Shown piece by piece: positions 1 through 62,242 of a DNA stretch of 62,242 nucleotides. Position 1 is the first letter of the stretch, and each line of letters opens with the position of its first letter. This DNA is from Candidatus Zixiibacteriota bacterium (lineage in GTDB: Bacteria > Zixibacteria > MSB-5A5 > GN15 > JAAZOE01). The translations under genes and the position numbers were made by a program. The notes beneath the pieces are model-generated. The model ran no database searches. It was not told the DNA's origin and saw nothing but the letters and a program-made list of their open reading frames with translations. The DNA lies in contig DAOUTW010000024.1 in assembly GCA_030668485.1 (NCBI GenBank), positions 1-62,242 of the forward strand, in the 5' to 3' direction.

Positions 1-35
1 AGTACAACGGCCTAATTTCATATGAGGTATAAAGC

Positions 36-1091
36 ATGCCAGGTAAACCTGCAGCCCGTGTCGGTGATCAATGTGCTCACGGCGGAGTAATCACCGGTCC
101 CGGAGTCCCGATGGTTCTAATCGGCGGTATGCCGGCGGCGGTGATGGGCGATATGCATGTCTGCCCCATGGTCGCTCCGGCACCTCCTGCAATCCCGCAT
201 GTGGGCGCGGCCATAATTGCGACCGGATTCATGGTTCTGATCGGTGGTAAGCCGGCGGCCGTAATGGGCGACATGGCCATCTGCACCGGACCGCCGGACT
301 CGATTGTAGCAGGATGCCCGACCGTCCTTATCGGTAGCGGCGGGGGCGGAGGCGGGGGCGGAGGCGGAATGGGCAAGAGCGCCAAAGCCAAAGTGACAGT
401 AATGGAATCGGAAGTCGAGGAGAACCATTATCTCGATGTCAAATTCGAAGACAAAGGCGGTAAACCGATTACCGGTATTAAATTTAGCGTTAAAGACCCG
501 GATAGCAGGCAAACCGATGGAGTCTTGACCGGCCAGGTCAAAAAATCCGGCCTGAAAGAAGGTGACTGCGAGGTGGTGCTGACCGCCATCGTCAAAGCCG
601 CCTGGTCGACCGATAAAGCGGCTGTCGGAGACAAGGTTAAGCTTAAAGCGGAAACGGCCGGGATCAAGTCGGGGGAGAAGGCAACACTCGAAATTTTCAT
701 CAAGGACAGCAACTTCGCCGATCATATGTTGACGTCTATCGAATCAAAAGTAGATGGCGACAAAATCGAAGCCGAATGGGTCATGGAGATCGATGAAAAA
801 CTTCTGGCCGACCAACAGGGCAAGGAGAAAAGGAAAAGATATTCCTCACCATGGTTTTTCTTTATTGTCAAGGCTGGCGGGACGAGCGCCCGGTCGGGGA
901 TGTTGCGGTATCGCGATTTTATCGAATTGAGCCTTAAAGATTCCAAAGGGAACGCCTTGGCTAACAAAAAAATCAAACTCTTTTTCCCCGACGGGACGGT
1001 TAAAAATGTGACCTTGGATGGTAACGGATATGCTAAAGTCGAGGATATCCCCCCGGGGCGGGCCAAAATTATGGCCGATCCGCGAAATTAA
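36..1091 (+). CDS. PAAR-domain T6SS spike protein with glycine linker and C-terminal beta-rich domain
   Basis: Residues 1-100 form a PAAR-type tip domain: the N-terminus reads PGKPAARVGD and two further blocks repeat the pattern VLIGG-PAAVMGD, with conserved Cys and His residues that bind metal in this family. PAAR proteins cap the VgrG spike and carry effectors. A run of about ten glycines (about residues 103-112) links to a C-terminal region of about 240 residues. The end of that region (DFIELSLKDSKG, then PDGTVKNVTLDGNGYAKVEDIPPG) is an Ig-like module that recurs in the 382-aa gene at 6547-7695, together with an upstream block starting WSTDKAAVGD. The start ATG has GAGG eight bases upstream. 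It is the first gene of the visible T6SS locus; the locus may extend beyond the left edge. The PAAR call is firm; the C-terminal function (cargo adaptor or spike extension) is inferred. Confidence 0.9.
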   Translation: MPGKPAARVGDQCAHGGVITGPGVPMVLIGGMPAAVMGDMHVCPMVAPAPPAIPHVGAAIIATGFMVLIGGKPAAVMGDMAICTGPPDSIVAGCPTVLIGSGGGGGGGGGGMGKSAKAKVTVMESEVEENHYLDVKFEDKGGKPITGIKFSVKDPDSRQTDGVLTGQVKKSGLKEGDCEVVLTAIVKAAWSTDKAAVGDKVKLKAETAGIKSGEKATLEIFIKDSNFADHMLTSIESKVDGDKIEAEWVMEIDEKLLADQQGKEKRKRYSSPWFFFIVKAGGTSARSGMLRYRDFIELSLKDSKGNALANKKIKLFFPDGTVKNVTLDGNGYAKVEDIPPGRAKIMADPRN

Positions 1092-1121
1092 AAACAATAC
1101 TTGCTATGGTAGGATTGCATT

Positions 1122-4100
1122 TTGAGCGATGCACTTGAGCGAAGAGCTAAATTCAGGGACCTGATTGGCAAAATAGACCTGTATTCCCACAAGAAGTGGG
1201 AGGTTGTTCTCGATCGGATCGGCGTTCACATTCTTGAAATGGAGGATGTCCTCTTTCATCATAACAGCGCCGTTATGATGCCGGAAAATCCGCAGGGAAC
1301 CTCATCCCAGGATGGGGCGGGCCAAACTTCGGCCAGTACCAAAGAAGATCAGGAAAAGATAACCGGTATCAAAGCCCTGGCCCTGGTTTTCAAACAGTTT
1401 GAATTTAATCCCGACCAGCAGATCATAGTTGCCGGGCATACCGACACTTCCGGCGAGGCCAAGTACAATTTTGAGTTGTCCCAATTGCGCGCCACCAATA
1501 TACTTTATCTTTTGATTGGCGACCGTAAGAAGTGGGCCAAAATATGTTATAAGAAACACAAGGTTGAGGACTACCAGCAAATAATGCAATACTTCTGGGT
1601 CACACGCGGTTGGCCGTGCGATCCGGGTAAAATTGACAACGCCTGGGGCGATAACACCAAGCTGGCCACCAGTCAATTCATCGATACCTATAATGTCGAG
1701 TATGCCGACGAGCACAAAACGGAGCGTCTTCCGACCAACTTGACCAGAAAAGTCGATCGGGACAGTAAACATCGCTGGCCGGAAAAACTCTGGCGGGCGG
1801 TTTATGATCTTTATGATGAAGATCTCCGTTCGGTTTTGGGCGTATCGGCATTGAAAATGGCCAACCTTCGAGAAAACACCCTTAAGTTTGTAGATGACAA
1901 AAAGAAAACAGTCGGTTGCGGCGAATCCTTCCCGGTCGACCAGGCCGAAAGAAAGAATTACCGATCGCAGGCCAATCGCCGGGTGGTGATCCTTTTCTTT
2001 GACAAGGGTGAAGCGCCGGTTATGGATTGCCCGAAGACCACCAAAAAAGTTCACCGGGAAGTGGAATGTCCGCTTTGGCATAATTGGCATTTTACACCGC
2101 TTTATATCGATCCCAACGATCTGTATGCGGTCGTCTATCATTTGAAGTTCACTTATTATGACCGGGTCCTGAAAGCAATGACCGCAATCCCGGAAGGTCT
2201 GAAAATACAGGCCTTTGAGAATGGGACCGACGAGATAAATACTTCATGCAGGTATAAAGATGGCGTCTATAGTGTCAAGGTTCAGTTCAAAACGGCTCTG
2301 GATGATGAAAACCGTAAACGGCTTCACTTCGAATTCAAGACCGCCAACCAGTGGGTTTACACCAAAGATAAAGACTCCCAGCCGAAATTGGAAACTAAGA
2401 CGCCGGTTGAAATGACCGAGTTGAACAAACCCGAAAACGCGGGCAAGCGAATTAAATATTATGACCCTCCGGTCCAATGGTCGTCACGGAATTACTGGAC
2501 CGGCTATGATGGCGATCCCAAAAAGGCCGACCGGTTCGAGCGCGTTTTCGGCAAAATCAAAAAGTTTAAACCGTTTGGCAGCGACCTGACCGAACCGAGC
2601 AAACCACTGGTATTTTCACTTGATGATATCGTTCTGGTTACGGAGAAGGGCGACCAGAATATCTTTGACCGCAGTTGTGAAATCGAGGCTCGATATCCAA
2701 AAGGGAAGACGCATGACCTGAGCGAAAAATCCCGGGTGCGTATTCTTTATGTCGACCCCGAAACCAATTACCTGAAAGTTTATTCCACCGAGGCTTTACC
2801 GGTTCATCCGGGAGCCGGTGATCTTACAGCCTATCACGATAACGTCAAGAAGTTTCACAAGGCGTCGCTGGTAAGATTTGTTAAAGATAAGGATAACAAA
2901 TACCGCAACCTGCTCCTCGCCTCTCCCGGGGGGACCCGATCGATAATTTTCTGCGGCGAGTTCTATGACGTTACCACCAAAAGAACCCTAAAGGATAAAA
3001 AAGTCCAATTCGGGCGAGGCCATGTCGTCGGGGCTCGGGCGGCGGTAATGCATGACAAAGATTGCCATCATTACAAGCGGGTGGTAGAATCCAATAAAAC
3101 CAAGGTGATGCACAGCCCCGGAGTCGGCGACTTCAGCCTTCATTATCTTCATGGCGGCGGTGTCGTAGATGAAAAATTGTGTTCCTATATGATCGTCTAC
3201 TGGTCGTCCTTCGTTATGAAGGATACCAAGCCGACCACCGGAGTAGCTGCCATCAACAAAAAGACGCCGGCCACCGAAGCCGAGGTGAATGAATTCAAAG
3301 ACATCGGCATGTTTAACGCCATGAACCACTGGAACAAGAAGGAGTATCAATTCAAAGAACACGATGTCGATGATGAGGACACCAAGCATATTATCCGGCC
3401 ATTTCATATGTTCGAGGCTTTTGAGGAGTTCAAACTCCCGAACGATTTCCCGAGGCTTGATTTCGACAGTGAATACCGCGCCCTCGTCCTGCATAATAAA
3501 TTCAAGAAAGCCATGAAAGAATCAAGAGGCGGGGTGCCTTACAGCCTGACCTTCATCGTTGAAGAAGACAAAGGTAGTTGGGTGTACTCCGCCCGGGACA
3601 CGAATCCTCCTTTCAGCTTCCTCAGCCTGCGAATCAAGACAAGGGAGGACGATCCTGATCGTTTCGGCGTCAACCGGTTCCCTACGGGAGTTAAATTTGC
3701 CGTCAATGAATTCAATGATCCGGGGAGATATGGATGCCTGGTGATCGCCCATGAGTTGGGACACGCCACCGGTCAGATCGACGATTATATGGAAAAAGCG
3801 AAAGAACGAGTAGTGGTCGGGCCAAATACCACTTATATAGGCCATCGGGTACCCAGCTATGGTCAATTCGGCTACACCAATGCCGATGTAAGGATTTCGG
3901 CTCATGACAATTCGACATTCGGCAATCGAGTCCTTGGCAGCGAGGCTTTTCCCTTGAAATATGATGATAAGACGATGATGGATACCAATGGGCCGATTCG
4001 CATGCGGCACGTCTGGCGGTTCGTACAATGGCTGAACACCGGCGGGGCCGATCCCGATATCAAGGACAGCGTCACCAACCTGCCTTTGAAACCACTTCAT

Positions 4101-4778
4101 AAATTCCTGTCCGATGCAGAGTTCGAAATGGTATACGAGCATCCTGATGTCGACAATCCGATGGTGTATTATCGTTCCGATGATGAAAAGAAAAATCCCT
4201 GGGCGTTTAGTCATACCGGCACGGTAAATGCCAAACCGGCACCCAATCCCGGACGTCCCATGAATGTGTACTTTTACCAGAAGTTGGGTGAAACCCGCCG
4301 CGAAGGTGGACGGGACTATCAAGGTATTCTGGCTGTCCGCCCATTGCTCTCGGTCAAGTTCCCTGGCGGTTGGAATGCCAGTCAAAAGAAAAACTGGATT
4401 AGGTGGGTCAACAACAGGTTTACGCACAGTGAAAACCTGCTACCCGGACATTTTTATCTAAGCGATGGCAGCGGTAACGGATTGGATCCGGTAATCATTC
4501 GATATATTGCCGGTTACGATTTTTACACCGGGGCCAACCCCGGGCATGCCAATTTCCATTATCGTATTATCGCTGACACCGACGCCGACGAATGGGATGT
4601 TGATGGAACCAAAATCAAGGTTGGCAACTCAGCGGACAAACGGAAAAAATTGTTCTTTTATCTTTTTAACAAACCGGCGGCAACGGCCAGTTTTGAAGCC
4701 GCCGATTTCAGGTATATAAGTGATTGGTTTAACACAACGGTTGCACCCGGCGGAGCCTTTACCGTCAGGAAAAAATGA
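1122..4778 (+). CDS. Large OmpA-like domain / metzincin-like zinc metalloprotease, putative T6SS effector
   Basis: This 1218-aa protein has no signal peptide. Around residues 95-135 lies an OmpA-C-like peptidoglycan-binding motif (AGHTDTSG followed by LSQLRATN). Near residue 877 is HELGHATGQID, which fits HExxHxxGxxD: two His ligands (877, 881), the catalytic Glu878 and a possible third ligand Asp887. A possible Met-turn (TMMDTNG) follows about 70 residues later. The absence of an export signal, the wall-binding module, the protease motif and the position directly behind a PAAR gene fit a T6SS-delivered effector acting in the periplasm of a target cell. The start is TTG at 1122, 30 bases after the PAAR gene. 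The remaining regions are not recognised. A structural or housekeeping protease role cannot be excluded. Confidence 0.72.
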   Translation: MSDALERRAKFRDLIGKIDLYSHKKWEVVLDRIGVHILEMEDVLFHHNSAVMMPENPQGTSSQDGAGQTSASTKEDQEKITGIKALALVFKQFEFNPDQQIIVAGHTDTSGEAKYNFELSQLRATNILYLLIGDRKKWAKICYKKHKVEDYQQIMQYFWVTRGWPCDPGKIDNAWGDNTKLATSQFIDTYNVEYADEHKTERLPTNLTRKVDRDSKHRWPEKLWRAVYDLYDEDLRSVLGVSALKMANLRENTLKFVDDKKKTVGCGESFPVDQAERKNYRSQANRRVVILFFDKGEAPVMDCPKTTKKVHREVECPLWHNWHFTPLYIDPNDLYAVVYHLKFTYYDRVLKAMTAIPEGLKIQAFENGTDEINTSCRYKDGVYSVKVQFKTALDDENRKRLHFEFKTANQWVYTKDKDSQPKLETKTPVEMTELNKPENAGKRIKYYDPPVQWSSRNYWTGYDGDPKKADRFERVFGKIKKFKPFGSDLTEPSKPLVFSLDDIVLVTEKGDQNIFDRSCEIEARYPKGKTHDLSEKSRVRILYVDPETNYLKVYSTEALPVHPGAGDLTAYHDNVKKFHKASLVRFVKDKDNKYRNLLLASPGGTRSIIFCGEFYDVTTKRTLKDKKVQFGRGHVVGARAAVMHDKDCHHYKRVVESNKTKVMHSPGVGDFSLHYLHGGGVVDEKLCSYMIVYWSSFVMKDTKPTTGVAAINKKTPATEAEVNEFKDIGMFNAMNHWNKKEYQFKEHDVDDEDTKHIIRPFHMFEAFEEFKLPNDFPRLDFDSEYRALVLHNKFKKAMKESRGGVPYSLTFIVEEDKGSWVYSARDTNPPFSFLSLRIKTREDDPDRFGVNRFPTGVKFAVNEFNDPGRYGCLVIAHELGHATGQIDDYMEKAKERVVVGPNTTYIGHRVPSYGQFGYTNADVRISAHDNSTFGNRVLGSEAFPLKYDDKTMMDTNGPIRMRHVWRFVQWLNTGGADPDIKDSVTNLPLKPLHKFLSDAEFEMVYEHPDVDNPMVYYRSDDEKKNPWAFSHTGTVNAKPAPNPGRPMNVYFYQKLGETRREGGRDYQGILAVRPLLSVKFPGGWNASQKKNWIRWVNNRFTHSENLLPGHFYLSDGSGNGLDPVIIRYIAGYDFYTGANPGHANFHYRIIADTDADEWDVDGTKIKVGNSADKRKKLFFYLFNKPAATASFEAADFRYISDWFNTTVAPGGAFTVRKK

Positions 4779-4788
4779 TCACCGCCGC

Positions 4789-6033
4789 ATGGCCGGGTGG
4801 ATTACACGGCTCCGGCAGTTGATATTGACGGCAGTAATTATCTGCCTGATGGGTGTCATTTCCTGCCGGGCCGAACCAATCTCGGATACGGCCGGTAAGG
4901 CGCCGGATGTGAAGGAGCATAAGGTAATGATGTACCCCAAAATATATGCTGATTATCAGCAGACGTCATTTCAGTCGCAAACAGCCCGGATTTCCGGTAA
5001 GCGGGTCTGGTTTGTAAACTCTGCCGACAACGTCAAGGGTCAGAAATTGCAATTGATTATCCTCACCGACGCCGGATTGACTGTCCAATATGAATCCCGC
5101 CTGATACAACTCGATTTCACCGGCAAATTGGCCTGGGAGGCGGCGTGCGAACCCGTATTGCCGGCGCTCGCATCAGGTAATCGGATCTTTTATAGAGGTC
5201 AGAACGGCCACTTGCATGGTATTGATGAGCAGGGCCGCGAAATGTTCGAAGAATTCCCGATTCCCAATTGTTTTTCTCTCGGTGACGTTTTGGCGCTAAT
5301 GCCGATCGATGATGATAACTTCCTTTTCCAGACTTATAATCGCCCCGAGGAAGTCGAGAGAGGATACCCGCCGGAGAAGGCCGATTACAATCTTATCCTG
5401 ACCGGTCCGACCGACGGTATCAACTGGAAGTGGCTGCATCAATTCGAAGGCAATGCCCTTCCCGGAGTAGCCTCCACAGATCAGACAAAATTTATATTGC
5501 TGAACGATCAAAGCGAGGTCATGATCTTCGATATCCCCAAAGGGGAACTGGCAGGAAAGTTTGCCGTGGAGGGAGCATCGTTTGCTGACGCCAGTATGGA
5601 TCGCCGGGATAATCTGATTGTAATGCTGAAAACGATTGAAGGCGAGCGAAAGCTCTGCAGTTATACTCTATCCGGTGAATTGAACTGGGAGTATGTTCTT
5701 GGTCCCGGAACGGGGTGGTCGCCACAACCGCCCGCGATTGACAGCAACAATCGCGTATACATTATTGCCAACGACACCCTGATGGTGATAGACGAAGGCG
5801 AGGTGAAATGGCAGCAGCCCGTGCCTTCGGCCGGTTACCGATATCTGACTATTCTGGGAGATAACAGCGTTCTGGTCGTCGGAGGCATCGAGATAGATCA
5901 CTTTGATCAGGATGGGAAGGAATTACTGGCCATTGAACTCGAAAAAGGGGATATCATCACAGCACCTCCGGTAATCGACAACAACGGCCGCCTTTATATT
6001 GGAACGATATCCGGGATTCATTGCCTGGAGTAA
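4789..6033 (+). CDS. Beta-propeller (PQQ-like) lipoprotein, candidate effector immunity protein
   Basis: The chosen ATG at 4789 gives a clean lipoprotein signal: a basic N-terminus, a hydrophobic stretch, then the lipobox VIS-C with Cys26. An open frame continues upstream but would bury the signal inside a longer N-terminus. The mature protein (about 390 aa) has repeated blade-like segments such as GNRIFYRGQNGHLHGIDEQG and NNGRLYIGTISGIHCLE, typical of PQQ-like propellers. It starts 10 bases after the putative metalloprotease effector. An envelope-anchored binding protein next to an effector that would act in the periplasm suggests an immunity role; this is inference from context. A BamB-like scaffold or sensor function is the alternative. 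Confidence 0.7.
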   Translation: MAGWITRLRQLILTAVIICLMGVISCRAEPISDTAGKAPDVKEHKVMMYPKIYADYQQTSFQSQTARISGKRVWFVNSADNVKGQKLQLIILTDAGLTVQYESRLIQLDFTGKLAWEAACEPVLPALASGNRIFYRGQNGHLHGIDEQGREMFEEFPIPNCFSLGDVLALMPIDDDNFLFQTYNRPEEVERGYPPEKADYNLILTGPTDGINWKWLHQFEGNALPGVASTDQTKFILLNDQSEVMIFDIPKGELAGKFAVEGASFADASMDRRDNLIVMLKTIEGERKLCSYTLSGELNWEYVLGPGTGWSPQPPAIDSNNRVYIIANDTLMVIDEGEVKWQQPVPSAGYRYLTILGDNSVLVVGGIEIDHFDQDGKELLAIELEKGDIITAPPVIDNNGRLYIGTISGIHCLE

Positions 6034-6097
6034 TGAATATAAAAGGTTTTGAATTACCGCGCTACGGCAGGATTTTTGTAAAATTCAGGGAGAAATT

Positions 6098-6544
6098 ATG
6101 GGTTCGACCAATAACCAGTTCAGGATTGATCTTCCCTCAGGATGGGATGACCAGACCGTCCATATGTTCATGGGGCCGGATGACAGCGGCGTTCAGCATA
6201 TGATGCAGCTTTCGGTTGATACGGAGATTGACGGCGCCGAACTTGAAGAATATGCGCGCGGTCGCATCGATGCCGCCCTGGAGGCGCTACAGGGAGCGGA
6301 AATACTCAAGGAAGAAGAAAAAACTCTTGCCAACGGCAGAGCCGTCTTTGAATGCGTTTTCCGATGGATACCGACCGACGATCAGATTATCTTCCGCAAA
6401 AATATATTTATGATAATCGGTGATACCGCCTACACCTTCTCGGCTAACTTTTCCAAAAAAACACTTAAGACTATCGGCGTACAGGTGGAGCAAATCATCA
6501 ACACTTTCAAATCGGGCGCCGTCGGCGAGGATGAAGAAGACTGA
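6098..6544 (+). CDS. DUF1795/DcrB-like protein, putative T6SS effector chaperone
   Basis: The 148-aa protein begins with the pattern FRIDLPSGWDDQTVHMFMGP and ends with a helix preceded by FSANFSKKT, which resembles the DcrB/DUF1795 fold. In Proteobacteria, DUF1795 proteins of the Eag type are chaperones that shield the membrane-spanning segments of T6SS effectors before loading onto VgrG/PAAR. Here the gene lies two genes upstream of an 899-aa protein with strongly hydrophobic segments, so that protein is the most likely client. There is no signal peptide, consistent with a cytoplasmic role. A GGAG motif precedes the ATG. The family call is by pattern only; the client is inferred. Confidence 0.65.
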   Translation: MGSTNNQFRIDLPSGWDDQTVHMFMGPDDSGVQHMMQLSVDTEIDGAELEEYARGRIDAALEALQGAEILKEEEKTLANGRAVFECVFRWIPTDDQIIFRKNIFMIIGDTAYTFSANFSKKTLKTIGVQVEQIINTFKSGAVGEDEED

Positions 6545-6546
6545 CC

Positions 6547-7695
6547 ATGGAATTGAAGTATAACAAATCGACCGATACCGAGCATACCATCAAGCTCGAC
6601 TCGACCCTGATTTATGCCGCCTGGCGAACCGGTCTTGCCCGGGCCGGGCAAAAGGTGTCGTTCGAGGTGATGACCTCTTTTGTCGGCAACGGCGCCAAGA
6701 TAAAAGCCAAGGGCAAAAGCGCCGCCGGCGAAAGTTTGGGATCGGTCAACGGCAAAATGAAAAACAACAAGTTTGTCGGCCAATTCGAAATCCCGGAAGA
6801 TATCGAAATGGAGGACATGGTTTACTTCACCGTCGACCTGTCCCAGAACAGCCTCTCCGGTGAGTCGAACCGCATCCCGGCGGCACCGCCAATTATAGTT
6901 AGCAATATGAAGTGGAGCGCAGAGGAAGCTCGCCGTGGCGATATCCTGAAGCTGACCGCCGATATCGAAGGCTGCCGCGAAGAGACCGAGGCAAAGATTA
7001 CTATTTACGAATACGATCAGGACAGCGTCCATGATAAAATTGCCGAGCTGCCGGCGGTTGTAATAAAAAATAAAATTGAGTTATCGTGGGAGTATGAATA
7101 CCACGAGGATACCGATGAGGTTCCGACCGAAGAGGAATTGCAGAAATATGGGAAATCGTATAACCCACCCGAGTACTTCTTCGTAATCGAGATTGATGAA
7201 CAGAAATTCGGCGAAGAGCAGGAATCAAAGCTTCTGACCTTCAAGGATTATATCGAAATAGAACTGAAAGATCCTCAAGGAGACCCGGTTGTCGATGAAA
7301 AATACAAGGTGACGCTCGCCGACGGGACGGAAAAAGAAGGCACTCTCGATGAAAACGGATGTGCCCGAGTTGAAGGAGTTCCGCCCGGTCAGTATGATAT
7401 AGAGTTTCCCGATATCGGCCCCATAGATAATACCGACAGCCCCACCGATGAAACCTCAGAAGAGACGCAGCAGACCGGCGGCGATACGCAGCAAACCGGT
7501 GGTGATGACACTCAGGATGATGACGCCGATACTCAACAGGATACTGCCGGAGGAACCGGCGGTGATGACACTCAGGATGATGACAGCGATACTCAACAGG
7601 ATACTGCCGGAGGAACCGGCGGCGATACGCAGCAAACCGGCGGTGATGACACTCAGGACGATGACAGCGATACCCAGCAAGACAGTCGAATATAA
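6547..7695 (+). CDS. Stand-alone PAAR-associated beta-rich protein with acidic repeat tail
   Basis: The 382-aa protein has no signal peptide. Residues about 115-300 align by eye with the C-terminal part of the PAAR protein at 36-1091: both share WSxxxAxxGDxxKLxA, a KIExxW block, a short DFIEL/DYIEIELKD strand and the ending DGT-(x)n-LD-NG-A-VE-(x)-PPG. The last 75 residues are low complexity, built from units rich in Asp, Thr, Gln and Gly (for example TQDDDSDTQQD). It starts two bases after the DUF1795 stop codon and ends 33 bases before the large membrane effector gene, so it is probably co-translated with them. It may be a cargo adaptor or spike-associated module; its exact function is unknown. 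Confidence 0.68.
   Translation: MELKYNKSTDTEHTIKLDSTLIYAAWRTGLARAGQKVSFEVMTSFVGNGAKIKAKGKSAAGESLGSVNGKMKNNKFVGQFEIPEDIEMEDMVYFTVDLSQNSLSGESNRIPAAPPIIVSNMKWSAEEARRGDILKLTADIEGCREETEAKITIYEYDQDSVHDKIAELPAVVIKNKIELSWEYEYHEDTDEVPTEEELQKYGKSYNPPEYFFVIEIDEQKFGEEQESKLLTFKDYIEIELKDPQGDPVVDEKYKVTLADGTEKEGTLDENGCARVEGVPPGQYDIEFPDIGPIDNTDSPTDETSEETQQTGGDTQQTGGDDTQDDDADTQQDTAGGTGGDDTQDDDSDTQQDTAGGTGGDTQQTGGDDTQDDDSDTQQDSRI
7474..7690 (+). repeat. In-frame 60-bp tandem repeats encoding an acidic Asp/Thr/Gln/Gly tail
   Basis: The segments 7501-7560 and 7561-7620 are near-identical 60-bp units differing at a couple of bases (GCC versus AGC codon). A shorter 21-bp element (GGCGATACGCAGCAAACCGG-) at 7480-7500 recurs at 7621-7641 and is followed by a third partial copy. 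The units stay in frame and encode 20-residue blocks. Such repeats can change copy number by slippage, so the tail length may vary between strains. Confidence 0.85.
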
Positions 7696-7728
7696 ACCAA
7701 TCAACGGTTTTGATCAACAGGGAAGCAC

Positions 7729-10428
7729 ATGGCCGGTGGTACTCTAAAACAGAAAAGCAAATCAGGGCAACTGGGGCGTTTTGCCGTATCATGCCGAGGT
7801 GTCTGTGTCCGGGTTATGGAACGCCGTTATCCCGGTGCTCGCGACCGAATTGAAATCGAGAACAAATGGCTATATGTTTTTAGAGAAACCAGTCCCGGAG
7901 CAACACCGGAACTGGTTGATGAGATCTTTGCCCCCCCGCGTGGGAAGAAAAAATTGCATTTTTGGCGGGCCTTAGAAGTTAAGGGCAAGGTCAAAAGCCC
8001 AAAGGTACGTGAAAATTACAGGAACCGTCCGTCCGGATGGTATCAGGCCGATCCGAAGAAAAAAACCGGGACCTTTCTCTTTTTCCTCAGCCCGATTCAG
8101 ATAGGTCCCAATACTCTAAAAAAACTACAGGACCGGATCAAGGCGCTCGCCGACAAACGTCCCAAATCATCATATATGGGAATGCCCGGTACCGAATATT
8201 ACCTTGATTATGGCGTCGACGAGCATAATTCGAAACAGGTTATAAACTGGCATTCGTTTGAGAAGCAGCCTGCCGGAAGCACCTGTCTTGTCATGGTCCC
8301 GGATCCGTTTGCCTGGGCGGAAGATCTACAGCAACTGGGTTATCAGGTCGCGCTTGAATTGTACCGGGAAACCCAGAAAGATAAATCCCGGGTAAATGAA
8401 GTCCTGGTGGCCGCCGCATTGCGTGGAGCCATGGCTCCGGTCGGCGGCGATTCCGATCCGCATAAAATCGAACGTCATCTTCAGCGGGCGCTGAACTGGT
8501 ATGCCCACGGGCGGTCAAAACCGCCAACTCTGGTGAAGACCAAGCGATTACTTGATCGACGTTCGATGTCGGTGGAAGCGAGAATTACGCCGGATGAATG
8601 GGAAAAATCTCGTGCCGGCGCCGAAAGATCGGTCGACGTGCGACTGAAAATGCATGAAATCGAAACCACCGCTCTCAAAAAGACAGCCAACCGGGAGGCC
8701 AAGCGATTGACCGACTGGCTGGAGGGTGAACGCCATCGTATCGTGGAACAGGCCGGCTTTGAGTTGTTTGAAGACCAGAGAAAATACCGCAGTGCCGGCG
8801 GGCCGGATATGCTGTGGTATCTGGTAACACATTGGGCCAAGGTTACCTTCCGTCTGGGAGAAATCGAAGCCGGTATCCGATTCCAGATAAATACCTATGA
8901 GAAAGAAAGCAAGCGGGTCGTGAAGATGCTGTTTAAGCAGGCGGAGTCGAAAGGCAACTGGTGGGACAAATCCGGCCCCCTTCGCAATGGCATGCTCTCG
9001 ACCTTCAAGCTGGTGGAGAATTTCGCCAATGCCCTGAGTATCTCTGAGGGGAAGCAATTCCAACCGTTTATGAAAAAAGTGCTGGGAATGAAGCTGCTCG
9101 GTTTCAAATGGGTTTCTCCCGATTCATCCAAATTCCCGCGCCTGTTCGGCAAGCCGATTCCGACATCGCTACGTGCGCCGCAAATTGAACTACCATCCGG
9201 AACAAAACTGGCTGACGCCAAAGATGCTTTTGATAAATATCAGGTCGATTCCTGGTTTTCCGGCATCGGAATCGGGATTGCAGCGATTAATCTCACCCTT
9301 GCTCTGGACAAGATCATGTCGGGCAAGGCCAGCAGTAAAGATAAACTGAAGGCCGGATTCGACGGCATTGCCCTGGCCGCCGACATTGCCAAATTATCCA
9401 TAGAAATACCAATGAAACGGGCTGCACAACTGGCCAAAGCCGGGCAGCTCGAAGAGGTGGTCTCCGCTGGCGGCATGACGAAGACAGGTCTGGCGGCACT
9501 GACTCGAGTGGGGGCCGCGGCCGGAGCGGCCGGGTCGTTGATTGATTTTCATACCGCCGTATCGGAGTTCGGTAAGGAAGCGTTACTCAATGAAAATCCG
9601 GAAGCTGCCATGGGACGAGTGCTGCAGGCCACCGGTGCCGCCGTCGGGTTCGGCGCCTGCGTATTCGGGATGATTTTTGGAGGCCTGGTATCGGGTCCTG
9701 CGGGCTGGATCGCCTTGGCGGCAGCCGGCATCTCGATATTCGGCTCCTGGCTGGCGTCGCATTTCAGCCGCACCAAATGGGGCGATATCGCACTTTATTC
9801 TTTCCTGGGTAAGAAAGCCGGAACGGGGTCGTTTTATAAGGAATATTTCGAAGGCCGCGCGAGCAGTTTCGCCAAAAATCTTGATGCCCAGGCTCGTGCC
9901 GCGACCGGCCTCATGGCTTCAATTATTCTTGAATTGCCCTGGGGCACATCGGGACGCGTGCGTATCAAACCCGGTTTCATCGATGATCGCACCAGATATT
10001 TCATCACCTGGCAGCTATGCTACCTCGCCTCGGCCAAAGGAGATCGTTGCTATGCGACGATTGAGACCATATTGAAACCGAAAGAAGGCCTCCTGAGGTT
10101 GAAAAGTTGCACTCGTGTAAATTTTCCGCGAACGGCAAAGTTTACTGTCGGCAGACAATCACTGATTGAGAAAGTCAAGCTGGTCGATGGACGTTGTGTG
10201 GAGTTCGAAATCTTTCCGGAACTGTCGCCATTTTTTAAGCAGCAAATAGCCAAAGAGGTAACTGTTTTCATGTGGATCGATGTTTATGGTGACGGCAAAG
10301 TCACCGTGCCGCTGGAATACGACACCGAATTTGAATATAGACTTCCCGATGGCACCAAGCGCAAATTGAATCGACATGGCGGCCTCACTGCCGGGACAAC
10401 TCGGAGTGAATCGACGGAAATAAAATAA
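7729..10428 (+). CDS. VasX/BTH_I2691-like large membrane-active T6SS effector (putative)
   Basis: The 899-aa protein lacks a signal peptide. The N-terminal part contains IENKWLYVFRE and LVMVPDPFAWAEDL, which resemble the conserved N-terminal region of VasX-type effectors. Two hydrophobic stretches follow (about residues 505-525 and 640-685). The second has the pattern SGPAGWIALAAAGISIFGSW then a TKWGD motif and SFLG, which resembles the segment of VasX/BTH_I2691-like proteins that inserts into the membrane. After it comes a beta-rich C-terminal domain ending with a YRLPDGTKRKLNRHG strand reminiscent of the PAAR-linked module. A GGGAAG site precedes ATG 7729. It probably permeabilises the target inner membrane, with the DUF1795-like protein as chaperone. 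Family assignment is from motif memory and needs a profile search. Confidence 0.6.
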   Translation: MAGGTLKQKSKSGQLGRFAVSCRGVCVRVMERRYPGARDRIEIENKWLYVFRETSPGATPELVDEIFAPPRGKKKLHFWRALEVKGKVKSPKVRENYRNRPSGWYQADPKKKTGTFLFFLSPIQIGPNTLKKLQDRIKALADKRPKSSYMGMPGTEYYLDYGVDEHNSKQVINWHSFEKQPAGSTCLVMVPDPFAWAEDLQQLGYQVALELYRETQKDKSRVNEVLVAAALRGAMAPVGGDSDPHKIERHLQRALNWYAHGRSKPPTLVKTKRLLDRRSMSVEARITPDEWEKSRAGAERSVDVRLKMHEIETTALKKTANREAKRLTDWLEGERHRIVEQAGFELFEDQRKYRSAGGPDMLWYLVTHWAKVTFRLGEIEAGIRFQINTYEKESKRVVKMLFKQAESKGNWWDKSGPLRNGMLSTFKLVENFANALSISEGKQFQPFMKKVLGMKLLGFKWVSPDSSKFPRLFGKPIPTSLRAPQIELPSGTKLADAKDAFDKYQVDSWFSGIGIGIAAINLTLALDKIMSGKASSKDKLKAGFDGIALAADIAKLSIEIPMKRAAQLAKAGQLEEVVSAGGMTKTGLAALTRVGAAAGAAGSLIDFHTAVSEFGKEALLNENPEAAMGRVLQATGAAVGFGACVFGMIFGGLVSGPAGWIALAAAGISIFGSWLASHFSRTKWGDIALYSFLGKKAGTGSFYKEYFEGRASSFAKNLDAQARAATGLMASIILELPWGTSGRVRIKPGFIDDRTRYFITWQLCYLASAKGDRCYATIETILKPKEGLLRLKSCTRVNFPRTAKFTVGRQSLIEKVKLVDGRCVEFEIFPELSPFFKQQIAKEVTVFMWIDVYGDGKVTVPLEYDTEFEYRLPDGTKRKLNRHGGLTAGTTRSESTEIK

Positions 10429-10464
10429 TGTAAAAATCGGACATATAGGTTGATATAAAACAAC

Positions 10465-10493
10465 TTGACATGGGCAAAGCAGGGTGGTAATAT
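10465..10493 (+). promoter_or_regulatory. Sigma-70 consensus promoter for the T6SS core operon
   Basis: TTGACA at 10465-10470 and TAATAT at 10488-10493 are separated by exactly 17 bases. The site lies in the 140-bp gap between the 899-aa effector gene and the first ClpV gene, about 80 bp before the start codon. It would let the ATPase-sheath-tube-baseplate genes be transcribed independently of the upstream cargo block. Confidence 0.75.
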
Positions 10494-10574
10494 TAAAGGT
10501 TATCATCGCAATACAAAATTTATCGGTTGAACGGCAAGGGTGCCGTTAAGCTGATAGCTAAACAGTAGGTGGAT

Positions 10575-12023
10575 ATGGATATAGCCAACTATTCTTCGGA
10601 TTCGCGGGCCGTTATCAAAAACGCCAGGGAAATCGCCACTTCCTTCCGGCATCCCGAGATCGAAATCGAACATCTTTTGATCTCCACCGTCCGGCAGGAA
10701 GGTTCGCAGGTTGAATCGTTTCTCAATCAATTGGGAAAGAGTCCCAAGTTTGTAGAATCGATGTCCGAGACTTACCTCAAGGATCAGTCAAGCCGGGCGA
10801 CGGCCAAGGAAAAACTTAACATCTCACCGGCGGTACAGGAAGTCCTTGCGCAGGCGATTGAGGAGAAAGCCAAGCTTTTCGATACCCTCGTCGAGCCGGA
10901 ACATATTTTTATTGCCATCTTCGATCCCAAGTCGGCTCTCGCGCCGTACCTCCGGGATAAAATCGGTATCCGGAAAGAGGATATCTACCGCGCCATAGCC
11001 GAAAGTAAAGCTGTCGAGGAGATCGCTTCCGGTCCGAAGGCGGCGGCCGGAGAAGAGGGAGTCGAAGGCGAGAAAAAGATTTCCGGCACTCTCCGGTATT
11101 GCATCGACCTGACCAATCAGGCGGCGGCGGGAGAGTTCGATCCGGTTATCGGGCGGGACAAGGAGATTCAGCAGGCGATCCAGATCCTGTTGCGACGCCG
11201 CAAAAACAGCCCGATCCTGCTGGGCGGTCCCGGTGTCGGCAAAACCGCTATTGTCGAGGGCTTATCCCAGGCGATTATCGACGGCCAAATTCCCAAAGCG
11301 CTGGAAGGTGTCAAGATGATGGAGCTTGATATGGGAGCGATGGTCGCCGGCGCCAAATATAAGGGCGAATTCGAGGAGAGGCTGAAAACGCTTCTCGGCG
11401 AAGTGGTCAAGGCAGCCGGGAAAGTGATCATTTTTATCGATGAGATACATACCATCGTAGGCGGTGCGGGAGGCAACGATGCCGCCAATTTGCTGAAACC
11501 GGCGCTGGCACGGGGACAGATAAAACTGATCGGCGCCACCACCGAAGAAGAATACACCAAGCATCTGGAAAAAGACAAAGCGCTGGAGCGCCGTTTTGAG
11601 AAAATAAAAGTGGAAGAACCGAGTTTTGACAATGCGGTGCGAATTGTCAAAGGAGTCGTCAGTAAGTATTCCGAGCATCATGAAATAGAATACACTCCCG
11701 AAGCTCTGGTCGCATCGGTCAAACTGGCCATGCGTTACCTGAGCGAGAAAAACCTGCCCGATGTCGCCCTCGATATCATCGATGAGGCCGGATCGGAGTA
11801 TGGTGTCAAAGAGGAGTTTGCCAAAGCAAAAATTCCCGATATCAAAAAGCAAGTCGGCGAAGTCAAAAAACTGATCGCCGCCTGCGAAGGTAAGGATCCG
11901 ACCAAAGACAAGGAAGTGTTTGAAAAACTGAAATCGGGTTACGAACAATTTTCACAAAACATGAATTTGCTTCAGGGATACTGGGGACATCGAGTCGATA
12001 TCCAGGCGGGAGAGACGGCATGA
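10575..12023 (+). CDS. tssH-N: ClpV/TssH N-terminal half: Clp-N domain plus first AAA+ module
   Basis: This 482-aa protein holds a Clp_N repeat domain (about residues 1-150) and a first nucleotide-binding domain. Walker A is GGPGVGKT with Lys223; Walker B is IIFIDEIHT; the arginine-finger region is KDKALERRFEK. ClpV strips contracted TssBC sheath so it can be reused. A ClpB/ClpV protein normally carries both AAA+ modules in about 850 aa; here the chain stops in the linker after the first module. The stop overlaps the next start (ATGA, 12020-12023), giving translational coupling. I chose ATG 10575, with AGG five bases upstream; GTG 10569 is an alternative. The AAA+ call is firm and the ClpV role follows from position. 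Confidence 0.9.
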   Translation: MDIANYSSDSRAVIKNAREIATSFRHPEIEIEHLLISTVRQEGSQVESFLNQLGKSPKFVESMSETYLKDQSSRATAKEKLNISPAVQEVLAQAIEEKAKLFDTLVEPEHIFIAIFDPKSALAPYLRDKIGIRKEDIYRAIAESKAVEEIASGPKAAAGEEGVEGEKKISGTLRYCIDLTNQAAAGEFDPVIGRDKEIQQAIQILLRRRKNSPILLGGPGVGKTAIVEGLSQAIIDGQIPKALEGVKMMELDMGAMVAGAKYKGEFEERLKTLLGEVVKAAGKVIIFIDEIHTIVGGAGGNDAANLLKPALARGQIKLIGATTEEEYTKHLEKDKALERRFEKIKVEEPSFDNAVRIVKGVVSKYSEHHEIEYTPEALVASVKLAMRYLSEKNLPDVALDIIDEAGSEYGVKEEFAKAKIPDIKKQVGEVKKLIAACEGKDPTKDKEVFEKLKSGYEQFSQNMNLLQGYWGHRVDIQAGETA

Positions 12024-13114
12024 ATGAAATAATCAATCTCGATGAGATCAAAGAGGGGTTTGCCGAGAAAGTTAAAAACTTCAAGGCTCTCGAAGAGGTG
12101 GTCAAAACGCTGGAACATAAGGTCGACGATTCCGATATCGCCGCCGTCATTGCCCGCCGCACCGGAATACCGGTGACCAAAATGATGACCGCGGAAAAAG
12201 ATCGACTGATTAACATGGAAGCGTTTCTGGCCAAAAAAATCATCGGCCAGGAAAACGCCATCAAGGCGATTGCCAATGCCATTCGCAAAGCCCGCGCAGG
12301 GCTGAAGCTGCCGTATCGTCCGGTCGGATCGTTCCTTTTTCTGGGACCCACCGGAACCGGCAAGACGTATCTGCCGAAACTGCTGGCCGAGTTCCTTTTC
12401 GACGATAAAAATGCCATGGTCAGGCTCGATATGTCGGAGTTTATGGAATCGCATTCGGTGGCCAAAATGATCGGGGCTCCTCCGGGATATGTCGGATACG
12501 AGGAAGGCGGGCTGCTGACCGAGGCGGTCAGGCGCAAACCGTTTTCGGTCGTACTTTTCGACGAGGTCGAGAAAGCTCATCCTGACGTGTTCAATGTCCT
12601 GTTGCAATTGCTCGACGACGGCCGTTTGACCGACGGTCAGGGCCGGACGGTCGATTTTTCCAATACTCTCGTGGTGCTGACATCGAATTTTGCGGCGGAC
12701 AAAATTCTCGAAGCCGACGCCGAGGGGCGCGAGGTCGATATGGAGGAGGTCCGAGGATTTCTGTTCTCCAAGTTCCGGCCGGAATTTTTGAACCGCCTCA
12801 ACGAAATTATCATTTATCACTCTTTTACGCAGGAACAGGTTCATAAAATCGCCGCTCTGGAATTCGAGCAACTGTGCGTATTACTTAAAGATCTGAACAT
12901 CAAGGCAGAATTAAGCGACGATGCTCTGGCCAAGCTGGGACGCGACGGATATACTCCCGAACTGGGCGCCCGGCCGATTCAGAGAACCATCGAGCGCGAC
13001 ATAATCAACAAGTTATCTGTTGATATAATCACAGGTAATGTATCATCCGGCGATAATATTCTAATCGATGTCAAGGATGATGATTATTTGTTTACGGTAA
13101 AGGCGAAATCTTAA
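12020..13114 (+). CDS. tssH-C: ClpV/TssH C-terminal half: second AAA+ module and D2-small domain
   Basis: This 364-aa protein begins in the inter-module linker, runs through the typical IAAVIARRTGIPV motif, then the second AAA+ module: Walker A GPTGTGKT with Lys115, pore loop PPGYVGYEEGG, Walker B VVLFDEVEKAHP, the FRPEFLNRLNE motif and sensor-2 ELGARPIQR. All are intact, so it should hydrolyse ATP. It overlaps the upstream half by four bases in a different frame. Together the two proteins rebuild a full ClpV, presumably as mixed rings. It ends 22 bp before tssB. The split could be real or come from a base-calling indel; both ends look like natural termini because the ATG overlaps the stop and lies in a linker. 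Confidence 0.9.
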   Translation: MNEIINLDEIKEGFAEKVKNFKALEEVVKTLEHKVDDSDIAAVIARRTGIPVTKMMTAEKDRLINMEAFLAKKIIGQENAIKAIANAIRKARAGLKLPYRPVGSFLFLGPTGTGKTYLPKLLAEFLFDDKNAMVRLDMSEFMESHSVAKMIGAPPGYVGYEEGGLLTEAVRRKPFSVVLFDEVEKAHPDVFNVLLQLLDDGRLTDGQGRTVDFSNTLVVLTSNFAADKILEADAEGREVDMEEVRGFLFSKFRPEFLNRLNEIIIYHSFTQEQVHKIAALEFEQLCVLLKDLNIKAELSDDALAKLGRDGYTPELGARPIQRTIERDIINKLSVDIITGNVSSGDNILIDVKDDDYLFTVKAKS

Positions 13115-13136
13115 ACTTAAATATATGGAGGAATAG

Positions 13137-13580
13137 ATGGCAAAGTTCATCCTTGGTGCGACCGAAAAGGTGAAACGGGACGATTCTATTCCCGTCGAGC
13201 TTCTTCCGTCGAACAAGTTGCTGTACGCCGCAAAACTGAACAATGATGAGGAGGCGGACGTCTCACCGACCAGATGTAATAATCTCAAAGAGGTCTTTGA
13301 GAAATTCAGGCCCGATTTCTCGGTCGAAATGGAATCGGCCGACGGCGAACAGGTAAACGCCGATTTTGAAATCAAGGCCATGAAGGATTTCGGTAGTAAG
13401 GAGCTGATTGAGAAAGACGATTACCTGCAAAAGGTTTATTACGGCAAGGAAATCCTCAACGATCTCGAAAAGCAACTCAAGAAAAACAACGCGTTGAAAA
13501 AGACTTTGAGCGACAAGGATAAGAAAGACGCCTTGCTCAAGCTGGCGCGATATTACATTGACCTTCTCGGTGAAGAATAG
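13137..13580 (+). CDS. tssB: T6SS sheath small subunit TssB (VipA-like)
   Basis: The 147-aa length and order (directly before the large sheath subunit) match TssB. The sequence has the usual plan: a short N-terminal strand region, a central segment with the pattern FRPDFSVEMES and ADFEIKAMKDFGSKELIEKDD (the domain describing the phi-x-phi range before the long helices), and a C-terminal helical part (LNDLEKQLKKNNALKKTLSDK). TssB and TssC together form the contractile sheath around the Hcp tube. A strong GGAGG site precedes ATG 13137. The gene lies 17 bp before tssC. The call rests on motif pattern plus synteny. Confidence 0.85.
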   Translation: MAKFILGATEKVKRDDSIPVELLPSNKLLYAAKLNNDEEADVSPTRCNNLKEVFEKFRPDFSVEMESADGEQVNADFEIKAMKDFGSKELIEKDDYLQKVYYGKEILNDLEKQLKKNNALKKTLSDKDKKDALLKLARYYIDLLGEE

Positions 13581-13597
13581 AAAAGAGGTGATCATAG

Positions 13598-15031
13598 ATG
13601 AGCGAAGATGAAAAACAAGAACTGCAGCCACAGAAGGAAGAGGCGGCCGAGGCAGCTCCCGCACAAGAAGTAGAAATAGAAAAAATATCCGACGATGAAT
13701 TTGCATCATTGCTCGGAGAATCGTTCGGTGATTTCAAAAAGCTGTCGGCCCTGCTGCCATCATTCAAGACCTCTGATGGCGACCTGGTCAGGGGTGTGGA
13801 ATGGCTCGACCCCAAGAAGAGTTTCCAGCGCAAGGAATTTTTGACCAAGGACAATTTCGCTATGCAGCGCAAACTGCTGGCGCAACGTCTCGATATGTGG
13901 GTCAAGAATCTGGCGGGGGAGGGCGATCTCGACAAAGTCCGCCAGAAATGCACCGAAGAAGCGACCAAGCTGGAAGCCAATCTCGATAAGAACATGAAAA
14001 AAGTCCACCGCGCCAGTCGTGAGCTCGAAATGAATTATCGGGCCATCGATAAATTCTTTTCCAACGCTCAGATGGAGCCGGATGAGAAGGTTAACGCTTA
14101 TTTCTCCAATGTCAGCGCCGAGGAATTGGTTAACCCCGATGACAAAGAAAAATTCGAGACCCTGGCCAAGGCTATCTCGGATGAATACCGGGAATGGGAT
14201 ATCTACAACAGTTATGCCATGTGTGTCGTTCCCGGATATCTCGGCAGCGTGGAAAATATCGATACCCTGTCCCGCCAGTTGGGACTGCCGAACAAGGTCC
14301 ATGTCATGACCGACCTGCCTGACTTCGAAAGCGTCGATGAGGTCATGGAAATGCTCGACGATCCCAACTATGCCAACTTAAACGGCATCGACGATTACAA
14401 GCAGTATGTCTCCCTGTTTGCCAACTATGTACTGGCTCGTGAGAAAAATCAGTACGAGGATGAGGATATGTGGATTCCGCCGTCAGCCTCGGTTGCGGGT
14501 AAAATGTATCAGGGTGACACCACTGTCGGTATGCAGCAGCCGATGGCCGGTTTCAAATTCGGAAAAATCAACGAGGCCAAGTACCTTCGTTTCCGGGCCA
14601 ATCAGCCGGATGCCAGTAAAATCAACGAGAAGGGTGTCAACCCGCTGGTCGATTTCAAGGGCTCACCGGTGGCGATGGGCGCTGCCACGCTGTTTACCAA
14701 GGAGACCTTCAACGTTTACTCGATCCGCCGCACCTACGATTACGTCTACAAAACGTTGCGCAATTACCTCAACAAGCAGACGTTTTCGGTTATCGATCAG
14801 AAATTCATCGATACCATGCGGCGCGATATCGACAAGTTCATGAAGGCGATCTCCGGCGGCGATAATATCCTCCAGGATTACAAGGTGGAAATCTTTGCCG
14901 ACGAGGCAATGCGCAAGCGCCAGGAAATCGACATCAAGGTTGCGCTCAATCCGAAGTATCCGGCGAGGACATTCAATATCGAATTCGCGGCCTGGAATGA
15001 TGACGATCAGACAAATGTAAAGGATAAATAA
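13598..15031 (+). CDS. tssC: T6SS sheath large subunit TssC (VipB-like)
   Basis: The 477-aa protein matches TssC in size and plan: an acidic N-terminus, a RGVEWLDPKKSF stretch, a helical middle region, and a C-terminal domain with GVNPLVDFKGSPVAMGAATLF, VYSIRRTYDYVYKTLRNY and a final strand YPARTFNIEFAAW. The G-x-N-x-(x)n-G-x-T-L motif before an R-R-x-(x)n helix is shared with contractile tail sheaths. It polymerises with TssB and is the substrate for ClpV recycling. The first 40 residues are rich in Glu and Ala, unlike proteobacterial TssC, and may hold the ClpV-binding helix. An AGAGGTG site precedes the ATG. Confidence 0.87.
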   Translation: MSEDEKQELQPQKEEAAEAAPAQEVEIEKISDDEFASLLGESFGDFKKLSALLPSFKTSDGDLVRGVEWLDPKKSFQRKEFLTKDNFAMQRKLLAQRLDMWVKNLAGEGDLDKVRQKCTEEATKLEANLDKNMKKVHRASRELEMNYRAIDKFFSNAQMEPDEKVNAYFSNVSAEELVNPDDKEKFETLAKAISDEYREWDIYNSYAMCVVPGYLGSVENIDTLSRQLGLPNKVHVMTDLPDFESVDEVMEMLDDPNYANLNGIDDYKQYVSLFANYVLAREKNQYEDEDMWIPPSASVAGKMYQGDTTVGMQQPMAGFKFGKINEAKYLRFRANQPDASKINEKGVNPLVDFKGSPVAMGAATLFTKETFNVYSIRRTYDYVYKTLRNYLNKQTFSVIDQKFIDTMRRDIDKFMKAISGGDNILQDYKVEIFADEAMRKRQEIDIKVALNPKYPARTFNIEFAAWNDDDQTNVKDK

Positions 15032-15122
15032 TCTGTTTTGCCTGGGATGACGGACTGACTGTGATTGAGCACAAGGCAAACAAACCAGTTTGGAGCAACC
15101 AACAAAATAAGGAGAGCCGATC

Positions 15123-15533
15123 ATGGCCCACAGACCAAAACTAGAAATCGATGGTGTGCCGTTTTTAAATGTATATCAAGTGTCTTATAACCTATATACG
15201 GCAAAAGACGAAACCGGTCGTCCTTCGGATCGGTCGCACATCGGAACCATCAAGGTCACCATCGAATCCGACAAGGAAGGCAATGTCGATATTGCCCGCT
15301 GGGCGATGGATACCAGTAAGCCGAACTGGAAAGGCGGAAAGGTAATCTTCATTAACCCCGATGATGCAACTATGAAAGAGCTGACCTGGGAAGAAGGGTT
15401 TATTACCAAGTTTGAAGAAACTATTCCGCACGTGAAGGACCGGCCCGACGATCAGATTTACCAGTATTTTGAGATTTCATGTCATAAACTGATGGTTGCC
15501 GATGCCGAAATCGACAACCGTTGGGAAGAATAA
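15123..15533 (+). CDS. tssD: Hcp/TssD tube protein of the Bacteroidota (T6SSiii-like) type
   Basis: The 136-aa protein contains KLEIDGVPFLNVYQVSYNLY, then DETGRPSDRSHIGTIKVTIES and a W-x-M-x-(x)n-WKGGKVIF block. This is the pattern of Bacteroidota TssD rather than of proteobacterial Hcp1. Hcp hexamers stack into the inner tube that is propelled by sheath contraction and may carry small effectors in its lumen. It has a strong AAGGAG site, a 91-bp leader and a stable hairpin immediately downstream, features expected for the most abundant product of the operon. Alignment with T6SSiii Hcp proteins is from memory. Confidence 0.85.
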   Translation: MAHRPKLEIDGVPFLNVYQVSYNLYTAKDETGRPSDRSHIGTIKVTIESDKEGNVDIARWAMDTSKPNWKGGKVIFINPDDATMKELTWEEGFITKFEETIPHVKDRPDDQIYQYFEISCHKLMVADAEIDNRWEE

Positions 15534-15547
15534 TTAATCAATTTACG

Positions 15548-15579
15548 GACTTCGGCGGGCGATATGGCCCGCCGAAGTC
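15548..15579 (+). terminator. 13-bp stem hairpin between hcp and vgrG
   Basis: The arms GACTTCGGCGGGC (15548-15560) and its reverse complement (15567-15579) are perfectly paired with a six-base loop. No T-run follows, so it is not a simple intrinsic terminator. Placed 15 bp after the hcp stop, it could attenuate transcription or protect the hcp 3' end so that Hcp exceeds VgrG. Confidence 0.7.
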
Positions 15580-15601
15580 TGGCTGATAACGGGAAGAGAT
15601 T

Positions 15602-17380
15602 ATGCCGACAGATGAAAATCTCGACCACCTGGCCGATGATGATAAGGAAGACTACAGTGATAAGGTATCACTCGTAACAGCGGACCTGACGAATGTTACG
15701 CTCACCTTTGACGGGAAAAAGATAGATTATTTCCAGAATGTATCATCGATCAAGCTGGAACAGTCCGTCGATAATCACCATGTCGCCCGGGTTGTTATCC
15801 ATGAAGACATCAAGGATATGAATGAGTATGCGAGGTTCGATGATTCCAAATATACCAACCTCTTAGGCAAGTCTTTTTCGATGAATATTGAGTCGCAGGT
15901 AGCCGGCGTACCTCAGCCGGTTTCCATGTCTTTCAATGGCATCATCGGCAATATCAAGTTCAAAAACAGTATTGACGAGCTTTTCGAGGTTACGATCATC
16001 GCTCACAGTCCGACCATTTTGATGGACGGTGCCAAAAAGAACGCCTTTTACTATGATCAAAGTGCGACCGATATAATCGGAAGCGTCGTCAGCAGCTATC
16101 CGGTAACCAAGGGTAATACGGAGTCGTCACCCGGAATCATGAGATATTGCGTCCAATACCGTGAATCCGATTATGATTTTGTAATGCGACTGGCTTCCGG
16201 AATCGGGATGTTTGCCTATTATGATGGTCAGGAGTTCAGGGTTTCAAAAGCGAATTCTGACGAAACGGTCACTCTCGAATTCCCGTACACATTGGGTTCC
16301 TTTGTGATGGAATTGGGTACAATGGCGCATGAGTACGCCTCGGTCGCTTACAATTATGCTCTGAAGAAAAAATATTCGCAGGATTCGACCTCGGTAAAGC
16401 AGCAGGCGTCTCTGTCCCAGACCAGCCAGATAGCGGTAAAAGCTTCTCAGTCAATGTATAAGAAATCCGGATTCTCAGAACAGCCAAATGTCATCGAAGA
16501 CGCCCAGTCACTCGATAAAGTGTTGTCGGCAAAACGTGCCCAATCGATAGGCCGGATGATTATCGCCCGCGGACAATCCGGAAATCCGACTGTTGTGGCC
16601 GGCCACTGCATTAAAACCGATAATATGGGACGGATCGACGGCACTTACTGGGTGACCAAGGTTACCCATACTTACGACTCCGGAGGATATTACAATCATT
16701 TCGAATGTGTCCCGATCGATATCGCCTGTCCGCCGGCAAGATCAGCGCGGCCCTCAATTACCAACATGCAGACGGCGGTGGTAGTAGGCAACGACGATCC
16801 CCTCCGGTTAGGGCGGATTAAGGTAAAATTCCCCTGGCTCGATTCTGAAGAAACACCCTGGGTACGGTTTATGACAGCCCATGCCGGTCAGGAACGCGGC
16901 TGGTTTGCGCTTCCGGAAATTGGCGACGAGGTGCTGGTTGGCTATGAGCAGGGATCGCCCGATTTGCCGATTGCACTTGGCGCGCTTTACAATAATGAGA
17001 ACAAACCCCCAACCGAGGGCGATGCCGAGAATAATGTCAAAATGTTTTCTACCAAAAGTGGCAACAAGATCGTTTTCACCGACACGGGTGGCGAAGAAAA
17101 AATCGAAATTGTGACCAAGGATGGTAAGAACCTGATAACCATGCAAATCGGCGGACCGACGACGATTGAAAGTGAAGGGGCGATTAATATCAAGGCCGGC
17201 GGCGATATCTTGATGGAGGGAGCCAATATTACGCTGGATAGTCAGGGAGATGTGGAAATTAAGGCTGGCATGAATGCAAAACTGGAAGGCGGAGTTAATA
17301 CCGACGTCAAGGCCGGTGTACAATTGCAATTGCAAGGAACGACAACCACCGTTAAAGGAACCCCCATTCAGCTCAATTGA
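15602..17380 (+). CDS. vgrG: VgrG/TssI spike protein
   Basis: The 592-aa protein begins after an acidic leader with gp27-like beta barrels (SFNGIIGNIKFKNSIDELFEVTIIAHSP, then the ESDYDFVMRLASGIGMFAYYDG segment). It continues with an OB-fold junction (GRIKVKFPWLDSEETPWVRFMTAHAGQERGWFALPEIGDEVLVGYEQG) and ends in a gp5-like beta-helix rich in Gly and Asp (INIKAGGDILMEGA). There is no extra C-terminal effector domain, so cargo probably attaches through the PAAR protein and adaptors. VgrG trimers sit at the tip of the Hcp tube. A GGGAAGAG site precedes ATG 15602. The gene follows the hcp hairpin and overlaps tssE by four bases. Confidence 0.93.
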   Translation: MPTDENLDHLADDDKEDYSDKVSLVTADLTNVTLTFDGKKIDYFQNVSSIKLEQSVDNHHVARVVIHEDIKDMNEYARFDDSKYTNLLGKSFSMNIESQVAGVPQPVSMSFNGIIGNIKFKNSIDELFEVTIIAHSPTILMDGAKKNAFYYDQSATDIIGSVVSSYPVTKGNTESSPGIMRYCVQYRESDYDFVMRLASGIGMFAYYDGQEFRVSKANSDETVTLEFPYTLGSFVMELGTMAHEYASVAYNYALKKKYSQDSTSVKQQASLSQTSQIAVKASQSMYKKSGFSEQPNVIEDAQSLDKVLSAKRAQSIGRMIIARGQSGNPTVVAGHCIKTDNMGRIDGTYWVTKVTHTYDSGGYYNHFECVPIDIACPPARSARPSITNMQTAVVVGNDDPLRLGRIKVKFPWLDSEETPWVRFMTAHAGQERGWFALPEIGDEVLVGYEQGSPDLPIALGALYNNENKPPTEGDAENNVKMFSTKSGNKIVFTDTGGEEKIEIVTKDGKNLITMQIGGPTTIESEGAINIKAGGDILMEGANITLDSQGDVEIKAGMNAKLEGGVNTDVKAGVQLQLQGTTTTVKGTPIQLN

Positions 17381-17766
17381 CGATATCTATGGATTACTTA
17401 GCGTTGCCATATATACTGAGGGAGGGATACCTCGACCGAGCCAATCTCCTCGAATCATTAACCTACTCTATCGGTTTGATTCTGAGCACCCGGAAAGGCG
17501 ATATGCCGTTTGAGCCCGAATTCGGATGTGATATCTGGGATCGGGAATATGGCGATCTGTATACCGCCAACAAGGGTGATATCCGGGCCGGCCTGAGAAT
17601 GGCCATCGATAAATACGAAAAACGGTTGCACAATGTCTCGGTCTCTTTTACCCGTACCGAAGATCGGTCCGCGAAGGTTCTCGGGATGGTAGTCAAGGTT
17701 AGCGGAAATTACCGGGACGACAATGATGAGGAACAGAAATTCCAAGCCAGCTATCACCTGGAGTGA
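17377..17766 (+). CDS. tssE: T6SS baseplate protein TssE (gp25-like)
   Basis: The protein of about 129 aa contains the gp25-like signature: an RANLLESLTYSIGLILSTRKGDMPFEPEFGCDIWDREYGD segment followed by a helix (RAGLRMAIDKYEKRL) and beta strands. In proteobacterial TssE a typical pattern is R-G-x-R-x-(x)n-P-x-FG, matched here by KGDMPFEPEFG. TssE lies in the baseplate and starts sheath polymerisation. The frame opens with TTG 17377 in a TTGA overlap with the vgrG stop; ATG 17389 (MDYLALPY) is an alternative four codons later. It overlaps tssF in turn by GTGA. Confidence 0.85.
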   Translation: MTISMDYLALPYILREGYLDRANLLESLTYSIGLILSTRKGDMPFEPEFGCDIWDREYGDLYTANKGDIRAGLRMAIDKYEKRLHNVSVSFTRTEDRSAKVLGMVVKVSGNYRDDNDEEQKFQASYHLE

Positions 17767-19466
17767 TAATTGTGAGTGACACGACCAGAAACAAACAGAC
17801 AGTCAAAGCCCGCTCGGCGGAAGATATTTTTGCAGCCATGCATCGCGAAATGAGGGCCTGGAATCCCCAGATACCGGAGTCATCGGAAAGGCTCGACCCG
17901 GTTCTCCGCATCCTGATGCAGCTCTATTCCGGACAGTTGGCGAAGATTGACCAGAGGGTCGATATGGTCTGGGAAGTGGCGACCAATTCCCTTATTCGTT
18001 CGCTGTGTCCTGAAAGTATGCGCTGGCCGGTGCCGGCTTTCACCGTGATGCGTTGCGAGCCGAAGGATCCGGTCGTGGAAATTGATCCTCATGCCAAGTT
18101 CTTTTACAAGGAAACTCGCGAGGGGGGACAAACCTTTTTCTTCTCGGCGCTTAAAAACGAAAAGCTGATTGCCGCACAGGTCAAGCATATCTATGTGCGG
18201 AACGGCAATAATTTGATAGATTTGTCGCCGCAGTCAGGCGATGAATTATCTTCGATAACTTCGCGTCCCCGTTCGGCCATGAAGGCGGGAGACAATTACC
18301 AGGTTTACATCGGCGTCGATTATAACGGTGTGTCCGATGATTTTTCCAGCGCCGCCATATTCTTGAAGGGTATCCCCGATGTCTTGAATCAATTGCGATG
18401 GGCCTACTGGTATCCCGGATCGAATTTCGGGGGCGTTTATGAGGACAGCGGTTTCTGCCCCGGATTGTCGGGATCATTCGCAGAGATATTTTCGACCGAT
18501 GGAGAGGGCATGGATTGGGGTGGGTTACGGACCGGGACCGACCTGTTCAATTCGCTGGAGGACAGCTTTGTCGTGCTGCCTGAAAAATTTACCTCAACCT
18601 GGGAATTGGGGCCGCCCGATGAGGAACTGGTGCATCTTATTTCTGAGCAGGGGATCGGTTCGGATTCTGATGAGGAACAACTCTACTGGATACGCCTCGA
18701 TCTCCCGCCCGGCGGTGATAAAACGAAACTGCAATCTCCATTCGAAGTTTATTTCAATTGCTTTATCGCCGTTAACAAAAATGAATTGACCTTGTTTAAG
18801 CATACCGGCGGCAACCGCCTGGTTGAAGTCGAACTCCCCGAGAATATATCCAATGTTTTGGAAGTTACCAATGTGGTCGATTCCAGTGGCCGCGATTATC
18901 AGCCCCGGCACAAGATGAATACCGACAAATCGGTGCGGTATTATACTCCCGAGGAAAGAAACGGTCGCCTGGTACTCTGGTTTGATTTCTCCTCCGTTTT
19001 GGAACTACCGCCCGATTCACTGACGATCAATTATTCCGTCACGTCAGGGGTTGCGGCCAACGGTATCGAAGCCGGAAAAATAAACGACCTGTACGAAAGT
19101 CATCCCGGTATATCATCGTCAGTCAATATTATCCCGACCGGGGGGGCCATTCCGGCCAAAACCGAAAAGCAGATTATCACCGAAGTAACGTCGCGGCTTC
19201 GCAGCCGTGACCGGGCGCTGAGTTTTTCTGAAATTTCGCGATGGGCAATGACCTTTGATCCGCGAATCCACGATGCTGTCAGCGAAAACGGTGTCGAGCG
19301 ATCGGCAACCGGGGTACACCGTTGCATTGTCATCAAAGCCACCGTAAAAGACGCCGACTTTTATTCCAATGATGAGATCAAACTCCTGCAAATGCGACTG
19401 GCCAGTTTTCTCAAATCCCGATCGCCGGTCAATACGCACTATCGCGTGGAGATAGTCAAGCAATGA
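17763..19466 (+). CDS. tssF: T6SS baseplate protein TssF (VasA-like)
   Basis: The 567-aa product has the size and position of TssF between tssE and tssG. The N-terminal region (ERLDPVLRILMQLYSGQLAKIDQRVD, then MRWPVPAFTVMRCEPKD) resembles the helical start and the P-S-x-(x)n-P motif of VasA proteins, though it is divergent. TssF pairs with TssG to form the baseplate wedge that contacts TssK. The start GTG 17763 overlaps the tssE stop (GTGA); GTG 17772 is an alternative. The stop overlaps the tssG start (ATGA, 19463-19466). This run of four-base overlaps suggests tight stoichiometric coupling. The sequence match alone is moderate; synteny decides it. Confidence 0.8.
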   Translation: MIIVSDTTRNKQTVKARSAEDIFAAMHREMRAWNPQIPESSERLDPVLRILMQLYSGQLAKIDQRVDMVWEVATNSLIRSLCPESMRWPVPAFTVMRCEPKDPVVEIDPHAKFFYKETREGGQTFFFSALKNEKLIAAQVKHIYVRNGNNLIDLSPQSGDELSSITSRPRSAMKAGDNYQVYIGVDYNGVSDDFSSAAIFLKGIPDVLNQLRWAYWYPGSNFGGVYEDSGFCPGLSGSFAEIFSTDGEGMDWGGLRTGTDLFNSLEDSFVVLPEKFTSTWELGPPDEELVHLISEQGIGSDSDEEQLYWIRLDLPPGGDKTKLQSPFEVYFNCFIAVNKNELTLFKHTGGNRLVEVELPENISNVLEVTNVVDSSGRDYQPRHKMNTDKSVRYYTPEERNGRLVLWFDFSSVLELPPDSLTINYSVTSGVAANGIEAGKINDLYESHPGISSSVNIIPTGGAIPAKTEKQIITEVTSRLRSRDRALSFSEISRWAMTFDPRIHDAVSENGVERSATGVHRCIVIKATVKDADFYSNDEIKLLQMRLASFLKSRSPVNTHYRVEIVKQ

Positions 19467-20434
19467 TCTACTTCGGCGAAAATAAAATGCCCGATTTCTG
19501 CAACCGGCAGCATCCGTTCCATTATGTCACCGCTCTGAATCTGCTGGCACAAATGGGCATCGATATCGAACGTGTACAGATTCTCGCGATCGGTGAGTAC
19601 GAAAATTACAAGGGAGAGGTCCGGACTCAGAAACCGGCAGCCGAATCTCCTTTGACCAAAGATATGGAAATAGTTCTCGAGGTCGGTTATCCCGGAGCGG
19701 TTGATCAACTGCCGTTCCAGTTTTTCTACGGACTGGAGGGCAATACCGCTCGCGGCAGTGACTGGGATATGAATGCCCGCCACCTTATGGCGCCCTATGA
19801 TGCCACGGTTATCAGGCGCGAAGCGGCAGCCCACTACCAGACCCTGAAATTCGGTTTTGGAATCGCCGATGAGGATCATCTAAGTCGCTTTCTCGGGCTT
19901 TTTGATATGGCGCAGGAAAAGGAGATTGATGACCTCAACCAGGCCGTTATCTGGGCTTCCATCCTGCCCAGCCTTCATCTCTGGAGCGGCAACCCTGAAA
20001 AAGTGGCCGAGGTTTTGCGCCTGTTGTTCGGATACCGTTTTCGAATTGTTGAGAATATCAGATCGACGACCGAAATTCCAAAGGAAATCAGGTACCGGCT
20101 CGGTTCAAAAGCGGGTCGGCTGGGACGTGAAACTGTCATCGGCGAATCTTTTTCCGATTATGACTCAGCCTACCAGGTGATCATCGGCGGAATTTCAAGG
20201 CAGAAAATGGCCGACTTCATTCCCGGCGGAGTCCGGAGGAAAAAACTGGAGTGGGTATTAAGTCTTTGTATGCCCAGTAATTTGGGTTGTAGCATTACGT
20301 TTGAAGTGGAAAATCAGGCGGCTGTGGCCGGTAAAAAGGACGAGGGCTGCTATCTAGGATATTCCACCCATTTGCGCAGCGAGAGGATTAAAAGACAGAA
20401 TCGGCGCCGGGCGACAAATATGGCGGCGCAATAA
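19463..20434 (+). CDS. tssG: T6SS baseplate protein TssG
   Basis: The 323-aa protein begins with the FCNRQHPFHYVTALNLLAQMGIDIERVQ stretch and continues with a LPFQFFYGLEGN segment, recalling the N-terminal domain of TssG. It ends in a very basic tail (SERIKRQNRRRATNM). In T6SS, TssG with TssF forms the wedge complex and binds TssK. The gene is fused by ATGA overlap to tssF and lies 57 bp before tssK. The family match is weak by eye but the position and length (about 330 aa is usual) fit. Confidence 0.75.
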   Translation: MIYFGENKMPDFCNRQHPFHYVTALNLLAQMGIDIERVQILAIGEYENYKGEVRTQKPAAESPLTKDMEIVLEVGYPGAVDQLPFQFFYGLEGNTARGSDWDMNARHLMAPYDATVIRREAAAHYQTLKFGFGIADEDHLSRFLGLFDMAQEKEIDDLNQAVIWASILPSLHLWSGNPEKVAEVLRLLFGYRFRIVENIRSTTEIPKEIRYRLGSKAGRLGRETVIGESFSDYDSAYQVIIGGISRQKMADFIPGGVRRKKLEWVLSLCMPSNLGCSITFEVENQAAVAGKKDEGCYLGYSTHLRSERIKRQNRRRATNMAAQ

Positions 20435-20436
20435 CC

Positions 20437-20463
20437 TTGACTTTGAAAATAAACCGGTATAAC
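20437..20463 (+). promoter_or_regulatory. Possible internal promoter before tssK
   Basis: TTGACT (20437-20442) and TATAAC (20458-20463) flank a 15-base spacer in the 57-bp gap before tssK. The boxes are good but the spacing is short, so the site is only a candidate for a secondary promoter. Confidence 0.35.
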
Positions 20464-20491
20464 TTGGATCGGTTATGACTGGGGCAATATT

Positions 20492-21940
20492 ATGAGTGAC
20501 TTTAAATTATATTCGGTCAACTGGCAGGACGGGATGCTCATCACCCAGCAGCATCTCAAAGATCAGGAGCGATATCTCGAGCAGATCTCGCGCTGGCATG
20601 CGATGCATGTCGGGGATAATTACGGCCTGGTCCGAAAAGCCCGTTCCGGACGCTCGGCACTTAGCATGAACCTTTCGGTCAGCGGCAACCGCCTGCGGGT
20701 CGAAATTGTCAGGTGCCAGGCGGTAACCTCCGATGGATATTATATTGAGATCGGAGAATCGTCCCAGGATGTAGTTCGGGGAGAAGCCGAAATAAACGAA
20801 ACCCGGGTACCGGTCTATATCGGAGTCAATCCGGATGCGAAAAAGGCTGTCGGGCAACCCGATCCGGCCGAAGATATCCCCCGCGTACCGTATCTGACCA
20901 ATACTTATTCGGTTCATCTCGGTGCGCCGCCGAATATGCCGGAAGGCCAATATGTTCAGATAGCAGATTTGATAGTCAATGGCAGCGAACCGAGTCCAGC
21001 GCCCGATTATTTTCCACCCTGTATGACTGTTTATGCCGATGAGCGCCTGGCGTCAATCGCCTCGGAATTGAGAAACCGCCTGGAAAGCCTGCTGTCACTG
21101 TCGACGCGGGCATATCGGGAAATTACCGGCTCGACTGCACTCTCGGGCGAAAGCACCTCCCTTCAGGTGGCTTTCAAAGACACCATCAGTATGCTCGTCA
21201 ATCACCTGGCGTCGACGCTCGATGGATTTGTCGTCGGAGCCAATGGCGGTCATCCGCTTTTCCTGACGCTGACTTTCAAAAAGCTCTTCCGGGTTTTTTC
21301 GACTCTGGTCAGTCTTCATCCCGGTTTAAGAGACTATCTCAATGAAAAGTTTTTCACCAAGGAATTGAAATCCGAAATCGGCCGCTTCCAATCGGCGATT
21401 GAAGGATTTATCATGACCGAGTACAATCATCAGGATCTGGGTAGTCAGATAAAGATGATTGACGAAATCCTCGATACCCTAAAAGGGGTCATCGCCTTTT
21501 TGGCTCAAACCAAGGCGGATGATCTCGGCAAGCAGGCGGTGGCGGAGGATACTCTGACCTACTCCGGCCGGACTTTTCGCAATCTGTCGTATAAAACCAG
21601 CCGGCTGGAAAAGGTCGGCGAACTTAGTTATCTGCTTATCGAGATTGCCGAGCCATGTCCGGTTTCAGATTTCGTCTCACTAATGTCGAAAGATTTGTTC
21701 AGCGATGCCGAATGGCGCAATATGCAGGTCAGGCTGGGCCTGAACGAGGCCCGAGGCCTGGGCGAAACCGACCCGGTCGACATCGATACCGTGGAATTGT
21801 CCAACAAGGTCGTGCTTCATCCGCGAGATATGCTGGAGTCGTCATCGGTACGGCAGGTCACACTGATCTTCCGGGGCACCTCGACGCCGGAAAAATTCGC
21901 CAGCCTGGGACAAATGGATTTGATCCTTTATGCCATGTAA
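20492..21940 (+). CDS. tssK: T6SS adaptor TssK
   Basis: The 482-aa protein has the diagnostic TssK start: VNWQDGMLITQQHLKDQERYL, matching the W-x-G-M-x-(x)n-P-Q-H-(F/L)-Q pattern. It carries central helices and a C-terminal domain ending with VRQVTLIFRGTSTPEKFASLGQ-MDLILYAM. In T6SS, TssK links the baseplate to the membrane complex (via TssL/TssM). Its presence distinguishes this locus from extracellular contractile injection systems. It is followed 23 bp later by the putative membrane-complex genes, which supports a docking partner in those genes. Confidence 0.9.
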   Translation: MSDFKLYSVNWQDGMLITQQHLKDQERYLEQISRWHAMHVGDNYGLVRKARSGRSALSMNLSVSGNRLRVEIVRCQAVTSDGYYIEIGESSQDVVRGEAEINETRVPVYIGVNPDAKKAVGQPDPAEDIPRVPYLTNTYSVHLGAPPNMPEGQYVQIADLIVNGSEPSPAPDYFPPCMTVYADERLASIASELRNRLESLLSLSTRAYREITGSTALSGESTSLQVAFKDTISMLVNHLASTLDGFVVGANGGHPLFLTLTFKKLFRVFSTLVSLHPGLRDYLNEKFFTKELKSEIGRFQSAIEGFIMTEYNHQDLGSQIKMIDEILDTLKGVIAFLAQTKADDLGKQAVAEDTLTYSGRTFRNLSYKTSRLEKVGELSYLLIEIAEPCPVSDFVSLMSKDLFSDAEWRNMQVRLGLNEARGLGETDPVDIDTVELSNKVVLHPRDMLESSSVRQVTLIFRGTSTPEKFASLGQMDLILYAM

Positions 21941-21962
21941 ACGATTGGAATTAGAGTAAACC

Positions 21963-22886
21963 GTGGATATTAAATCATATATCGAAGACCTTTTCAAGTA
22001 CCTGGATACTTTCGAAAACAGGTATGCCGAGTTTGAAACCGAAGCCTTTCTTCAGACCTATAACGGCATTTATGCAGTGTTTCAAGCTCTGCGGCAGCAG
22101 CGCGATGAGGCGGTCGAAATCGACCGTTACTTTCTCGATAAAATTCAGAAATCGCCGCTGAGTTCATCGGACCTCCGTCAACTTTCCATTCAGATACTTA
22201 TCACCTTTTTTGAATCGGAAGCCGATATCGACGGTCAGTCCAATAAATCGTATCTCTATTGTCGCGACCTTCGCCCCATCAAAAGAGATATTTCCTTTTT
22301 CGAAGATCATCTTTTGCCGCTGCTATTTCGTGAGGGGAGCCTCAGTAACAACTACCGGCTCAATTCTTATTTCCTTGGTGAACTGGCCCGCTATCTGAAT
22401 AAATTCGGTCGCAATATAAATGAAAACATGAGTCCCGAGGTATTCGGGGCATTGTCCGATCCGGCCAAATTTCTGGAATTGATGCGGCGGCGGATGGTGC
22501 TGGGTGAGGATATCTTATCCGATCGTGGCAGTCTTGAGTTTCATCTGCAGCGGATCGATGCCTTCACCAAACTGGGCCGTGCCAACAAGCTGCACGACCA
22601 TTACTTGATTGAATGGAATTACCTGCGCACCACCAGTTTTTGGACAAAGCTGAAAAGCAGTTTTGGGCAACTTTGGGGCAAGTTCAAAGGGGCTTTCAAG
22701 AGCGCCTGTTATTTCAGGCTGGTAATGACGCAGCGTTCGGCAGCCTATCTATTGTATGGTGTGATAATCGTGGTTTTTATGCTTCTGGCGTTTTACGTGC
22801 CATCGAAATGGAATGACTATACCGACCAGAAGCTGGAAGACTTTCAAAAAAAGGCGTTGCAGGTCAAGAGTGGTTCCAATCGCTGA
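21963..22886 (+). CDS. C-tail-anchored membrane protein in the TssL position
   Basis: The 307-aa protein has a long, mainly helical cytoplasmic region and one strong membrane span near the C-terminus (about residues 260-279: AYLLYGVIIVVFMLLAFYV), followed by a short charged tail. That topology (cytoplasmic helical bundle plus C-terminal anchor) is the one of TssL/DotU, and the gene follows tssK. However, I see no clear DotU motif, so sequence homology is unproven. It starts with GTG 21963. I infer that it is a functional TssL equivalent in a reduced membrane complex; an unrelated accessory membrane protein is the alternative. Confidence 0.55.
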   Translation: MDIKSYIEDLFKYLDTFENRYAEFETEAFLQTYNGIYAVFQALRQQRDEAVEIDRYFLDKIQKSPLSSSDLRQLSIQILITFFESEADIDGQSNKSYLYCRDLRPIKRDISFFEDHLLPLLFREGSLSNNYRLNSYFLGELARYLNKFGRNINENMSPEVFGALSDPAKFLELMRRRMVLGEDILSDRGSLEFHLQRIDAFTKLGRANKLHDHYLIEWNYLRTTSFWTKLKSSFGQLWGKFKGAFKSACYFRLVMTQRSAAYLLYGVIIVVFMLLAFYVPSKWNDYTDQKLEDFQKKALQVKSGSNR

Positions 22887-22927
22887 CCGGATGCCTCACA
22901 TATGAGATATAATCGAGATTTGACAGC

Positions 22928-25123
22928 ATGAAATTCAGCAAAGTTTTTAAAGTATTCAAGAAGGGCGCCAAGGCGGCTGGTAAGCGAAAAGGCAAAAAAG
23001 GTGCCGAAGCGGTCCGATGGCCAGGTGGTACTCGAATTGGGATTTTCGGGCACGCCAATTCCGGAAAATCGGTTTATTTCACAGTGCTCAACGAAGAATG
23101 CAAAATCTCCAAGAAATTGCAGATTTCGGTGACCGACACTGCTACTGCAGGGGAATTTCTGGCCAATTATCGCTCCCTTTGGGGACTTGGCTCGGCCAGC
23201 GAAGCTGGAACGGTAGTCGACTTTCGGGGTGAGAAGAAATTTCCCGACCCGACCCGGGGCGACAAAATCCTGAAATTCACTGCCATTATTGATCGCAAAA
23301 AGAAAATGTCGATTGTGGCCTACGATTTCGACGGCAAGGCGGTCTCAATTTCGTCCGAGGACAACGCCCTGGCCGAAAAAGTGGCCGATTTTATGGCGGG
23401 ATGCGACGGTATTCTCTTTTTCTACGACCCGAAAATTCTTGGCGCCGAATTGGAAAGCCAGGCCCGTGTCGCATCATTTGTCAATATGCTGGAAAACCTG
23501 GCTCCACTCCGTGCCCGCCTGCCAATACCGATAGCGGTGGTGATCACTAAATCGGATATTTTACCGGGGTTTGCCGGCGATGATCAGGTGCCGTTGATCA
23601 GTCCCGAAGAAGAATATTTGGCTTCGGAAGAATTCGAAATATTCCTGGAAAGAGTGCTGGGTGGCAGCAAGGTGGCGTCAAATCCCAACTGGTCGGGATC
23701 GGTCAGGAATGTTTTGGTCAGGCTGAAAGATTTTCTGCGAGTAGTTCTGCGTCGCACGCTCGATTTTCAAATGTTTTTCATCTCCTGCACCGGGCAGGAG
23801 CCGGAAAAAGTCGGCACCGAAGTCGGCCGCTCACTCTACGTGCCGCCGGCTAAAATTCAGCCGATCGGCGTCAAAGAACCATTCTACTGGTTATTGAACT
23901 CAATTATCAGGAACAAGCGGATTTCGAAATTCCGGGCCCTGGCCAAATATGTGGTCATCGCCAGTGTCATCTGGATGATCCTCTGTTCCCTTCCTTACCT
24001 TTATCATTTTAAAGTCCTTTTCTCCAAGCCGGTCAAGACTGAGCAGGCGATTAAAAAGCTTCATAACGGTAATCTTCTCAGCGCCACCAAGGCCGAACGC
24101 GACACAATCGGTACAGCCTACCGACGATATCAAAGATCCTGGCTGGTCGACAAGATGTTCACTGAATTCAAGTATCCGGCCCAGCAGATCGGGGCCGTTT
24201 ACAAAGAGAATCAATTGGCAATGGCATTGGCGGAGATTGACAAAACCATCGGGATCCTTTCCTCCGTCATTTCCAATCAGGCCAGTTGGCCGAAAGTCAA
24301 ACCGAGCGATTTGAGTATTATCCCCGACCCCGAGCATGAGAAACTGCTGGCGGTATTCGATAGATACATCGCTACCGATGATTCCACATCGGAGTTGTTC
24401 ATCAAGAGTCAGCGGGCCAAGGATTACTGGGACCTCTTTATCAACGGGGTACAAAAGCCGAAAGATGAGGCTGCCTGGGAGGTAATTCAAAATCAGGTCA
24501 AGCAGGACAGCAACCTCTACTGGAATGATCTGAGCAAGGAAGAGAGAAGTTTTGGTCAGGCGCTTCTGGCTGTCAAGGTGGAAAAGGAAAAAGAGAAAGT
24601 GGTTGCGGCGGCGACAATGCAACTCGGTGACCTGGGGAACACGATCAACAGCAACCCTTCGCCCGATTACCGCCTGAAAAAAGCGGTCGATACGCTCAAA
24701 AAAATCAGGAATAATGTCGGCGGCGAAGATGCCGCCCGGATCAGAAAGTATATCAATAGCGCCAATGAATGGAAGAAATCGCGCCAGTATACATACAGTA
24801 TTGAAAGCATTCCCGCTTCATGGCATTTGCATATCGCCGTTTCTTCGGGCGGGGCCGATCCGGAGTGGAAAAAGGAATTGATAACGATGATTCCGGGGCG
24901 AGAGGAGACCATCACCTGGAAAGCGGGTGATATTATATATATCGCCATGGATTCAACTCATTCAGGAGATGAAACCTGGGGCGTGAGGCCCCGGGCCAAA
25001 AGACCGCTTGACGGAGATTTCTCGATTTTCAAAATGGATGGCGAAATTACTTTTCCTGACATAGGAAAAAGTGTTATAATTCGGTTTAAACCCGAGCTTA
25101 AAGGCCGATTACCCGAATTATAG
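22928..25123 (+). CDS. P-loop GTPase-like membrane protein, minimal TssM-like component
   Basis: The 731-aa protein opens with a basic region, then a P-loop GIFGHANSGKS (Gly41 to Ser48) and a TKSD motif (residues 207-210) like the G4 motif of small GTPases. One membrane span follows (about residues 341-361). The remaining 370 residues would be periplasmic: helices, then a beta domain near the C-terminus. IcmF/TssM proteins have the same order (cytoplasmic NTPase, membrane, periplasmic helices, beta domain) but are about 1100-1200 aa with extra N-terminal spans. This protein is therefore a plausible shortened TssM. The GTPase motifs are clear; the TssM equivalence is inference from topology and position. 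Confidence 0.6.
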   Translation: MKFSKVFKVFKKGAKAAGKRKGKKGAEAVRWPGGTRIGIFGHANSGKSVYFTVLNEECKISKKLQISVTDTATAGEFLANYRSLWGLGSASEAGTVVDFRGEKKFPDPTRGDKILKFTAIIDRKKKMSIVAYDFDGKAVSISSEDNALAEKVADFMAGCDGILFFYDPKILGAELESQARVASFVNMLENLAPLRARLPIPIAVVITKSDILPGFAGDDQVPLISPEEEYLASEEFEIFLERVLGGSKVASNPNWSGSVRNVLVRLKDFLRVVLRRTLDFQMFFISCTGQEPEKVGTEVGRSLYVPPAKIQPIGVKEPFYWLLNSIIRNKRISKFRALAKYVVIASVIWMILCSLPYLYHFKVLFSKPVKTEQAIKKLHNGNLLSATKAERDTIGTAYRRYQRSWLVDKMFTEFKYPAQQIGAVYKENQLAMALAEIDKTIGILSSVISNQASWPKVKPSDLSIIPDPEHEKLLAVFDRYIATDDSTSELFIKSQRAKDYWDLFINGVQKPKDEAAWEVIQNQVKQDSNLYWNDLSKEERSFGQALLAVKVEKEKEKVVAAATMQLGDLGNTINSNPSPDYRLKKAVDTLKKIRNNVGGEDAARIRKYINSANEWKKSRQYTYSIESIPASWHLHIAVSSGGADPEWKKELITMIPGREETITWKAGDIIYIAMDSTHSGDETWGVRPRAKRPLDGDFSIFKMDGEITFPDIGKSVIIRFKPELKGRLPEL

Positions 25124-25165
25124 AGGCGGCCAGGGATAGTTGCCCAGACAAGGAGTTTGATCGAT

Positions 25166-25696
25166 ATGAAGGTAGAAAAATACAGAAACCGTTCGCTGTT
25201 TACAGCGCTGTGCATGATATTTGCGATTGTTGTTATGACTGTGTCGGCGCAGGCGGGAGTCGTCGAGATCGGTAAGGGAAAAGAAGTGAAACTGAAATTC
25301 CCGGCCGGTATCCAGATAACTTCGGGCAATGTCACGTCCGGTATTCCAATAGTTTGCTACCTTGCCGAGCCGCTGATAGAAGGTGGCGTCGTCGTGGTCG
25401 AAGAAGGGGCTCAGGCTACCGCTACGGTGACCGAAGTCGAACCGGCCAAAAAAGGCGGCAAATCGGGGAAAATCATAGTAGAATTCACTTCCCTTGATCC
25501 CAAAGGTGAATATAAGCTGCTTACGGAACCAAATATAAAATTGAGCGGGACGCTGGAACGCGAAGGAAAAGGACGCAAGCTTCTGTCATATCTGTTTATC
25601 TTCGGATTGTTCATCAAGGGTGGAGAAGGTGTCGTTTCCCCCGATATGATCTATACAGTGAAGGTCGCCGAGAGCGTCTATCTGGAAAATAAATAG
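25166..25696 (+). CDS. Periplasmic protein at the end of the T6SS operon (TssJ position)
   Basis: The 176-aa protein from ATG 25166 has an N-terminal signal peptide (hydrophobic stretch, then VSAQAG) and no lipobox Cys, so it is likely soluble periplasmic. An AAGGAG site lies ten bases upstream; TTG 25157 gives an extra three residues and no good spacing. The mature part is beta-rich, with LAEPLIEGGVVVVEEGAQATATVTEVEPAKKGGKSG, a pattern seen in FlgT-C-like/SH3-like periplasmic domains. It is the last gene of the cluster, 42 bp after the NTPase. Canonical TssJ is a lipoprotein; this one may take its place or be an outer-membrane or wall-linked accessory. Confidence 0.6.
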   Translation: MKVEKYRNRSLFTALCMIFAIVVMTVSAQAGVVEIGKGKEVKLKFPAGIQITSGNVTSGIPIVCYLAEPLIEGGVVVVEEGAQATATVTEVEPAKKGGKSGKIIVEFTSLDPKGEYKLLTEPNIKLSGTLEREGKGRKLLSYLFIFGLFIKGGEGVVSPDMIYTVKVAESVYLENK

Positions 25697-25721
25697 GGCC
25701 GATCACAAAGGTGATCAGCCC
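25696..25721 (-). terminator. Hairpin between the convergent T6SS and envelope operons
   Basis: The arms GGGC-C-GATCAC and GTGATC-A-GCCC pair with one C/A mismatch around an AAAG loop. Read on the minus strand the hairpin is followed by TATTTATTTT, fitting an intrinsic terminator for the minus-strand operon; it may also stop the T6SS transcript. Confidence 0.6.
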
Positions 25722-25743
25722 CATCAATAATTGAAAATTACCT

Positions 25744-27717
25744 CTACATCCAGTTTAATTCCGGCGGACTGACAAGTCCGTCGGAATCGGTCTTGATCAA
25801 GTAAATATCTTTTCCTCCCGCGCCGGACGAAGTAGTGTAACCGACCGCGATATAACCGCCGTCATCGGCCGGCTTCACACAATAGCCGACATCATCGCCG
25901 GTTCCACCGTAGGTCATATACCATTTCTGGGCGCCGTTGGCGTCTATTTTCCTCAGGTCGACATTGCTGAACTGAGCGCCGACCGTCTGAGTACCGCCAA
26001 CCAAAATGAATCCCAGATCTCTGGTCGGAGAGATTCCAAAGCCGAAATCCTGTCCGGCGAGGCCATAGGTTTTGGTCCATCTGAATGTGCCGTTAATGTC
26101 CATTTTGACGACATAGATATCATTCATACCGGCGCCCTTGGAGCTGGTATTACCGATGATAATATACCCGCCGCCGATTGCCGGTGCGATCCGTATTGCA
26201 TTTCCTTGAGTGTCGTTGTCAAAGGGCTTCTGATTCGTTTGATTCCCAAGTGAATCGGCGAAGACAATAAGAATATTGTCACCGGCGTCGCCCCCCCCCG
26301 CTGATCCTACGAATACAAAACCTCCACCGGGTGCCAGGGCGACTGATTGCCCCTGTGCGAAGACGACTTCAGTGTAATATCGCCTGGCCCAGACCGAATC
26401 TCCCGATAGGTTGGTTTTGACGGCATAGATGTCACTCCCGCCATCCGTAACGCGGGTGCCGGTAATAATGAAACCACCGTCGGCCGTTTGCAGAACAGAG
26501 TGGCTCGATTCTATGTCGCCGCCTGAATAGGTCTTTTGCCAGGACAAATTGCCCGCACCATCGGTTTTTACCAGGTAAAAATCTGAAGGCTGGTCGGGTG
26601 CGAACGAATTCGATTCCCCGGCGATAACATATCCGCCGTCATCGGTCGCAATCGCACTGTACCCGATATCGGTACCTGCCGCGCCATAGGTTTGAGACCA
26701 GACGACGCCGCCCGTTTGATCGACCTCGGCCAGATAAACATCGCTCAATCCGGCCCCGAAGGAAGAGGTTTCACCAACGATGATGAAATTCCCGTTGTGA
26801 GCGGGGCAGACACAATGTCCGATATCATCACCCGCACCGCCGATTGTTTTCTCCCAGGTCGGAATCGGCGGCGGTTCCTCCCAATACAATTCAACCATCG
26901 CACCGTCGGTGTAAATGTCACCCACAGGGACGATGGTGTCGACGCCGGTGTATACATATGTCGGCTGCACCTGGAAAAGAACCGTGGCCGTATCGGTCGC
27001 CCAGTCGCGGTAGGACCGGAACCAGACTCGCGCCAGATGAGCATACCCCGAGGCGTCGACGAGACTCCCTCCCTGCGTATGATATACACCGATGGTATAA
27101 TCGAAGTAACTTTCGCTGGTCTCATACCAGACACCGACGGTATCGCCGTAATCCAATCCCCTCTCGACTCTCATGAAATTTAACGGGCTGTCATTACGAG
27201 AAAAATCGAGATCTATCGAGACGATGTCCCGTACATTGAAAACCGAAATGTCAACATAGAAAGAATCGTTGAGCTGCACGTACTGATAATGAGGCGTCAG
27301 ATTGACCATCGGTACCACAGGGAAGAGGTCGATATTTAATTCTACCTGAACATCCGGTTCGATATCGGCAGTATCTTCGCCCTGATACAGAATGATCCCA
27401 TCCTTATCCAGAGCCCGTGCCACAAAACGCCGTGCCAACCCTGATTCGACTTCCACCTTTGCGACAATAAAACCGTCCTGGGGGTCCTGGGGGACCATCG
27501 GCACAATAATCGATCCGAAATCCTCACCCCAGACCTCCAGTTCATAACGGTCAATGACTGCCAGGTCACCCGGCGAAAGCATTTTGGTGCTCAGCGCTAT
27601 CGTCACATTGGCGTCGTTGCCGCCGTTGACTATTTTTTCCGAACAGCCTGCCAGTAGAAAGACTGCGATAAGGAGGCAAGCCGGAAATATCATCCTGATA
27701 TTGGTTATTATTCTCAT
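25744..27717 (-). CDS. Lipoprotein with cohesin-like and beta-propeller domains
   Basis: The 657-aa protein starts with a lipoprotein signal ending LLAGC. Residues about 30-290 hold beta-rich domains, one cohesin-like (LNDSFYVDISVFNVRDIVSIDLDF). The C-terminal part (about 290-650) is built of seven repeats near 50 residues with the pattern W-x-K-T-Y-G-(x)n-DGGYII-G-T-S-G-G-x-D-I-Y-L-V-K-D, a propeller motif seen in exported proteins of environmental bacteria. An AAGGAGAG site precedes the ATG. It is the last gene of the kinase/CsgG operon and probably sits on the outer membrane surface or in the periplasm. Its ligand is unknown. Confidence 0.75.
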   Translation of the reverse strand: MRIITNIRMIFPACLLIAVFLLAGCSEKIVNGGNDANVTIALSTKMLSPGDLAVIDRYELEVWGEDFGSIIVPMVPQDPQDGFIVAKVEVESGLARRFVARALDKDGIILYQGEDTADIEPDVQVELNIDLFPVVPMVNLTPHYQYVQLNDSFYVDISVFNVRDIVSIDLDFSRNDSPLNFMRVERGLDYGDTVGVWYETSESYFDYTIGVYHTQGGSLVDASGYAHLARVWFRSYRDWATDTATVLFQVQPTYVYTGVDTIVPVGDIYTDGAMVELYWEEPPPIPTWEKTIGGAGDDIGHCVCPAHNGNFIIVGETSSFGAGLSDVYLAEVDQTGGVVWSQTYGAAGTDIGYSAIATDDGGYVIAGESNSFAPDQPSDFYLVKTDGAGNLSWQKTYSGGDIESSHSVLQTADGGFIITGTRVTDGGSDIYAVKTNLSGDSVWARRYYTEVVFAQGQSVALAPGGGFVFVGSAGGGDAGDNILIVFADSLGNQTNQKPFDNDTQGNAIRIAPAIGGGYIIIGNTSSKGAGMNDIYVVKMDINGTFRWTKTYGLAGQDFGFGISPTRDLGFILVGGTQTVGAQFSNVDLRKIDANGAQKWYMTYGGTGDDVGYCVKPADDGGYIAVGYTTSSGAGGKDIYLIKTDSDGLVSPPELNWM

Positions 27718-27729
27718 TTCATGCTCTCC

Positions 27730-28860
27730 TTAGAATGCCGCCCCTATACTGGCCGACAACCGATAGCCGGTCAGGTCGATATCGCCATCATCGGCTTTTC
27801 CAGTATAGTATTTAAACCCAACCCCGAATTCATAATCCTTATTCAGGGTTCGTCCATATTCCATTCCGAAACCGATATTATTGGCTGAGCCGAAGTGGCA
27901 TTCACCTTCAAACTCGTCGCCGGCTATCAGGCGCAATTCGAACACAGGAGCTACATACCAAATTTCCTGATAGTGATAGGCAAACTTCCCAGTCATAGAA
28001 AACTCATTGCCGTAAACCTTGAGACGGTAATCGATTACCTCATCTTCAGAATAACTTTCATTGCGTCCACGGATAAGGTAATTCAGATCACCTTCCAGGG
28101 TGTATGAATTTTCTCCATAGATTATTCCGGCATGAATTCCAAGCTGGTCGCCTTGTTTAAAAAACTTTTTATCCCTAAGCTTGTCAGTACTGAAACTTGA
28201 TAGCGTTATATCGCCAAGCAATACCAGTTTATCTGAACGAGTGTCAGCGTTAGCGCTTATACTCAACATATTGCCCGGTTTATAGTCTCCTTCGTCCTCA
28301 TACGCTTCATACGATCCATTGAATTGATACATGATCGTACCACCCAGACGGCTGTTGCCACTCGACATGGCCGTCCCGGCCAGGAAGTTGATTCCCAGAC
28401 CCTCTCCAAGGCGACGGATCGGAAAACTTACATAGTTCTGAGTCAGAACGGCCATGACCAGCTGTTCTTCCTCATGCGATAGCTTCTTCTTTCCAGTGGG
28501 GAGATTTATCCCCATGCTGAGCAGTATGCGGTCGTCGGACATAGAACCGTTAAGCTGCAGGCGAATGTCACTCATACCCGAAAGCGTATATTCCTCATCG
28601 CCGATATCGACCCTATTTGAGGCATTGGCAGCGAAGAAACGCATTTCCAGGTTGTCCTGAAGAGGAAAGAAGCCACCCACCGGAAACATTAATTGTGAAA
28701 TATCGATCGATCCGGCGCTTTGCCCAATACTCCAATTGCTGTAAATCATCCGCAGGCTGCCGGAAGCGGGCTGACCGTAAACAATCTGACCATAAATTGA
28801 CGATGTCGTGAGAATCATCAGACCGGCCAGTATCGCAAGTATCAATCTATGGTCTCGCAT
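27730..28860 (-). CDS. Outer-membrane beta-barrel-like protein
   Basis: The 376-aa protein has a signal peptide (MRDHRLILAILAGLMILTTS then SIYGQ) and a run of alternating hydrophobic and polar strands with aromatic residues, ending in RLSASIGAAF. A terminal Phe preceded by strand residues is the outer-membrane insertion signature. It starts 14 bp inside the preceding CsgG-like gene (28847-28860 overlap) and lies 12 bp before the propeller lipoprotein. It is likely an outer-membrane component of the same system. No specific transport family is recognised. Confidence 0.7.
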   Translation of the reverse strand: MRDHRLILAILAGLMILTTSSIYGQIVYGQPASGSLRMIYSNWSIGQSAGSIDISQLMFPVGGFFPLQDNLEMRFFAANASNRVDIGDEEYTLSGMSDIRLQLNGSMSDDRILLSMGINLPTGKKKLSHEEEQLVMAVLTQNYVSFPIRRLGEGLGINFLAGTAMSSGNSRLGGTIMYQFNGSYEAYEDEGDYKPGNMLSISANADTRSDKLVLLGDITLSSFSTDKLRDKKFFKQGDQLGIHAGIIYGENSYTLEGDLNYLIRGRNESYSEDEVIDYRLKVYGNEFSMTGKFAYHYQEIWYVAPVFELRLIAGDEFEGECHFGSANNIGFGMEYGRTLNKDYEFGVGFKYYTGKADDGDIDLTGYRLSASIGAAF

Positions 28861-30175
28861 CGAGATTCCCCCGTATTAAGACGGTTCCGAAGCCGCCGAT
28901 ATCGTCTATTCCACCGGTTCGGATCGGTGAATCGGGTGTATTCCCGAATTGATCCAGCCCGCCCGGATCGCCGATGAAGCCGTGAGAATTCAAAGCGCTC
29001 GATTGAAAACGTCCCAGGCCCTCGCCCGATTCTTCCTCATCCGAGGCCGAGGTCAGCTCGGTCTCAAACTCCTGGAAGGCGCCGGGCTTTTCGGATGTGG
29101 TCGGGGCGTTGAGCATAGCCTTTTGCTGCACGGCTGCTTCATCGAAGCCTTTATCCTCATTGACCGCCTGCTGAAACTGAAATTGAGCGGCGTCATACTG
29201 ACCCTGGCTGCGCATGTCCAGCCCGCGGCAGAAGGCCATGAAGGCAAGGTATGACTCGGTCGGAACCTTCTGGATAGCTTCCCGCTCGTCGGCCGTCAAT
29301 TCCAATCCGAGGTTATCCACCACTTTGAATACGAATTGTTTCTGAACCTCGAAAAATTTGTTCACGGCGCCTTCGGTCGAACCGGTCATTGTCGTCAAGC
29401 TGTCGCGAGTATTGACTATCGCTCCGTCAAGCTGGATCACATCATCGCCGATACCAAGTATCGATCCGGTGACAATTTGATTGCTGCCCAGCAAACGCCC
29501 CATTCTCGGCGCTGTCGACTTATCGGAATACTGCGACGAACTCAGTTTCAATTCATTCATAATGGCATCGATTTTCAGCCGGTCGACAACCCGCAACGAT
29601 CTGATTTTGGCCAGATCCATCGCCGTGAATTCCGCCAGCCCCTTGCTCAGCGGCGCCAGTTCCGGCGGCAGGTGAGTGTTATCGAAATCGACCACGGCAA
29701 TGGTATTTTCGGGAATGGTATCGATATTGATTGCCGCTTCATTGGTCAGAGCCGTCGATACTTCCTGCTGAATTTTTTTCGATATCAGGCGGTCGAGATG
29801 CGATCGGATCATTTCCCTTGTTTTCGATCCGGGCTTCAGACTGAGCGAGGTGCGATAGGCGTCGATCGCCTTGCCATAAGCATCCTGCTTTTCATAAATC
29901 AGACCCAGGTAAAGATTGGCCCGGGCGCCGGGCATTATGGCATTGGCCTGCATGAAGGCGTCTTCGGCTCTGGTCAGATCGCCCTGCTTGTAGAAGGCAA
30001 TGCCCAATTCCCGCCACGCGGCAAAACTGGCCGGGTTGGCTGAGATATGTTCATAAAACAGTTTGACCGCGGTATCGTATTCACCCCGATCAACCATCTT
30101 CTTACCCTCTGAATACATGCTCTGCGAACAGCCGACCAGCAGAATAAGAAGCGCGATAGGTATATATTTCAACAT
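28847..30175 (-). CDS. TPR lipoprotein with CsgG/FlgO-like domain
   Basis: The 442-aa protein has a lipoprotein signal (LLILLVGC). The first 110 residues are TPR repeats (YDTAVKLFYEHISANPASFAAWRELG, then LTRAEDAFMQANAIMPG). A CsgG/FlgO-like domain follows (IAVVDFDN, LAEFTAMDLAKIRSLRVVDRLKIDAIMNELKLSS, MGRLLGSNQIVTGSI), then a further TPR-like part (QYDAAQFQFQQAVNED). CsgG-like domains form envelope channels or scaffold oligomers at the outer membrane; FlgO-like ones are periplasmic. A GAGG motif precedes ATG 30175. The gene directly follows a second CsgG-like gene, so the pair may hetero-oligomerise. Confidence 0.8.
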   Translation of the reverse strand: MLKYIPIALLILLVGCSQSMYSEGKKMVDRGEYDTAVKLFYEHISANPASFAAWRELGIAFYKQGDLTRAEDAFMQANAIMPGARANLYLGLIYEKQDAYGKAIDAYRTSLSLKPGSKTREMIRSHLDRLISKKIQQEVSTALTNEAAINIDTIPENTIAVVDFDNTHLPPELAPLSKGLAEFTAMDLAKIRSLRVVDRLKIDAIMNELKLSSSQYSDKSTAPRMGRLLGSNQIVTGSILGIGDDVIQLDGAIVNTRDSLTTMTGSTEGAVNKFFEVQKQFVFKVVDNLGLELTADEREAIQKVPTESYLAFMAFCRGLDMRSQGQYDAAQFQFQQAVNEDKGFDEAAVQQKAMLNAPTTSEKPGAFQEFETELTSASDEEESGEGLGRFQSSALNSHGFIGDPGGLDQFGNTPDSPIRTGGIDDIGGFGTVLIRGNLDARP

Positions 30176-30213
30176 AATCGCCTCACATTAATGAGCCCAT
30201 TCGAGTAAGGTTA

Positions 30214-31266
30214 TCATGACGCCAGCGGGCGATAGATATCCATTTTTCGTTTTGCCTCGGCAAAGGTGTTATCCTTTTCATAAGCCTGCTTGAAGAATTC
30301 GTAAGCCTGCTTATAATCGTACTGATCCATGTAATACAATCCTTTGGAATACATGGTGGCGGCATCGTTCGATTCGGTTCCGGTTTCGTCGATGAATTTG
30401 GCCGTTTCCTTATTCAGGGTGATATCCAGCTTTGCAACCAGGTCCTTGACCAGTTCTTTCTGCATCTTGAAATATTCGGGACGTCCTTCCTTGGTTACGG
30501 TAGCGATTATCTCCGAGGTTTCCACCTTGACAACCTTGATCAGCATCCGCGTATCACGGGAATCGAGCTGGGTGATACTTCCGAAGACCATTAACTGCGC
30601 GCCGAGTAATTTACCTACCTGCACTGCCGACGCGGCCGAAACCATGCCCGATTGCGACATCTCTATTTCCTTCAGGATAAAATCGATTTTATCCCGTTCG
30701 ACCACTTTAAGATCGCTGATGGCGGCAAAATCGGTCTCGAAGAAATCGGCCAGGCCCTTGGTGATAAATCCGAGTTCCTCCTGGTATTTGCCGACCGAAT
30801 AATTGTCGAATTCCATGATCGCGATGGTCTTGATATCCTGATTACCATCACTGGGGCATACCAGAGCGCCTCGCTTTTTGGCGATACTATACCAGCGGTC
30901 ACGCAGTTGTTGCGGCCAGAATTCATATGGCAGATGCAGTTCGCACGGACCAATCGACGCCATTTTTTCAAGGTATTCATACGATTGATCCATATGTACC
31001 TTGCCCTTGCTGTAGGTCAGCATGCTCATCACGGCATAAATGGCGATACTGTCGCGGCCCTCCAGGTCGTCGCGGGTCAAAAGCCCCCCGGCCACCTCCA
31101 GACCTTTATCAAATTCAAGTTCGGTGTAGTACTTGAATACCTGGGCCAGTTGTTCGGCTACCTTCGACTGACCCTGCGGCATAACCTGCGCACTGCCCAA
31201 TGACAGCGCCAAAAATAGAATAGCCGCAATGATGGTTTTCCCCTTAATGGGGTTGCGTGGACTCAT
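30214..31266 (-). CDS. CsgG/FlgO-like exported protein
   Basis: The 350-aa protein starts at ATG 31266, which has GAGGAG upstream; a longer frame adds nine residues without a ribosome site. A signal peptide (IIAAILFLALSLGSAQ) is followed by a helical domain and a CsgG/FlgO-like domain (IAIMEFDN, GLADFFETDFAAISDLKVVERDKIDFILKEIEMS, VQVGKLLGAQLMVFGSI). The C-terminus is TPR-like (DYKQAYEFFKQAYEKDNTF). It is closely similar in plan to the next gene, suggesting an old duplication. Located between the kinase and the TPR/CsgG lipoprotein. Confidence 0.8.
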   Translation of the reverse strand: MSPRNPIKGKTIIAAILFLALSLGSAQVMPQGQSKVAEQLAQVFKYYTELEFDKGLEVAGGLLTRDDLEGRDSIAIYAVMSMLTYSKGKVHMDQSYEYLEKMASIGPCELHLPYEFWPQQLRDRWYSIAKKRGALVCPSDGNQDIKTIAIMEFDNYSVGKYQEELGFITKGLADFFETDFAAISDLKVVERDKIDFILKEIEMSQSGMVSAASAVQVGKLLGAQLMVFGSITQLDSRDTRMLIKVVKVETSEIIATVTKEGRPEYFKMQKELVKDLVAKLDITLNKETAKFIDETGTESNDAATMYSKGLYYMDQYDYKQAYEFFKQAYEKDNTFAEAKRKMDIYRPLAS

Positions 31267-31339
31267 TTTTGACTCCTCTGCAAAAAAGGTCATTTATATA
31301 GATTGTCGTTATTTACCATATATTGAACGAAACTAACGT

Positions 31340-33094
31340 TCAATTTTCGAAGTCAAACCACTCTTTTCCCGCGACACCTTTTTTAAACTCGACCGTCTTG
31401 CTCTTAGATAACTCCTGACCGTCCAGAACCAGGATCACCTCAACTTTATACGATCCAACCGGACGCCTGAAGGTAAAATTGGTGCGATCATCCTGTTCAA
31501 CGCCGTCGATTATCACCAGGGCTCCGTCGATCGGGCGGGAGCCGATAATGACATCTCCCGAGTCTGCAACGGCAACCTTATCCGGTTCCAGCTCCGCTTT
31601 CGGAAAACTGAATGCAAATGTTATACTATCCGAGGCGCCATCAGCAAGGTAAACTCTTTTCGGGATACTTTTTTCCTTGCTCTGGCGGTTGGTGACGCGG
31701 ATATCATGCCAGCCGGTATCGAGAATAGCTGTGGCTTCTGACTCACCTTCACCCCATTTTTGTTCATCAATGTATATATCGCCCCGGGGGCGAACGGAGA
31801 TTACCAACGAGGCCTCCGCAGCCGCCACCGACGCTATATTCACCGTAAATGACATCACCGATGAAAAGTCACTTCTATTACCGTCATTGTCTATCGTCTG
31901 AACGTGCCAGTAGTATGTTCCGTTGGTCAGCGGATCGGATGGGGTATGTTCGGTAGACATCAGCGTTCTGGCATCTACTATATTGACAAAACTCGAATCG
32001 GAAGCGTATTCCAAAGTATAACCGACATTACCCTCGTCAGGTCCCTGCCAGGAGAAGGTTGGTATCGGCATATTTATGATCGCGTTTTGCGGTGGCGACA
32101 GCGGCTGGGGTGGGGCGAGAGCGTCTGATCCTCCCGAGAGTATCAAATAAACAATGGCTGCACATACTATCACCACGGAGGCCACAATGATTGGCAGCTT
32201 TTTTGAACCTGGCTTACCGGGCGGAACCTGTGGCTTGGTCTCAGGCGTCGGCGGTGGCGAGTCAATCTTCTTTGCCGCACCGACCTCGCCGCGCAAGGCG
32301 TCGATAGCCGTTTTCATGGCAATGGCCGATTCAAACCGTTCACCCGGATCTCTGGCCAATGCCTTGACAATTAATTCGCCGACTTTTTTGGGGATATCGG
32401 AATTGAGTTCCCGAGGATTCGGAGGATCATTGAACATCTTGGCATCGCGCAAGGCAAACTGATTGTCACCTTTGTACGGCAGTTCGCCGGTCAGCATATA
32501 ATACAGCGTCGTTCCCACGGCGTAAACATCCACCAAAGCATAATTGATTGCTTCGGTTGGATTAAATTGCTCCGGGGGCATATAAGCCGGTGTTCCGCAC
32601 GAGGTTCCTGCGATAGTTAGATTGGGATCGGTTTTACTCTTGGCGATCCCAAAATCGATGATCTTGACCTGGCTTCGTTTATCCACCATGATATTGCCCG
32701 GCTTGATATCCCGGTGGAAAATATCCTTCTGATGCGCAAATTCCAATGTTTCCAGGACGTCACTGATTATTTTCAGAGATTCGGCGACCGGAAGTTGCTC
32801 ATCTTTTTTTATCATGTCCTCGAGGGCGCTACCGTCGATAAACTCCATGGCAATAACAAAATCGTCGCCATGATTGAAAAAATGCTTGATCCGGCAGACA
32901 TTTGATTGACCGTCCAAAAGGGCCAGCTTGTCCGCCTCCTGGCGGAATCGGTCGGCCAGACGGGAGTCGGTGAGAATCTTCAGGACCACCTTCAGGTTGG
33001 GCACATCCTTGTGGACAGCCAGAAAAACCTGAGCCATACCGCCGGCGCCGATTTTCTTCAAGATCTTGTAATTTCCGATAAATTCTTCAGCCAT
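31340..33094 (-). CDS. Transmembrane Ser/Thr protein kinase with extracytoplasmic FN3-like and PEGA-like domains
   Basis: The 584-aa protein has a complete Hanks-type kinase domain: GAGGMAQVFL, Lys39, HRDIKPGN (Asp129), DFG at 147-149 and GTPAYMPPEQ. A Pro-rich linker and one membrane span (about residues 300-319) lead to an outside region with an FN3-like fold (PTFSWQGPDEGNVGYTLEYASDSSF, then GTYYWHVQTIDNDGNRSDF) and PEGA-like beta repeats (RPRGDIYIDEQKWGEGES; RPIDGALVIIDG). The kinase probably senses an envelope signal. It heads an operon with CsgG-like and outer-membrane proteins, just beyond the T6SS. No FHA partner was seen, so a T6SS link is speculative. Confidence 0.88.
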   Translation of the reverse strand: MAEEFIGNYKILKKIGAGGMAQVFLAVHKDVPNLKVVLKILTDSRLADRFRQEADKLALLDGQSNVCRIKHFFNHGDDFVIAMEFIDGSALEDMIKKDEQLPVAESLKIISDVLETLEFAHQKDIFHRDIKPGNIMVDKRSQVKIIDFGIAKSKTDPNLTIAGTSCGTPAYMPPEQFNPTEAINYALVDVYAVGTTLYYMLTGELPYKGDNQFALRDAKMFNDPPNPRELNSDIPKKVGELIVKALARDPGERFESAIAMKTAIDALRGEVGAAKKIDSPPPTPETKPQVPPGKPGSKKLPIIVASVVIVCAAIVYLILSGGSDALAPPQPLSPPQNAIINMPIPTFSWQGPDEGNVGYTLEYASDSSFVNIVDARTLMSTEHTPSDPLTNGTYYWHVQTIDNDGNRSDFSSVMSFTVNIASVAAAEASLVISVRPRGDIYIDEQKWGEGESEATAILDTGWHDIRVTNRQSKEKSIPKRVYLADGASDSITFAFSFPKAELEPDKVAVADSGDVIIGSRPIDGALVIIDGVEQDDRTNFTFRRPVGSYKVEVILVLDGQELSKSKTVEFKKGVAGKEWFDFEN

Positions 33095-33100
33095 GCTCCG

Positions 33101-33129
33101 AATATATACTGTCCAAAATATAAGGGCAA
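33101..33129 (-). promoter_or_regulatory. Possible promoter of the kinase gene, giving a near-leaderless mRNA
   Basis: On the minus strand TTGCCC (33124-33129) and TATATT (33101-33106) are 17 bases apart. The -10 box ends six bases before the kinase ATG (33094), so transcription would begin at or inside the start codon. GGAG lies only one base from the ATG, too close to work. Either the mRNA is leaderless or the site is spurious. Confidence 0.4.
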
Positions 33130-33164
33130 CTTTAATTGGCAGGCTTTGGAGTCATCGGCGGCAA

Positions 33165-33190
33165 GAAAAAACCCCGCCGTGGCGGGGTTT
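33165..33190 (-). terminator. Rho-independent terminator of the SLC13 operon
   Basis: On the minus strand AAACCCCGCC and GGCGGGG form a GC-rich hairpin followed by TTTTTTC. It sits 40 bp downstream of the SLC13 stop codon and separates that operon from the kinase gene. Confidence 0.9.
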
Positions 33191-33230
33191 CTCAATTGTG
33201 ATTCGGTAACCTAACAAAAACGGTACTGAT

Positions 33231-34766
33231 TTACAGTGTAATCGGCATACCCATCATCGGCCAGATAAAGGCGACGAAAAATCCCAGCACAATCATCAGC
33301 ACCGCACTGGCCGGAATTCCGTACATGAAAAACTCACCGGTAGTAAACTGCCTGCTCTCATAAGCAATGGCATTCGGAGCGGCGCCGACAAGGAGTAAAA
33401 ACGGCATACCGGCAACTACCAGCGCTGAGAAGAGAACCACCTCCGGTGCGACACCCAAATAGGGCGCGATTACCAGCGCCACCGGCAAGGAAATGGCTAT
33501 GGCGGCGACGTTCATGATAAAATTGGTCATTATCAGGACAAAGAACGCTACCCCCATGATAAATATAAACCAACTGGCGTTCTTCAAAATATTCAACCAT
33601 TCAATCGCCAGCCATTCGGCCGCGCCCGTTTCCCACAGGCAGAACCCGATACTCATCGCGCCGCCGAACAGCAGCACAATATTCCAGGGAATCTCCTCCA
33701 GGTCCTTGATGGTTAAAATCTTAAACAGGAAAAACAGAATCGTCGAAACGAGAATTATGGCGCTTTTGTTGATTGCATCCAATCCCGGAACGAAAGACCG
33801 CAGACTCATCGTGACAATCGCCGCGAAGACAATGACCAGGGTAAGAGCTTCAATCCGCGTAAATTTGCCGAGCCCCTTATTCAGCTCAATGGCGCGCTCA
33901 CGGAGACCGGGGATAGTTGGTCGTTCCGGCTTGAAAAAGATCATGAAGAAAAACCAGAGGAGGATGACCATCACAACCCCGACCGGGAGCATATAATATG
34001 AAAGTTCAAAAAACGAAATCTCTCGCCCGGTGATATCACGAAAGAAACCGATTGCTACGGCGCCGCGAGCTGCTCCCAGGAGGGTGATAATACTCCCGGC
34101 CCCGGCGACGAAGGCCATGCCCATAAAGAGGCCCTTGCCGAATTTGGTCGGCTTCTCGCCCTCTTCATCATATAGAGCATAAATCGCCATCAGAAGCGGA
34201 AAGACCGCTGCCGCCACAGCAGTGTGAGCCATGATTATGGTCAGCGCGGCGGTCATAACAAAGCTGCCCAGATAAATCATGCTCGTTTTCTCGCCAACCA
34301 TCGTAAGCATTCGGTAGGCCATTCGCTTGGTCAATCCTGATCGAGTAAAAGCCATCCCGATCACCACCGAGCCGATAATGAACCAGACCGACGGATCCAT
34401 GAAATTGCTGAAGGCGATTTTGGCCGGTCGAATCAGGAATAAAGCCTGCACTACGCCGATCGTTATACTCGTGATACCGATCGGGACAACCTCAAAAACC
34501 CACCAGGTCGCCGCCAGCATGAACAGCGCCAGGGCCGCCTTGCCCTCGCGAGTCAGCGGCGAATGCTGACCCTGAGGATCGACCGCATCGGGCCATGCCG
34601 GGGAGAAGTAGATCAGACAAAAAAGTCCCAATCCGAGGAAGATAAAAAACAATCTCTTGGTATCGATCTTCTTAACAATTTCGGCAACATGAGTCGGATG
34701 ATCGCCGCCCGATGGGCCGCCCTGTGCCTTGGCACTGTGACTCATAGCTCTAATCCTCTGCACCAT
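33231..34766 (-). CDS. SLC13/DASS-family anion (dicarboxylate or sulfate) sodium symporter
   Basis: The 511-aa protein has about 12 hydrophobic spans. The sequence shows family features: VVPIGITSITIGVVQALFLI near span 2, DPSVWFIIGSVVIGMAFTRSGL, a charged loop, and the re-entrant loop segment NVAAIAISLPVALVI with TNFIMN just before. SLC13/DASS carriers import dicarboxylates, citrate or sulfate with sodium. The first ATG (34766) has a GGAG site five bases upstream. A CBS-domain gene lies 43 bp before it in the same operon and probably gates or regulates transport. The substrate cannot be read from sequence. Confidence 0.85.
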   Translation of the reverse strand: MVQRIRAMSHSAKAQGGPSGGDHPTHVAEIVKKIDTKRLFFIFLGLGLFCLIYFSPAWPDAVDPQGQHSPLTREGKAALALFMLAATWWVFEVVPIGITSITIGVVQALFLIRPAKIAFSNFMDPSVWFIIGSVVIGMAFTRSGLTKRMAYRMLTMVGEKTSMIYLGSFVMTAALTIIMAHTAVAAAVFPLLMAIYALYDEEGEKPTKFGKGLFMGMAFVAGAGSIITLLGAARGAVAIGFFRDITGREISFFELSYYMLPVGVVMVILLWFFFMIFFKPERPTIPGLRERAIELNKGLGKFTRIEALTLVIVFAAIVTMSLRSFVPGLDAINKSAIILVSTILFFLFKILTIKDLEEIPWNIVLLFGGAMSIGFCLWETGAAEWLAIEWLNILKNASWFIFIMGVAFFVLIMTNFIMNVAAIAISLPVALVIAPYLGVAPEVVLFSALVVAGMPFLLLVGAAPNAIAYESRQFTTGEFFMYGIPASAVLMIVLGFFVAFIWPMMGMPITL

Positions 34767-34809
34767 AATTGCTCCTGCATGATGGAAATACCGATTACAA
34801 CGACGTCAT

Positions 34810-35334
34810 TTACTCTACCAGTTTCGCGATTTCATGAAATGCATCGACGCTTCTCACGACACCGACCACATTACCATTCTCCAATACCGGAAGCAGAGCC
34901 AGGTTCTGGTTGATCATCTTATAAATAACCTTGGTCAGATGATCGGTGTGCCTGACAGTCGCTTTGATCGGCTGCATCACCTCGCTAACTAAGTGCTCGG
35001 CCTGCTCGCGAACCGCTTGGGCAATCTTTCCCGAGGAAAGAATAACAAGATTGGGATCGACCTCGATCTCGAAAAGCTGCTTGCGGTGAGTCATAGGCAT
35101 GGTTCGGAGGAATTTAGGCTCCAATCCGCGCATAATATCGCGACGACGGACGATACCGAGCAATTCCTGATTATCATCGAAAACCAACAGGGCTCGAGGC
35201 AGTGAGACGCGCACGCCGCACAGGATGGTCGCCTGCTCCATCACATCACATGCCTGACGTAGCGTGAAAGTGTGGGGGATATGGGGATAGCATTCGAGCG
35301 GGATCATGATACCCCCGGCATTTTTGGTTGCCAT
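34810..35334 (-). CDS. CBS-domain protein, regulatory partner of the SLC13 transporter
   Basis: The 174-aa protein carries two CBS motifs. The first spans about residues 10-75 (MIPLECYPHIPHTFTLRQACDVM, then SLPRALLVFDDNQELLGIVRRRDIM); the second covers about 110-170 (VMQPIKATVRHTDHLTKVIYKMINQ, then NLALLPVLENGNVVGVVRSVD). CBS pairs bind adenosyl ligands and commonly tune transporters and enzymes. An AGGAG site precedes ATG 35334. It is cotranscribed with the downstream symporter. Between the domains the segment EVDPNLVILSSGKIAQAV may be a linker helix. Confidence 0.85.
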   Translation of the reverse strand: MATKNAGGIMIPLECYPHIPHTFTLRQACDVMEQATILCGVRVSLPRALLVFDDNQELLGIVRRRDIMRGLEPKFLRTMPMTHRKQLFEIEVDPNLVILSSGKIAQAVREQAEHLVSEVMQPIKATVRHTDHLTKVIYKMINQNLALLPVLENGNVVGVVRSVDAFHEIAKLVE

Positions 35335-35354
35335 TGTTAACTCCTGGCTAAGGT

Positions 35355-35552
35355 TTAATCGTTAATCCGTGCCGATTCCTTTGGCCCGTTTTCCACCTGC
35401 GGTCTCCCAGACATACCCGTAAACATAGACATTTCGAAAGATTCAGATTCGTGAAAAAAATATGATTCGATGGCGGGTACAACAAACATTTTCCCCCGGT
35501 GTACATCATCGGGTTGCAGCAGGTTGATGACTAATCCCTCCAGTTCACTCAA
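35355..35552 (-). CDS. Small uncharacterised ORF in the leader of the CBS-SLC13 operon
   Basis: A 65-aa frame (from TTG 35552) lies 20 bp upstream of the CBS gene and downstream of a strong promoter. The protein reads SELEGLVINLLQPDDVHRGKMF at the start, an unremarkable soluble composition, and matches no family I know. No clear ribosome site precedes the TTG, and the frame opens only 10 codons further upstream. It could be a leader peptide, a remnant of another gene, or chance. Confidence 0.25.
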   Translation of the reverse strand: MSELEGLVINLLQPDDVHRGKMFVVPAIESYFFHESESFEMSMFTGMSGRPQVENGPKESARIND

Positions 35553-35631
35553 AGGCGCGACAACTGCAAGCAGGTCCTATTTGTACGCCTCTCAATATTA
35601 CCCTTATCCGGGCTTTCTCCCCTGACAGACT

Positions 35632-35660
35632 ATATTAAATATATGCTCGGTGCTTGTCAA
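35632..35660 (-). promoter_or_regulatory. Consensus sigma-70 promoter for the CBS-SLC13 operon
   Basis: On the minus strand TTGACA (35655-35660) and TAATAT (35632-35637) are separated by exactly 17 bases. The predicted start is near 35624, leaving about 290 nt of leader before the CBS start codon. The next upstream gene is on the other side of a 100-bp gap, so this operon has its own promoter. Confidence 0.8.
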
Positions 35661-35769
35661 TAGATTGGCGGCGATATTTTAATAAATAGAGGCTGTTGTT
35701 ACTCTCATGTCAAATGCGCGGCATGTCGAAATCGGCACACCGCGCTGTCGATACCCCTCCCATAATGGG

Positions 35770-36774
35770 CTAATTTTGATTTTCTCGAACCCAATTGGTC
35801 AACACGATGGTTTCCTTCCAGTCAAACGGCAGAGGTGAGTTTTTATCGGCGGGGATTTCTATCTCGGTATGCTCGCCGGGACGCACCGTAAATGATTTCT
35901 TGAGCATCGTTTCCCCAACCTGATCGGCTTTATAATCATCGATATCGATATCCGCCGTTTCCGGGTTGACAAGATAGATATGCTTGACGGCGAATTCGAG
36001 TGTTATGGCTTGATCGGAATTCCACTGTACCTGATCGATAGAGAAGAGGACAAGAAATAAAACGCTGTCGCCACCGGGAAGGTCAAACATCTGACGGTGC
36101 ATACAGTGTCCTTCCCCTGATTCGCCGTCGCCGACAAATCCCAGAACACATTTGCATTGACTGATGACAGCCGATCCGTTGTCGAGGTTATAGAGTGAAT
36201 ATTCCGACCTGAAATTGATTCTTCGATCTATGTGAGGCGCATAAATCAGGGTAGTTCGAGCTTCAGGTGTTATCGTCAGGATAACATTCTTCCCGGGAAT
36301 CCCGGATGGAATGGAATAACGATAACTACCCCCGCTGTCTATTGGTATGTCAAAGGTTTCTTCGGCGAACGAAAACAAAGCGGGGGAGGAATCGAGATTC
36401 CTCGTGTGTTTTTGGATGAATCCACTCACCTGTATTTGCTTATTCGGTGCTACCCGAGGAGTCAAATAAATATCCAGCATCATATGAAGGTCATCCGGAT
36501 TGTCGTTATTTGCCCCCGGTGTATGCAGATGTGGAAGCGGCATCTGTCTTGTTCCCGAATTTGTTACATTGAAGTTTCGCAAGTCGCGCTCAAAGGTAAC
36601 ACTGATTCGACCATACTCGTTTTCCTTGACTCGAAAGCCAGTCGGTGCGCTTTCGGATAAATAATCTCCCTCGATGGCGACTTTCAGTTTGATATAAAAC
36701 AATATCTCTTCGGAGGCGCACACTCCCGAGAAGGAAAAGAGGACTAAAATCAAACAGATTTTCCATGCTTGCAT
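35770..36774 (-). CDS. Exported beta-rich protein cotranscribed with an ECF sigma factor
   Basis: The 334-aa protein has a signal peptide (ICLILVLFSFSGVCA) and a mature part rich in beta strands (IDSGGSYRYSIPSGIPGKNVILTITPEARTTLIYAPH). It has several Cys and His residues (CKCVLGFVGDGESGEGHCMHRQMFD) that could bind metal or form disulfides. A GGAGGGAG site precedes ATG 36774. It lies 15 bp after an anti-sigma gene and is the last gene of the sigma-anti-sigma cassette, so it is likely a product or sensor of that system. I recognise no family. Confidence 0.6.
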   Translation of the reverse strand: MQAWKICLILVLFSFSGVCASEEILFYIKLKVAIEGDYLSESAPTGFRVKENEYGRISVTFERDLRNFNVTNSGTRQMPLPHLHTPGANNDNPDDLHMMLDIYLTPRVAPNKQIQVSGFIQKHTRNLDSSPALFSFAEETFDIPIDSGGSYRYSIPSGIPGKNVILTITPEARTTLIYAPHIDRRINFRSEYSLYNLDNGSAVISQCKCVLGFVGDGESGEGHCMHRQMFDLPGGDSVLFLVLFSIDQVQWNSDQAITLEFAVKHIYLVNPETADIDIDDYKADQVGETMLKKSFTVRPGEHTEIEIPADKNSPLPFDWKETIVLTNWVRENQN

Positions 36775-36789
36775 AAATACTCCCTCCAG

Positions 36790-37260
36790 TTAATTGTTGG
36801 TATGCATGTCGGTGACCGGAGTCGAGTACACCACATCGTACTCCGAAAACACGACCTTTTGCACATATGGGGTTGACTCGGAGGGTATCGACGGCGACTG
36901 CTCGTCGCCTTTATGTTCAAACGGGTTTACCGTAACTTCGATAATAAGCAGGGCGAGCGCTAGCGCGGCTGCCCATGCTACACCGCGCGGGATACGGTAA
37001 TATCCGTTCCAGAACGATTTTTTCTCGCTTGCATGTTGATCGAACGCCTGAATTTTTTCAATGACCGCCTGCTCGATGTCGGGTGGGCACGGCGCTGGCG
37101 GCAGTTTCCGTAAGACATCGCCTAAGCCGTCGATCTCTTCGGCGAAGTTCCGACACGAATCACAGGACCGCATGTGTTCGATCACCTTCCGCCGATCATC
37201 GGCTTCCATTTCATCGTCCCGATACGCCGAGATCAGCCTGCGAAAATCATCACATGTCAT
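36790..37260 (-). CDS. Membrane-anchored zinc-finger anti-sigma factor
   Basis: The protein (about 156 aa from ATG 37260, which has GAGG upstream; GTG 37269 is an alternative) contains a zf-HC2 motif (early Cys, then HMRSCDSC) and one membrane span (about residues 95-115, VAWAAALALALLIIEV). Such proteins hold a cognate ECF sigma factor at the inner membrane until a signal releases it. The start codon overlaps the sigma gene by 11 bp. The periplasmic tail is short (about 45 aa). Confidence 0.88.
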   Translation of the reverse strand: MTCDDFRRLISAYRDDEMEADDRRKVIEHMRSCDSCRNFAEEIDGLGDVLRKLPPAPCPPDIEQAVIEKIQAFDQHASEKKSFWNGYYRIPRGVAWAAALALALLIIEVTVNPFEHKGDEQSPSIPSESTPYVQKVVFSEYDVVYSTPVTDMHTNN

Positions 37261-37768
37261 AATTCGCACCTCTTTTGCACAGTCGTGAATATATATCCCG
37301 GAGCCGCTTACGCGCCTCGTACAATCGCGACCGCAAGGCGGGAATTGTGCACTCCAGAATTGCGGCCATTTCGCGGTAGGTAAATCCCTGGTATTCCTTT
37401 AAAATCAACACTTCGCGATCATTCGGATCAAGTTGATGCAAAGCCTTTCGGAGGAGCATCACCTCGGGAGATTCCGGGCCATCGGCAGTCGCGGCGAAAT
37501 CGGCTTCGGCCAGAGTGGTTGTATGTCGCTCGTTTCGCATTGTATTGAGGCAAAGGTTGCGGGCGCTGATAAAAAGCCATCGTCGCGGATGTTCGATACG
37601 GTGCCCTTGAGTAAGTTGCTTGTAAATGCGAAGAAAAACCTCCTGCGTGACATCGCCGGCCGTGTCGGTATCACCGGTCAGTTTCAGCGCGAAATCGTAC
37701 ACCCGGTCTTTATACCGGATGAAGACTTCACGAAAACAGCCGTCGCCATCTTTTCGCCGTTGGGTCAC
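37250..37768 (-). CDS. ECF-family RNA polymerase sigma factor
   Basis: The 172-aa protein shows both ECF modules: region 2 (FALKLTGDTDTAGDVTQEVFLRIYKQL) and region 4 (LDPNDREVLILKEYQGFTYREMAAIL, then CTIPALRSRLYEARKRL). It redirects RNA polymerase to a small regulon. The start GTG 37768 has a GAGGAA motif upstream. It overlaps its anti-sigma gene. The usual ECF length is 160-190 aa. The target promoter of this sigma is not visible here, but autoregulation of the cassette is expected. Confidence 0.92.
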   Translation of the reverse strand: MTQRRKDGDGCFREVFIRYKDRVYDFALKLTGDTDTAGDVTQEVFLRIYKQLTQGHRIEHPRRWLFISARNLCLNTMRNERHTTTLAEADFAATADGPESPEVMLLRKALHQLDPNDREVLILKEYQGFTYREMAAILECTIPALRSRLYEARKRLRDIYSRLCKRGANYDM

Positions 37769-37858
37769 CTATGATTCCTCTATCGGTTTTTATGCTGTCT
37801 ATACTAAAGACACGCCAGGAAGCAAAAGATCGGAATTTTTTATAAATATTTCAATGTT

Positions 37859-37902
37859 CCGTCAGGTCTTGCGGCCCGTCTTCGGGACGTGTGACCTGAC
37901 GG
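37859..37902 (-). terminator. Hairpin after the transglutaminase-like gene
   Basis: CCGTCAGGTC (37859-37868) and GACCTGACGG (37893-37902) pair perfectly over 10 bp, with a smaller stem inside the loop. It lies 20 bp downstream of the stop at 37922. On the minus strand the following bases are not T-rich at once, so terminator strength is uncertain. Confidence 0.55.
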
Positions 37903-37921
37903 TAACGATGTGCTTAATGTT

Positions 37922-39481
37922 TTACCACCAGACCTGTTGGCCGTCCTCAATGGTAAAGATGCGTTCCTCTTTGTCCGAATCGGTAGCGACCATCCAATAC
38001 AATCCACCAGCGGGAACATCCGAAAATTCCAGAGCTGTTTCTCCTGCCTCAGCTTTCCCCAGCGACTGCCACTCGTCGGCCATGTAAAATAATTCATATT
38101 CCTGACCCGTAGTCAAAAACGATTTGGCGATGCCATCGGTGGATCTATCAAGTTTCCGCTTTGTCGTTGAGGCGACCGTCACGGTGATGTCCTCATCGGC
38201 ATTGGCCGCCAGTAGCCGCATGCTGCAATCGAGTTCGAGAATAAACGGCGCACCGAACGGTACTATCTCTTCATTGAGATACAAGGCAGGAATATAGGCA
38301 ATATCCCCCGCCATGTCGGTGAAGGTTGCCGACCCGTTTATGATACGGCCCCAGTGAATCGCTCTCCATTCACCGGAATTGAAAACACACAGGTAGGCGA
38401 TATCGACCGAATCCGGAATCTCTTTTTCGAATTTAACCGTCACATCGCACACCTTGGCATAATCGGCGGTGACATCGACATAACTGCGGCCCGCCAGCCA
38501 GCCGGGGACCTTTTCCTGTTTCTTTTCGAGAAAGATAAGGTTGTCTTTTTGTTTGCCGAAGCTTTTGCGGTAAATTTTGGCGAATTTATGCCCCAGATTG
38601 TATTTGCCGGGATTGCATTCGGCTCCCATAAACGGGATCACTTTTCCCTCGGGTGTGACAATGGCGTTCCAGGCATGGTTGTTGCCACAATCAGCCCAAT
38701 GCGGGGTGTAATCGCTGGTCACCGCCAAGCCGTTGGCACGCATAGCATAGATGGTCAGATTGGTCATATCCTCGCACCGCCCCATCTTGTTGTCGAACAT
38801 CTCCGTCAGGCCCTGGTCGGTCGGATGATAATAATAACGAGGATCGAACTTGAACCATGATATGATTTCATCGTTGATCAGCGCTGCCGCCTCCATCGGG
38901 TCGTTATTATCAGTCATGTTTTCGTCGATTTCGGCGTAACGTTCCTGGAAGGTGGCCCGCCATGCCTCCAGCGGTTCGTTGCTGCCGCGGTAGGGAAGAA
39001 CATAGTTACGAAAATTTTCATAGGAGAGGTTTTTGGCCCACGGCTTACCGCGCCAGACCTCAAAAGCAGCATCGATCTGTTCAATCAAAAAGTCAGCCGT
39101 AATTGTCTCCAGATCGAGAATTTTATCCGTTTTTTCATAATCAAGCTCGCCACGTTTCTCCTCGATGGCATTGGCGGCGATTACGAGGGAGTCATAGTCG
39201 GGATAGTCCAGCACATTGAATTCAACCTCGGCCCCGGAAGTGTCGATCAGCCGATAGGTGGCATAGCAATGGCCTTCCATATTGCCGATCAGGTAATAAG
39301 CGCCCTGCAGCTTGAGTGAATCACCTTCGGTTATATAATGAGTCAAAACCTGTTCCAACTCGGCGTGATTATCTCCGGCCGCCTTGAGTGAGGCGGTAAC
39401 ATCGGGCGGATAAGGCGAACTGCCGCATCCAAGAATAAAAAATAAAAGAGAAATTACTAATGCCGGGGTTCTGAAATTCAT
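37922..39481 (-). CDS. Transglutaminase-like lipoprotein
   Basis: The 519-aa protein begins with a lipoprotein signal (SLLFFILGC). The transglutaminase-like core spans about residues 195-300: MGRCEDMTNLTIYAMRANG with Cys236 as likely nucleophile and GNNHAWNAIVTPEGKVIPF with His269. The CEDM and HAWN motifs are the usual pair of this superfamily, which in bacteria can be protease-like or merely structural. The C-terminal 200 residues are beta-rich (VTVKFEKEIPDSVDIAYLCVFN), possibly an Ig-like adhesion part. It is monocistronic between a permease and the ECF cassette. Confidence 0.78.
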   Translation of the reverse strand: MNFRTPALVISLLFFILGCGSSPYPPDVTASLKAAGDNHAELEQVLTHYITEGDSLKLQGAYYLIGNMEGHCYATYRLIDTSGAEVEFNVLDYPDYDSLVIAANAIEEKRGELDYEKTDKILDLETITADFLIEQIDAAFEVWRGKPWAKNLSYENFRNYVLPYRGSNEPLEAWRATFQERYAEIDENMTDNNDPMEAAALINDEIISWFKFDPRYYYHPTDQGLTEMFDNKMGRCEDMTNLTIYAMRANGLAVTSDYTPHWADCGNNHAWNAIVTPEGKVIPFMGAECNPGKYNLGHKFAKIYRKSFGKQKDNLIFLEKKQEKVPGWLAGRSYVDVTADYAKVCDVTVKFEKEIPDSVDIAYLCVFNSGEWRAIHWGRIINGSATFTDMAGDIAYIPALYLNEEIVPFGAPFILELDCSMRLLAANADEDITVTVASTTKRKLDRSTDGIAKSFLTTGQEYELFYMADEWQSLGKAEAGETALEFSDVPAGGLYWMVATDSDKEERIFTIEDGQQVWW

Positions 39482-39580
39482 GCACTCCTCGCAATCTACT
39501 AAGAAACGATTTGCTATTCTCTTCGAAATAAATAGACGACCGTCCCCGCCGCAAGTCCTTTTGGCGTTATTTCGTACTTA

Positions 39581-40753
39581 TCAGGTGAAAAATAATGCGA
39601 TCACAAGGGCGGTAACAAACATGACTATCGTCGGCGCCAGCAGCCGCATAACCATGCCCTTAATCGGCACCTTGAAATACTCGCAGGTGACCACTAGGCA
39701 GGGATGTACCGGGGATATGATATATCCGAAGTAGATGGCGATATAAATCAGGGCGAAGATAAAATATGAGACATCATCGGCGGTGGCCATATAAACCGGG
39801 AAAATAACCGAGGCCGGTAATTGCACCCTGCCGGTGAGGACGCTCAGGATAAATCCGCCCGCCACAGCCAGAATCAGCGGCGGCAGGGGAAGGGAGGCGA
39901 TAACCTGTCCCGCATCCGATTCGGTGAAAATATGCAGATAAAGAAACATCCCCAAAATAATCAGGGCGAAGTTCCACGGCTTCATCCGCAAAGCTATTTT
40001 CTTTAGGTCGATTCGATTCTTACTCAACAGGATAGACAACGACAAACCGGCGGTGACGCCGATAACCGTCGCCAGGTTACCGAGCGAAAAGAACCGCTTG
40101 AGAACAAAATCGAGTACCGGAGCGCTCAAAATAACGGCCATCGGGATCATCAGTCCGCGCCAGGAAAACCGTTCGGAATAGGTCTGGCGTCCATTGACGA
40201 GCCTGAGGAAAAGCAGATGACCAAGTATCAGCGCCACAAAAAAGCCGGGAAGTATGTACAGAATCGCGAAATAAAGATCCAGCCCGGTGATCTGGGTAGA
40301 AACAATTAAGGCCGGGCAGAGGGGATAGACCAGAATAAACAGATGGCGATACCAGTTATTGATGGCGCAGATAAGGTCGCGCTCGACACCCTCGCCGGCC
40401 TTCTCTAAAATCGGCGCCGACAGCAATGCTCCGCCGGGCATTGGCAAAAGCCCCATCATAGCCGCCGAAATTGCCAGAAGGTAGCGCCGTTTTATCCTGA
40501 GATTATTGACCAGGCTGTCGATCTGCCCGCCGGCCTTCATCGTCCCACCGATCAGGGGAACAATTCCCATCGCCAGGGTCAGCAGGATTATCGACGGATC
40601 GGTGATCGTGAATAAAATCCGGTCCCAAAGAAGACTGAGGGGAATAGTGAATAATCCGAGGGTGATTGCACCTCCCGCCAGGCCCAAAGCCAGGTTTTTC
40701 CGGGAAAGAATCAGGATTACCGCCAGAGATGTCAAAAATCCGATCCAGGTCAT
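39581..40753 (-). CDS. DUF401-family integral membrane permease
   Basis: The 390-aa protein has about ten membrane spans. It shows the DUF401 plan: LLTLAMGIVPLIGGTMKAGGQIDSLVNNL then MGLLPMPGGALLSAPIL, a helical break, and near the C-terminus YFGYIISPVHPCLVVTCEYFKV. DUF401 belongs to the ion-transporter superfamily of GntP/DASS-like carriers; substrates are unknown, possibly organic anions. The stop is 99 bp from the next start on the same strand. The start ATG is at 40753. Confidence 0.75.
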   Translation of the reverse strand: MTWIGFLTSLAVILILSRKNLALGLAGGAITLGLFTIPLSLLWDRILFTITDPSIILLTLAMGIVPLIGGTMKAGGQIDSLVNNLRIKRRYLLAISAAMMGLLPMPGGALLSAPILEKAGEGVERDLICAINNWYRHLFILVYPLCPALIVSTQITGLDLYFAILYILPGFFVALILGHLLFLRLVNGRQTYSERFSWRGLMIPMAVILSAPVLDFVLKRFFSLGNLATVIGVTAGLSLSILLSKNRIDLKKIALRMKPWNFALIILGMFLYLHIFTESDAGQVIASLPLPPLILAVAGGFILSVLTGRVQLPASVIFPVYMATADDVSYFIFALIYIAIYFGYIISPVHPCLVVTCEYFKVPIKGMVMRLLAPTIVMFVTALVIALFFT

Positions 40754-40909
40754 GCCACCAAGAAACTGTATTTCTCCAGTTTGTCAAGGGGGGATAAAGT
40801 CGAGAAAAATGTAACCAGCTCAAATGACCTCGACCCCCTGGTCGTATTGATGTTTTATACCGGCCCTTTCGAACCGGCCCGCTGCCGGCAGCAGAGGCAA
40901 AGAATTAAA

Positions 40910-40938
40910 TTGCATACCATGTGGGCGGCTGGTATACT
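40910..40938 (+). promoter_or_regulatory. Promoter for the GlpX-like gene
   Basis: TTGCAT (40910-40915) and TATACT (40933-40938) have a 17-base spacer, 68 bp upstream of the start codon at 41006. A 12-base palindrome (GCGGCGCGCCGC, 40956-40967) lies 18 bp downstream of the -10 box and could be an operator. Confidence 0.6.
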
Positions 40939-41005
40939 ACGGAAATTGTATACATGCGGCGCGCCGCAAAATCCGGTATGATCTGGTAGACTAAAAGAGG
41001 ATGTT

Positions 41006-42682
41006 ATGGAGAACAACCTGCGTTATGATATCGAAGAAAAACGTCTCGCTTATGATGGCAAATATGAGGAAGAGTTATTCGACGCCGATAATGTCCTCGA
41101 GTTCAATCACCGCCATAAGGCAGTTCTGGCTAATTATGACGCCGAGGTTGAATCATGCAAAATTGTCACACTGTCCGATAAAATAAATTTTCAGTCGAGC
41201 CTGGGAGTCCTGCGTAATCGCCAGGTGCGGCAATCGGTGATTCTTTCGGCTGCTCTCTCAGCGGCCGCAGTCGGCCTCCATGGTCGGGGCAGTCTCAACA
41301 GCATACCGAAAGATAAAATAACCAGCCAGGTGACTAATAGCCTGAAGCGTGCCAATGACCGCACTGCGGCTCAGGTTATGGCTGAGGTTCTGCAAACGAC
41401 CACAGAAATGTTGCCGATCGGCGAGGAAATACTGATCGAATCGGCCATCACCGAAGGTACCCGTGTCAAACCGGGCAAAGAACCGGGTGGCAATCCGACC
41501 ATCGCAGTCGGCGCCGTTTTCGGAAAAGAAGCCCACCGCGCCTCATATGGGATGGATATGCCGAACAATGTATCGCCCCTGACTATGGGTACCGACGTCG
41601 TCGAAGGTACGACCAAGTCGGTCAAGGGACACCATTCCAGCATGACCGCCTTGTTCGTGACCGAGGCTCACGCCAAACGACACCTCCCGGATATTTATGT
41701 CCAGCGATGGATGAGCGGTTCATGGTTTCAGGAATTCAATCCGCGAGAGACCAGCTTGACCGATGCCGCCGAAATCATTGCCGCCGCCTACGGATATTCC
41801 GATATCGGCAAACTCAGTTCGTTTTTCCTCGATCGACCGCGTCATTACCCGGCGATGGATATTCTGAACAAGGCCGGTGTGGCGACACCGTACGATAAAG
41901 ACGGCGACCTGATGCCGGGGATTATTCTCGGTATGCCGGGATTCAATTTCCCCGACGGCCGTGGTCTGAATTCAATGATCGGCGAAATCGGCGGTTCGGC
42001 CGAATTCGCAGTGGGAGTTTTGCCATTGGTATGGCGGGGTGGCCAGGCGATCGGAATGCTGACCAGCCACAGCTCGCTGACCCGCAAAGACCTCAACCCC
42101 GGAGAGCGCTGGAAGGAAAGATTCCATTTTACCGAATCGGAATTTATGGATATTCAGGATGCCCGTTTCGAAAGAAAACCATATTTCACCATTTCCGATA
42201 TCGTCAACAATCCTTTCGCCGGTGGCATCAGCGCCTTTGGGGCCATCACCGATAATATATATATCCCGTGTATGAAGGGGGTTGAGGCCGATGCCGAAAA
42301 TAACCGGGTCAGCGTCAACGTCCTGATGGTCAATTCCCTGGGGATGGTGCAGGTCTGGCAATTCGTTTTCAAATGCCATGAAAGCCTCGATAAAACCGTC
42401 AAATTGATGATGTCGCCCAAGGAAGTTCTCCAGGAACTCCGCGGCAAGGAGTTGGAAAAAGCGATTGGCGACATGCTCGACGACGAACATATGAGGCGGC
42501 GCTACCGCATCTTCTTCAATAACGAATATTATCCCGCCCTGATTCCGGTCGGCAACAGAATGGTATTGCTGCATAAGGCGGTCGAAGGCCTCATCAGCCG
42601 TGGAGCATTGAGGAAAAGCAATCAGGATATTGTTGATATCACTGAACGACTTGCTTCACACTGGTTTATAAATTCGGATTAA
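41006..42682 (+). CDS. Divergent class II fructose-1,6-bisphosphatase (GlpX)-like protein
   Basis: The 558-aa protein carries motifs of the lithium-sensitive phosphatase fold seen in GlpX: TDVVEGTTK (residues 196-204; the metal-binding D-x-(x)-E-G-T-T pattern), an early GEEILIESAITEG block like the GlpX metal site, GRGLNSMIGEIGGSAEFAVGVLP, and FTISDIVNNPFAGGISAFGAITDN. GlpX is about 330 aa; here about 200 residues are extra, split between N- and C-terminal ends. An AGAGG site precedes ATG 41006. Whether it hydrolyses fructose-1,6-bisphosphate, sedoheptulose-bisphosphate or another sugar phosphate is open. The fold call is moderate, from motif order only. Confidence 0.6.
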   Translation: MENNLRYDIEEKRLAYDGKYEEELFDADNVLEFNHRHKAVLANYDAEVESCKIVTLSDKINFQSSLGVLRNRQVRQSVILSAALSAAAVGLHGRGSLNSIPKDKITSQVTNSLKRANDRTAAQVMAEVLQTTTEMLPIGEEILIESAITEGTRVKPGKEPGGNPTIAVGAVFGKEAHRASYGMDMPNNVSPLTMGTDVVEGTTKSVKGHHSSMTALFVTEAHAKRHLPDIYVQRWMSGSWFQEFNPRETSLTDAAEIIAAAYGYSDIGKLSSFFLDRPRHYPAMDILNKAGVATPYDKDGDLMPGIILGMPGFNFPDGRGLNSMIGEIGGSAEFAVGVLPLVWRGGQAIGMLTSHSSLTRKDLNPGERWKERFHFTESEFMDIQDARFERKPYFTISDIVNNPFAGGISAFGAITDNIYIPCMKGVEADAENNRVSVNVLMVNSLGMVQVWQFVFKCHESLDKTVKLMMSPKEVLQELRGKELEKAIGDMLDDEHMRRRYRIFFNNEYYPALIPVGNRMVLLHKAVEGLISRGALRKSNQDIVDITERLASHWFINSD

Positions 42683-42719
42683 ATGTGTTGAGTTAACCGT
42701 CTATTCGCAAAATCGGTGA

Positions 42720-42750
42720 GAAAAACGTTTGTGCATCGCAGGCGTTTTTC
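42720..42750 (+). terminator. Rho-independent terminator of the GlpX-like gene
   Basis: GAAAAACG and CGTTTTTC pair over eight bases, with a smaller inner stem (TGTG/CGCA), and the right arm supplies a T-run. It lies 38 bp after the stop codon. Confidence 0.75.
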
Positions 42751-42912
42751 CCATTGAAAGTATATTCCGATTTAATATTGACATCACCTCAAGCCTGTTA
42801 TTAATTGTGGCATAACGTTTAAAACTTCAACAGCAGCACATTCTCTTTCGGGGATCGGAATCAAATTGATGTCTGTGTTGAGTTGAAGAGATAATTCGGA
42901 CAAGGAGGTTCC

Positions 42913-43713
42913 ATGACCAACAATTATCATAAAATTACTATTTATGCCGCTGTCACGATTTTGGCCTGCTCGCTGGTATTGTTATTTCAAGGGACGGCAG
43001 CAGCGCAGGATACCGGATGCAATTATGATCGTACCGCCCCCTCGCTGGATAATGCCCGCCTGAATTTTAAAAGTCTTAACTACCGGTGCGCCGAACTGGA
43101 ACTGCTCGATCGGCTGCGCAATGTCAGTTTAAGTCTCAAAGAAAAAGCCGATGCTCACGTCCTCCTGGCGGCGGTCTATTATGCCATGGAATACAAATCG
43201 GATGGGGAGAGGCGCAATAAGGTTGTTGAGCAGTTCACGGCTGCCTTCAAGCAGTATCGGGAATGGAAGGGGACGCTGGATGTCGATGCCTCCGAATTCG
43301 CCGAAATGATGGAGGATGCCAAACGGCGAGTCGATAGCGGTGAATCGATTCCGGAGGTCACCGGCGAACCGGTGACTATCAAATCATGCCCGTCATCGAC
43401 GACGGCCTTAATTGGCTCGGCCGTTTTTGTGGCGGCCGCCGGGTTTTTTATCGTCAGTTCTTCCGACGCCAGTTCCAAGTGGGATGATTATGAGAATAAT
43501 CCGGACGGTCACGACGACGGCCTTTATGAGGATTATGAAAGCGCCAACAATAAGAGAAATATCGTCGGGGTGGCCACCATTGCCACCGGCGTCGTAACCG
43601 GTTATCTGTGGATGAAATATATTTCGGGCAAAAAGAAGTGCTCCCAGGTGCAAAACGCCGGTCTGGATATCGCACCCTCTTCGAAAGGTGTTATACTTAC
43701 TTACAGATTTTAG
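42913..43713 (+). CDS. Exported or membrane protein with TPR-like N-terminus
   Basis: The 266-aa protein has a signal-like hydrophobic stretch (ILACSLVLLFQGTAAAQ) and then a helical, TPR-like region (NFKSLNYRCAELELLDRLRN, ADAHVLLAAVYYAMEYKSDG). Two hydrophobic segments (about residues 160-180 and 215-235) suggest it is membrane-anchored. It ends in LDIAPSSKGVILTYRF, reminiscent of an outer-membrane C-terminus. An AAGGAGG site precedes ATG 42913; a weak promoter candidate (TTGACA at 42778-42783) lies 130 bp upstream. Function unknown. Confidence 0.55.
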   Translation: MTNNYHKITIYAAVTILACSLVLLFQGTAAAQDTGCNYDRTAPSLDNARLNFKSLNYRCAELELLDRLRNVSLSLKEKADAHVLLAAVYYAMEYKSDGERRNKVVEQFTAAFKQYREWKGTLDVDASEFAEMMEDAKRRVDSGESIPEVTGEPVTIKSCPSSTTALIGSAVFVAAAGFFIVSSSDASSKWDDYENNPDGHDDGLYEDYESANNKRNIVGVATIATGVVTGYLWMKYISGKKKCSQVQNAGLDIAPSSKGVILTYRF

Positions 43714-43786
43714 GCCATAAATGTATTAATGCCCCGCCTTGATATATTTGGTGGAACTGCAACTTGAATGAAACGGCGCTGCGACA

Positions 43787-44527
43787 ATGAACTGGGCGGC
43801 GGTCAATTCTTCCGACTGGTTGCTTATAGCTCCGGCCGGCGCCACTGGCGACAGTGCCATCACGGTGGAGTTCGACCTGACCGGATTGACTCCGGGAATA
43901 TACTCCGACACCATCTCGGTATCCGATCCCAATGCCGCCAACAGCCCTCAAACGGTCGCCGTGACCCTGACTGTCAGGGCCCGGATAATGCCTCTGGCGA
44001 TAGGCAACAGGTGGGTTTACAATTTCATCGGCTATGAATCGGGTCCTCCCAATCCGACTTTTGTTTATACCTACACCCTGCACGTTATCGACCGCGTTAC
44101 TATCGGGGATGAGGTGTGGTATGAAACTCTCCAAATTATCGATGACGATATTTCTCCCGATACTTTGGTGATGTACTATATCAACCGCTTCGACGGCTTG
44201 TGGGTGCGTAAATCGATAGATGAAGCCGATACCGCATTTATGAAAATCAAATTTCCGGCCAACCCGGGTGACGATTTTACCGGATATAACGGATTGATGT
44301 GGCAAGAACTTCCGGCTGACCTGGCAGCGGTTGACATTTCCGTAACCGTCCCATATGGTACTTACCAATGTTATCATTATGGGATGTATCCCAGCCTGAC
44401 GGTGATATTGAATGAATATTACCGCCCGGAGATCGGCTGGATCAATTCTATCTGGTCGGTATTTGTCGAAAACACCGGGTGGACACCGATATTTATCTTC
44501 GAGTTGACCGGGATGGAATTGCATTAG
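43787..44527 (+). CDS. Probably 5'-truncated BACON-like Ig-domain protein
   Basis: The 246-aa frame begins MNWAAVNSSDWLLIAPAGATGDSAITVEFDLTGLTPG, the middle of a BACON/Ig repeat that would normally start about 20-30 residues earlier. The in-frame codons just upstream read NGAAT before a TGA and GGTAT before that, which also look like repeat residues, so a stop codon or deletion has probably cut the N-terminus. No signal peptide is present and no ribosome site precedes the ATG. The C-terminal part (LAIGNRWVYNFIGYESGPP, then DEVWYETLQIIDDD) is an unrecognised beta-rich domain. I regard it as a decayed exported surface protein rather than an intact gene. Confidence 0.5.
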   Translation: MNWAAVNSSDWLLIAPAGATGDSAITVEFDLTGLTPGIYSDTISVSDPNAANSPQTVAVTLTVRARIMPLAIGNRWVYNFIGYESGPPNPTFVYTYTLHVIDRVTIGDEVWYETLQIIDDDISPDTLVMYYINRFDGLWVRKSIDEADTAFMKIKFPANPGDDFTGYNGLMWQELPADLAAVDISVTVPYGTYQCYHYGMYPSLTVILNEYYRPEIGWINSIWSVFVENTGWTPIFIFELTGMELH

Positions 44528-44560
44528 ACCGTCTGAATCTCAAAAACCGGACCTATTCCG

Positions 44561-44585
44561 ACCCGGGGGATAAAATCCCCCGGGT
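44561..44585 (+). terminator. Strong GC-rich hairpin upstream of the M14 operon
   Basis: ACCCGGGGGAT and ATCCCCCGGGT pair perfectly over 11 bases around an AAA loop. It lies 34 bp after the truncated BACON-like gene. No T-run follows, so it may be a terminator aided by Rho or an RNA-stabilising element. Confidence 0.65.
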
Positions 44586-44725
44586 GCCCGATCTGCGATA
44601 CGAAAAGTCGATAATCCCCCGATGCGATTAAAGCCCCGCGATTAATTTCATCGTAACGCAATACAAGGAAACATCGGTCGCATTCCGCCGTATCAAAGCG
44701 TATTGTATTTCATGGGGAGAAAAGG

Positions 44726-44753
44726 TTGAAATTTCAATTGTTTCCCATATATT
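44726..44753 (+). promoter_or_regulatory. Promoter of the M14 pair
   Basis: TTGAAA (44726-44731) and TATATT (44748-44753) have a 16-base spacer and lie 50 bp before the start codon at 44803, which has AGGAGG at 44792-44797. Confidence 0.65.
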
Positions 44754-44802
44754 CCCATAGCAGTCAACACCAATCAGCCGCAGCCTGAATCAGGAGGCAT
44801 GG

Positions 44803-46818
44803 ATGAGAAGAAGCGCAAAAACAGTTTTTTACACAATCGCAAGTTTCTGCTTAATGTGGTCGATATCACATGCAGGTGGCGGGGAACTAGGTTACCTGTC
44901 GCCGGAGCAGATCAATGCGGAAATGAAAAAAATCGCCGGCGATAATAAAGATGTCGCACGGATTACCACACTGGCTCAAACACCCGGCGGACGTGACCTG
45001 CTCATGCTGGAACTGGGTGAGAGAAATGTGATGGGACCGGCGATTATGGTCGTGGCCAACATGGAAGGCAACTACCCGATTGCCAGCGAGGCCGCCCTGC
45101 AATTGGCGAGGAACCTGACCGGTGAGTGGAAAGACGAACTTGCTTCGCGCCGATGGTATATTTTTGCCCTGGGCAATCCCGACGGTTATGCCGGGTTCTT
45201 CGGAAAACCGTTGTACAACAAGTTCGTTAACGATCGTCCTGTCAATGAAGACAATGATGAGGCGACCGATGAGGACGGCCCCGACGATCTCAACGGCGAC
45301 GGCTATATTACCCGGATGCGCCAGTTGCACCCGGAGGGAAAATGGCTGAAAATCGAGGATAGCCCGGTATTGATGAAACGAGCCGACAACGGCAAGGGCG
45401 AAAAAGGCGAGTATCGCCTGTTCCCCGAAGGAATCGACAATGACGGCGACGGCGATATAAACGAAGACGGCCCCGGAGGATGCAACCCCGGCTATAATTT
45501 CCCGCATGACTTTATGCATTATACCAAAACCGATGGAATGTGGGCGGCCAGCGAGGTCGAATCCCGAGCGGTGCTGGAATTTGCATTCGCTCATCCGGAA
45601 ATAGCGATGATCCTGACTTTCGGCCGGTCAAATAGCCTCAAGAGTGTCCCGGAAAGCAACAAGAAGGCAACAGGGGTAAAAGATAAATACAAACTTCCGA
45701 AATGGATGGCCCGGCAGATGGGCGTTGACCCCGATGAAGAGTTCACTATGGACGCACTCATCGAAATGGGTAAAGAGGTGACCGGCATACAGGATCTCAA
45801 TGAAGATATGGTCCTGCAATTTCTCGGAGTAGGCGCCGCCGTCAACCCCAACAACAAAGATTTACCGTACTGGAATGAAATAAGTGAACGGTATAACGAA
45901 TTTATGAAAGAAGCCGGTTTTGAGGCGGAACGTCTCAAGCCGAAACCGTTCCCGACCGGGTCGGTCGAGGAATGGGGGTATTTCCAATATGGCGTTCCCA
46001 CCTTCGCCATAGATTTCTGGACTCTTCCCGAACCGAAAAAGGAAGAAGAGAAGAAAAAAGAAGATGGAGCCTTAACTCCCGATGAAATCGAAAAAATGTC
46101 AAACGAAGAATTCATCGCGCTCGGCAATGAGAAAATCGCCGCCTTCCTGAAAGCAAGCGGCGCTCCGTCGCAATACACTGCTGAAATGATTGTCATGGGC
46201 CTCCAGGGAGGAATGATGACAACCAAGAAAATGGCCGAGATGATGCGCCAAATGAAGAAGAAAGAAGATTCGGGTGGAGCCGATGCAACCGAAGAGGCCT
46301 TGTATGCCTACAATCCGGGAGCTTTCGTCGAATGGCAGCCGTATGATCATCCCACGCTCGGCAAGGTGGAAATCGGCGGCATGATCCCGTATTCCACTCT
46401 GGCGCCACCGATTGACAGCGTACGGGAAACAATAGCCAAACAATTACCGTTTGCCAGGCAACTGTCTCAACTACTGCCGGAGATAGCCATTGATAAAGTT
46501 GAGATAAAAAAACGGAGCGGCGACGTCTGGCAGGTGGAGGCCTGGATTGTTAACAACGGCTTTTTGCCATATCCGACTCATCAGGGGCAGCGCTGTCAGC
46601 GCCCGACTCCGATTGTTGTTGAATTGATAGGGCCTTCGCTTACTTTTCTGGAGGGGAAAGCAAGAAATGCTCTGCCCCTTCTGGATGGTTCGGGAGGGTT
46701 TCAAAAACTAAGCTGGTTGATTCAGGCAGCCGAAGGCAAAACGATCACACTCAAGGCTCACAGCTTCAGCACCGGCACCGTTGAAAAATCGGTGTCATTG
46801 AAGGGAGGTGGCCGGTGA
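44803..46818 (+). CDS. Exported M14-like pseudo-peptidase (zinc ligands lost)
   Basis: The 671-aa protein has a signal peptide (FYTIASFCLMWSISHAGG) and aligns with the adjacent 580-aa M14 peptidase in its fold: RDLLMLELG, then an ASEAALQLARNL helix and an acidic Asp-rich insert (DEDGPDDLNGDGYIT). At the zinc site the usual HxxE reads EGNY (Glu88 to Tyr91), so both ligands are gone; the third-ligand region ILTFGRSN lacks His and the catalytic Glu region reads AIDFW. It should not cleave peptides by the M14 route. A Glu/Lys-rich insert (about residues 405-430) and a C-terminal beta domain follow. Its stop overlaps the start of the active copy, so the two are made together. Confidence 0.8.
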   Translation: MRRSAKTVFYTIASFCLMWSISHAGGGELGYLSPEQINAEMKKIAGDNKDVARITTLAQTPGGRDLLMLELGERNVMGPAIMVVANMEGNYPIASEAALQLARNLTGEWKDELASRRWYIFALGNPDGYAGFFGKPLYNKFVNDRPVNEDNDEATDEDGPDDLNGDGYITRMRQLHPEGKWLKIEDSPVLMKRADNGKGEKGEYRLFPEGIDNDGDGDINEDGPGGCNPGYNFPHDFMHYTKTDGMWAASEVESRAVLEFAFAHPEIAMILTFGRSNSLKSVPESNKKATGVKDKYKLPKWMARQMGVDPDEEFTMDALIEMGKEVTGIQDLNEDMVLQFLGVGAAVNPNNKDLPYWNEISERYNEFMKEAGFEAERLKPKPFPTGSVEEWGYFQYGVPTFAIDFWTLPEPKKEEEKKKEDGALTPDEIEKMSNEEFIALGNEKIAAFLKASGAPSQYTAEMIVMGLQGGMMTTKKMAEMMRQMKKKEDSGGADATEEALYAYNPGAFVEWQPYDHPTLGKVEIGGMIPYSTLAPPIDSVRETIAKQLPFARQLSQLLPEIAIDKVEIKKRSGDVWQVEAWIVNNGFLPYPTHQGQRCQRPTPIVVELIGPSLTFLEGKARNALPLLDGSGGFQKLSWLIQAAEGKTITLKAHSFSTGTVEKSVSLKGGGR

Positions 46819-48557
46819 TGTTGAAAAAATATTTGACTGCAATAGCCATTCTGGCTCTGGTATTGATGACCGCCTCGCTGCAGGCAGGTGATGTCAAACT
46901 GACATTCGATCATTTCTACGACGGCCCGGCCGTCCTGGACGCACTGGAAAAGCTGCATAAAGGATATCCCGACCTGACCGAACTGCGATCCATCGGGAAA
47001 AGCGAAGAAGGACGCGATATCTGGCTCTTTACCATCAATAATTCCGCCACCGGCAAGGATACCGAGAAACCGGGAATCTATGTCGACGGCACTATCCACG
47101 GTAATGAAGTCCAGGCGGCGGAAGTCTGCCTCTACCTGGCGTGGTATCTGCTCGATACTTACGATTCGATACCAGTGGTCAAGGAAATGGTCGACAAGCG
47201 TGCTTTCTATATTATCCCGGTGGTCAATGTCGATAACCGCTGGAGATTTTTCACCGATCCGGTCAGCTATAATATCGGCCGTTCGGCGCGGGTTCCGTAC
47301 GATGACGATCGTGATGGTCTGGCCGATGAGGACGCCGCCGATGATATCGATGGCGACGGCGAAATCCTCCAGATGCGGATCAAAGATCCATACGGCGGAT
47401 TTAAAACCCATCCCGACGATCCCCGGGTGATGGTCCGGACCAAGCCTTATGAAAAGGGCGAATGGCGAATGATCGGCCGCGAGGGAATCGACAACGATGG
47501 CGACGGACGCCTCAATGAGGACGGCCCCGGGTATCTCGATATGAACCGAAACTATGGTTTCAAATGGCAGCCGCCGTATGTCCAGGGCGGTGCCGGCGAT
47601 TTTCCGATGTCGGCCAAGCCGACCAAAGCGGTCGCCGATTTTATTTTGACCAAACCGAATATCTGTTTCGATTACGCCTTCCATAATTCCGGCGGGTTAA
47701 TTGTTCGCGGTCCCGGTTCAAAACTGGCTGGCATGTATTCGCCGCGCGATGTTAAGGTATATGATTTCCTCGGGGGAGAGGGCGAAAAGATCATCCCCGG
47801 TTACAAGTATATCATTGGCGGTCAGGATATGTACACGACCCACGGTGACTTCGATGAATTTATGTATTCGAATATGGGAATCTACGGTTTTGTCGGCGAA
47901 CTCTTTATGAGCGAACAGGAACGGTACCGCAAGCCGGAAGACGAACCCAAAGGCGAAGATGACGATCATTCCTATTATGGCGGCACGCCGCAGGAGGAAC
48001 GCCAGAAATTCAACGATTTCGTCACCCAGGGGATAATGTACAAGGATTGGAAAAAGTTCGATCACCCGCAGTTCGGCGAAATCGAAATCGGCGGCTGGCG
48101 TACCTTTACCACTCGTATCCCGCCCGCCTTCATGCTTCCGGAAATGATGCATCGCAACGCCTCGCTGGTGATGTTCACCGCCAAACATGCGCCGGATGTG
48201 ACGCTGGAAGTGCTGGAGGTGAAGGACCTGGGCAATAATCTCCATCGCATCCGGGTGAGGGCATCCAATCCCAATGCTCTGCCGTCGCTTTCGAATAAAG
48301 CGATAAGCAAGGAGATTGTCCGCCGGGATATCCTCAAGATCAAAGGCAGCGGCTTTGAGGTCGTTTCCGGAGGGATCGTTGAGGATCTCGCTCTTGATCG
48401 TATCAGCAATGTCGAACATCGGCCGTGGATGATATTCTCGAGTGTGCCGTCATTCGGCAAAACCGATGTACAATGGATTGTCAAAGGCAAAGGTAAGGCT
48501 AAAATCACCTACGATGCGATCAAAGCCAAAAACCAGAGCCTGACACTTGATCTGTAA
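46818..48557 (+). CDS. Exported M14-family metallocarboxypeptidase-like enzyme with calcium-loop insert
   Basis: The 579-aa protein (ATG 46818; GTG 46815 is in frame one codon earlier) has a signal peptide (LTAIAILALVLMTASLQA). M14 zinc ligands are intact: His-Gly-Asn-Glu (GTIHGNE, about residues 94-97) and a third His in DYAFHNSGG (about 289), with the likely catalytic Glu in YGFVGELF (about 361). Between the first and third ligands lies an inserted Asp-rich block (DDRDGLADEDAADDIDGDGE; DNDGDGRLNEDGPG) that looks like a dockerin/EF-hand calcium loop. The C-terminal 130 residues are beta-rich. The protein is likely secreted or periplasmic and zinc-active, removing C-terminal residues. It is the active partner of the upstream pseudo-peptidase. 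Confidence 0.87.
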   Translation: MLKKYLTAIAILALVLMTASLQAGDVKLTFDHFYDGPAVLDALEKLHKGYPDLTELRSIGKSEEGRDIWLFTINNSATGKDTEKPGIYVDGTIHGNEVQAAEVCLYLAWYLLDTYDSIPVVKEMVDKRAFYIIPVVNVDNRWRFFTDPVSYNIGRSARVPYDDDRDGLADEDAADDIDGDGEILQMRIKDPYGGFKTHPDDPRVMVRTKPYEKGEWRMIGREGIDNDGDGRLNEDGPGYLDMNRNYGFKWQPPYVQGGAGDFPMSAKPTKAVADFILTKPNICFDYAFHNSGGLIVRGPGSKLAGMYSPRDVKVYDFLGGEGEKIIPGYKYIIGGQDMYTTHGDFDEFMYSNMGIYGFVGELFMSEQERYRKPEDEPKGEDDDHSYYGGTPQEERQKFNDFVTQGIMYKDWKKFDHPQFGEIEIGGWRTFTTRIPPAFMLPEMMHRNASLVMFTAKHAPDVTLEVLEVKDLGNNLHRIRVRASNPNALPSLSNKAISKEIVRRDILKIKGSGFEVVSGGIVEDLALDRISNVEHRPWMIFSSVPSFGKTDVQWIVKGKGKAKITYDAIKAKNQSLTLDL

Positions 48558-48598
48558 GATGCCTGGATGATCTAAATATGAGTGAAGAGATGAAATAT

Positions 48599-48628
48599 AC
48601 AAAGGGCGGCCCAATGGTCGCCCTTTGT
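48599..48628 (+). terminator. Terminator of the M14 operon
   Basis: ACAAAGGGCG (48599-48608) and CGCCCTTTGT (48619-48628) pair over 10 bp around a ten-base loop and are followed by a TGTTG-rich stretch. It lies 42 bp after the stop. Confidence 0.65.
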
Positions 48629-48673
48629 TGTTGATGCTTCGTATAGGGCATGATGCTTGTTTTATGAAAGGTA

Positions 48674-49429
48674 ATGATGGATTTTATTAATATCCAAAAA
48701 GACGGCAATCTGGCAATCATAAGGCTGGAACGTGGCAAAGTGCATGCCCTCAATGATCAGGTGGTCAAAGAACTGCATGACACCTTCAAAGATATGGAGC
48801 ATGATGATTCTGTCAGGGCGATAATCCTGACCGGCACCGGGAAATTCTTCTCCTTCGGATTCGATATCCCCGGCTTCATGAACCATTCGCCGGAGGCATT
48901 CACCGGCTTTGTGACCAGATTCACCGACCTGTGCACTTATATGTTCCTCTATCCCAAACCGATCATCGCCGCTATCAATGGCCATGTCATCGCGGGCGGA
49001 TGTATCCTCACCACCGCCGCCGATTATCGCATCATGGTTACCGGCAAATCGAAAATATCACTCAATGAAATCACATTCGGCTCATCGATCTTTGCAAGCA
49101 GCGTAGATATGCTCAAATTCTGCGTCGGCCACAGAAATGCGGAGTTGATTCTCACCACCGGCAATATGTATTCAGCGGAGGATGCCCATAGAATGGGCCT
49201 GGTCGACCGGGTGACTTCTGATGAAAATTTAATGGAGGAATCCAAAAAGGTGGCGCTCAATTATGCGACGAAAGAACCTCCGGCCTTCACCAGCCTCAAG
49301 ATGCTGTCGAGAAAACCGGTCGCTGAAATAATGATTGCCCGGGAACGAGAGGCGATCAGGGAATTCGTCAAGATATGGTATTCCCCGGCAACCCGCGCAT
49401 ATCTCAAGAAGGTGACAATTCATTCGTAG
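48674..49429 (+). CDS. Enoyl-CoA hydratase/isomerase family protein, ECI-like
   Basis: The 251-aa protein has a crotonase fold: the oxyanion-hole pieces GKFFSFGFD and NGHVIAGGC, then SLNEITFGSSIFASS. The NE motif with a following G-(x)n-helix and the segment FCVGHRNAELILTTGNMYSAEDAHRMGLVD resemble mitochondrial-type delta3,delta2-enoyl-CoA isomerase more than hydratase, in which a single Glu acts as base. It would move the double bond of unsaturated fatty acyl-CoA into line for beta-oxidation. No other beta-oxidation gene is nearby. ATG 48674 or 48677 may start it. The hydratase alternative cannot be excluded. Confidence 0.78.
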   Translation: MMDFINIQKDGNLAIIRLERGKVHALNDQVVKELHDTFKDMEHDDSVRAIILTGTGKFFSFGFDIPGFMNHSPEAFTGFVTRFTDLCTYMFLYPKPIIAAINGHVIAGGCILTTAADYRIMVTGKSKISLNEITFGSSIFASSVDMLKFCVGHRNAELILTTGNMYSAEDAHRMGLVDRVTSDENLMEESKKVALNYATKEPPAFTSLKMLSRKPVAEIMIAREREAIREFVKIWYSPATRAYLKKVTIHS

Positions 49430-49443
49430 GCTTTAATGTGGGC

Positions 49444-49463
49444 GGCAGACGCCCTCGTCTGCC
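49444..49463. terminator. Bidirectional hairpin between convergent genes
   Basis: GGCAGACG and CGTCTGCC pair perfectly over eight bases around a CCCT loop. It sits between the enoyl-CoA isomerase-like gene and the DUF418 gene that end toward each other. Confidence 0.6.
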
Positions 49464-49469
49464 CCGGAC

Positions 49470-50783
49470 TTATCTCACCCGCATCGGCTGACGTTTCATA
49501 TACGTCAGCGTCCGCCACAACCATTCAGCCGGTCCGAATCGGAAATGCTTCAGCCAAAGCGGACTGATATAAAGCTGTAATATCCAAATGGTAAATACGA
49601 TCAGAAGCAAATAGAAACGTTCCACTTTTCCGAATAAGCCCAATCCATAGCCGTAAAATATCGTCGTACAAATCAGCGTATGAGTCAGGTAGTTGGTCAG
49701 GGCCATCCGCCCGACAGCCGCCAACCGGCGAGTCAACCATTTCATCACCTCGGCCTTAAATATCAACATCAGGATACCGATATTTCCGAGAGCGACCAAA
49801 ATGCTTCCCAGATAATTATACAAACCGCCGACTGTGAAGAAGTGGACAAAGTCAAAACCATGACTGAGCGAATCATTCATACCGTATGCGCAAAGGGGCA
49901 AGCCGATACCATAACCGATAACAATACTCAGCATATAAAACCGCGGCGGACGATCCCCCGAAAAGACTCCGAGTTTTAGCAATGCCATCCCCAGGATCAT
50001 CAGACCCAATATCCGCCACAATTCCCTGAAGAAGAATCCCTGAGTCTGCATCATCAAGGTCTGCCCGGCGCGATACGACATCATCTCGCGGAACTCGCCA
50101 CGATAAGCCTCTGTCTCTTCTGCAATATATTCCGGCGATGCCACGAATTGCTTTTCGATGGCCTGCCATTGATCTCGCATGGCGCTCTGACTCCCGGAGA
50201 TTTCTTCTCCGGCGGCCTCAGCCTGCTCGGTCGCGACCGCCTGATCGCGAAGCATGGAAAGAGAAAATCCGGAAGCAAAAGACAGCAATGGACCGATCAT
50301 GAGAATGAATAGTCCGATAATGATCAAAGCTCGGGCAGAGCGGCGACGCAGGGGATAAAGCAGCAGCCCGCAAAAGGCATACATGAATAGAATGTCGCCA
50401 TACCAGAAAAAATACCCGTGAATCAGGCCGAAAATAAACAGCCACAAAATACGTCGATACCAGATCCCGCCAAATATTCCACCGGTCGACTCGGTCCGGT
50501 TGTACATCAGGATAACTCCGGCCCCGAACAGCATCGAGAACAATGCCATCATTTTCTGCAGGAAGAACAGTTCATTAAATTGCCAGGTCAGCAGATTAAG
50601 TCCGGTAAATCCGCCCGCCACGGTAGGGTTGAAAAAGATCGCCATCGGCAGGGCAAAAAAGTCAATGTTAACCACCAGTATCCCCAGCAAGGCAAAGCCG
50701 CGCAGGATATCAATCGATGCGATACGGGCCGGATCTTCTACCGGGCCTATTTTCGCCATATTGGTGACAGTGGTTTCGGTCAT
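49470..50783 (-). CDS. DUF418-family integral membrane protein (second of tandem pair)
   Basis: The 437-aa protein begins with RIASIDILRGFALLGILVVNID, the N-terminal DUF418/DUF405 pattern, and carries about nine hydrophobic spans. The C-terminal signature GPAEWLWRTLTYMKRQP is intact. DUF418 proteins are widespread inner-membrane proteins with acyltransferase-like fold, possibly acting on lipids or small molecules; none is well characterised. The protein overlaps the second DUF418 gene by four bases, so the two are made from one mRNA. Confidence 0.8.
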   Translation of the reverse strand: MTETTVTNMAKIGPVEDPARIASIDILRGFALLGILVVNIDFFALPMAIFFNPTVAGGFTGLNLLTWQFNELFFLQKMMALFSMLFGAGVILMYNRTESTGGIFGGIWYRRILWLFIFGLIHGYFFWYGDILFMYAFCGLLLYPLRRRSARALIIIGLFILMIGPLLSFASGFSLSMLRDQAVATEQAEAAGEEISGSQSAMRDQWQAIEKQFVASPEYIAEETEAYRGEFREMMSYRAGQTLMMQTQGFFFRELWRILGLMILGMALLKLGVFSGDRPPRFYMLSIVIGYGIGLPLCAYGMNDSLSHGFDFVHFFTVGGLYNYLGSILVALGNIGILMLIFKAEVMKWLTRRLAAVGRMALTNYLTHTLICTTIFYGYGLGLFGKVERFYLLLIVFTIWILQLYISPLWLKHFRFGPAEWLWRTLTYMKRQPMRVR

Positions 50784-52165
50784 GATACAATCTCTGTTTG
50801 CCCTATCCGCATCGGCTGTTTCTTCTTATAGGTGAGCGACCGCCACAGCCATTCAGCCGGGCCAAATCGGAAATGACGCAGCCAGATCGGGCTCAGATAA
50901 AGCTGGAGAATCCACATCCCGGCCACGAACCCCATCAGGCCAAGGTAATTTACACGTCCGAATAATCCCAATCCGTATCCATAGAATACCGGAGCTAGAA
51001 TAATCGAATGCATCAGGTAATTACTCAGGGCCATCCGTCCGACGGCGGCCAATCGGCTTTTTATGCCGTTCAGGAAGCCGGACTGGCAGATCAGCATGAC
51101 CATGCCGATATGGCCGGCGGTAACCAGAAGTATACCGAAATGCTGCCATAAGGCATTTAGTCCGAAAATGTGGATAAAATCAAAATCACTGGAAATCAAC
51201 TTATAGGTATTGTATCCGACAATCGGCAGCCCGATTCCGAATCCGGCGATCATCCATGAAAAATAGAATTTCCGGGTTCTCTGGGCAGCAAAAACTCCAA
51301 GCTTCATCAGCCCCATGCCGATCATCATAAGACCGACCACCCGCCAGACGATAAACAAGACAAAGACAAATGTTTGCAAACCGAGGATCTGGGGGATGCT
51401 GTGGACGACGACATCCCAATAACCGCCGCGATAGGCTTCGATCTCCTCATTCACTTTTTCCGGAGACGGCCTGACTTCCAGTTCTATCTGTTCCCAAATC
51501 TCGGTCACCGATTCCTGGGTTGAGGTCAATGTTTCCCCGGCCGCCTGCGCGGCCTCGGCCTCAGCGATTGTGCTCCGGCAATAGTCGAAAAAGATTCCCA
51601 GTCCCAGAAAAAAGAGTGACCCGACAAAGAAGATGATTACTCCAAAAGTAATCAATCGTTTCGCCGATTGACGACGGAACAGGTACAGAATCAAACCGGA
51701 TATGGCATAATGATAGAGAATATCGCCCCACCAGATAAAATAGGCGTGTACCAATCCGATAGCCAGAAGCCATCCCAATCGCCTGTAATAGGTTTTAACC
51801 AGGTCTCTCCCGGCCGCTTCGGACCGCTGGTACATGAGAATCAGGCCGGCCCCGAACAACATCGAGAAGATAGCCATAAATTTCTGGAAAAAGACGACAT
51901 AACTGATTGTCCATACTGCCAGGTCGGCCCCGGTGCCGCCGCCCGCCAATAAAGGATTTTTCATCGCCATCTGTGGCAAAGCGAACATCCCGATGTTAAT
52001 AACCAGGATGCCCAGCAGTGCAAAACCCCGAAGAACATCGACCGAATCGATACGGCCTTCAATTGCCACTGGTGTATCGAGAATCGGTTTTTTCTCAGGA
52101 GGTTGTTCTACCGAGTCATCCCCGGTACTTCCCGGACCTGCCGTTGGTTCATTGAATTCAGACAT
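50780..52165 (-). CDS. DUF418-family integral membrane protein (first of tandem pair)
   Basis: The 461-aa protein has an extended soluble N-terminus rich in Pro and Glu (about 35 residues), then RIDSVDVLRGFALLGILVINIG and the same plan of membrane spans as its neighbour. Both share GPAEWLWRSLTYKKKQPMRI at the end. About half of the residues appear identical to the downstream copy, indicating tandem duplication followed by divergence. It is the upstream gene of the pair. Confidence 0.8.
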   Translation of the reverse strand: MSEFNEPTAGPGSTGDDSVEQPPEKKPILDTPVAIEGRIDSVDVLRGFALLGILVINIGMFALPQMAMKNPLLAGGGTGADLAVWTISYVVFFQKFMAIFSMLFGAGLILMYQRSEAAGRDLVKTYYRRLGWLLAIGLVHAYFIWWGDILYHYAISGLILYLFRRQSAKRLITFGVIIFFVGSLFFLGLGIFFDYCRSTIAEAEAAQAAGETLTSTQESVTEIWEQIELEVRPSPEKVNEEIEAYRGGYWDVVVHSIPQILGLQTFVFVLFIVWRVVGLMMIGMGLMKLGVFAAQRTRKFYFSWMIAGFGIGLPIVGYNTYKLISSDFDFIHIFGLNALWQHFGILLVTAGHIGMVMLICQSGFLNGIKSRLAAVGRMALSNYLMHSIILAPVFYGYGLGLFGRVNYLGLMGFVAGMWILQLYLSPIWLRHFRFGPAEWLWRSLTYKKKQPMRIGQTEIVS

Positions 52166-52236
52166 TTATAAATCCCCCGCAACCTGCAATTTAACTCTGA
52201 ATACGATTAACTTGTTATATGGTTGCACACAACTTA

Positions 52237-53481
52237 TCAATCATTTGCGGCTGCCGAACGCCCGGCCAACCATCCGGTTGAAAAGGCGGCCTGAAGATTA
52301 TAGCCGCCGGTATCGCCGTCTATATCCAGCACCTCGCCGGCAAAATATAAACCACGAACCAGCCGCGAGGCCATCGTGCGCGGATCGACTTCATTGGTTG
52401 CGACGCCACCAGCGGTTACAATCGCCTCATCAAAAGAACGATGCCCGCTGATCTCGAAGCGAAAATTCTTCAGCCATATCCGCAACTTCCTCCGCTCGGC
52501 AGTGCTAATTTGATGACCCTCTTTATCAGGTGCGATTTCGGTCAGATCGCAGCATACCGGGATAAGTTTGCTCGGTAAAAGCCCCTTGAGTAAGGTGTGA
52601 AACTGCTGCTTGCCATGTTCCATTAAATCGCGCAGCAGGCGGGCGTCAAGCTTCGACTCATCCAGCGCCGGTTTGAGGTCGATCGAGAGGGCAACTTTTT
52701 TATCTTGGGCGAGCGCATCGACGACTTCCCTGCTGAGGGTGAGAATGATCGGACCGGAGAGACCGAAATGGGTAAATAACATCTCGCCGAAGGCCTCATT
52801 TCTCTTCTTGCCGTCGATAAAAACTTTCACCTTGATATTCCGAAGGCTTAGTCCCTGCAGGCGAGGGGCGATATCACCGGCGGTTTCAAGCGGCACCAGA
52901 GACGGCCGGATCGAAATAACGGTATGCCCCACCTCTTCAGCCAGCCGGTAACCGTCGCCGGTCGAGCCGGTGGCAGGATACGATACTCCGCCAGTGGCTA
53001 TGATCACGGCTTCCGCATAGTAATCATGACCGGAAACCCGCACTCCGGTAACTCCCTTATCGCCTTTGAGGAGTTTCTCGACGGGCGATTTTCTCATTAT
53101 CTTGACCCCGGTTTGCCTGACCCAATTTTCCAATGCCTCAGCAACCAATCGTGCATCTTCATCGACCGGGAACACCCGACCGCCTCTTTCAGACATAATT
53201 TCAACCCCGAGTTCTCCCAGAAAGGAAACGAGATCTTCGGAGAAGAAGCGATTAAATGCCTGACGTAGAAAACGTCCGTTGCGGCCAAAGTGAGCAATAA
53301 ATTCAGGAAGGGCGGCAATGTTGGTCAGGTTGCAGCGTCCCTTTCCGGTAATACGAAGTTTGCGACCGGGGATATCCTTTTTTTCCATCAGAATCACCCT
53401 GGCGCCTGCCTCCGCCGCCTGCCCGGCCGCCATCATCCCGGCCGGACCGCCACCGATGACGATTACTCGACCGTCGCACAT
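52237..53481 (-). CDS. HI0933/YhiN-family FAD-dependent oxidoreductase
   Basis: The protein of about 414 aa (ATG 53481; a TTG frame extends 10 residues upstream) opens with the dinucleotide motif VIVIGGGPAGMMAAGQAAEAGARVILMEKK. A second motif (IPGRKLRITGKGRCNLTN) and a C-terminal NLQAAFSTG-WLAGRSAA end fit the HI0933 family of flavoproteins of unknown function. The region VITAGGVATNEVDPRTM is the usual FAD-contact strand. It starts 16 bp after the DUF169 stop. Confidence 0.87.
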   Translation of the reverse strand: MCDGRVIVIGGGPAGMMAAGQAAEAGARVILMEKKDIPGRKLRITGKGRCNLTNIAALPEFIAHFGRNGRFLRQAFNRFFSEDLVSFLGELGVEIMSERGGRVFPVDEDARLVAEALENWVRQTGVKIMRKSPVEKLLKGDKGVTGVRVSGHDYYAEAVIIATGGVSYPATGSTGDGYRLAEEVGHTVISIRPSLVPLETAGDIAPRLQGLSLRNIKVKVFIDGKKRNEAFGEMLFTHFGLSGPIILTLSREVVDALAQDKKVALSIDLKPALDESKLDARLLRDLMEHGKQQFHTLLKGLLPSKLIPVCCDLTEIAPDKEGHQISTAERRKLRIWLKNFRFEISGHRSFDEAIVTAGGVATNEVDPRTMASRLVRGLYFAGEVLDIDGDTGGYNLQAAFSTGWLAGRSAAAND

Positions 53482-53497
53482 CGTTTCTCTATTTCCT

Positions 53498-54247
53498 TTA
53501 CTGCCGGCCAATTCTCTCTTTTACCTTATTCCAGGTGCCGGTGGTGAGGTTGCTTTCATCCATATTTTCAACCATGCCGACGAATTTGCGAAACGGAACG
53601 GAAAAAGTCAACACCTCCGGCGGCACACAAGGGCGGGCCGATGTATCGAACATGCCGAGTACGGCCCGGGGATGATCCGATTGCGATTCGATATAAGGAT
53701 AATAAACAATTGCCGAACAACCGGCACAGGAAGGAGAAATCACTCCATGAGGCGTCGCTTCCTCAAAATTGGCCAGTGTGAATAACCCCGATAAAACATC
53801 GGGTCGGGCGAAGAAAATCACACCCAGAGGGGTGTCGGATTGATCGAGTTTATCCCAACGCTTGAAGACGATATATTTCCCGGGCGCCTTGAAAAATGGT
53901 TGGTTTTCCATCGTTTTTTGTACCAGTTCGGGAGTTTTTTTATACCTTTCGCCGTCCATTTTACCGGGGATGCCGCAGGAGAGAAAATAATCGAAATCTT
54001 CCCTCATTTCCGGGGAAAACCCGAAATACCTTTTGCCGCCGCCGCAGCCAACAGCCTCGATATCAAATGATAACGACTTGCCTTTTCTTACCTGACCCAG
54101 ATCGCAAATGATACATCGCCATTCCCGGGCGGGAGGGGACTCTTCATCGCACGGTTTGTCGGAGTAATAAAATACGATCGGCAATTCGGCTCCGGGAAAA
54201 TATCTCTGCCACTGCTCTCTGAAATGCTGGAGTAAATCGTGATCCAT
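53498..54247 (-). CDS. DUF169-family protein
   Basis: The protein of about 249 aa (ATG 54247; preceded by GAGGT) shows the DUF169 pattern: ELPIVFYYSDKP, a Cys-rich stretch (CIICDLGQVRKGKS, VGCGGGKRYFGF), GIPGKMDGERYKKTPELVQ and a late Cys pair (SPSCAGCSAI). These cysteines may ligate metal or Fe-S. The function of DUF169 is unknown. It is followed on the same strand by the HI0933-like flavoprotein gene, a recurrent arrangement that might reflect a redox relation. Confidence 0.78.
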   Translation of the reverse strand: MDHDLLQHFREQWQRYFPGAELPIVFYYSDKPCDEESPPAREWRCIICDLGQVRKGKSLSFDIEAVGCGGGKRYFGFSPEMREDFDYFLSCGIPGKMDGERYKKTPELVQKTMENQPFFKAPGKYIVFKRWDKLDQSDTPLGVIFFARPDVLSGLFTLANFEEATPHGVISPSCAGCSAIVYYPYIESQSDHPRAVLGMFDTSARPCVPPEVLTFSVPFRKFVGMVENMDESNLTTGTWNKVKERIGRQ

Positions 54248-54397
54248 GTCGTACCTCAAGATTTCCTGATATTATATCCATATATATTGATGCGCTGATA
54301 AGAATGCAAACATCAAATCAAAAAAGATATCTCGGGAAAGGCTGGCAGGGCACTTCGAGTAATATTGTAAGGCGTCTGGAGTCTGTTGAGTTATAAC

Positions 54398-55063
54398 CTA
54401 AATTTTTCTGCCCATATATCGCAATAATCTTTTTCCCTCGGGTGCAATATGCTCTTCCAGGCATTCGGCTCGCCCGTGAGTATCGGTCGTCTGCCAGTTG
54501 ACCGATTCTGTCAATTTCATTTCGCCCATTTGAACCAATAGCCCTTCGAGGCGGTCATGAGGGATATTCGGCAGCCGTTTCCCCAGGGTCTTTATCGGCG
54601 ATCCGGTTGGGTGAGCCCGAGGATCGGGATGAGCCGCCAGAGCCTCAAGAATACTTAGATGATCGATTTTTAATGACTGTAATGTATTGAGAAAATTGAT
54701 CTGTTTTTCATACTGCTCACAAGGAGAATATATGGCATCGACCAAAAAAGCCCGGTAAATATCCCGTTTGCGCTGATTCCGTTCATCGGCGGATATGCCA
54801 AATAATCGAATTGCAATCTGTGAAAAATCGGGAGTTTTGGTATACAGCACCGACAATTCCGAGTCAATTTTCTTGATATCGGCCACCAGATTGGTTACCA
54901 ATTCCTCTATTCTCTCAGCTCGATAATCTGCCGGAAATCGATCCAGGGCCTGTTCGGCCGCCTGCATAAACCACGGAACCTCATCGCCGATAAGGTCTAA
55001 CAGGGCTTGGACCCTGGCGGATTTGGAATCGGATGTCCTGCTCCCATAATTGACGTCACTCAT
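54398..55063 (-). CDS. Uncharacterised helical cytoplasmic protein
   Basis: The 221-aa protein has no signal or span. It is mainly helical (SARVQALLDLIGDEVPWFMQAAEQAL, RIEELVTNLVADIKKIDSELSVLYTK) and resembles no family I can name. An AGGAG site precedes ATG 55063, so expression is plausible. It is monocistronic. Nothing in the neighbourhood suggests a role. Confidence 0.55.
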   Translation of the reverse strand: MSDVNYGSRTSDSKSARVQALLDLIGDEVPWFMQAAEQALDRFPADYRAERIEELVTNLVADIKKIDSELSVLYTKTPDFSQIAIRLFGISADERNQRKRDIYRAFLVDAIYSPCEQYEKQINFLNTLQSLKIDHLSILEALAAHPDPRAHPTGSPIKTLGKRLPNIPHDRLEGLLVQMGEMKLTESVNWQTTDTHGRAECLEEHIAPEGKRLLRYMGRKI

Positions 55064-55391
55064 AATTTTACTCCTGCACCGTATAATATATGCCCGGATA
55101 GACCGGCCGAGATCAGGATCAAACGCACCTTACCTCAATGATTTTATCGGCTTACCGCACTATTTTCTTAAGACCTGATTATCTCGCTTGCAAAGGCAAG
55201 TCTTTGGCTGTCGCGTAAACGGGCTATCTGTTGAATAAGAAAGCAGATGCCCATTCTTGTCCAGGGCTCCCGTTGAGAAGTAATGGCGGGGATAGGGGTT
55301 GGTGAAGAGGACCACCGCCACGTCCAAAGATGGCCCAGGTTTTGGGCCTGGGTATACTTATTATATATTTAGTATGCAGGAGGTCCAGGTT
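55064..55391. other. 328-bp intergenic stretch with a paired-arm palindrome
   Basis: No coding frame of interest is seen. At 55332-55352 the sequence can form two competing stems: GGCCCA with TGGGCC, or CCCAGG with CCTGGG. They share arms and lie 40 bp before the cytidylate-kinase-like start, suggesting an RNA or operator element. Confidence 0.45.
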
Positions 55392-56087
55392 ATGTCTTCC
55401 ATTGATGATATTATTAATCGCCAATTCCGTCAATGGGAATTGGAGCGGATGAAGCGGGAGGAGACCCCGCCGGCAGCCGAACCCCCGATGGAAATAGTCA
55501 CCGTTTCCCGCGAAAGCGGGTCTCGGGGAGCCTATTTTGCAGCCCTGCTGGCCGACAAAATGGGTTATCAACTGATCCATAAGGAAATCGTCGACGCCAT
55601 CTGCGAGTCCTCAGGATACCGGAAACGTATTATCGCCTCGCTCGACGAGCATTACCGTTCCCGCATGGAGTTGATGGTTCAGGCTTTTGTCACCGGGCAG
55701 GCGGTCGATCATTCCGATTATGCCCGCCATCTCATCTCGGTTGTTCTATCGATGGCTCGTCTGGGAGGAGTCGTTCTGGTCGGCCGCGGCGGCAATTTTA
55801 TCCTGGGATCGGATACAGGATTTCATATCAGGTTTATCTGCCCCATGAAGGATCGGATTTTGAATCTGGTCACCTACTGTAATCTAACCGAGGATGAGGC
55901 CGGAACGGCCATCGATAAATCTGACAGCGAACGCCGGGGTTTGATCCGCAAGGGTTTTGGCGCCGATATCGACGACCCTCATCACTATGACATGATTATA
56001 AATACCGCCCATGTCGATATCGAAGAGCTGGTCGAACCGGCCATCGCTGCTATCAAACTGAAAATGAGAAAACTCGCCCGCGCCTGA
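55392..56087 (+). CDS. Cytidylate-kinase-like family protein
   Basis: The 231-aa product from ATG 55392 (AGGAGGT seven bases upstream; a longer frame opens at 55299) matches the cytidylate-kinase-like family PF13189: EIVTVSRESGSRGAYFAALLADKMGYQLI, then RLGGVVLVGRGGNFIL and FICPMKDRI. The P-loop is atypical (SRESGSRG rather than GxxGxGKS) and the usual IDGP-S-GKS is missing, as in that family. Its substrate is unknown. Possible roles are a regulatory or nucleotide-binding protein. It is monocistronic. Confidence 0.8.
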   Translation: MSSIDDIINRQFRQWELERMKREETPPAAEPPMEIVTVSRESGSRGAYFAALLADKMGYQLIHKEIVDAICESSGYRKRIIASLDEHYRSRMELMVQAFVTGQAVDHSDYARHLISVVLSMARLGGVVLVGRGGNFILGSDTGFHIRFICPMKDRILNLVTYCNLTEDEAGTAIDKSDSERRGLIRKGFGADIDDPHHYDMIINTAHVDIEELVEPAIAAIKLKMRKLARA

Positions 56088-56095
56088 AACGAAAA

Positions 56096-56115
56096 CGGGC
56101 AGGAAATCCTGCCCG
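56096..56115. terminator. Hairpin terminator between convergent genes
   Basis: CGGGCAGGA and TCCTGCCCG pair over nine bases around a tiny loop. On the minus strand it is followed by TTTTCGTTTC, fitting termination of the gene at 56159-56917; it can also stop the plus-strand gene. Confidence 0.7.
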
Positions 56116-56158
56116 CGCTTGATTATTCGCCTGTTGTCAGAATGATATAACCACGATG

Positions 56159-56917
56159 CTATCCGAGCTGGTGCACCATCCAGACATTCGGCTCGATATA
56201 CGTTCCCTGATTATTATCCCAGTCGATTTTAACCGGCACCAGGGCTCCGGGGACGATATATTTATCACTGCCGGGGAAACGCATCCCGGTCCACTCTTCC
56301 CACTGCTCGACAGTCCCGACAATACGCATCGACTGATAGCAGATATTGACAATCTCCGCCCCTTCTCTGGCATGCACCTTCATCCAGGGATCTTTCGGAA
56401 TCCCATCGGAACCGCACCATTTGATATAACTTGTCATCGTCGTATTGGGATACTTATGCTTGAAGCTCGGCCTCACCGGAGCGATCAACGATTTCAGCTT
56501 ATTGGCGCGCCCGATTTCTTTCATGGCGCGTATGGCATGGGCGCTCAGTCCCATTTTTCGGAATTTCTTCGGAATCGTAACCGATAAGGCACATTGGATA
56601 GTCGGCGTTTTACCCGCCTTCAGATCCTCAAATGCTTTCTTCAAGGCCCAGTCCCAGCCTTCATTCGGTAAAGCCTCGAACCCACCTTCCCAGGCAAGTG
56701 GCACGCTGTTGCATGACGCCATTATCTCATCGGTCTCAGGATCGGCCAGTACAAACTGAAATTGAGGGAAATCTCGATAAAGGGCGGCCCAGTATTTATT
56801 CGCCACCGGATCATTGAGCATAAACTCCGGCCATTCCGGACTTGTGGCGGCGCTGGTGCGCTCCACCATGTCGTCACGACCCTCGGCAGTGATAATAATA
56901 TATTTCGGTTCAGGCAT
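56159..56917 (-). CDS. GNAT-like N-acyltransferase-related protein
   Basis: The 252-aa protein contains ALSVTIPKKFRKMGLSAHAIRAMKEIGRANKLKSLIAPVRP, which resembles GNAT motif A (a basic R/K-x-x-G-x-(x)-A/S acyl-CoA loop followed by a helix). The C-terminal part (WEEWTGMRFPGSDKYIVPGALVPVKID) is less typical. No membrane span is present. I cannot name the substrate. The next minus-strand gene is a molbindin 36 bp upstream, which gives no clear hint. Confidence 0.55.
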   Translation of the reverse strand: MPEPKYIIITAEGRDDMVERTSAATSPEWPEFMLNDPVANKYWAALYRDFPQFQFVLADPETDEIMASCNSVPLAWEGGFEALPNEGWDWALKKAFEDLKAGKTPTIQCALSVTIPKKFRKMGLSAHAIRAMKEIGRANKLKSLIAPVRPSFKHKYPNTTMTSYIKWCGSDGIPKDPWMKVHAREGAEIVNICYQSMRIVGTVEQWEEWTGMRFPGSDKYIVPGALVPVKIDWDNNQGTYIEPNVWMVHQLG

Positions 56918-56953
56918 ATAGCCTATGATATATCGTTACCCGCTTTGGGTCAA

Positions 56954-57169
56954 CTATTCTTTTACCAGAAGAACATTAATAGCCTTGACTACCACCTTCA
57001 CCGAATCGCCTTCACTGATTCCCAGGTCATGCAACGACTCCGTGGTCATGACCGAATTCATCTGCGCTCCCGGCGCAATCTCCAAACGCACCTGACACAT
57101 GATGTCGCCTTCCTTGATATTAAGAACCTTACCGGTCAACTGATTCCTCGCGCCGTATTTCATTTTCAA
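56954..57169 (-). CDS. Molbindin-like TOBE/Mop domain protein
   Basis: The 71-aa protein is a single Mop/TOBE domain: GARNQLTGKVLNIKEGDIMCQVRLEIAPG, then VMTTESLHDLGISEGDSVKVVVKAINVLLVK. Such proteins bind molybdate or tungstate and act as stores or regulators. It is 24 bp downstream of a DUF4412-like gene on the same strand and 36 bp before the GNAT-like gene. No Mo-cofactor gene is adjacent. This call is firm. Confidence 0.92.
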   Translation of the reverse strand: MKMKYGARNQLTGKVLNIKEGDIMCQVRLEIAPGAQMNSVMTTESLHDLGISEGDSVKVVVKAINVLLVKE

Positions 57170-57193
57170 TCTCCTCTATTTTCCGCTGGGGCA

Positions 57194-58417
57194 TTACCAT
57201 TCAAAACTGTCGAATTGTCCCAGCTTAAAAAGCACCTCACCTTTGGTCACTCGAAATATGACCTTATCACCGGGAGGACTGAGGGTTCTCTGGTCGGTCT
57301 CGCCGGTTTCAATGGTTACGGTCCGGAATTTCTCCGGCCCTATCTCATCCTCGCCTACTTCCTGGCCGTCTTTTGAGTAGTCGATCACAACCTCAGATTC
57401 ACCATCGGCCAGGTTTACAATCCGCGTCACAACATGTTCATCCGAGATGAGATCATATGTAAACTCATTACCGGCTGCTGCCTGTCCTTCCGTCATCGGG
57501 CTGTATTTGCCGAATACCGTCAAACTTCCCTTGAATATCCTGATCACGATTTCGTCCGCCTCGACCGCCGCCTCATGTCGGCGATCACAAATCGAGCCCT
57601 TCATTCCAAAATTATTGTACCACGTTATTTCCTTCAGAGGCATGCCATCTTTGAAGGGGATAGCCCGAGCCAAGACCTCGTCATCACTCCGGTTGGCCGC
57701 TTTGACCCATACCGACTGTCCTGCAACCACTGGAATTCGGAACATATCGCCTGCCGCAACATTCTTCTCGAATGGCGGCGTCATCTCCGGCGCCGATGGA
57801 ATATCGACGGCCCAGTCCGGCACCTCGATCGGTTCCTCGCCCGGAGGTATCATTTCAGCATAATCGGCAGGCGTGGCAAATACGTCATCATCGAGAGGGC
57901 CGGCAGCTAAATTAGTAAGATCAAGAAAAGTTCCCTCCGATGAGTTGTTGATTATCTTGATGACGAAATTGAACTTCTGCGATACCCAATAGGTCATCAA
58001 ATCCTGATCGCCATACGTAAGGACGTATTTATCGCAAGTATACTCACCGATTTTCTCGGCCCCCAGACTTTTCTTTTCGGCGAACGATTCGGTGTAAATA
58101 ATACTCTGGAACGGATCATTCATCAGGCTCATCGGATCATCGCTTTTCATTTCGAGGTACTGCTTCATCCCATGTATCAGTACCCGTGTCAGGCCGGCCT
58201 CGCGGTCGACGATCACCGACAGTTTTTCTCCCGCCTGCTCCATATCCATCCGATAATGTGTCGGCCCGACAAAGACTTTCCCATTCATCGTCTGACCCTG
58301 AATACCCATCGAGATGTCAGCCGAGAATTGCTGCTCTTGTGCAGTAACGTTCCCGACAGCCAGTCCCAGTACCAGGGACAATACCATACCCCATCGGATC
58401 ACCCAATTCCTGTCCAT
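57194..58417 (-). CDS. Exported DUF4412-like protein
   Basis: The 407-aa protein has a signal peptide (WGMVLSLVLGLAVGNVTAQ). The N-terminal domain (GQTMNGKVFVGPTHYRMDMEQAGEKLSVIVDREAGLTRVLIHGMKQYLEM, then CDKYVLTYGDQDLMTYWVSQKFNFVIK) is DUF4412-like, a LolA-type fold that may bind lipids in the periplasm. The C-terminal part is a beta-rich region of unknown type. It precedes the molbindin gene. Confidence 0.65.
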   Translation of the reverse strand: MDRNWVIRWGMVLSLVLGLAVGNVTAQEQQFSADISMGIQGQTMNGKVFVGPTHYRMDMEQAGEKLSVIVDREAGLTRVLIHGMKQYLEMKSDDPMSLMNDPFQSIIYTESFAEKKSLGAEKIGEYTCDKYVLTYGDQDLMTYWVSQKFNFVIKIINNSSEGTFLDLTNLAAGPLDDDVFATPADYAEMIPPGEEPIEVPDWAVDIPSAPEMTPPFEKNVAAGDMFRIPVVAGQSVWVKAANRSDDEVLARAIPFKDGMPLKEITWYNNFGMKGSICDRRHEAAVEADEIVIRIFKGSLTVFGKYSPMTEGQAAAGNEFTYDLISDEHVVTRIVNLADGESEVVIDYSKDGQEVGEDEIGPEKFRTVTIETGETDQRTLSPPGDKVIFRVTKGEVLFKLGQFDSFEW

Positions 58418-58580
58418 AATTTCCTCCCTGCCTTTTCATTGTGATTGATGTGATTAGATCTAAGCTGCCGAAAAATCGACCCGCTGTCAATCAAAATATG
58501 ACCTTTTTCCCGCTTGTATTTCGGTTTCTCTTACGCTACCATACGCGTCGACAATTGACGGCAACTTTTCGGGGGACGGC

Positions 58581-60014
58581 ATGTTTTTGAAGGTGAGTGT
58601 GATCTCGGCGTTTGCGCTGATGATAATCATCATCGGCATCATGGGGATGCGAAAAACCAGATCATTTTCCGATTTCTTCCTCGGCGGGCGCTCGATCGGG
58701 CCGTGGATGACCGCCTTCACCTACGGCACCGCCTACTTTTCCGCCGTTCTCTTTATCGGCTTCGCCGGCAAGATCGGTTGGGGTTTCGGATACTCCGGGC
58801 TGTGGATCGCCATCGGCAATTCCCTGATCGGTGTGCTGGCCGTCTGGTGGCTCTTGGGTAACCGGATCAGGCAGATGTCGCTGGACTACAACGTCACCAC
58901 CATGGCCGAATATCTACAGAAGCGTTATGACAGCAAGTCCCTCAAGCTGTTTGCCTCGATCTGTATCTTTGTCTTCTATATTCCGTATACCGCGGCGGTC
59001 TTCATGGGGTTGTCGTATCTGTTCCAATCGACTTTCGGGCTCGACTATACTCTGGCTCTCGTATTCATGGGCCTGTTCACCGCCATGTATCTTGTCATGG
59101 GCGGCTATAAATCGATGACCATGATCGATGTCGTCTTCGGCATGATCATGACAGTCGGCGTTGCCATCCTGCTCTGGACGACAATCAGCAAGGCCGGTGG
59201 ACTGGCCAATATCACCGCCGGGCTGGCGGCAATCAATCCCAAACTGACTCAGGCTGTCGGGCCTCCGGGGTTATGGCCGTTGTTCTGTCTGGTATTTCTT
59301 ACCAGCATTGCGCCGTTCGGGATGCCGCAGCTTATTCAGAAATTTTATGCCATCAAAGATAAGCGTTCAATCCGGATCGGGATGATCGCCTCGACCCTTT
59401 TTGCCGTGCTGGTGGTCAGCATCGCTTATTTCACCGGAGCCGCCGCGCGATTTTTTCTTACTCCGGAGAGTGCGCCCAATGCCTTCAGCAATGGCAAGCC
59501 GGTATTCGATGCCCTGATGCCGGAGTTTTTATCCAATGTCGTCCCCGAAACTCTGTCGGTTTTGATCCTGCTGTTGATCTTGTCGGCCTCGATGTCGACG
59601 CTTGCGGCGCTGGTTTTGATATCCAGTTCGGCTATGGTCAAAGATGTTTATGCCGGGTTTATCAATCCCGATGTCTCCGACCGCAAATTGACAGCCCTGA
59701 TGCGTTACCTGAGTGCCTTTTTCGTTTTGCTCTCGGTGATTATGGCTTATTTCAAACCGGCGACGATTGTGGCGATTCTCGGGATCTCATGGGGCGCCAT
59801 CGGAGCGGTTTTCCTGGGACCGTTTATCTGGGGTTTATTCACCAAACGGGCCAATAAGTATGGCGCCTTGGCATCGTCGATTCTCGGTCTGGCGGTTTGC
59901 CTGATTTTATATTTCGGATATGACATGCCATCCCCTCAATCCGGCACCATCGGCATGATCGTATCGTTGGCCCTCAATCCGATTGTCAGCATGTTCACAC
60001 CTCGCCGGGCATAG
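58581..60014 (+). CDS. Sodium/solute symporter (SSS family)
   Basis: The 477-aa protein has about 13 spans and the SSS features: RSFSDFFLGGRSIGPWMTAFTYGTAYFSAVLFIGFAGKIGWGFGYSGLW, then LVMGGYKSMTMIDVVFGMIMTVG and LLILSASMSTLAALVLISSSAMVKD. Such carriers import proline, pantothenate, acetate, sugars or other solutes with sodium. The substrate cannot be read from sequence. The start ATG 58581 has an upstream GGGGGA stretch. Confidence 0.88.
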   Translation: MFLKVSVISAFALMIIIIGIMGMRKTRSFSDFFLGGRSIGPWMTAFTYGTAYFSAVLFIGFAGKIGWGFGYSGLWIAIGNSLIGVLAVWWLLGNRIRQMSLDYNVTTMAEYLQKRYDSKSLKLFASICIFVFYIPYTAAVFMGLSYLFQSTFGLDYTLALVFMGLFTAMYLVMGGYKSMTMIDVVFGMIMTVGVAILLWTTISKAGGLANITAGLAAINPKLTQAVGPPGLWPLFCLVFLTSIAPFGMPQLIQKFYAIKDKRSIRIGMIASTLFAVLVVSIAYFTGAAARFFLTPESAPNAFSNGKPVFDALMPEFLSNVVPETLSVLILLLILSASMSTLAALVLISSSAMVKDVYAGFINPDVSDRKLTALMRYLSAFFVLLSVIMAYFKPATIVAILGISWGAIGAVFLGPFIWGLFTKRANKYGALASSILGLAVCLILYFGYDMPSPQSGTIGMIVSLALNPIVSMFTPRRA

Positions 60015-60615
60015 GCACAATCCCCGCGCGGTCGCCCGCCGCGGCGGCCTTTCCCGACCGATTTCCCATCATGAATGATAGGCCACCCGTCCATAAAATG
60101 ACCCCAAATATGACCGGAAACACCCCTTTTGGGCACAAAAAATGGCTTAAAATGGCTTAGATTGGCTTTGACAAAAAGGCGATGTTGTTGCCGCACAACG
60201 ATTATTTGGCTTTGTTTGCTCATTTTCGCATGTTTGCCGGGTTTCTCTTCCATTGGGGTCATATTCGGTCTGTTTCTGAGGGTGATTTGTTTCATATATA
60301 TCCCTTTCTCGTTCAGGTTCACTTAACAAGAAAGCATCGGGATTAACAGCGGTTTGGTGTTGATTTCGCGCGAAAACACCATTGTTTCCATATTAATGTT
60401 GGATTATATTATCTTCGTCACAAGGGAAGGCATCTTCAGGCATCGACACCGTGACAGAATTACGGAGACGGCCCTCGTCTACGAAGTAACGAACTGTTTT
60501 CTTTTGGCAAAAATCCTTGCGTTTTAAGAATAAATCGCTATTTTGGAACACGGACGAGAATATTTTGTTCAAGGAAGTGTGGAAACTACAGAATTTAAAC
60601 CAATTACCGAAACAA
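60015..60615. other. 600-bp AT-rich stretch without a convincing gene
   Basis: Near 60138-60168 a decamer like AAAATGGCTT recurs three times with one divergent copy. A hairpin (GGTGTT around TTTCGCGCGAAA to AACACC) lies at 60356-60380. Short frames are present on both strands but lack family features or ribosome sites. The rest shows nothing I can name. Confidence 0.55.
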
Positions 60616-60927
60616 ATGGATATGGGAACTAAGAGCAAACAAAAGCCTAAGAAGGCAGATAATTATTTCTATCTAGACGAATCTGCAAAAGATTATGAAT
60701 TCTCAGATTTTGTAAGGGTCTCCTCTTGTCCAAATGGGCTGATATTTTATTTTGGCAAGTGGTTTCCAGACAAGAAGAAATTTGGCCTCTCTCAGTCGAT
60801 TCTTCTTCCATTCAATGTTTCTATATCATTAGAAAAAATTATTGGTGGTCAAATTAAAGAACTTCAAGAGATGGGGGCTCTTGTGGTTGAAGAGTTAGAT
60901 AAAGCCCAGCCAAAAAAAAAGGACTAG
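60616..60927 (+). CDS. Small uncharacterised protein, DUF3467-like by pattern
   Basis: The 103-aa version starts at ATG 60616; the frame opens at 60517 but the extra N-terminus is Lys/Asn-rich and unconvincing. The core YEFSDFVRVSSCPNGLIFYFGKWFPDKKKF, then ISLEKIIGGQIKELQEMGAL, resembles the DUF3467 plan (a strand-rich domain then a helix), but the match is weak. It ends three bases before the HicB-like gene, so it may belong to that module. AT-rich codons differ from the rest of the window. Confidence 0.45.
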   Translation: MDMGTKSKQKPKKADNYFYLDESAKDYEFSDFVRVSSCPNGLIFYFGKWFPDKKKFGLSQSILLPFNVSISLEKIIGGQIKELQEMGALVVEELDKAQPKKKD

Positions 60928-60930
60928 CAT

Positions 60931-61431
60931 ATGCCTGCTCAGGTACATAGAGGTACAGTCTCTCACAGGGCCATATTTTCAAGTACTGCGCCTGCTAACA
61001 TTGGCGAAAATTACCGCTGGAAAGAGGAATTTTGGACTGATATGTATACTCAGCCTTTGATTGTTGTTCACTCTTCATGGATTAATATCGATCGGCAACT
61101 ACCTGAAACATCTACGGACCAACCCCAATGTGGCATCATTAGGGAACTAAATCTAAGTGAAGTTGTATTTGAAAATAAAAGGGTTAATATTAATTCTGGC
61201 TTATCACTCGTTGTACAACTGTCATTTGAGGAAGGTCATTATATAGCATTTAGTGAGAAATTCGGGGTTTATGGTTTTGGAGATGATGAGAGTGAAGCTC
61301 TCGCTGATTTTAGAGAATCGTTTGTTGACTTTTATTGTGATATTGTAGAAATGCCTGAAAGCGAATTAGGGCAAAGTACTCTTAAATACAAGAAAACATT
61401 GGTATCATTTGCAACTGTAGAATTGCTATGA
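60931..61431 (+). CDS. HicB-like antitoxin candidate
   Basis: The 166-aa protein has a HicB-type core in its second half: LSFEEGHYIAFSEKFGVYGFGDDESEALADFRESFVDFYCDIV, matching the pattern of strand, Y-G-x-G-(D/E)-(x)-x-E-A-x-x-D-(x)-E-(x)-(x)-x-(x)-F-Y. The N-terminal half (WINIDRQLPETS) is unusual for HicB and may be an extra domain. An AAGGAC motif precedes the ATG. Its stop overlaps the next gene by four bases (ATGA). It would neutralise the downstream toxin and repress the operon. Confidence 0.55.
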   Translation: MPAQVHRGTVSHRAIFSSTAPANIGENYRWKEEFWTDMYTQPLIVVHSSWINIDRQLPETSTDQPQCGIIRELNLSEVVFENKRVNINSGLSLVVQLSFEEGHYIAFSEKFGVYGFGDDESEALADFRESFVDFYCDIVEMPESELGQSTLKYKKTLVSFATVELL

Positions 61432-61733
61432 CAGATATTAAGAGAGATGTAATTCGAAAATCGATACAAAAAAAAGGTTTTAGATTAAAACAGGGCCGAA
61501 AAGATAAAAAGAAAGAGAAGTATTTTCTATATTTTAATAATAAATGGTACACACATATATATGTAAAGATTTCGCGCGGAAATAGTTACAAGACATACTC
61601 GCAATCATTATGGAAGCGCATGAAAGATATACTTCAATTGGACACTCTTGATGAAGTTAAACAATTTCTTGAATGCCCAATGAGTTACGAACAATATCTT
61701 GATAAGCTCAGAAGAAAAAATCAAGTACGCTAA
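61428..61733 (+). CDS. HicA-like toxin candidate
   Basis: The 101-aa basic protein begins with KRDVIRKSIQKKGFRLKQG and carries YFLYFNNKWYTHIYVKISRGNSYKTYS. This resembles the HicA-like family of small RNA-targeting toxins (double-stranded RNA-binding fold, KxGF then strand, basic). The catalytic His of HicA is uncertain here: a possible one lies in YTHIYVK. ATGA overlap with the HicB-like gene indicates translational coupling, as in toxin-antitoxin pairs. The region is AT-rich and looks acquired. Confidence 0.5.
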   Translation: MTDIKRDVIRKSIQKKGFRLKQGRKDKKKEKYFLYFNNKWYTHIYVKISRGNSYKTYSQSLWKRMKDILQLDTLDEVKQFLECPMSYEQYLDKLRRKNQVR

Positions 61734-61791
61734 TCGTTGCTTAGAAGAATTTCACAAATTCATATTTTTCCGTAAGTGATCTGTTTCAGCC

Positions 61792-61821
61792 GGGTGCCCC
61801 ACAGCTTGCCGTAAGGCACCC
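61792..61821. repeat. Palindromic repeat element, copy 1
   Basis: GGGTGCC (61792-61798) pairs with GGCACCC (61815-61821) across a 16-base loop. The 11-mer GCCGGGTGCCC around its left arm recurs at 62176-62186, so these may be dispersed REP-type elements. Confidence 0.5.
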
Positions 61822-61902
61822 ATTTAAAAGGTATACGACTCAGCTTCATATTATAAACTCATCGTTCCGGCCGTGTTTGATGTCATTTAGGCGGATGCAT
61901 GC

Positions 61903-62142
61903 CTATTCACACGTAGGTAGCTTTATAGGAACCATAAATTTGATGCGAGTGCCTTCCTGCCATGAAGACGGGCCCAATATTCCGATACCTTTAGTTGGAT
62001 CAATAGAGACATCAAATTCGACTACGGAGCCTTTTCTTGCTGAGTTAAGCGACACACCGGCTTCTTTCATAACACCTGTTGCGTCCTTAGCGCCTTCCGC
62101 GATTTGCTTAAGTGTTTCACTGACAAGCTCTTTTAATTCCAT
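61903..62142 (-). CDS. Small uncharacterised protein (trypsin-co-occurring-domain-like)
   Basis: The 79-aa protein has a strong AAGGAGG site six bases before ATG 62142, so it is very likely expressed. It begins with a helix (LVSETLKQIAEGAKDATGVMKEAG) and ends in strands (VVEFDVSIDPTKGIGILG). The helix-then-strand plan resembles the small trypsin-co-occurring (trypco) domains, some of which accompany signalling proteases in conflict systems, but this link is only by pattern. Confidence 0.55.
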   Translation of the reverse strand: MELKELVSETLKQIAEGAKDATGVMKEAGVSLNSARKGSVVEFDVSIDPTKGIGILGPSSWQEGTRIKFMVPIKLPTCE

Positions 62143-62205
62143 TCACAACCTCCTTGAAAAATGACTTAGTCATGTGCCGGGTGCCCGGGACCCTAACCTG
62201 CGTGG

Positions 62206-62224
62206 CCCGGAGCTCTGCTCCGGG
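62206..62224 (+). terminator. Palindrome followed by TTTCTT near the right edge
   Basis: CCCGGAGC and GCTCCGGG pair over eight bases around TCT and are followed by TTTCTT. It may be a plus-strand terminator or part of a REP-type element; the sequence ends shortly after. Confidence 0.55.
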
Positions 62225-62242
62225 TTTCTTAAGAAGACAGAC

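Follow-up and report, generated by a model that had tools for sequence, protein, structure and literature searches.

What joins a T6SS to the cell envelope when its membrane genes resemble neither of the known envelope complexes? The literature describes two, TssJLM and TssNQOPR; for the latter, the origin is given as unknown (PMC10781749). The question is raised by a contig of Candidatus Zixiibacteriota bacterium (DAOUTW010000024.1, assembly GCA_030668485.1), which we analysed over its full 62,242 nucleotides (the window). Three genes lie directly 3' of tssK, all on the + strand, and are named here L, M and J. The initial annotation, made from the letters alone, had credited them with the topology of TssL, TssM and TssJ and had noted that their sequences look different, and it read them as a reduced, noncanonical membrane complex. 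The window encodes a TssB/TssC sheath, Hcp, VgrG, TssE, TssF, TssG, TssK and ClpV in a single cluster, which identifies the system as a T6SS:

10569..12023, + strand: N-terminal half of ClpV, a separate gene (Pfam Clp_N + AAA + AAA_lid_9)
12020..13114, + strand: C-terminal half of ClpV, a separate gene (Pfam AAA_2 + ClpB_D2-small)
13137..13580, + strand: TssB, sheath subunit (Pfam T6SS_VipA, E 1.8e-7)
13598..15031, + strand: TssC, sheath subunit, Bacteroidota-type model (PF17541, E 8e-71)
15123..15533, + strand: Hcp (TssD), Bacteroidota-type model (PF17642, E 3e-20)
15602..17380, + strand: VgrG spike (PF04717 + PF05954)
17377..17766, + strand: TssE (GPW_gp25, E 6e-13; TIGR03357)
17763..19466, + strand: TssF, divergent (PF05947, E 0.004; position)
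19463..20434, + strand: TssG (PF06996, E 2e-20)
20492..21940, + strand: TssK, baseplate-to-membrane adaptor (TIGR03353, E 7e-14)
21963..22886, + strand: L, tail-anchored and all-helical, putative TssK-docking inner-membrane subunit (model, span, linkage to TssK)
22928..25123, + strand: M, DO-GTPase2-like GTPase with one membrane span and a periplasmic region (Pfam, motifs)
25166..25696, + strand: J, periplasmic, VirB10-CTD-like by predicted fold, with a hydrophobic loop that is conserved and without lipobox (model, signal sequence)

The split of ClpV into two genes is kept in relatives. The open reading frames, membrane spans and signal sequence of L, M and J were recovered at these positions, so that the claimed topologies stand. 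For J, a start at ATG 25166 (176 aa), with AAGGAG at 25150-25155, is more likely than one at TTG 25157.

L, M and J accompany the T6SS across the phylum

The order TssK-L-M-J is kept in almost all loci examined, in relatives at roughly 27-69% identity, so that chance ORFs can be discounted and the three are genuine genes. Among 20 relatives the only exception is G029, where M-J lies apart from the core. We analysed the co-occurrence of the systems in 133 genomes of the phylum, mostly MAGs. M is present in 65 of them, as is PF17541 TssC; both occur together in 63 genomes and are jointly absent from 66. The four discordant genomes (G035, G040, G096 and G119) are all less than 90% complete. The association is highly significant when relatedness is ignored (Fisher exact test, p = 7e-33), and TssK of the window type, present in 64 of the 133 genomes, agrees with the distribution of M. 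Homologues spread widely outside T6SS loci had been named beforehand as a sign against a T6SS role, and this was not observed: M tracks TssC. The L-M-J set is tied to the Bacteroidota-like T6SS in this phylum. The carriers are Zixibacteria plus some genomes labelled Krumholzibacteria.

Rearranged loci show which genes stay together. The cluster is split in G029, G115 and G116, where L still adjoins TssK and the M-J pair lies away from the core. Two kinds of rearrangement have left J next to M, and in several divergent genomes J follows M and is encoded on the other strand. Two divergent loci carry M without a nearby J, and these genomes have J-like genes elsewhere. This linkage points to two functional pairs, one of TssK and L and one of M and J.

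Known membrane complexes and other origins

Profile searches for TssL (DotU, PF09850), TssM and TssJ retrieved nothing in the window's genome. The same searches were positive in sister genomes, with TssL found in 12 of them within the phylum. On the basis of profile, fold and genome searches we rejected membership of L, M and J in the canonical TssJ/TssL/TssM families, and the initial annotation was right to set their sequences apart and to call the complex noncanonical. The T6SSiii of Bacteroidota, which uses TssNQOPR, shares the Bacteroidota-type TssC and Hcp models and has a membrane subunit gene beside TssK. However, L, M and J match none of the Pfam families of TssNQOPR, and they are three proteins instead of five. 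TssN was retrieved in 0 of the 133 genomes, by a search whose control also matched nowhere.

Other origins were also considered. A phage origin was rejected: L, M and J have no PHROGs match, and L has neither a match in the viral protein fold search nor a relative on viral contigs. Membership in a defence system was rejected as well, since PADLOC matched neither M nor J and gave only weak partial matches for L. For Zixibacteria and Krumholzibacteriota, searches of the open-licence literature, judged mostly by title and abstract, found no paper that describes the membrane complex of a T6SS.

We conclude that L, M and J probably form the envelope-spanning complex of this Bacteroidota-like T6SS, a third kind that is neither TssJLM nor TssNQOPR. 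The elements computed directly are the gene order, the near-perfect co-occurrence with the T6SS, the topology, the motifs of M, the predicted fold of J and the lack of a TssL fold in L.

L is a helical tail-anchored protein

L has 307 aa, a single hydrophobic span at residues 261-279 and about 28 residues beyond it. Its AlphaFold model (pLDDT 87, residues 1-220 mostly above 90) is all helix outside the span. This is the topology of TssL, a helical cytoplasmic domain followed by a C-terminal membrane span. It brings up the first alternative, in which the three proteins descend from TssL, TssM and TssJ as true but extremely diverged orthologues and make up a shortened, homologous TssJLM. The arrangement speaks for it: as in the T6SSi of Pseudomonadota, three genes near tssK encode an inner-membrane protein with a cytoplasmic bundle, a large NTPase and a small periplasmic protein, and the topologies match. 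L itself argues against it. The comparison of its profile with the canonical TssL of the phylum gave a probability of about 1% (hhalign), and a fold search of the PDB with its model returned nothing convincing (best E 0.59, probability 0.18). By profile and by fold, L is not a TssL, and the model makes L a candidate for a new helical fold.

M resembles DO-GTPases more than TssM

M has the layout of TssM, with a GTPase-like domain, one membrane span (residues 337-355) and a periplasmic region. Its length of 731 aa, its P-loop and its TKSD motif were already part of the initial annotation and hold up. The GTPase motifs are G1 GHANSGKS at 41-48, G3 DFDG at 133-136, G4 TKSD at 207-210 and a G5-like SCTG at 286-289, with G41, K47, D133, G136, K208 and D210 invariant across 50 homologues. 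All 50 are matched by DO-GTPase2 (PF19993) at E values up to 1 (best E 6e-8); two divergent homologues pass the curated cut-off and the M of the window stays below it (20.7 versus 27 bits). IcmF-related_N gives a weak match in 26 of the 50 (best E 0.0019; E 0.18 for the M of the window), and none of the IcmF domains PF14331, PF06761 and PF06744 matches M above its cut-off. Canonical TssM proteins of the same phylum show the opposite pattern, with IcmF-related_N matches up to 1e-85 and no DO-GTPase match. Judged by these profiles, the GTPase domain of M is closest to DO-GTPase2, nearer to it than to IcmF/TssM.

There is nevertheless a resemblance to TssM, and this, together with the weak IcmF-related_N matches, speaks for diverged orthology. 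The two proteins have a TKxDxxxGF segment in common: hhalign aligns 19 columns around G4 (PIxxVITKxDxLPGF) at E 1e-5, and the full-length comparison (E 6e-4) scores 44, versus at most 25 for reversed or shuffled controls. Outside the G4 segment, however, M does not align with TssM. The comparison of the periplasmic parts has an hhalign probability of 0.5, and neither these nor the remaining post-G4 and C-terminal beta parts gave anything convincing. M is also shorter than TssM (731 versus about 1130 aa) and lacks the N-terminal membrane hairpin. The resemblance of the GTPase domains may reflect remote common ancestry or convergence. Since L lacks any TssL match and DO-GTPase2 outscores IcmF for M, we find it unlikely that the three genes are diverged TssL, TssM and TssJ.

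The recurrent partner of DO-GTPases is GAP1, and DO-GTPase-GAP1 pairs have been described by Kaur et al. 2020 (PMC7159879). Some of the GAP1-N2 systems have a membrane span followed by a beta-sandwich or a cell-wall-binding domain beyond it (PMC7159879). M shares with the DO-GTPase2/GAP1-N2 systems the GTPase family and a C-terminal span with an extracytoplasmic region. In the divergent clades, a GAP1-N2-like gene directly follows M in five of five genomes tested, with E values between 1e-4 and 9e-4 that fall slightly short of the Pfam cut-off. This gene occurs in seven genomes, all encoding M, and in none of the window's clade. Unlike those systems, M is encoded within a T6SS operon, and their zinc ribbons, FNIII and tubulin components were not seen.

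DO-GTPase2-GAP1-N2 pairs are predicted to be switches of conflict systems (PMC7159879). Hence, L-M-J could be a conflict or regulatory cassette that rides with the T6SS and controls it, while other proteins anchor the apparatus; the GAP1-N2-like partner in divergent clades would fit. We judge this very unlikely, because neither the cluster nor the TssL/TssM/TssJ searches offer another candidate membrane complex, the presence of L-M-J is obligatory and not patchy, and PADLOC retrieved no defence system for M or J. Searches of the open-licence literature, mostly by title and abstract, found no report of DO-GTPases in a T6SS.

J has a predicted VirB10-like fold

J has a hydrophobic signal sequence and no lipobox, as had been annotated; one of 34 homologues has a lipobox-like string, but its position so close to the N-terminus makes it doubtful. 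Its AlphaFold model (pLDDT 86) finds its best Foldseek matches in the PDB among O-layer domains of the VirB10 family: TrwE, TraF, CagY, ComB10 and a chain of the Dot/Icm T4SS that we take to be DotG. The probability reaches 1.00, the best E value is 2.4e-3 and the TM-score is about 0.44. This is not general background, since the model of L gave nothing above a probability of 0.2 in the same search. That fold searches might lead to unrelated families had been foreseen as evidence against the original reading; this came about for J, with its VirB10-type matches. In VirB10, the membrane-crossing helices sit before the final two strands. J has a conserved hydrophobic loop at about residues 138-151, just before its last two strands.

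The relation to VirB10 rests on the fold, because none was found at the sequence level: profile-profile comparison with VirB10 of R388 and six other plasmid VirB10 proteins gave no support. Neither the TrbI nor the TssJ (PF12790) Pfam profile matches J. Compared with the VirB10/TrbI/DotG C-terminal domain of the T4SS outer-membrane core, J shares the predicted fold and the hydrophobic insertion before the final strands, but it is a single periplasmic domain without an inner-membrane span and its loop is much shorter than the VirB10 antennae. The model is suggestive of a fold that resembles VirB10-CTD and not TssJ, a further point against diverged orthology, as TssJ is a lipoprotein of another fold. 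With no TssL fold in L, DO-GTPase2 as the closest family of M and a VirB10-CTD-like J, the idea of a reduced TssL/TssM/TssJ set is not supported, and the membrane complex is better described as replaced than as reduced. None of the titles and abstracts returned by searches of the open-licence literature mentions a VirB10-like T6SS part.

It is important to highlight that J is a T6SS-linked branch of a wider family. Weaker matches to this family are found elsewhere, including away from T6SS genes, so the fold of J by itself is no proof of an outer-membrane ring. The complex might then consist of L and M only, with J as a general periplasmic accessory or regulator and the outer membrane crossed without a dedicated part. 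Besides the J-like proteins outside T6SS loci, two features of J would fit: its conservation is the lowest among the three proteins, and its orientation changes in divergent clades. Yet strong matches to J (E <1e-29) occur in 61 genomes, every one of which encodes M, and rearrangements leave J at the side of M. We therefore consider it rather unlikely that L and M form the complex without J.

A possible architecture for a third envelope complex

In the three-protein complex that we favour, L would be the inner-membrane docking subunit and, as its linkage suggests, would bind the baseplate via TssK. The canonical TssK model (TIGR03353) covers only residues 9-210 of the window's TssK, which is consistent with L docking through this protein. 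A parallel for such a role exists in T6SSiii, where the gene for TssN lies between tssK and tssG and its product is a TssK-binding membrane subunit (PMC10781749). M would be a membrane-anchored GTPase with a periplasmic arm reaching towards the outer membrane, and its nucleotide cycle may gate assembly or firing. J would form or line an outer-membrane ring, in place of the lipoprotein TssJ, and its hydrophobic loop would occupy the place of the membrane-crossing helices of VirB10. A more specific and more tentative possibility is that this T6SS complex was assembled independently from a DO-GTPase, a docking protein of new fold and a VirB10-like outer-membrane ring, a channel type that it would share with T4SS. 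Outer-membrane anchoring without TssJ has a precedent in an Acinetobacter T6SS (PMC10564176). That system is reported to keep TssM and to add TsmK, whereas the set of the window differs in all three parts.

If true, a third solution from another lineage would mean that evolution has repeatedly attached phage-like tails to the envelope by means of unrelated parts. It would also link the T6SS to the DO-GTPase switches of conflict systems and to outer-membrane rings of the T4SS type. Many genomes of the phylum (65 of the 133 searched) carry this T6SS, and its probable membrane complex escapes searches that rely on TssJ, TssL and TssM models. With its three proteins, the set is a small test case for the minimal requirements of a T6SS anchor.

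Distribution of canonical TssL and TssM and of L-M-J-type genes

Among the 133 genomes of the phylum that were searched, canonical TssL was found in 12 (loci L132-L143) and canonical TssM likewise in 12, the two sets largely overlapping. Only G014 encodes the canonical kind together with the L-M-J kind. Divergent clades have a GAP1-N2-like gene directly 3' of M, and such genes adjoin M on its downstream side at the following loci of related genomes:

L145:6462-7292
L149:8551-9363
L150:8802-9614

J-like proteins are also encoded at a distance from T6SS genes:

L184:9109-9648, J-like protein
L185:7527-8162, lipoprotein-like J-like protein with a hydrophobic hairpin of glycine-zipper type

ClpV and flanking genes

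ClpV is encoded in the window by two overlapping genes (10569-13114), the N half carrying Clp_N and the first AAA domain, the C half the second AAA domain and D2-small. Relatives of the window share this conserved split, one divergent clade among them; in genomes G115 and G116 the region is instead a single longer reading frame. Upstream of the T6SS cluster lie the following genes:

36-7695, cargo-like genes for a PAAR protein, a protein of 1218 aa that combines an OmpA domain with a metalloprotease-like HELGH motif, a PQQ propeller, a DcrB-family protein that may be an effector chaperone, and a carboxypeptidase-regulatory-like protein
7729-10428, 899-aa protein, weak match (E 7e-4) to BTH_I2691, a family of T6SS effectors

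At locus L037 of a related genome, a homologue of the 1218-aa protein is found downstream of J. Downstream of the window's cluster are genes for possible regulators:

28847-33094, minus strand, CsgG-like TPR protein; Ser/Thr kinase with an Ig-like C-terminal part
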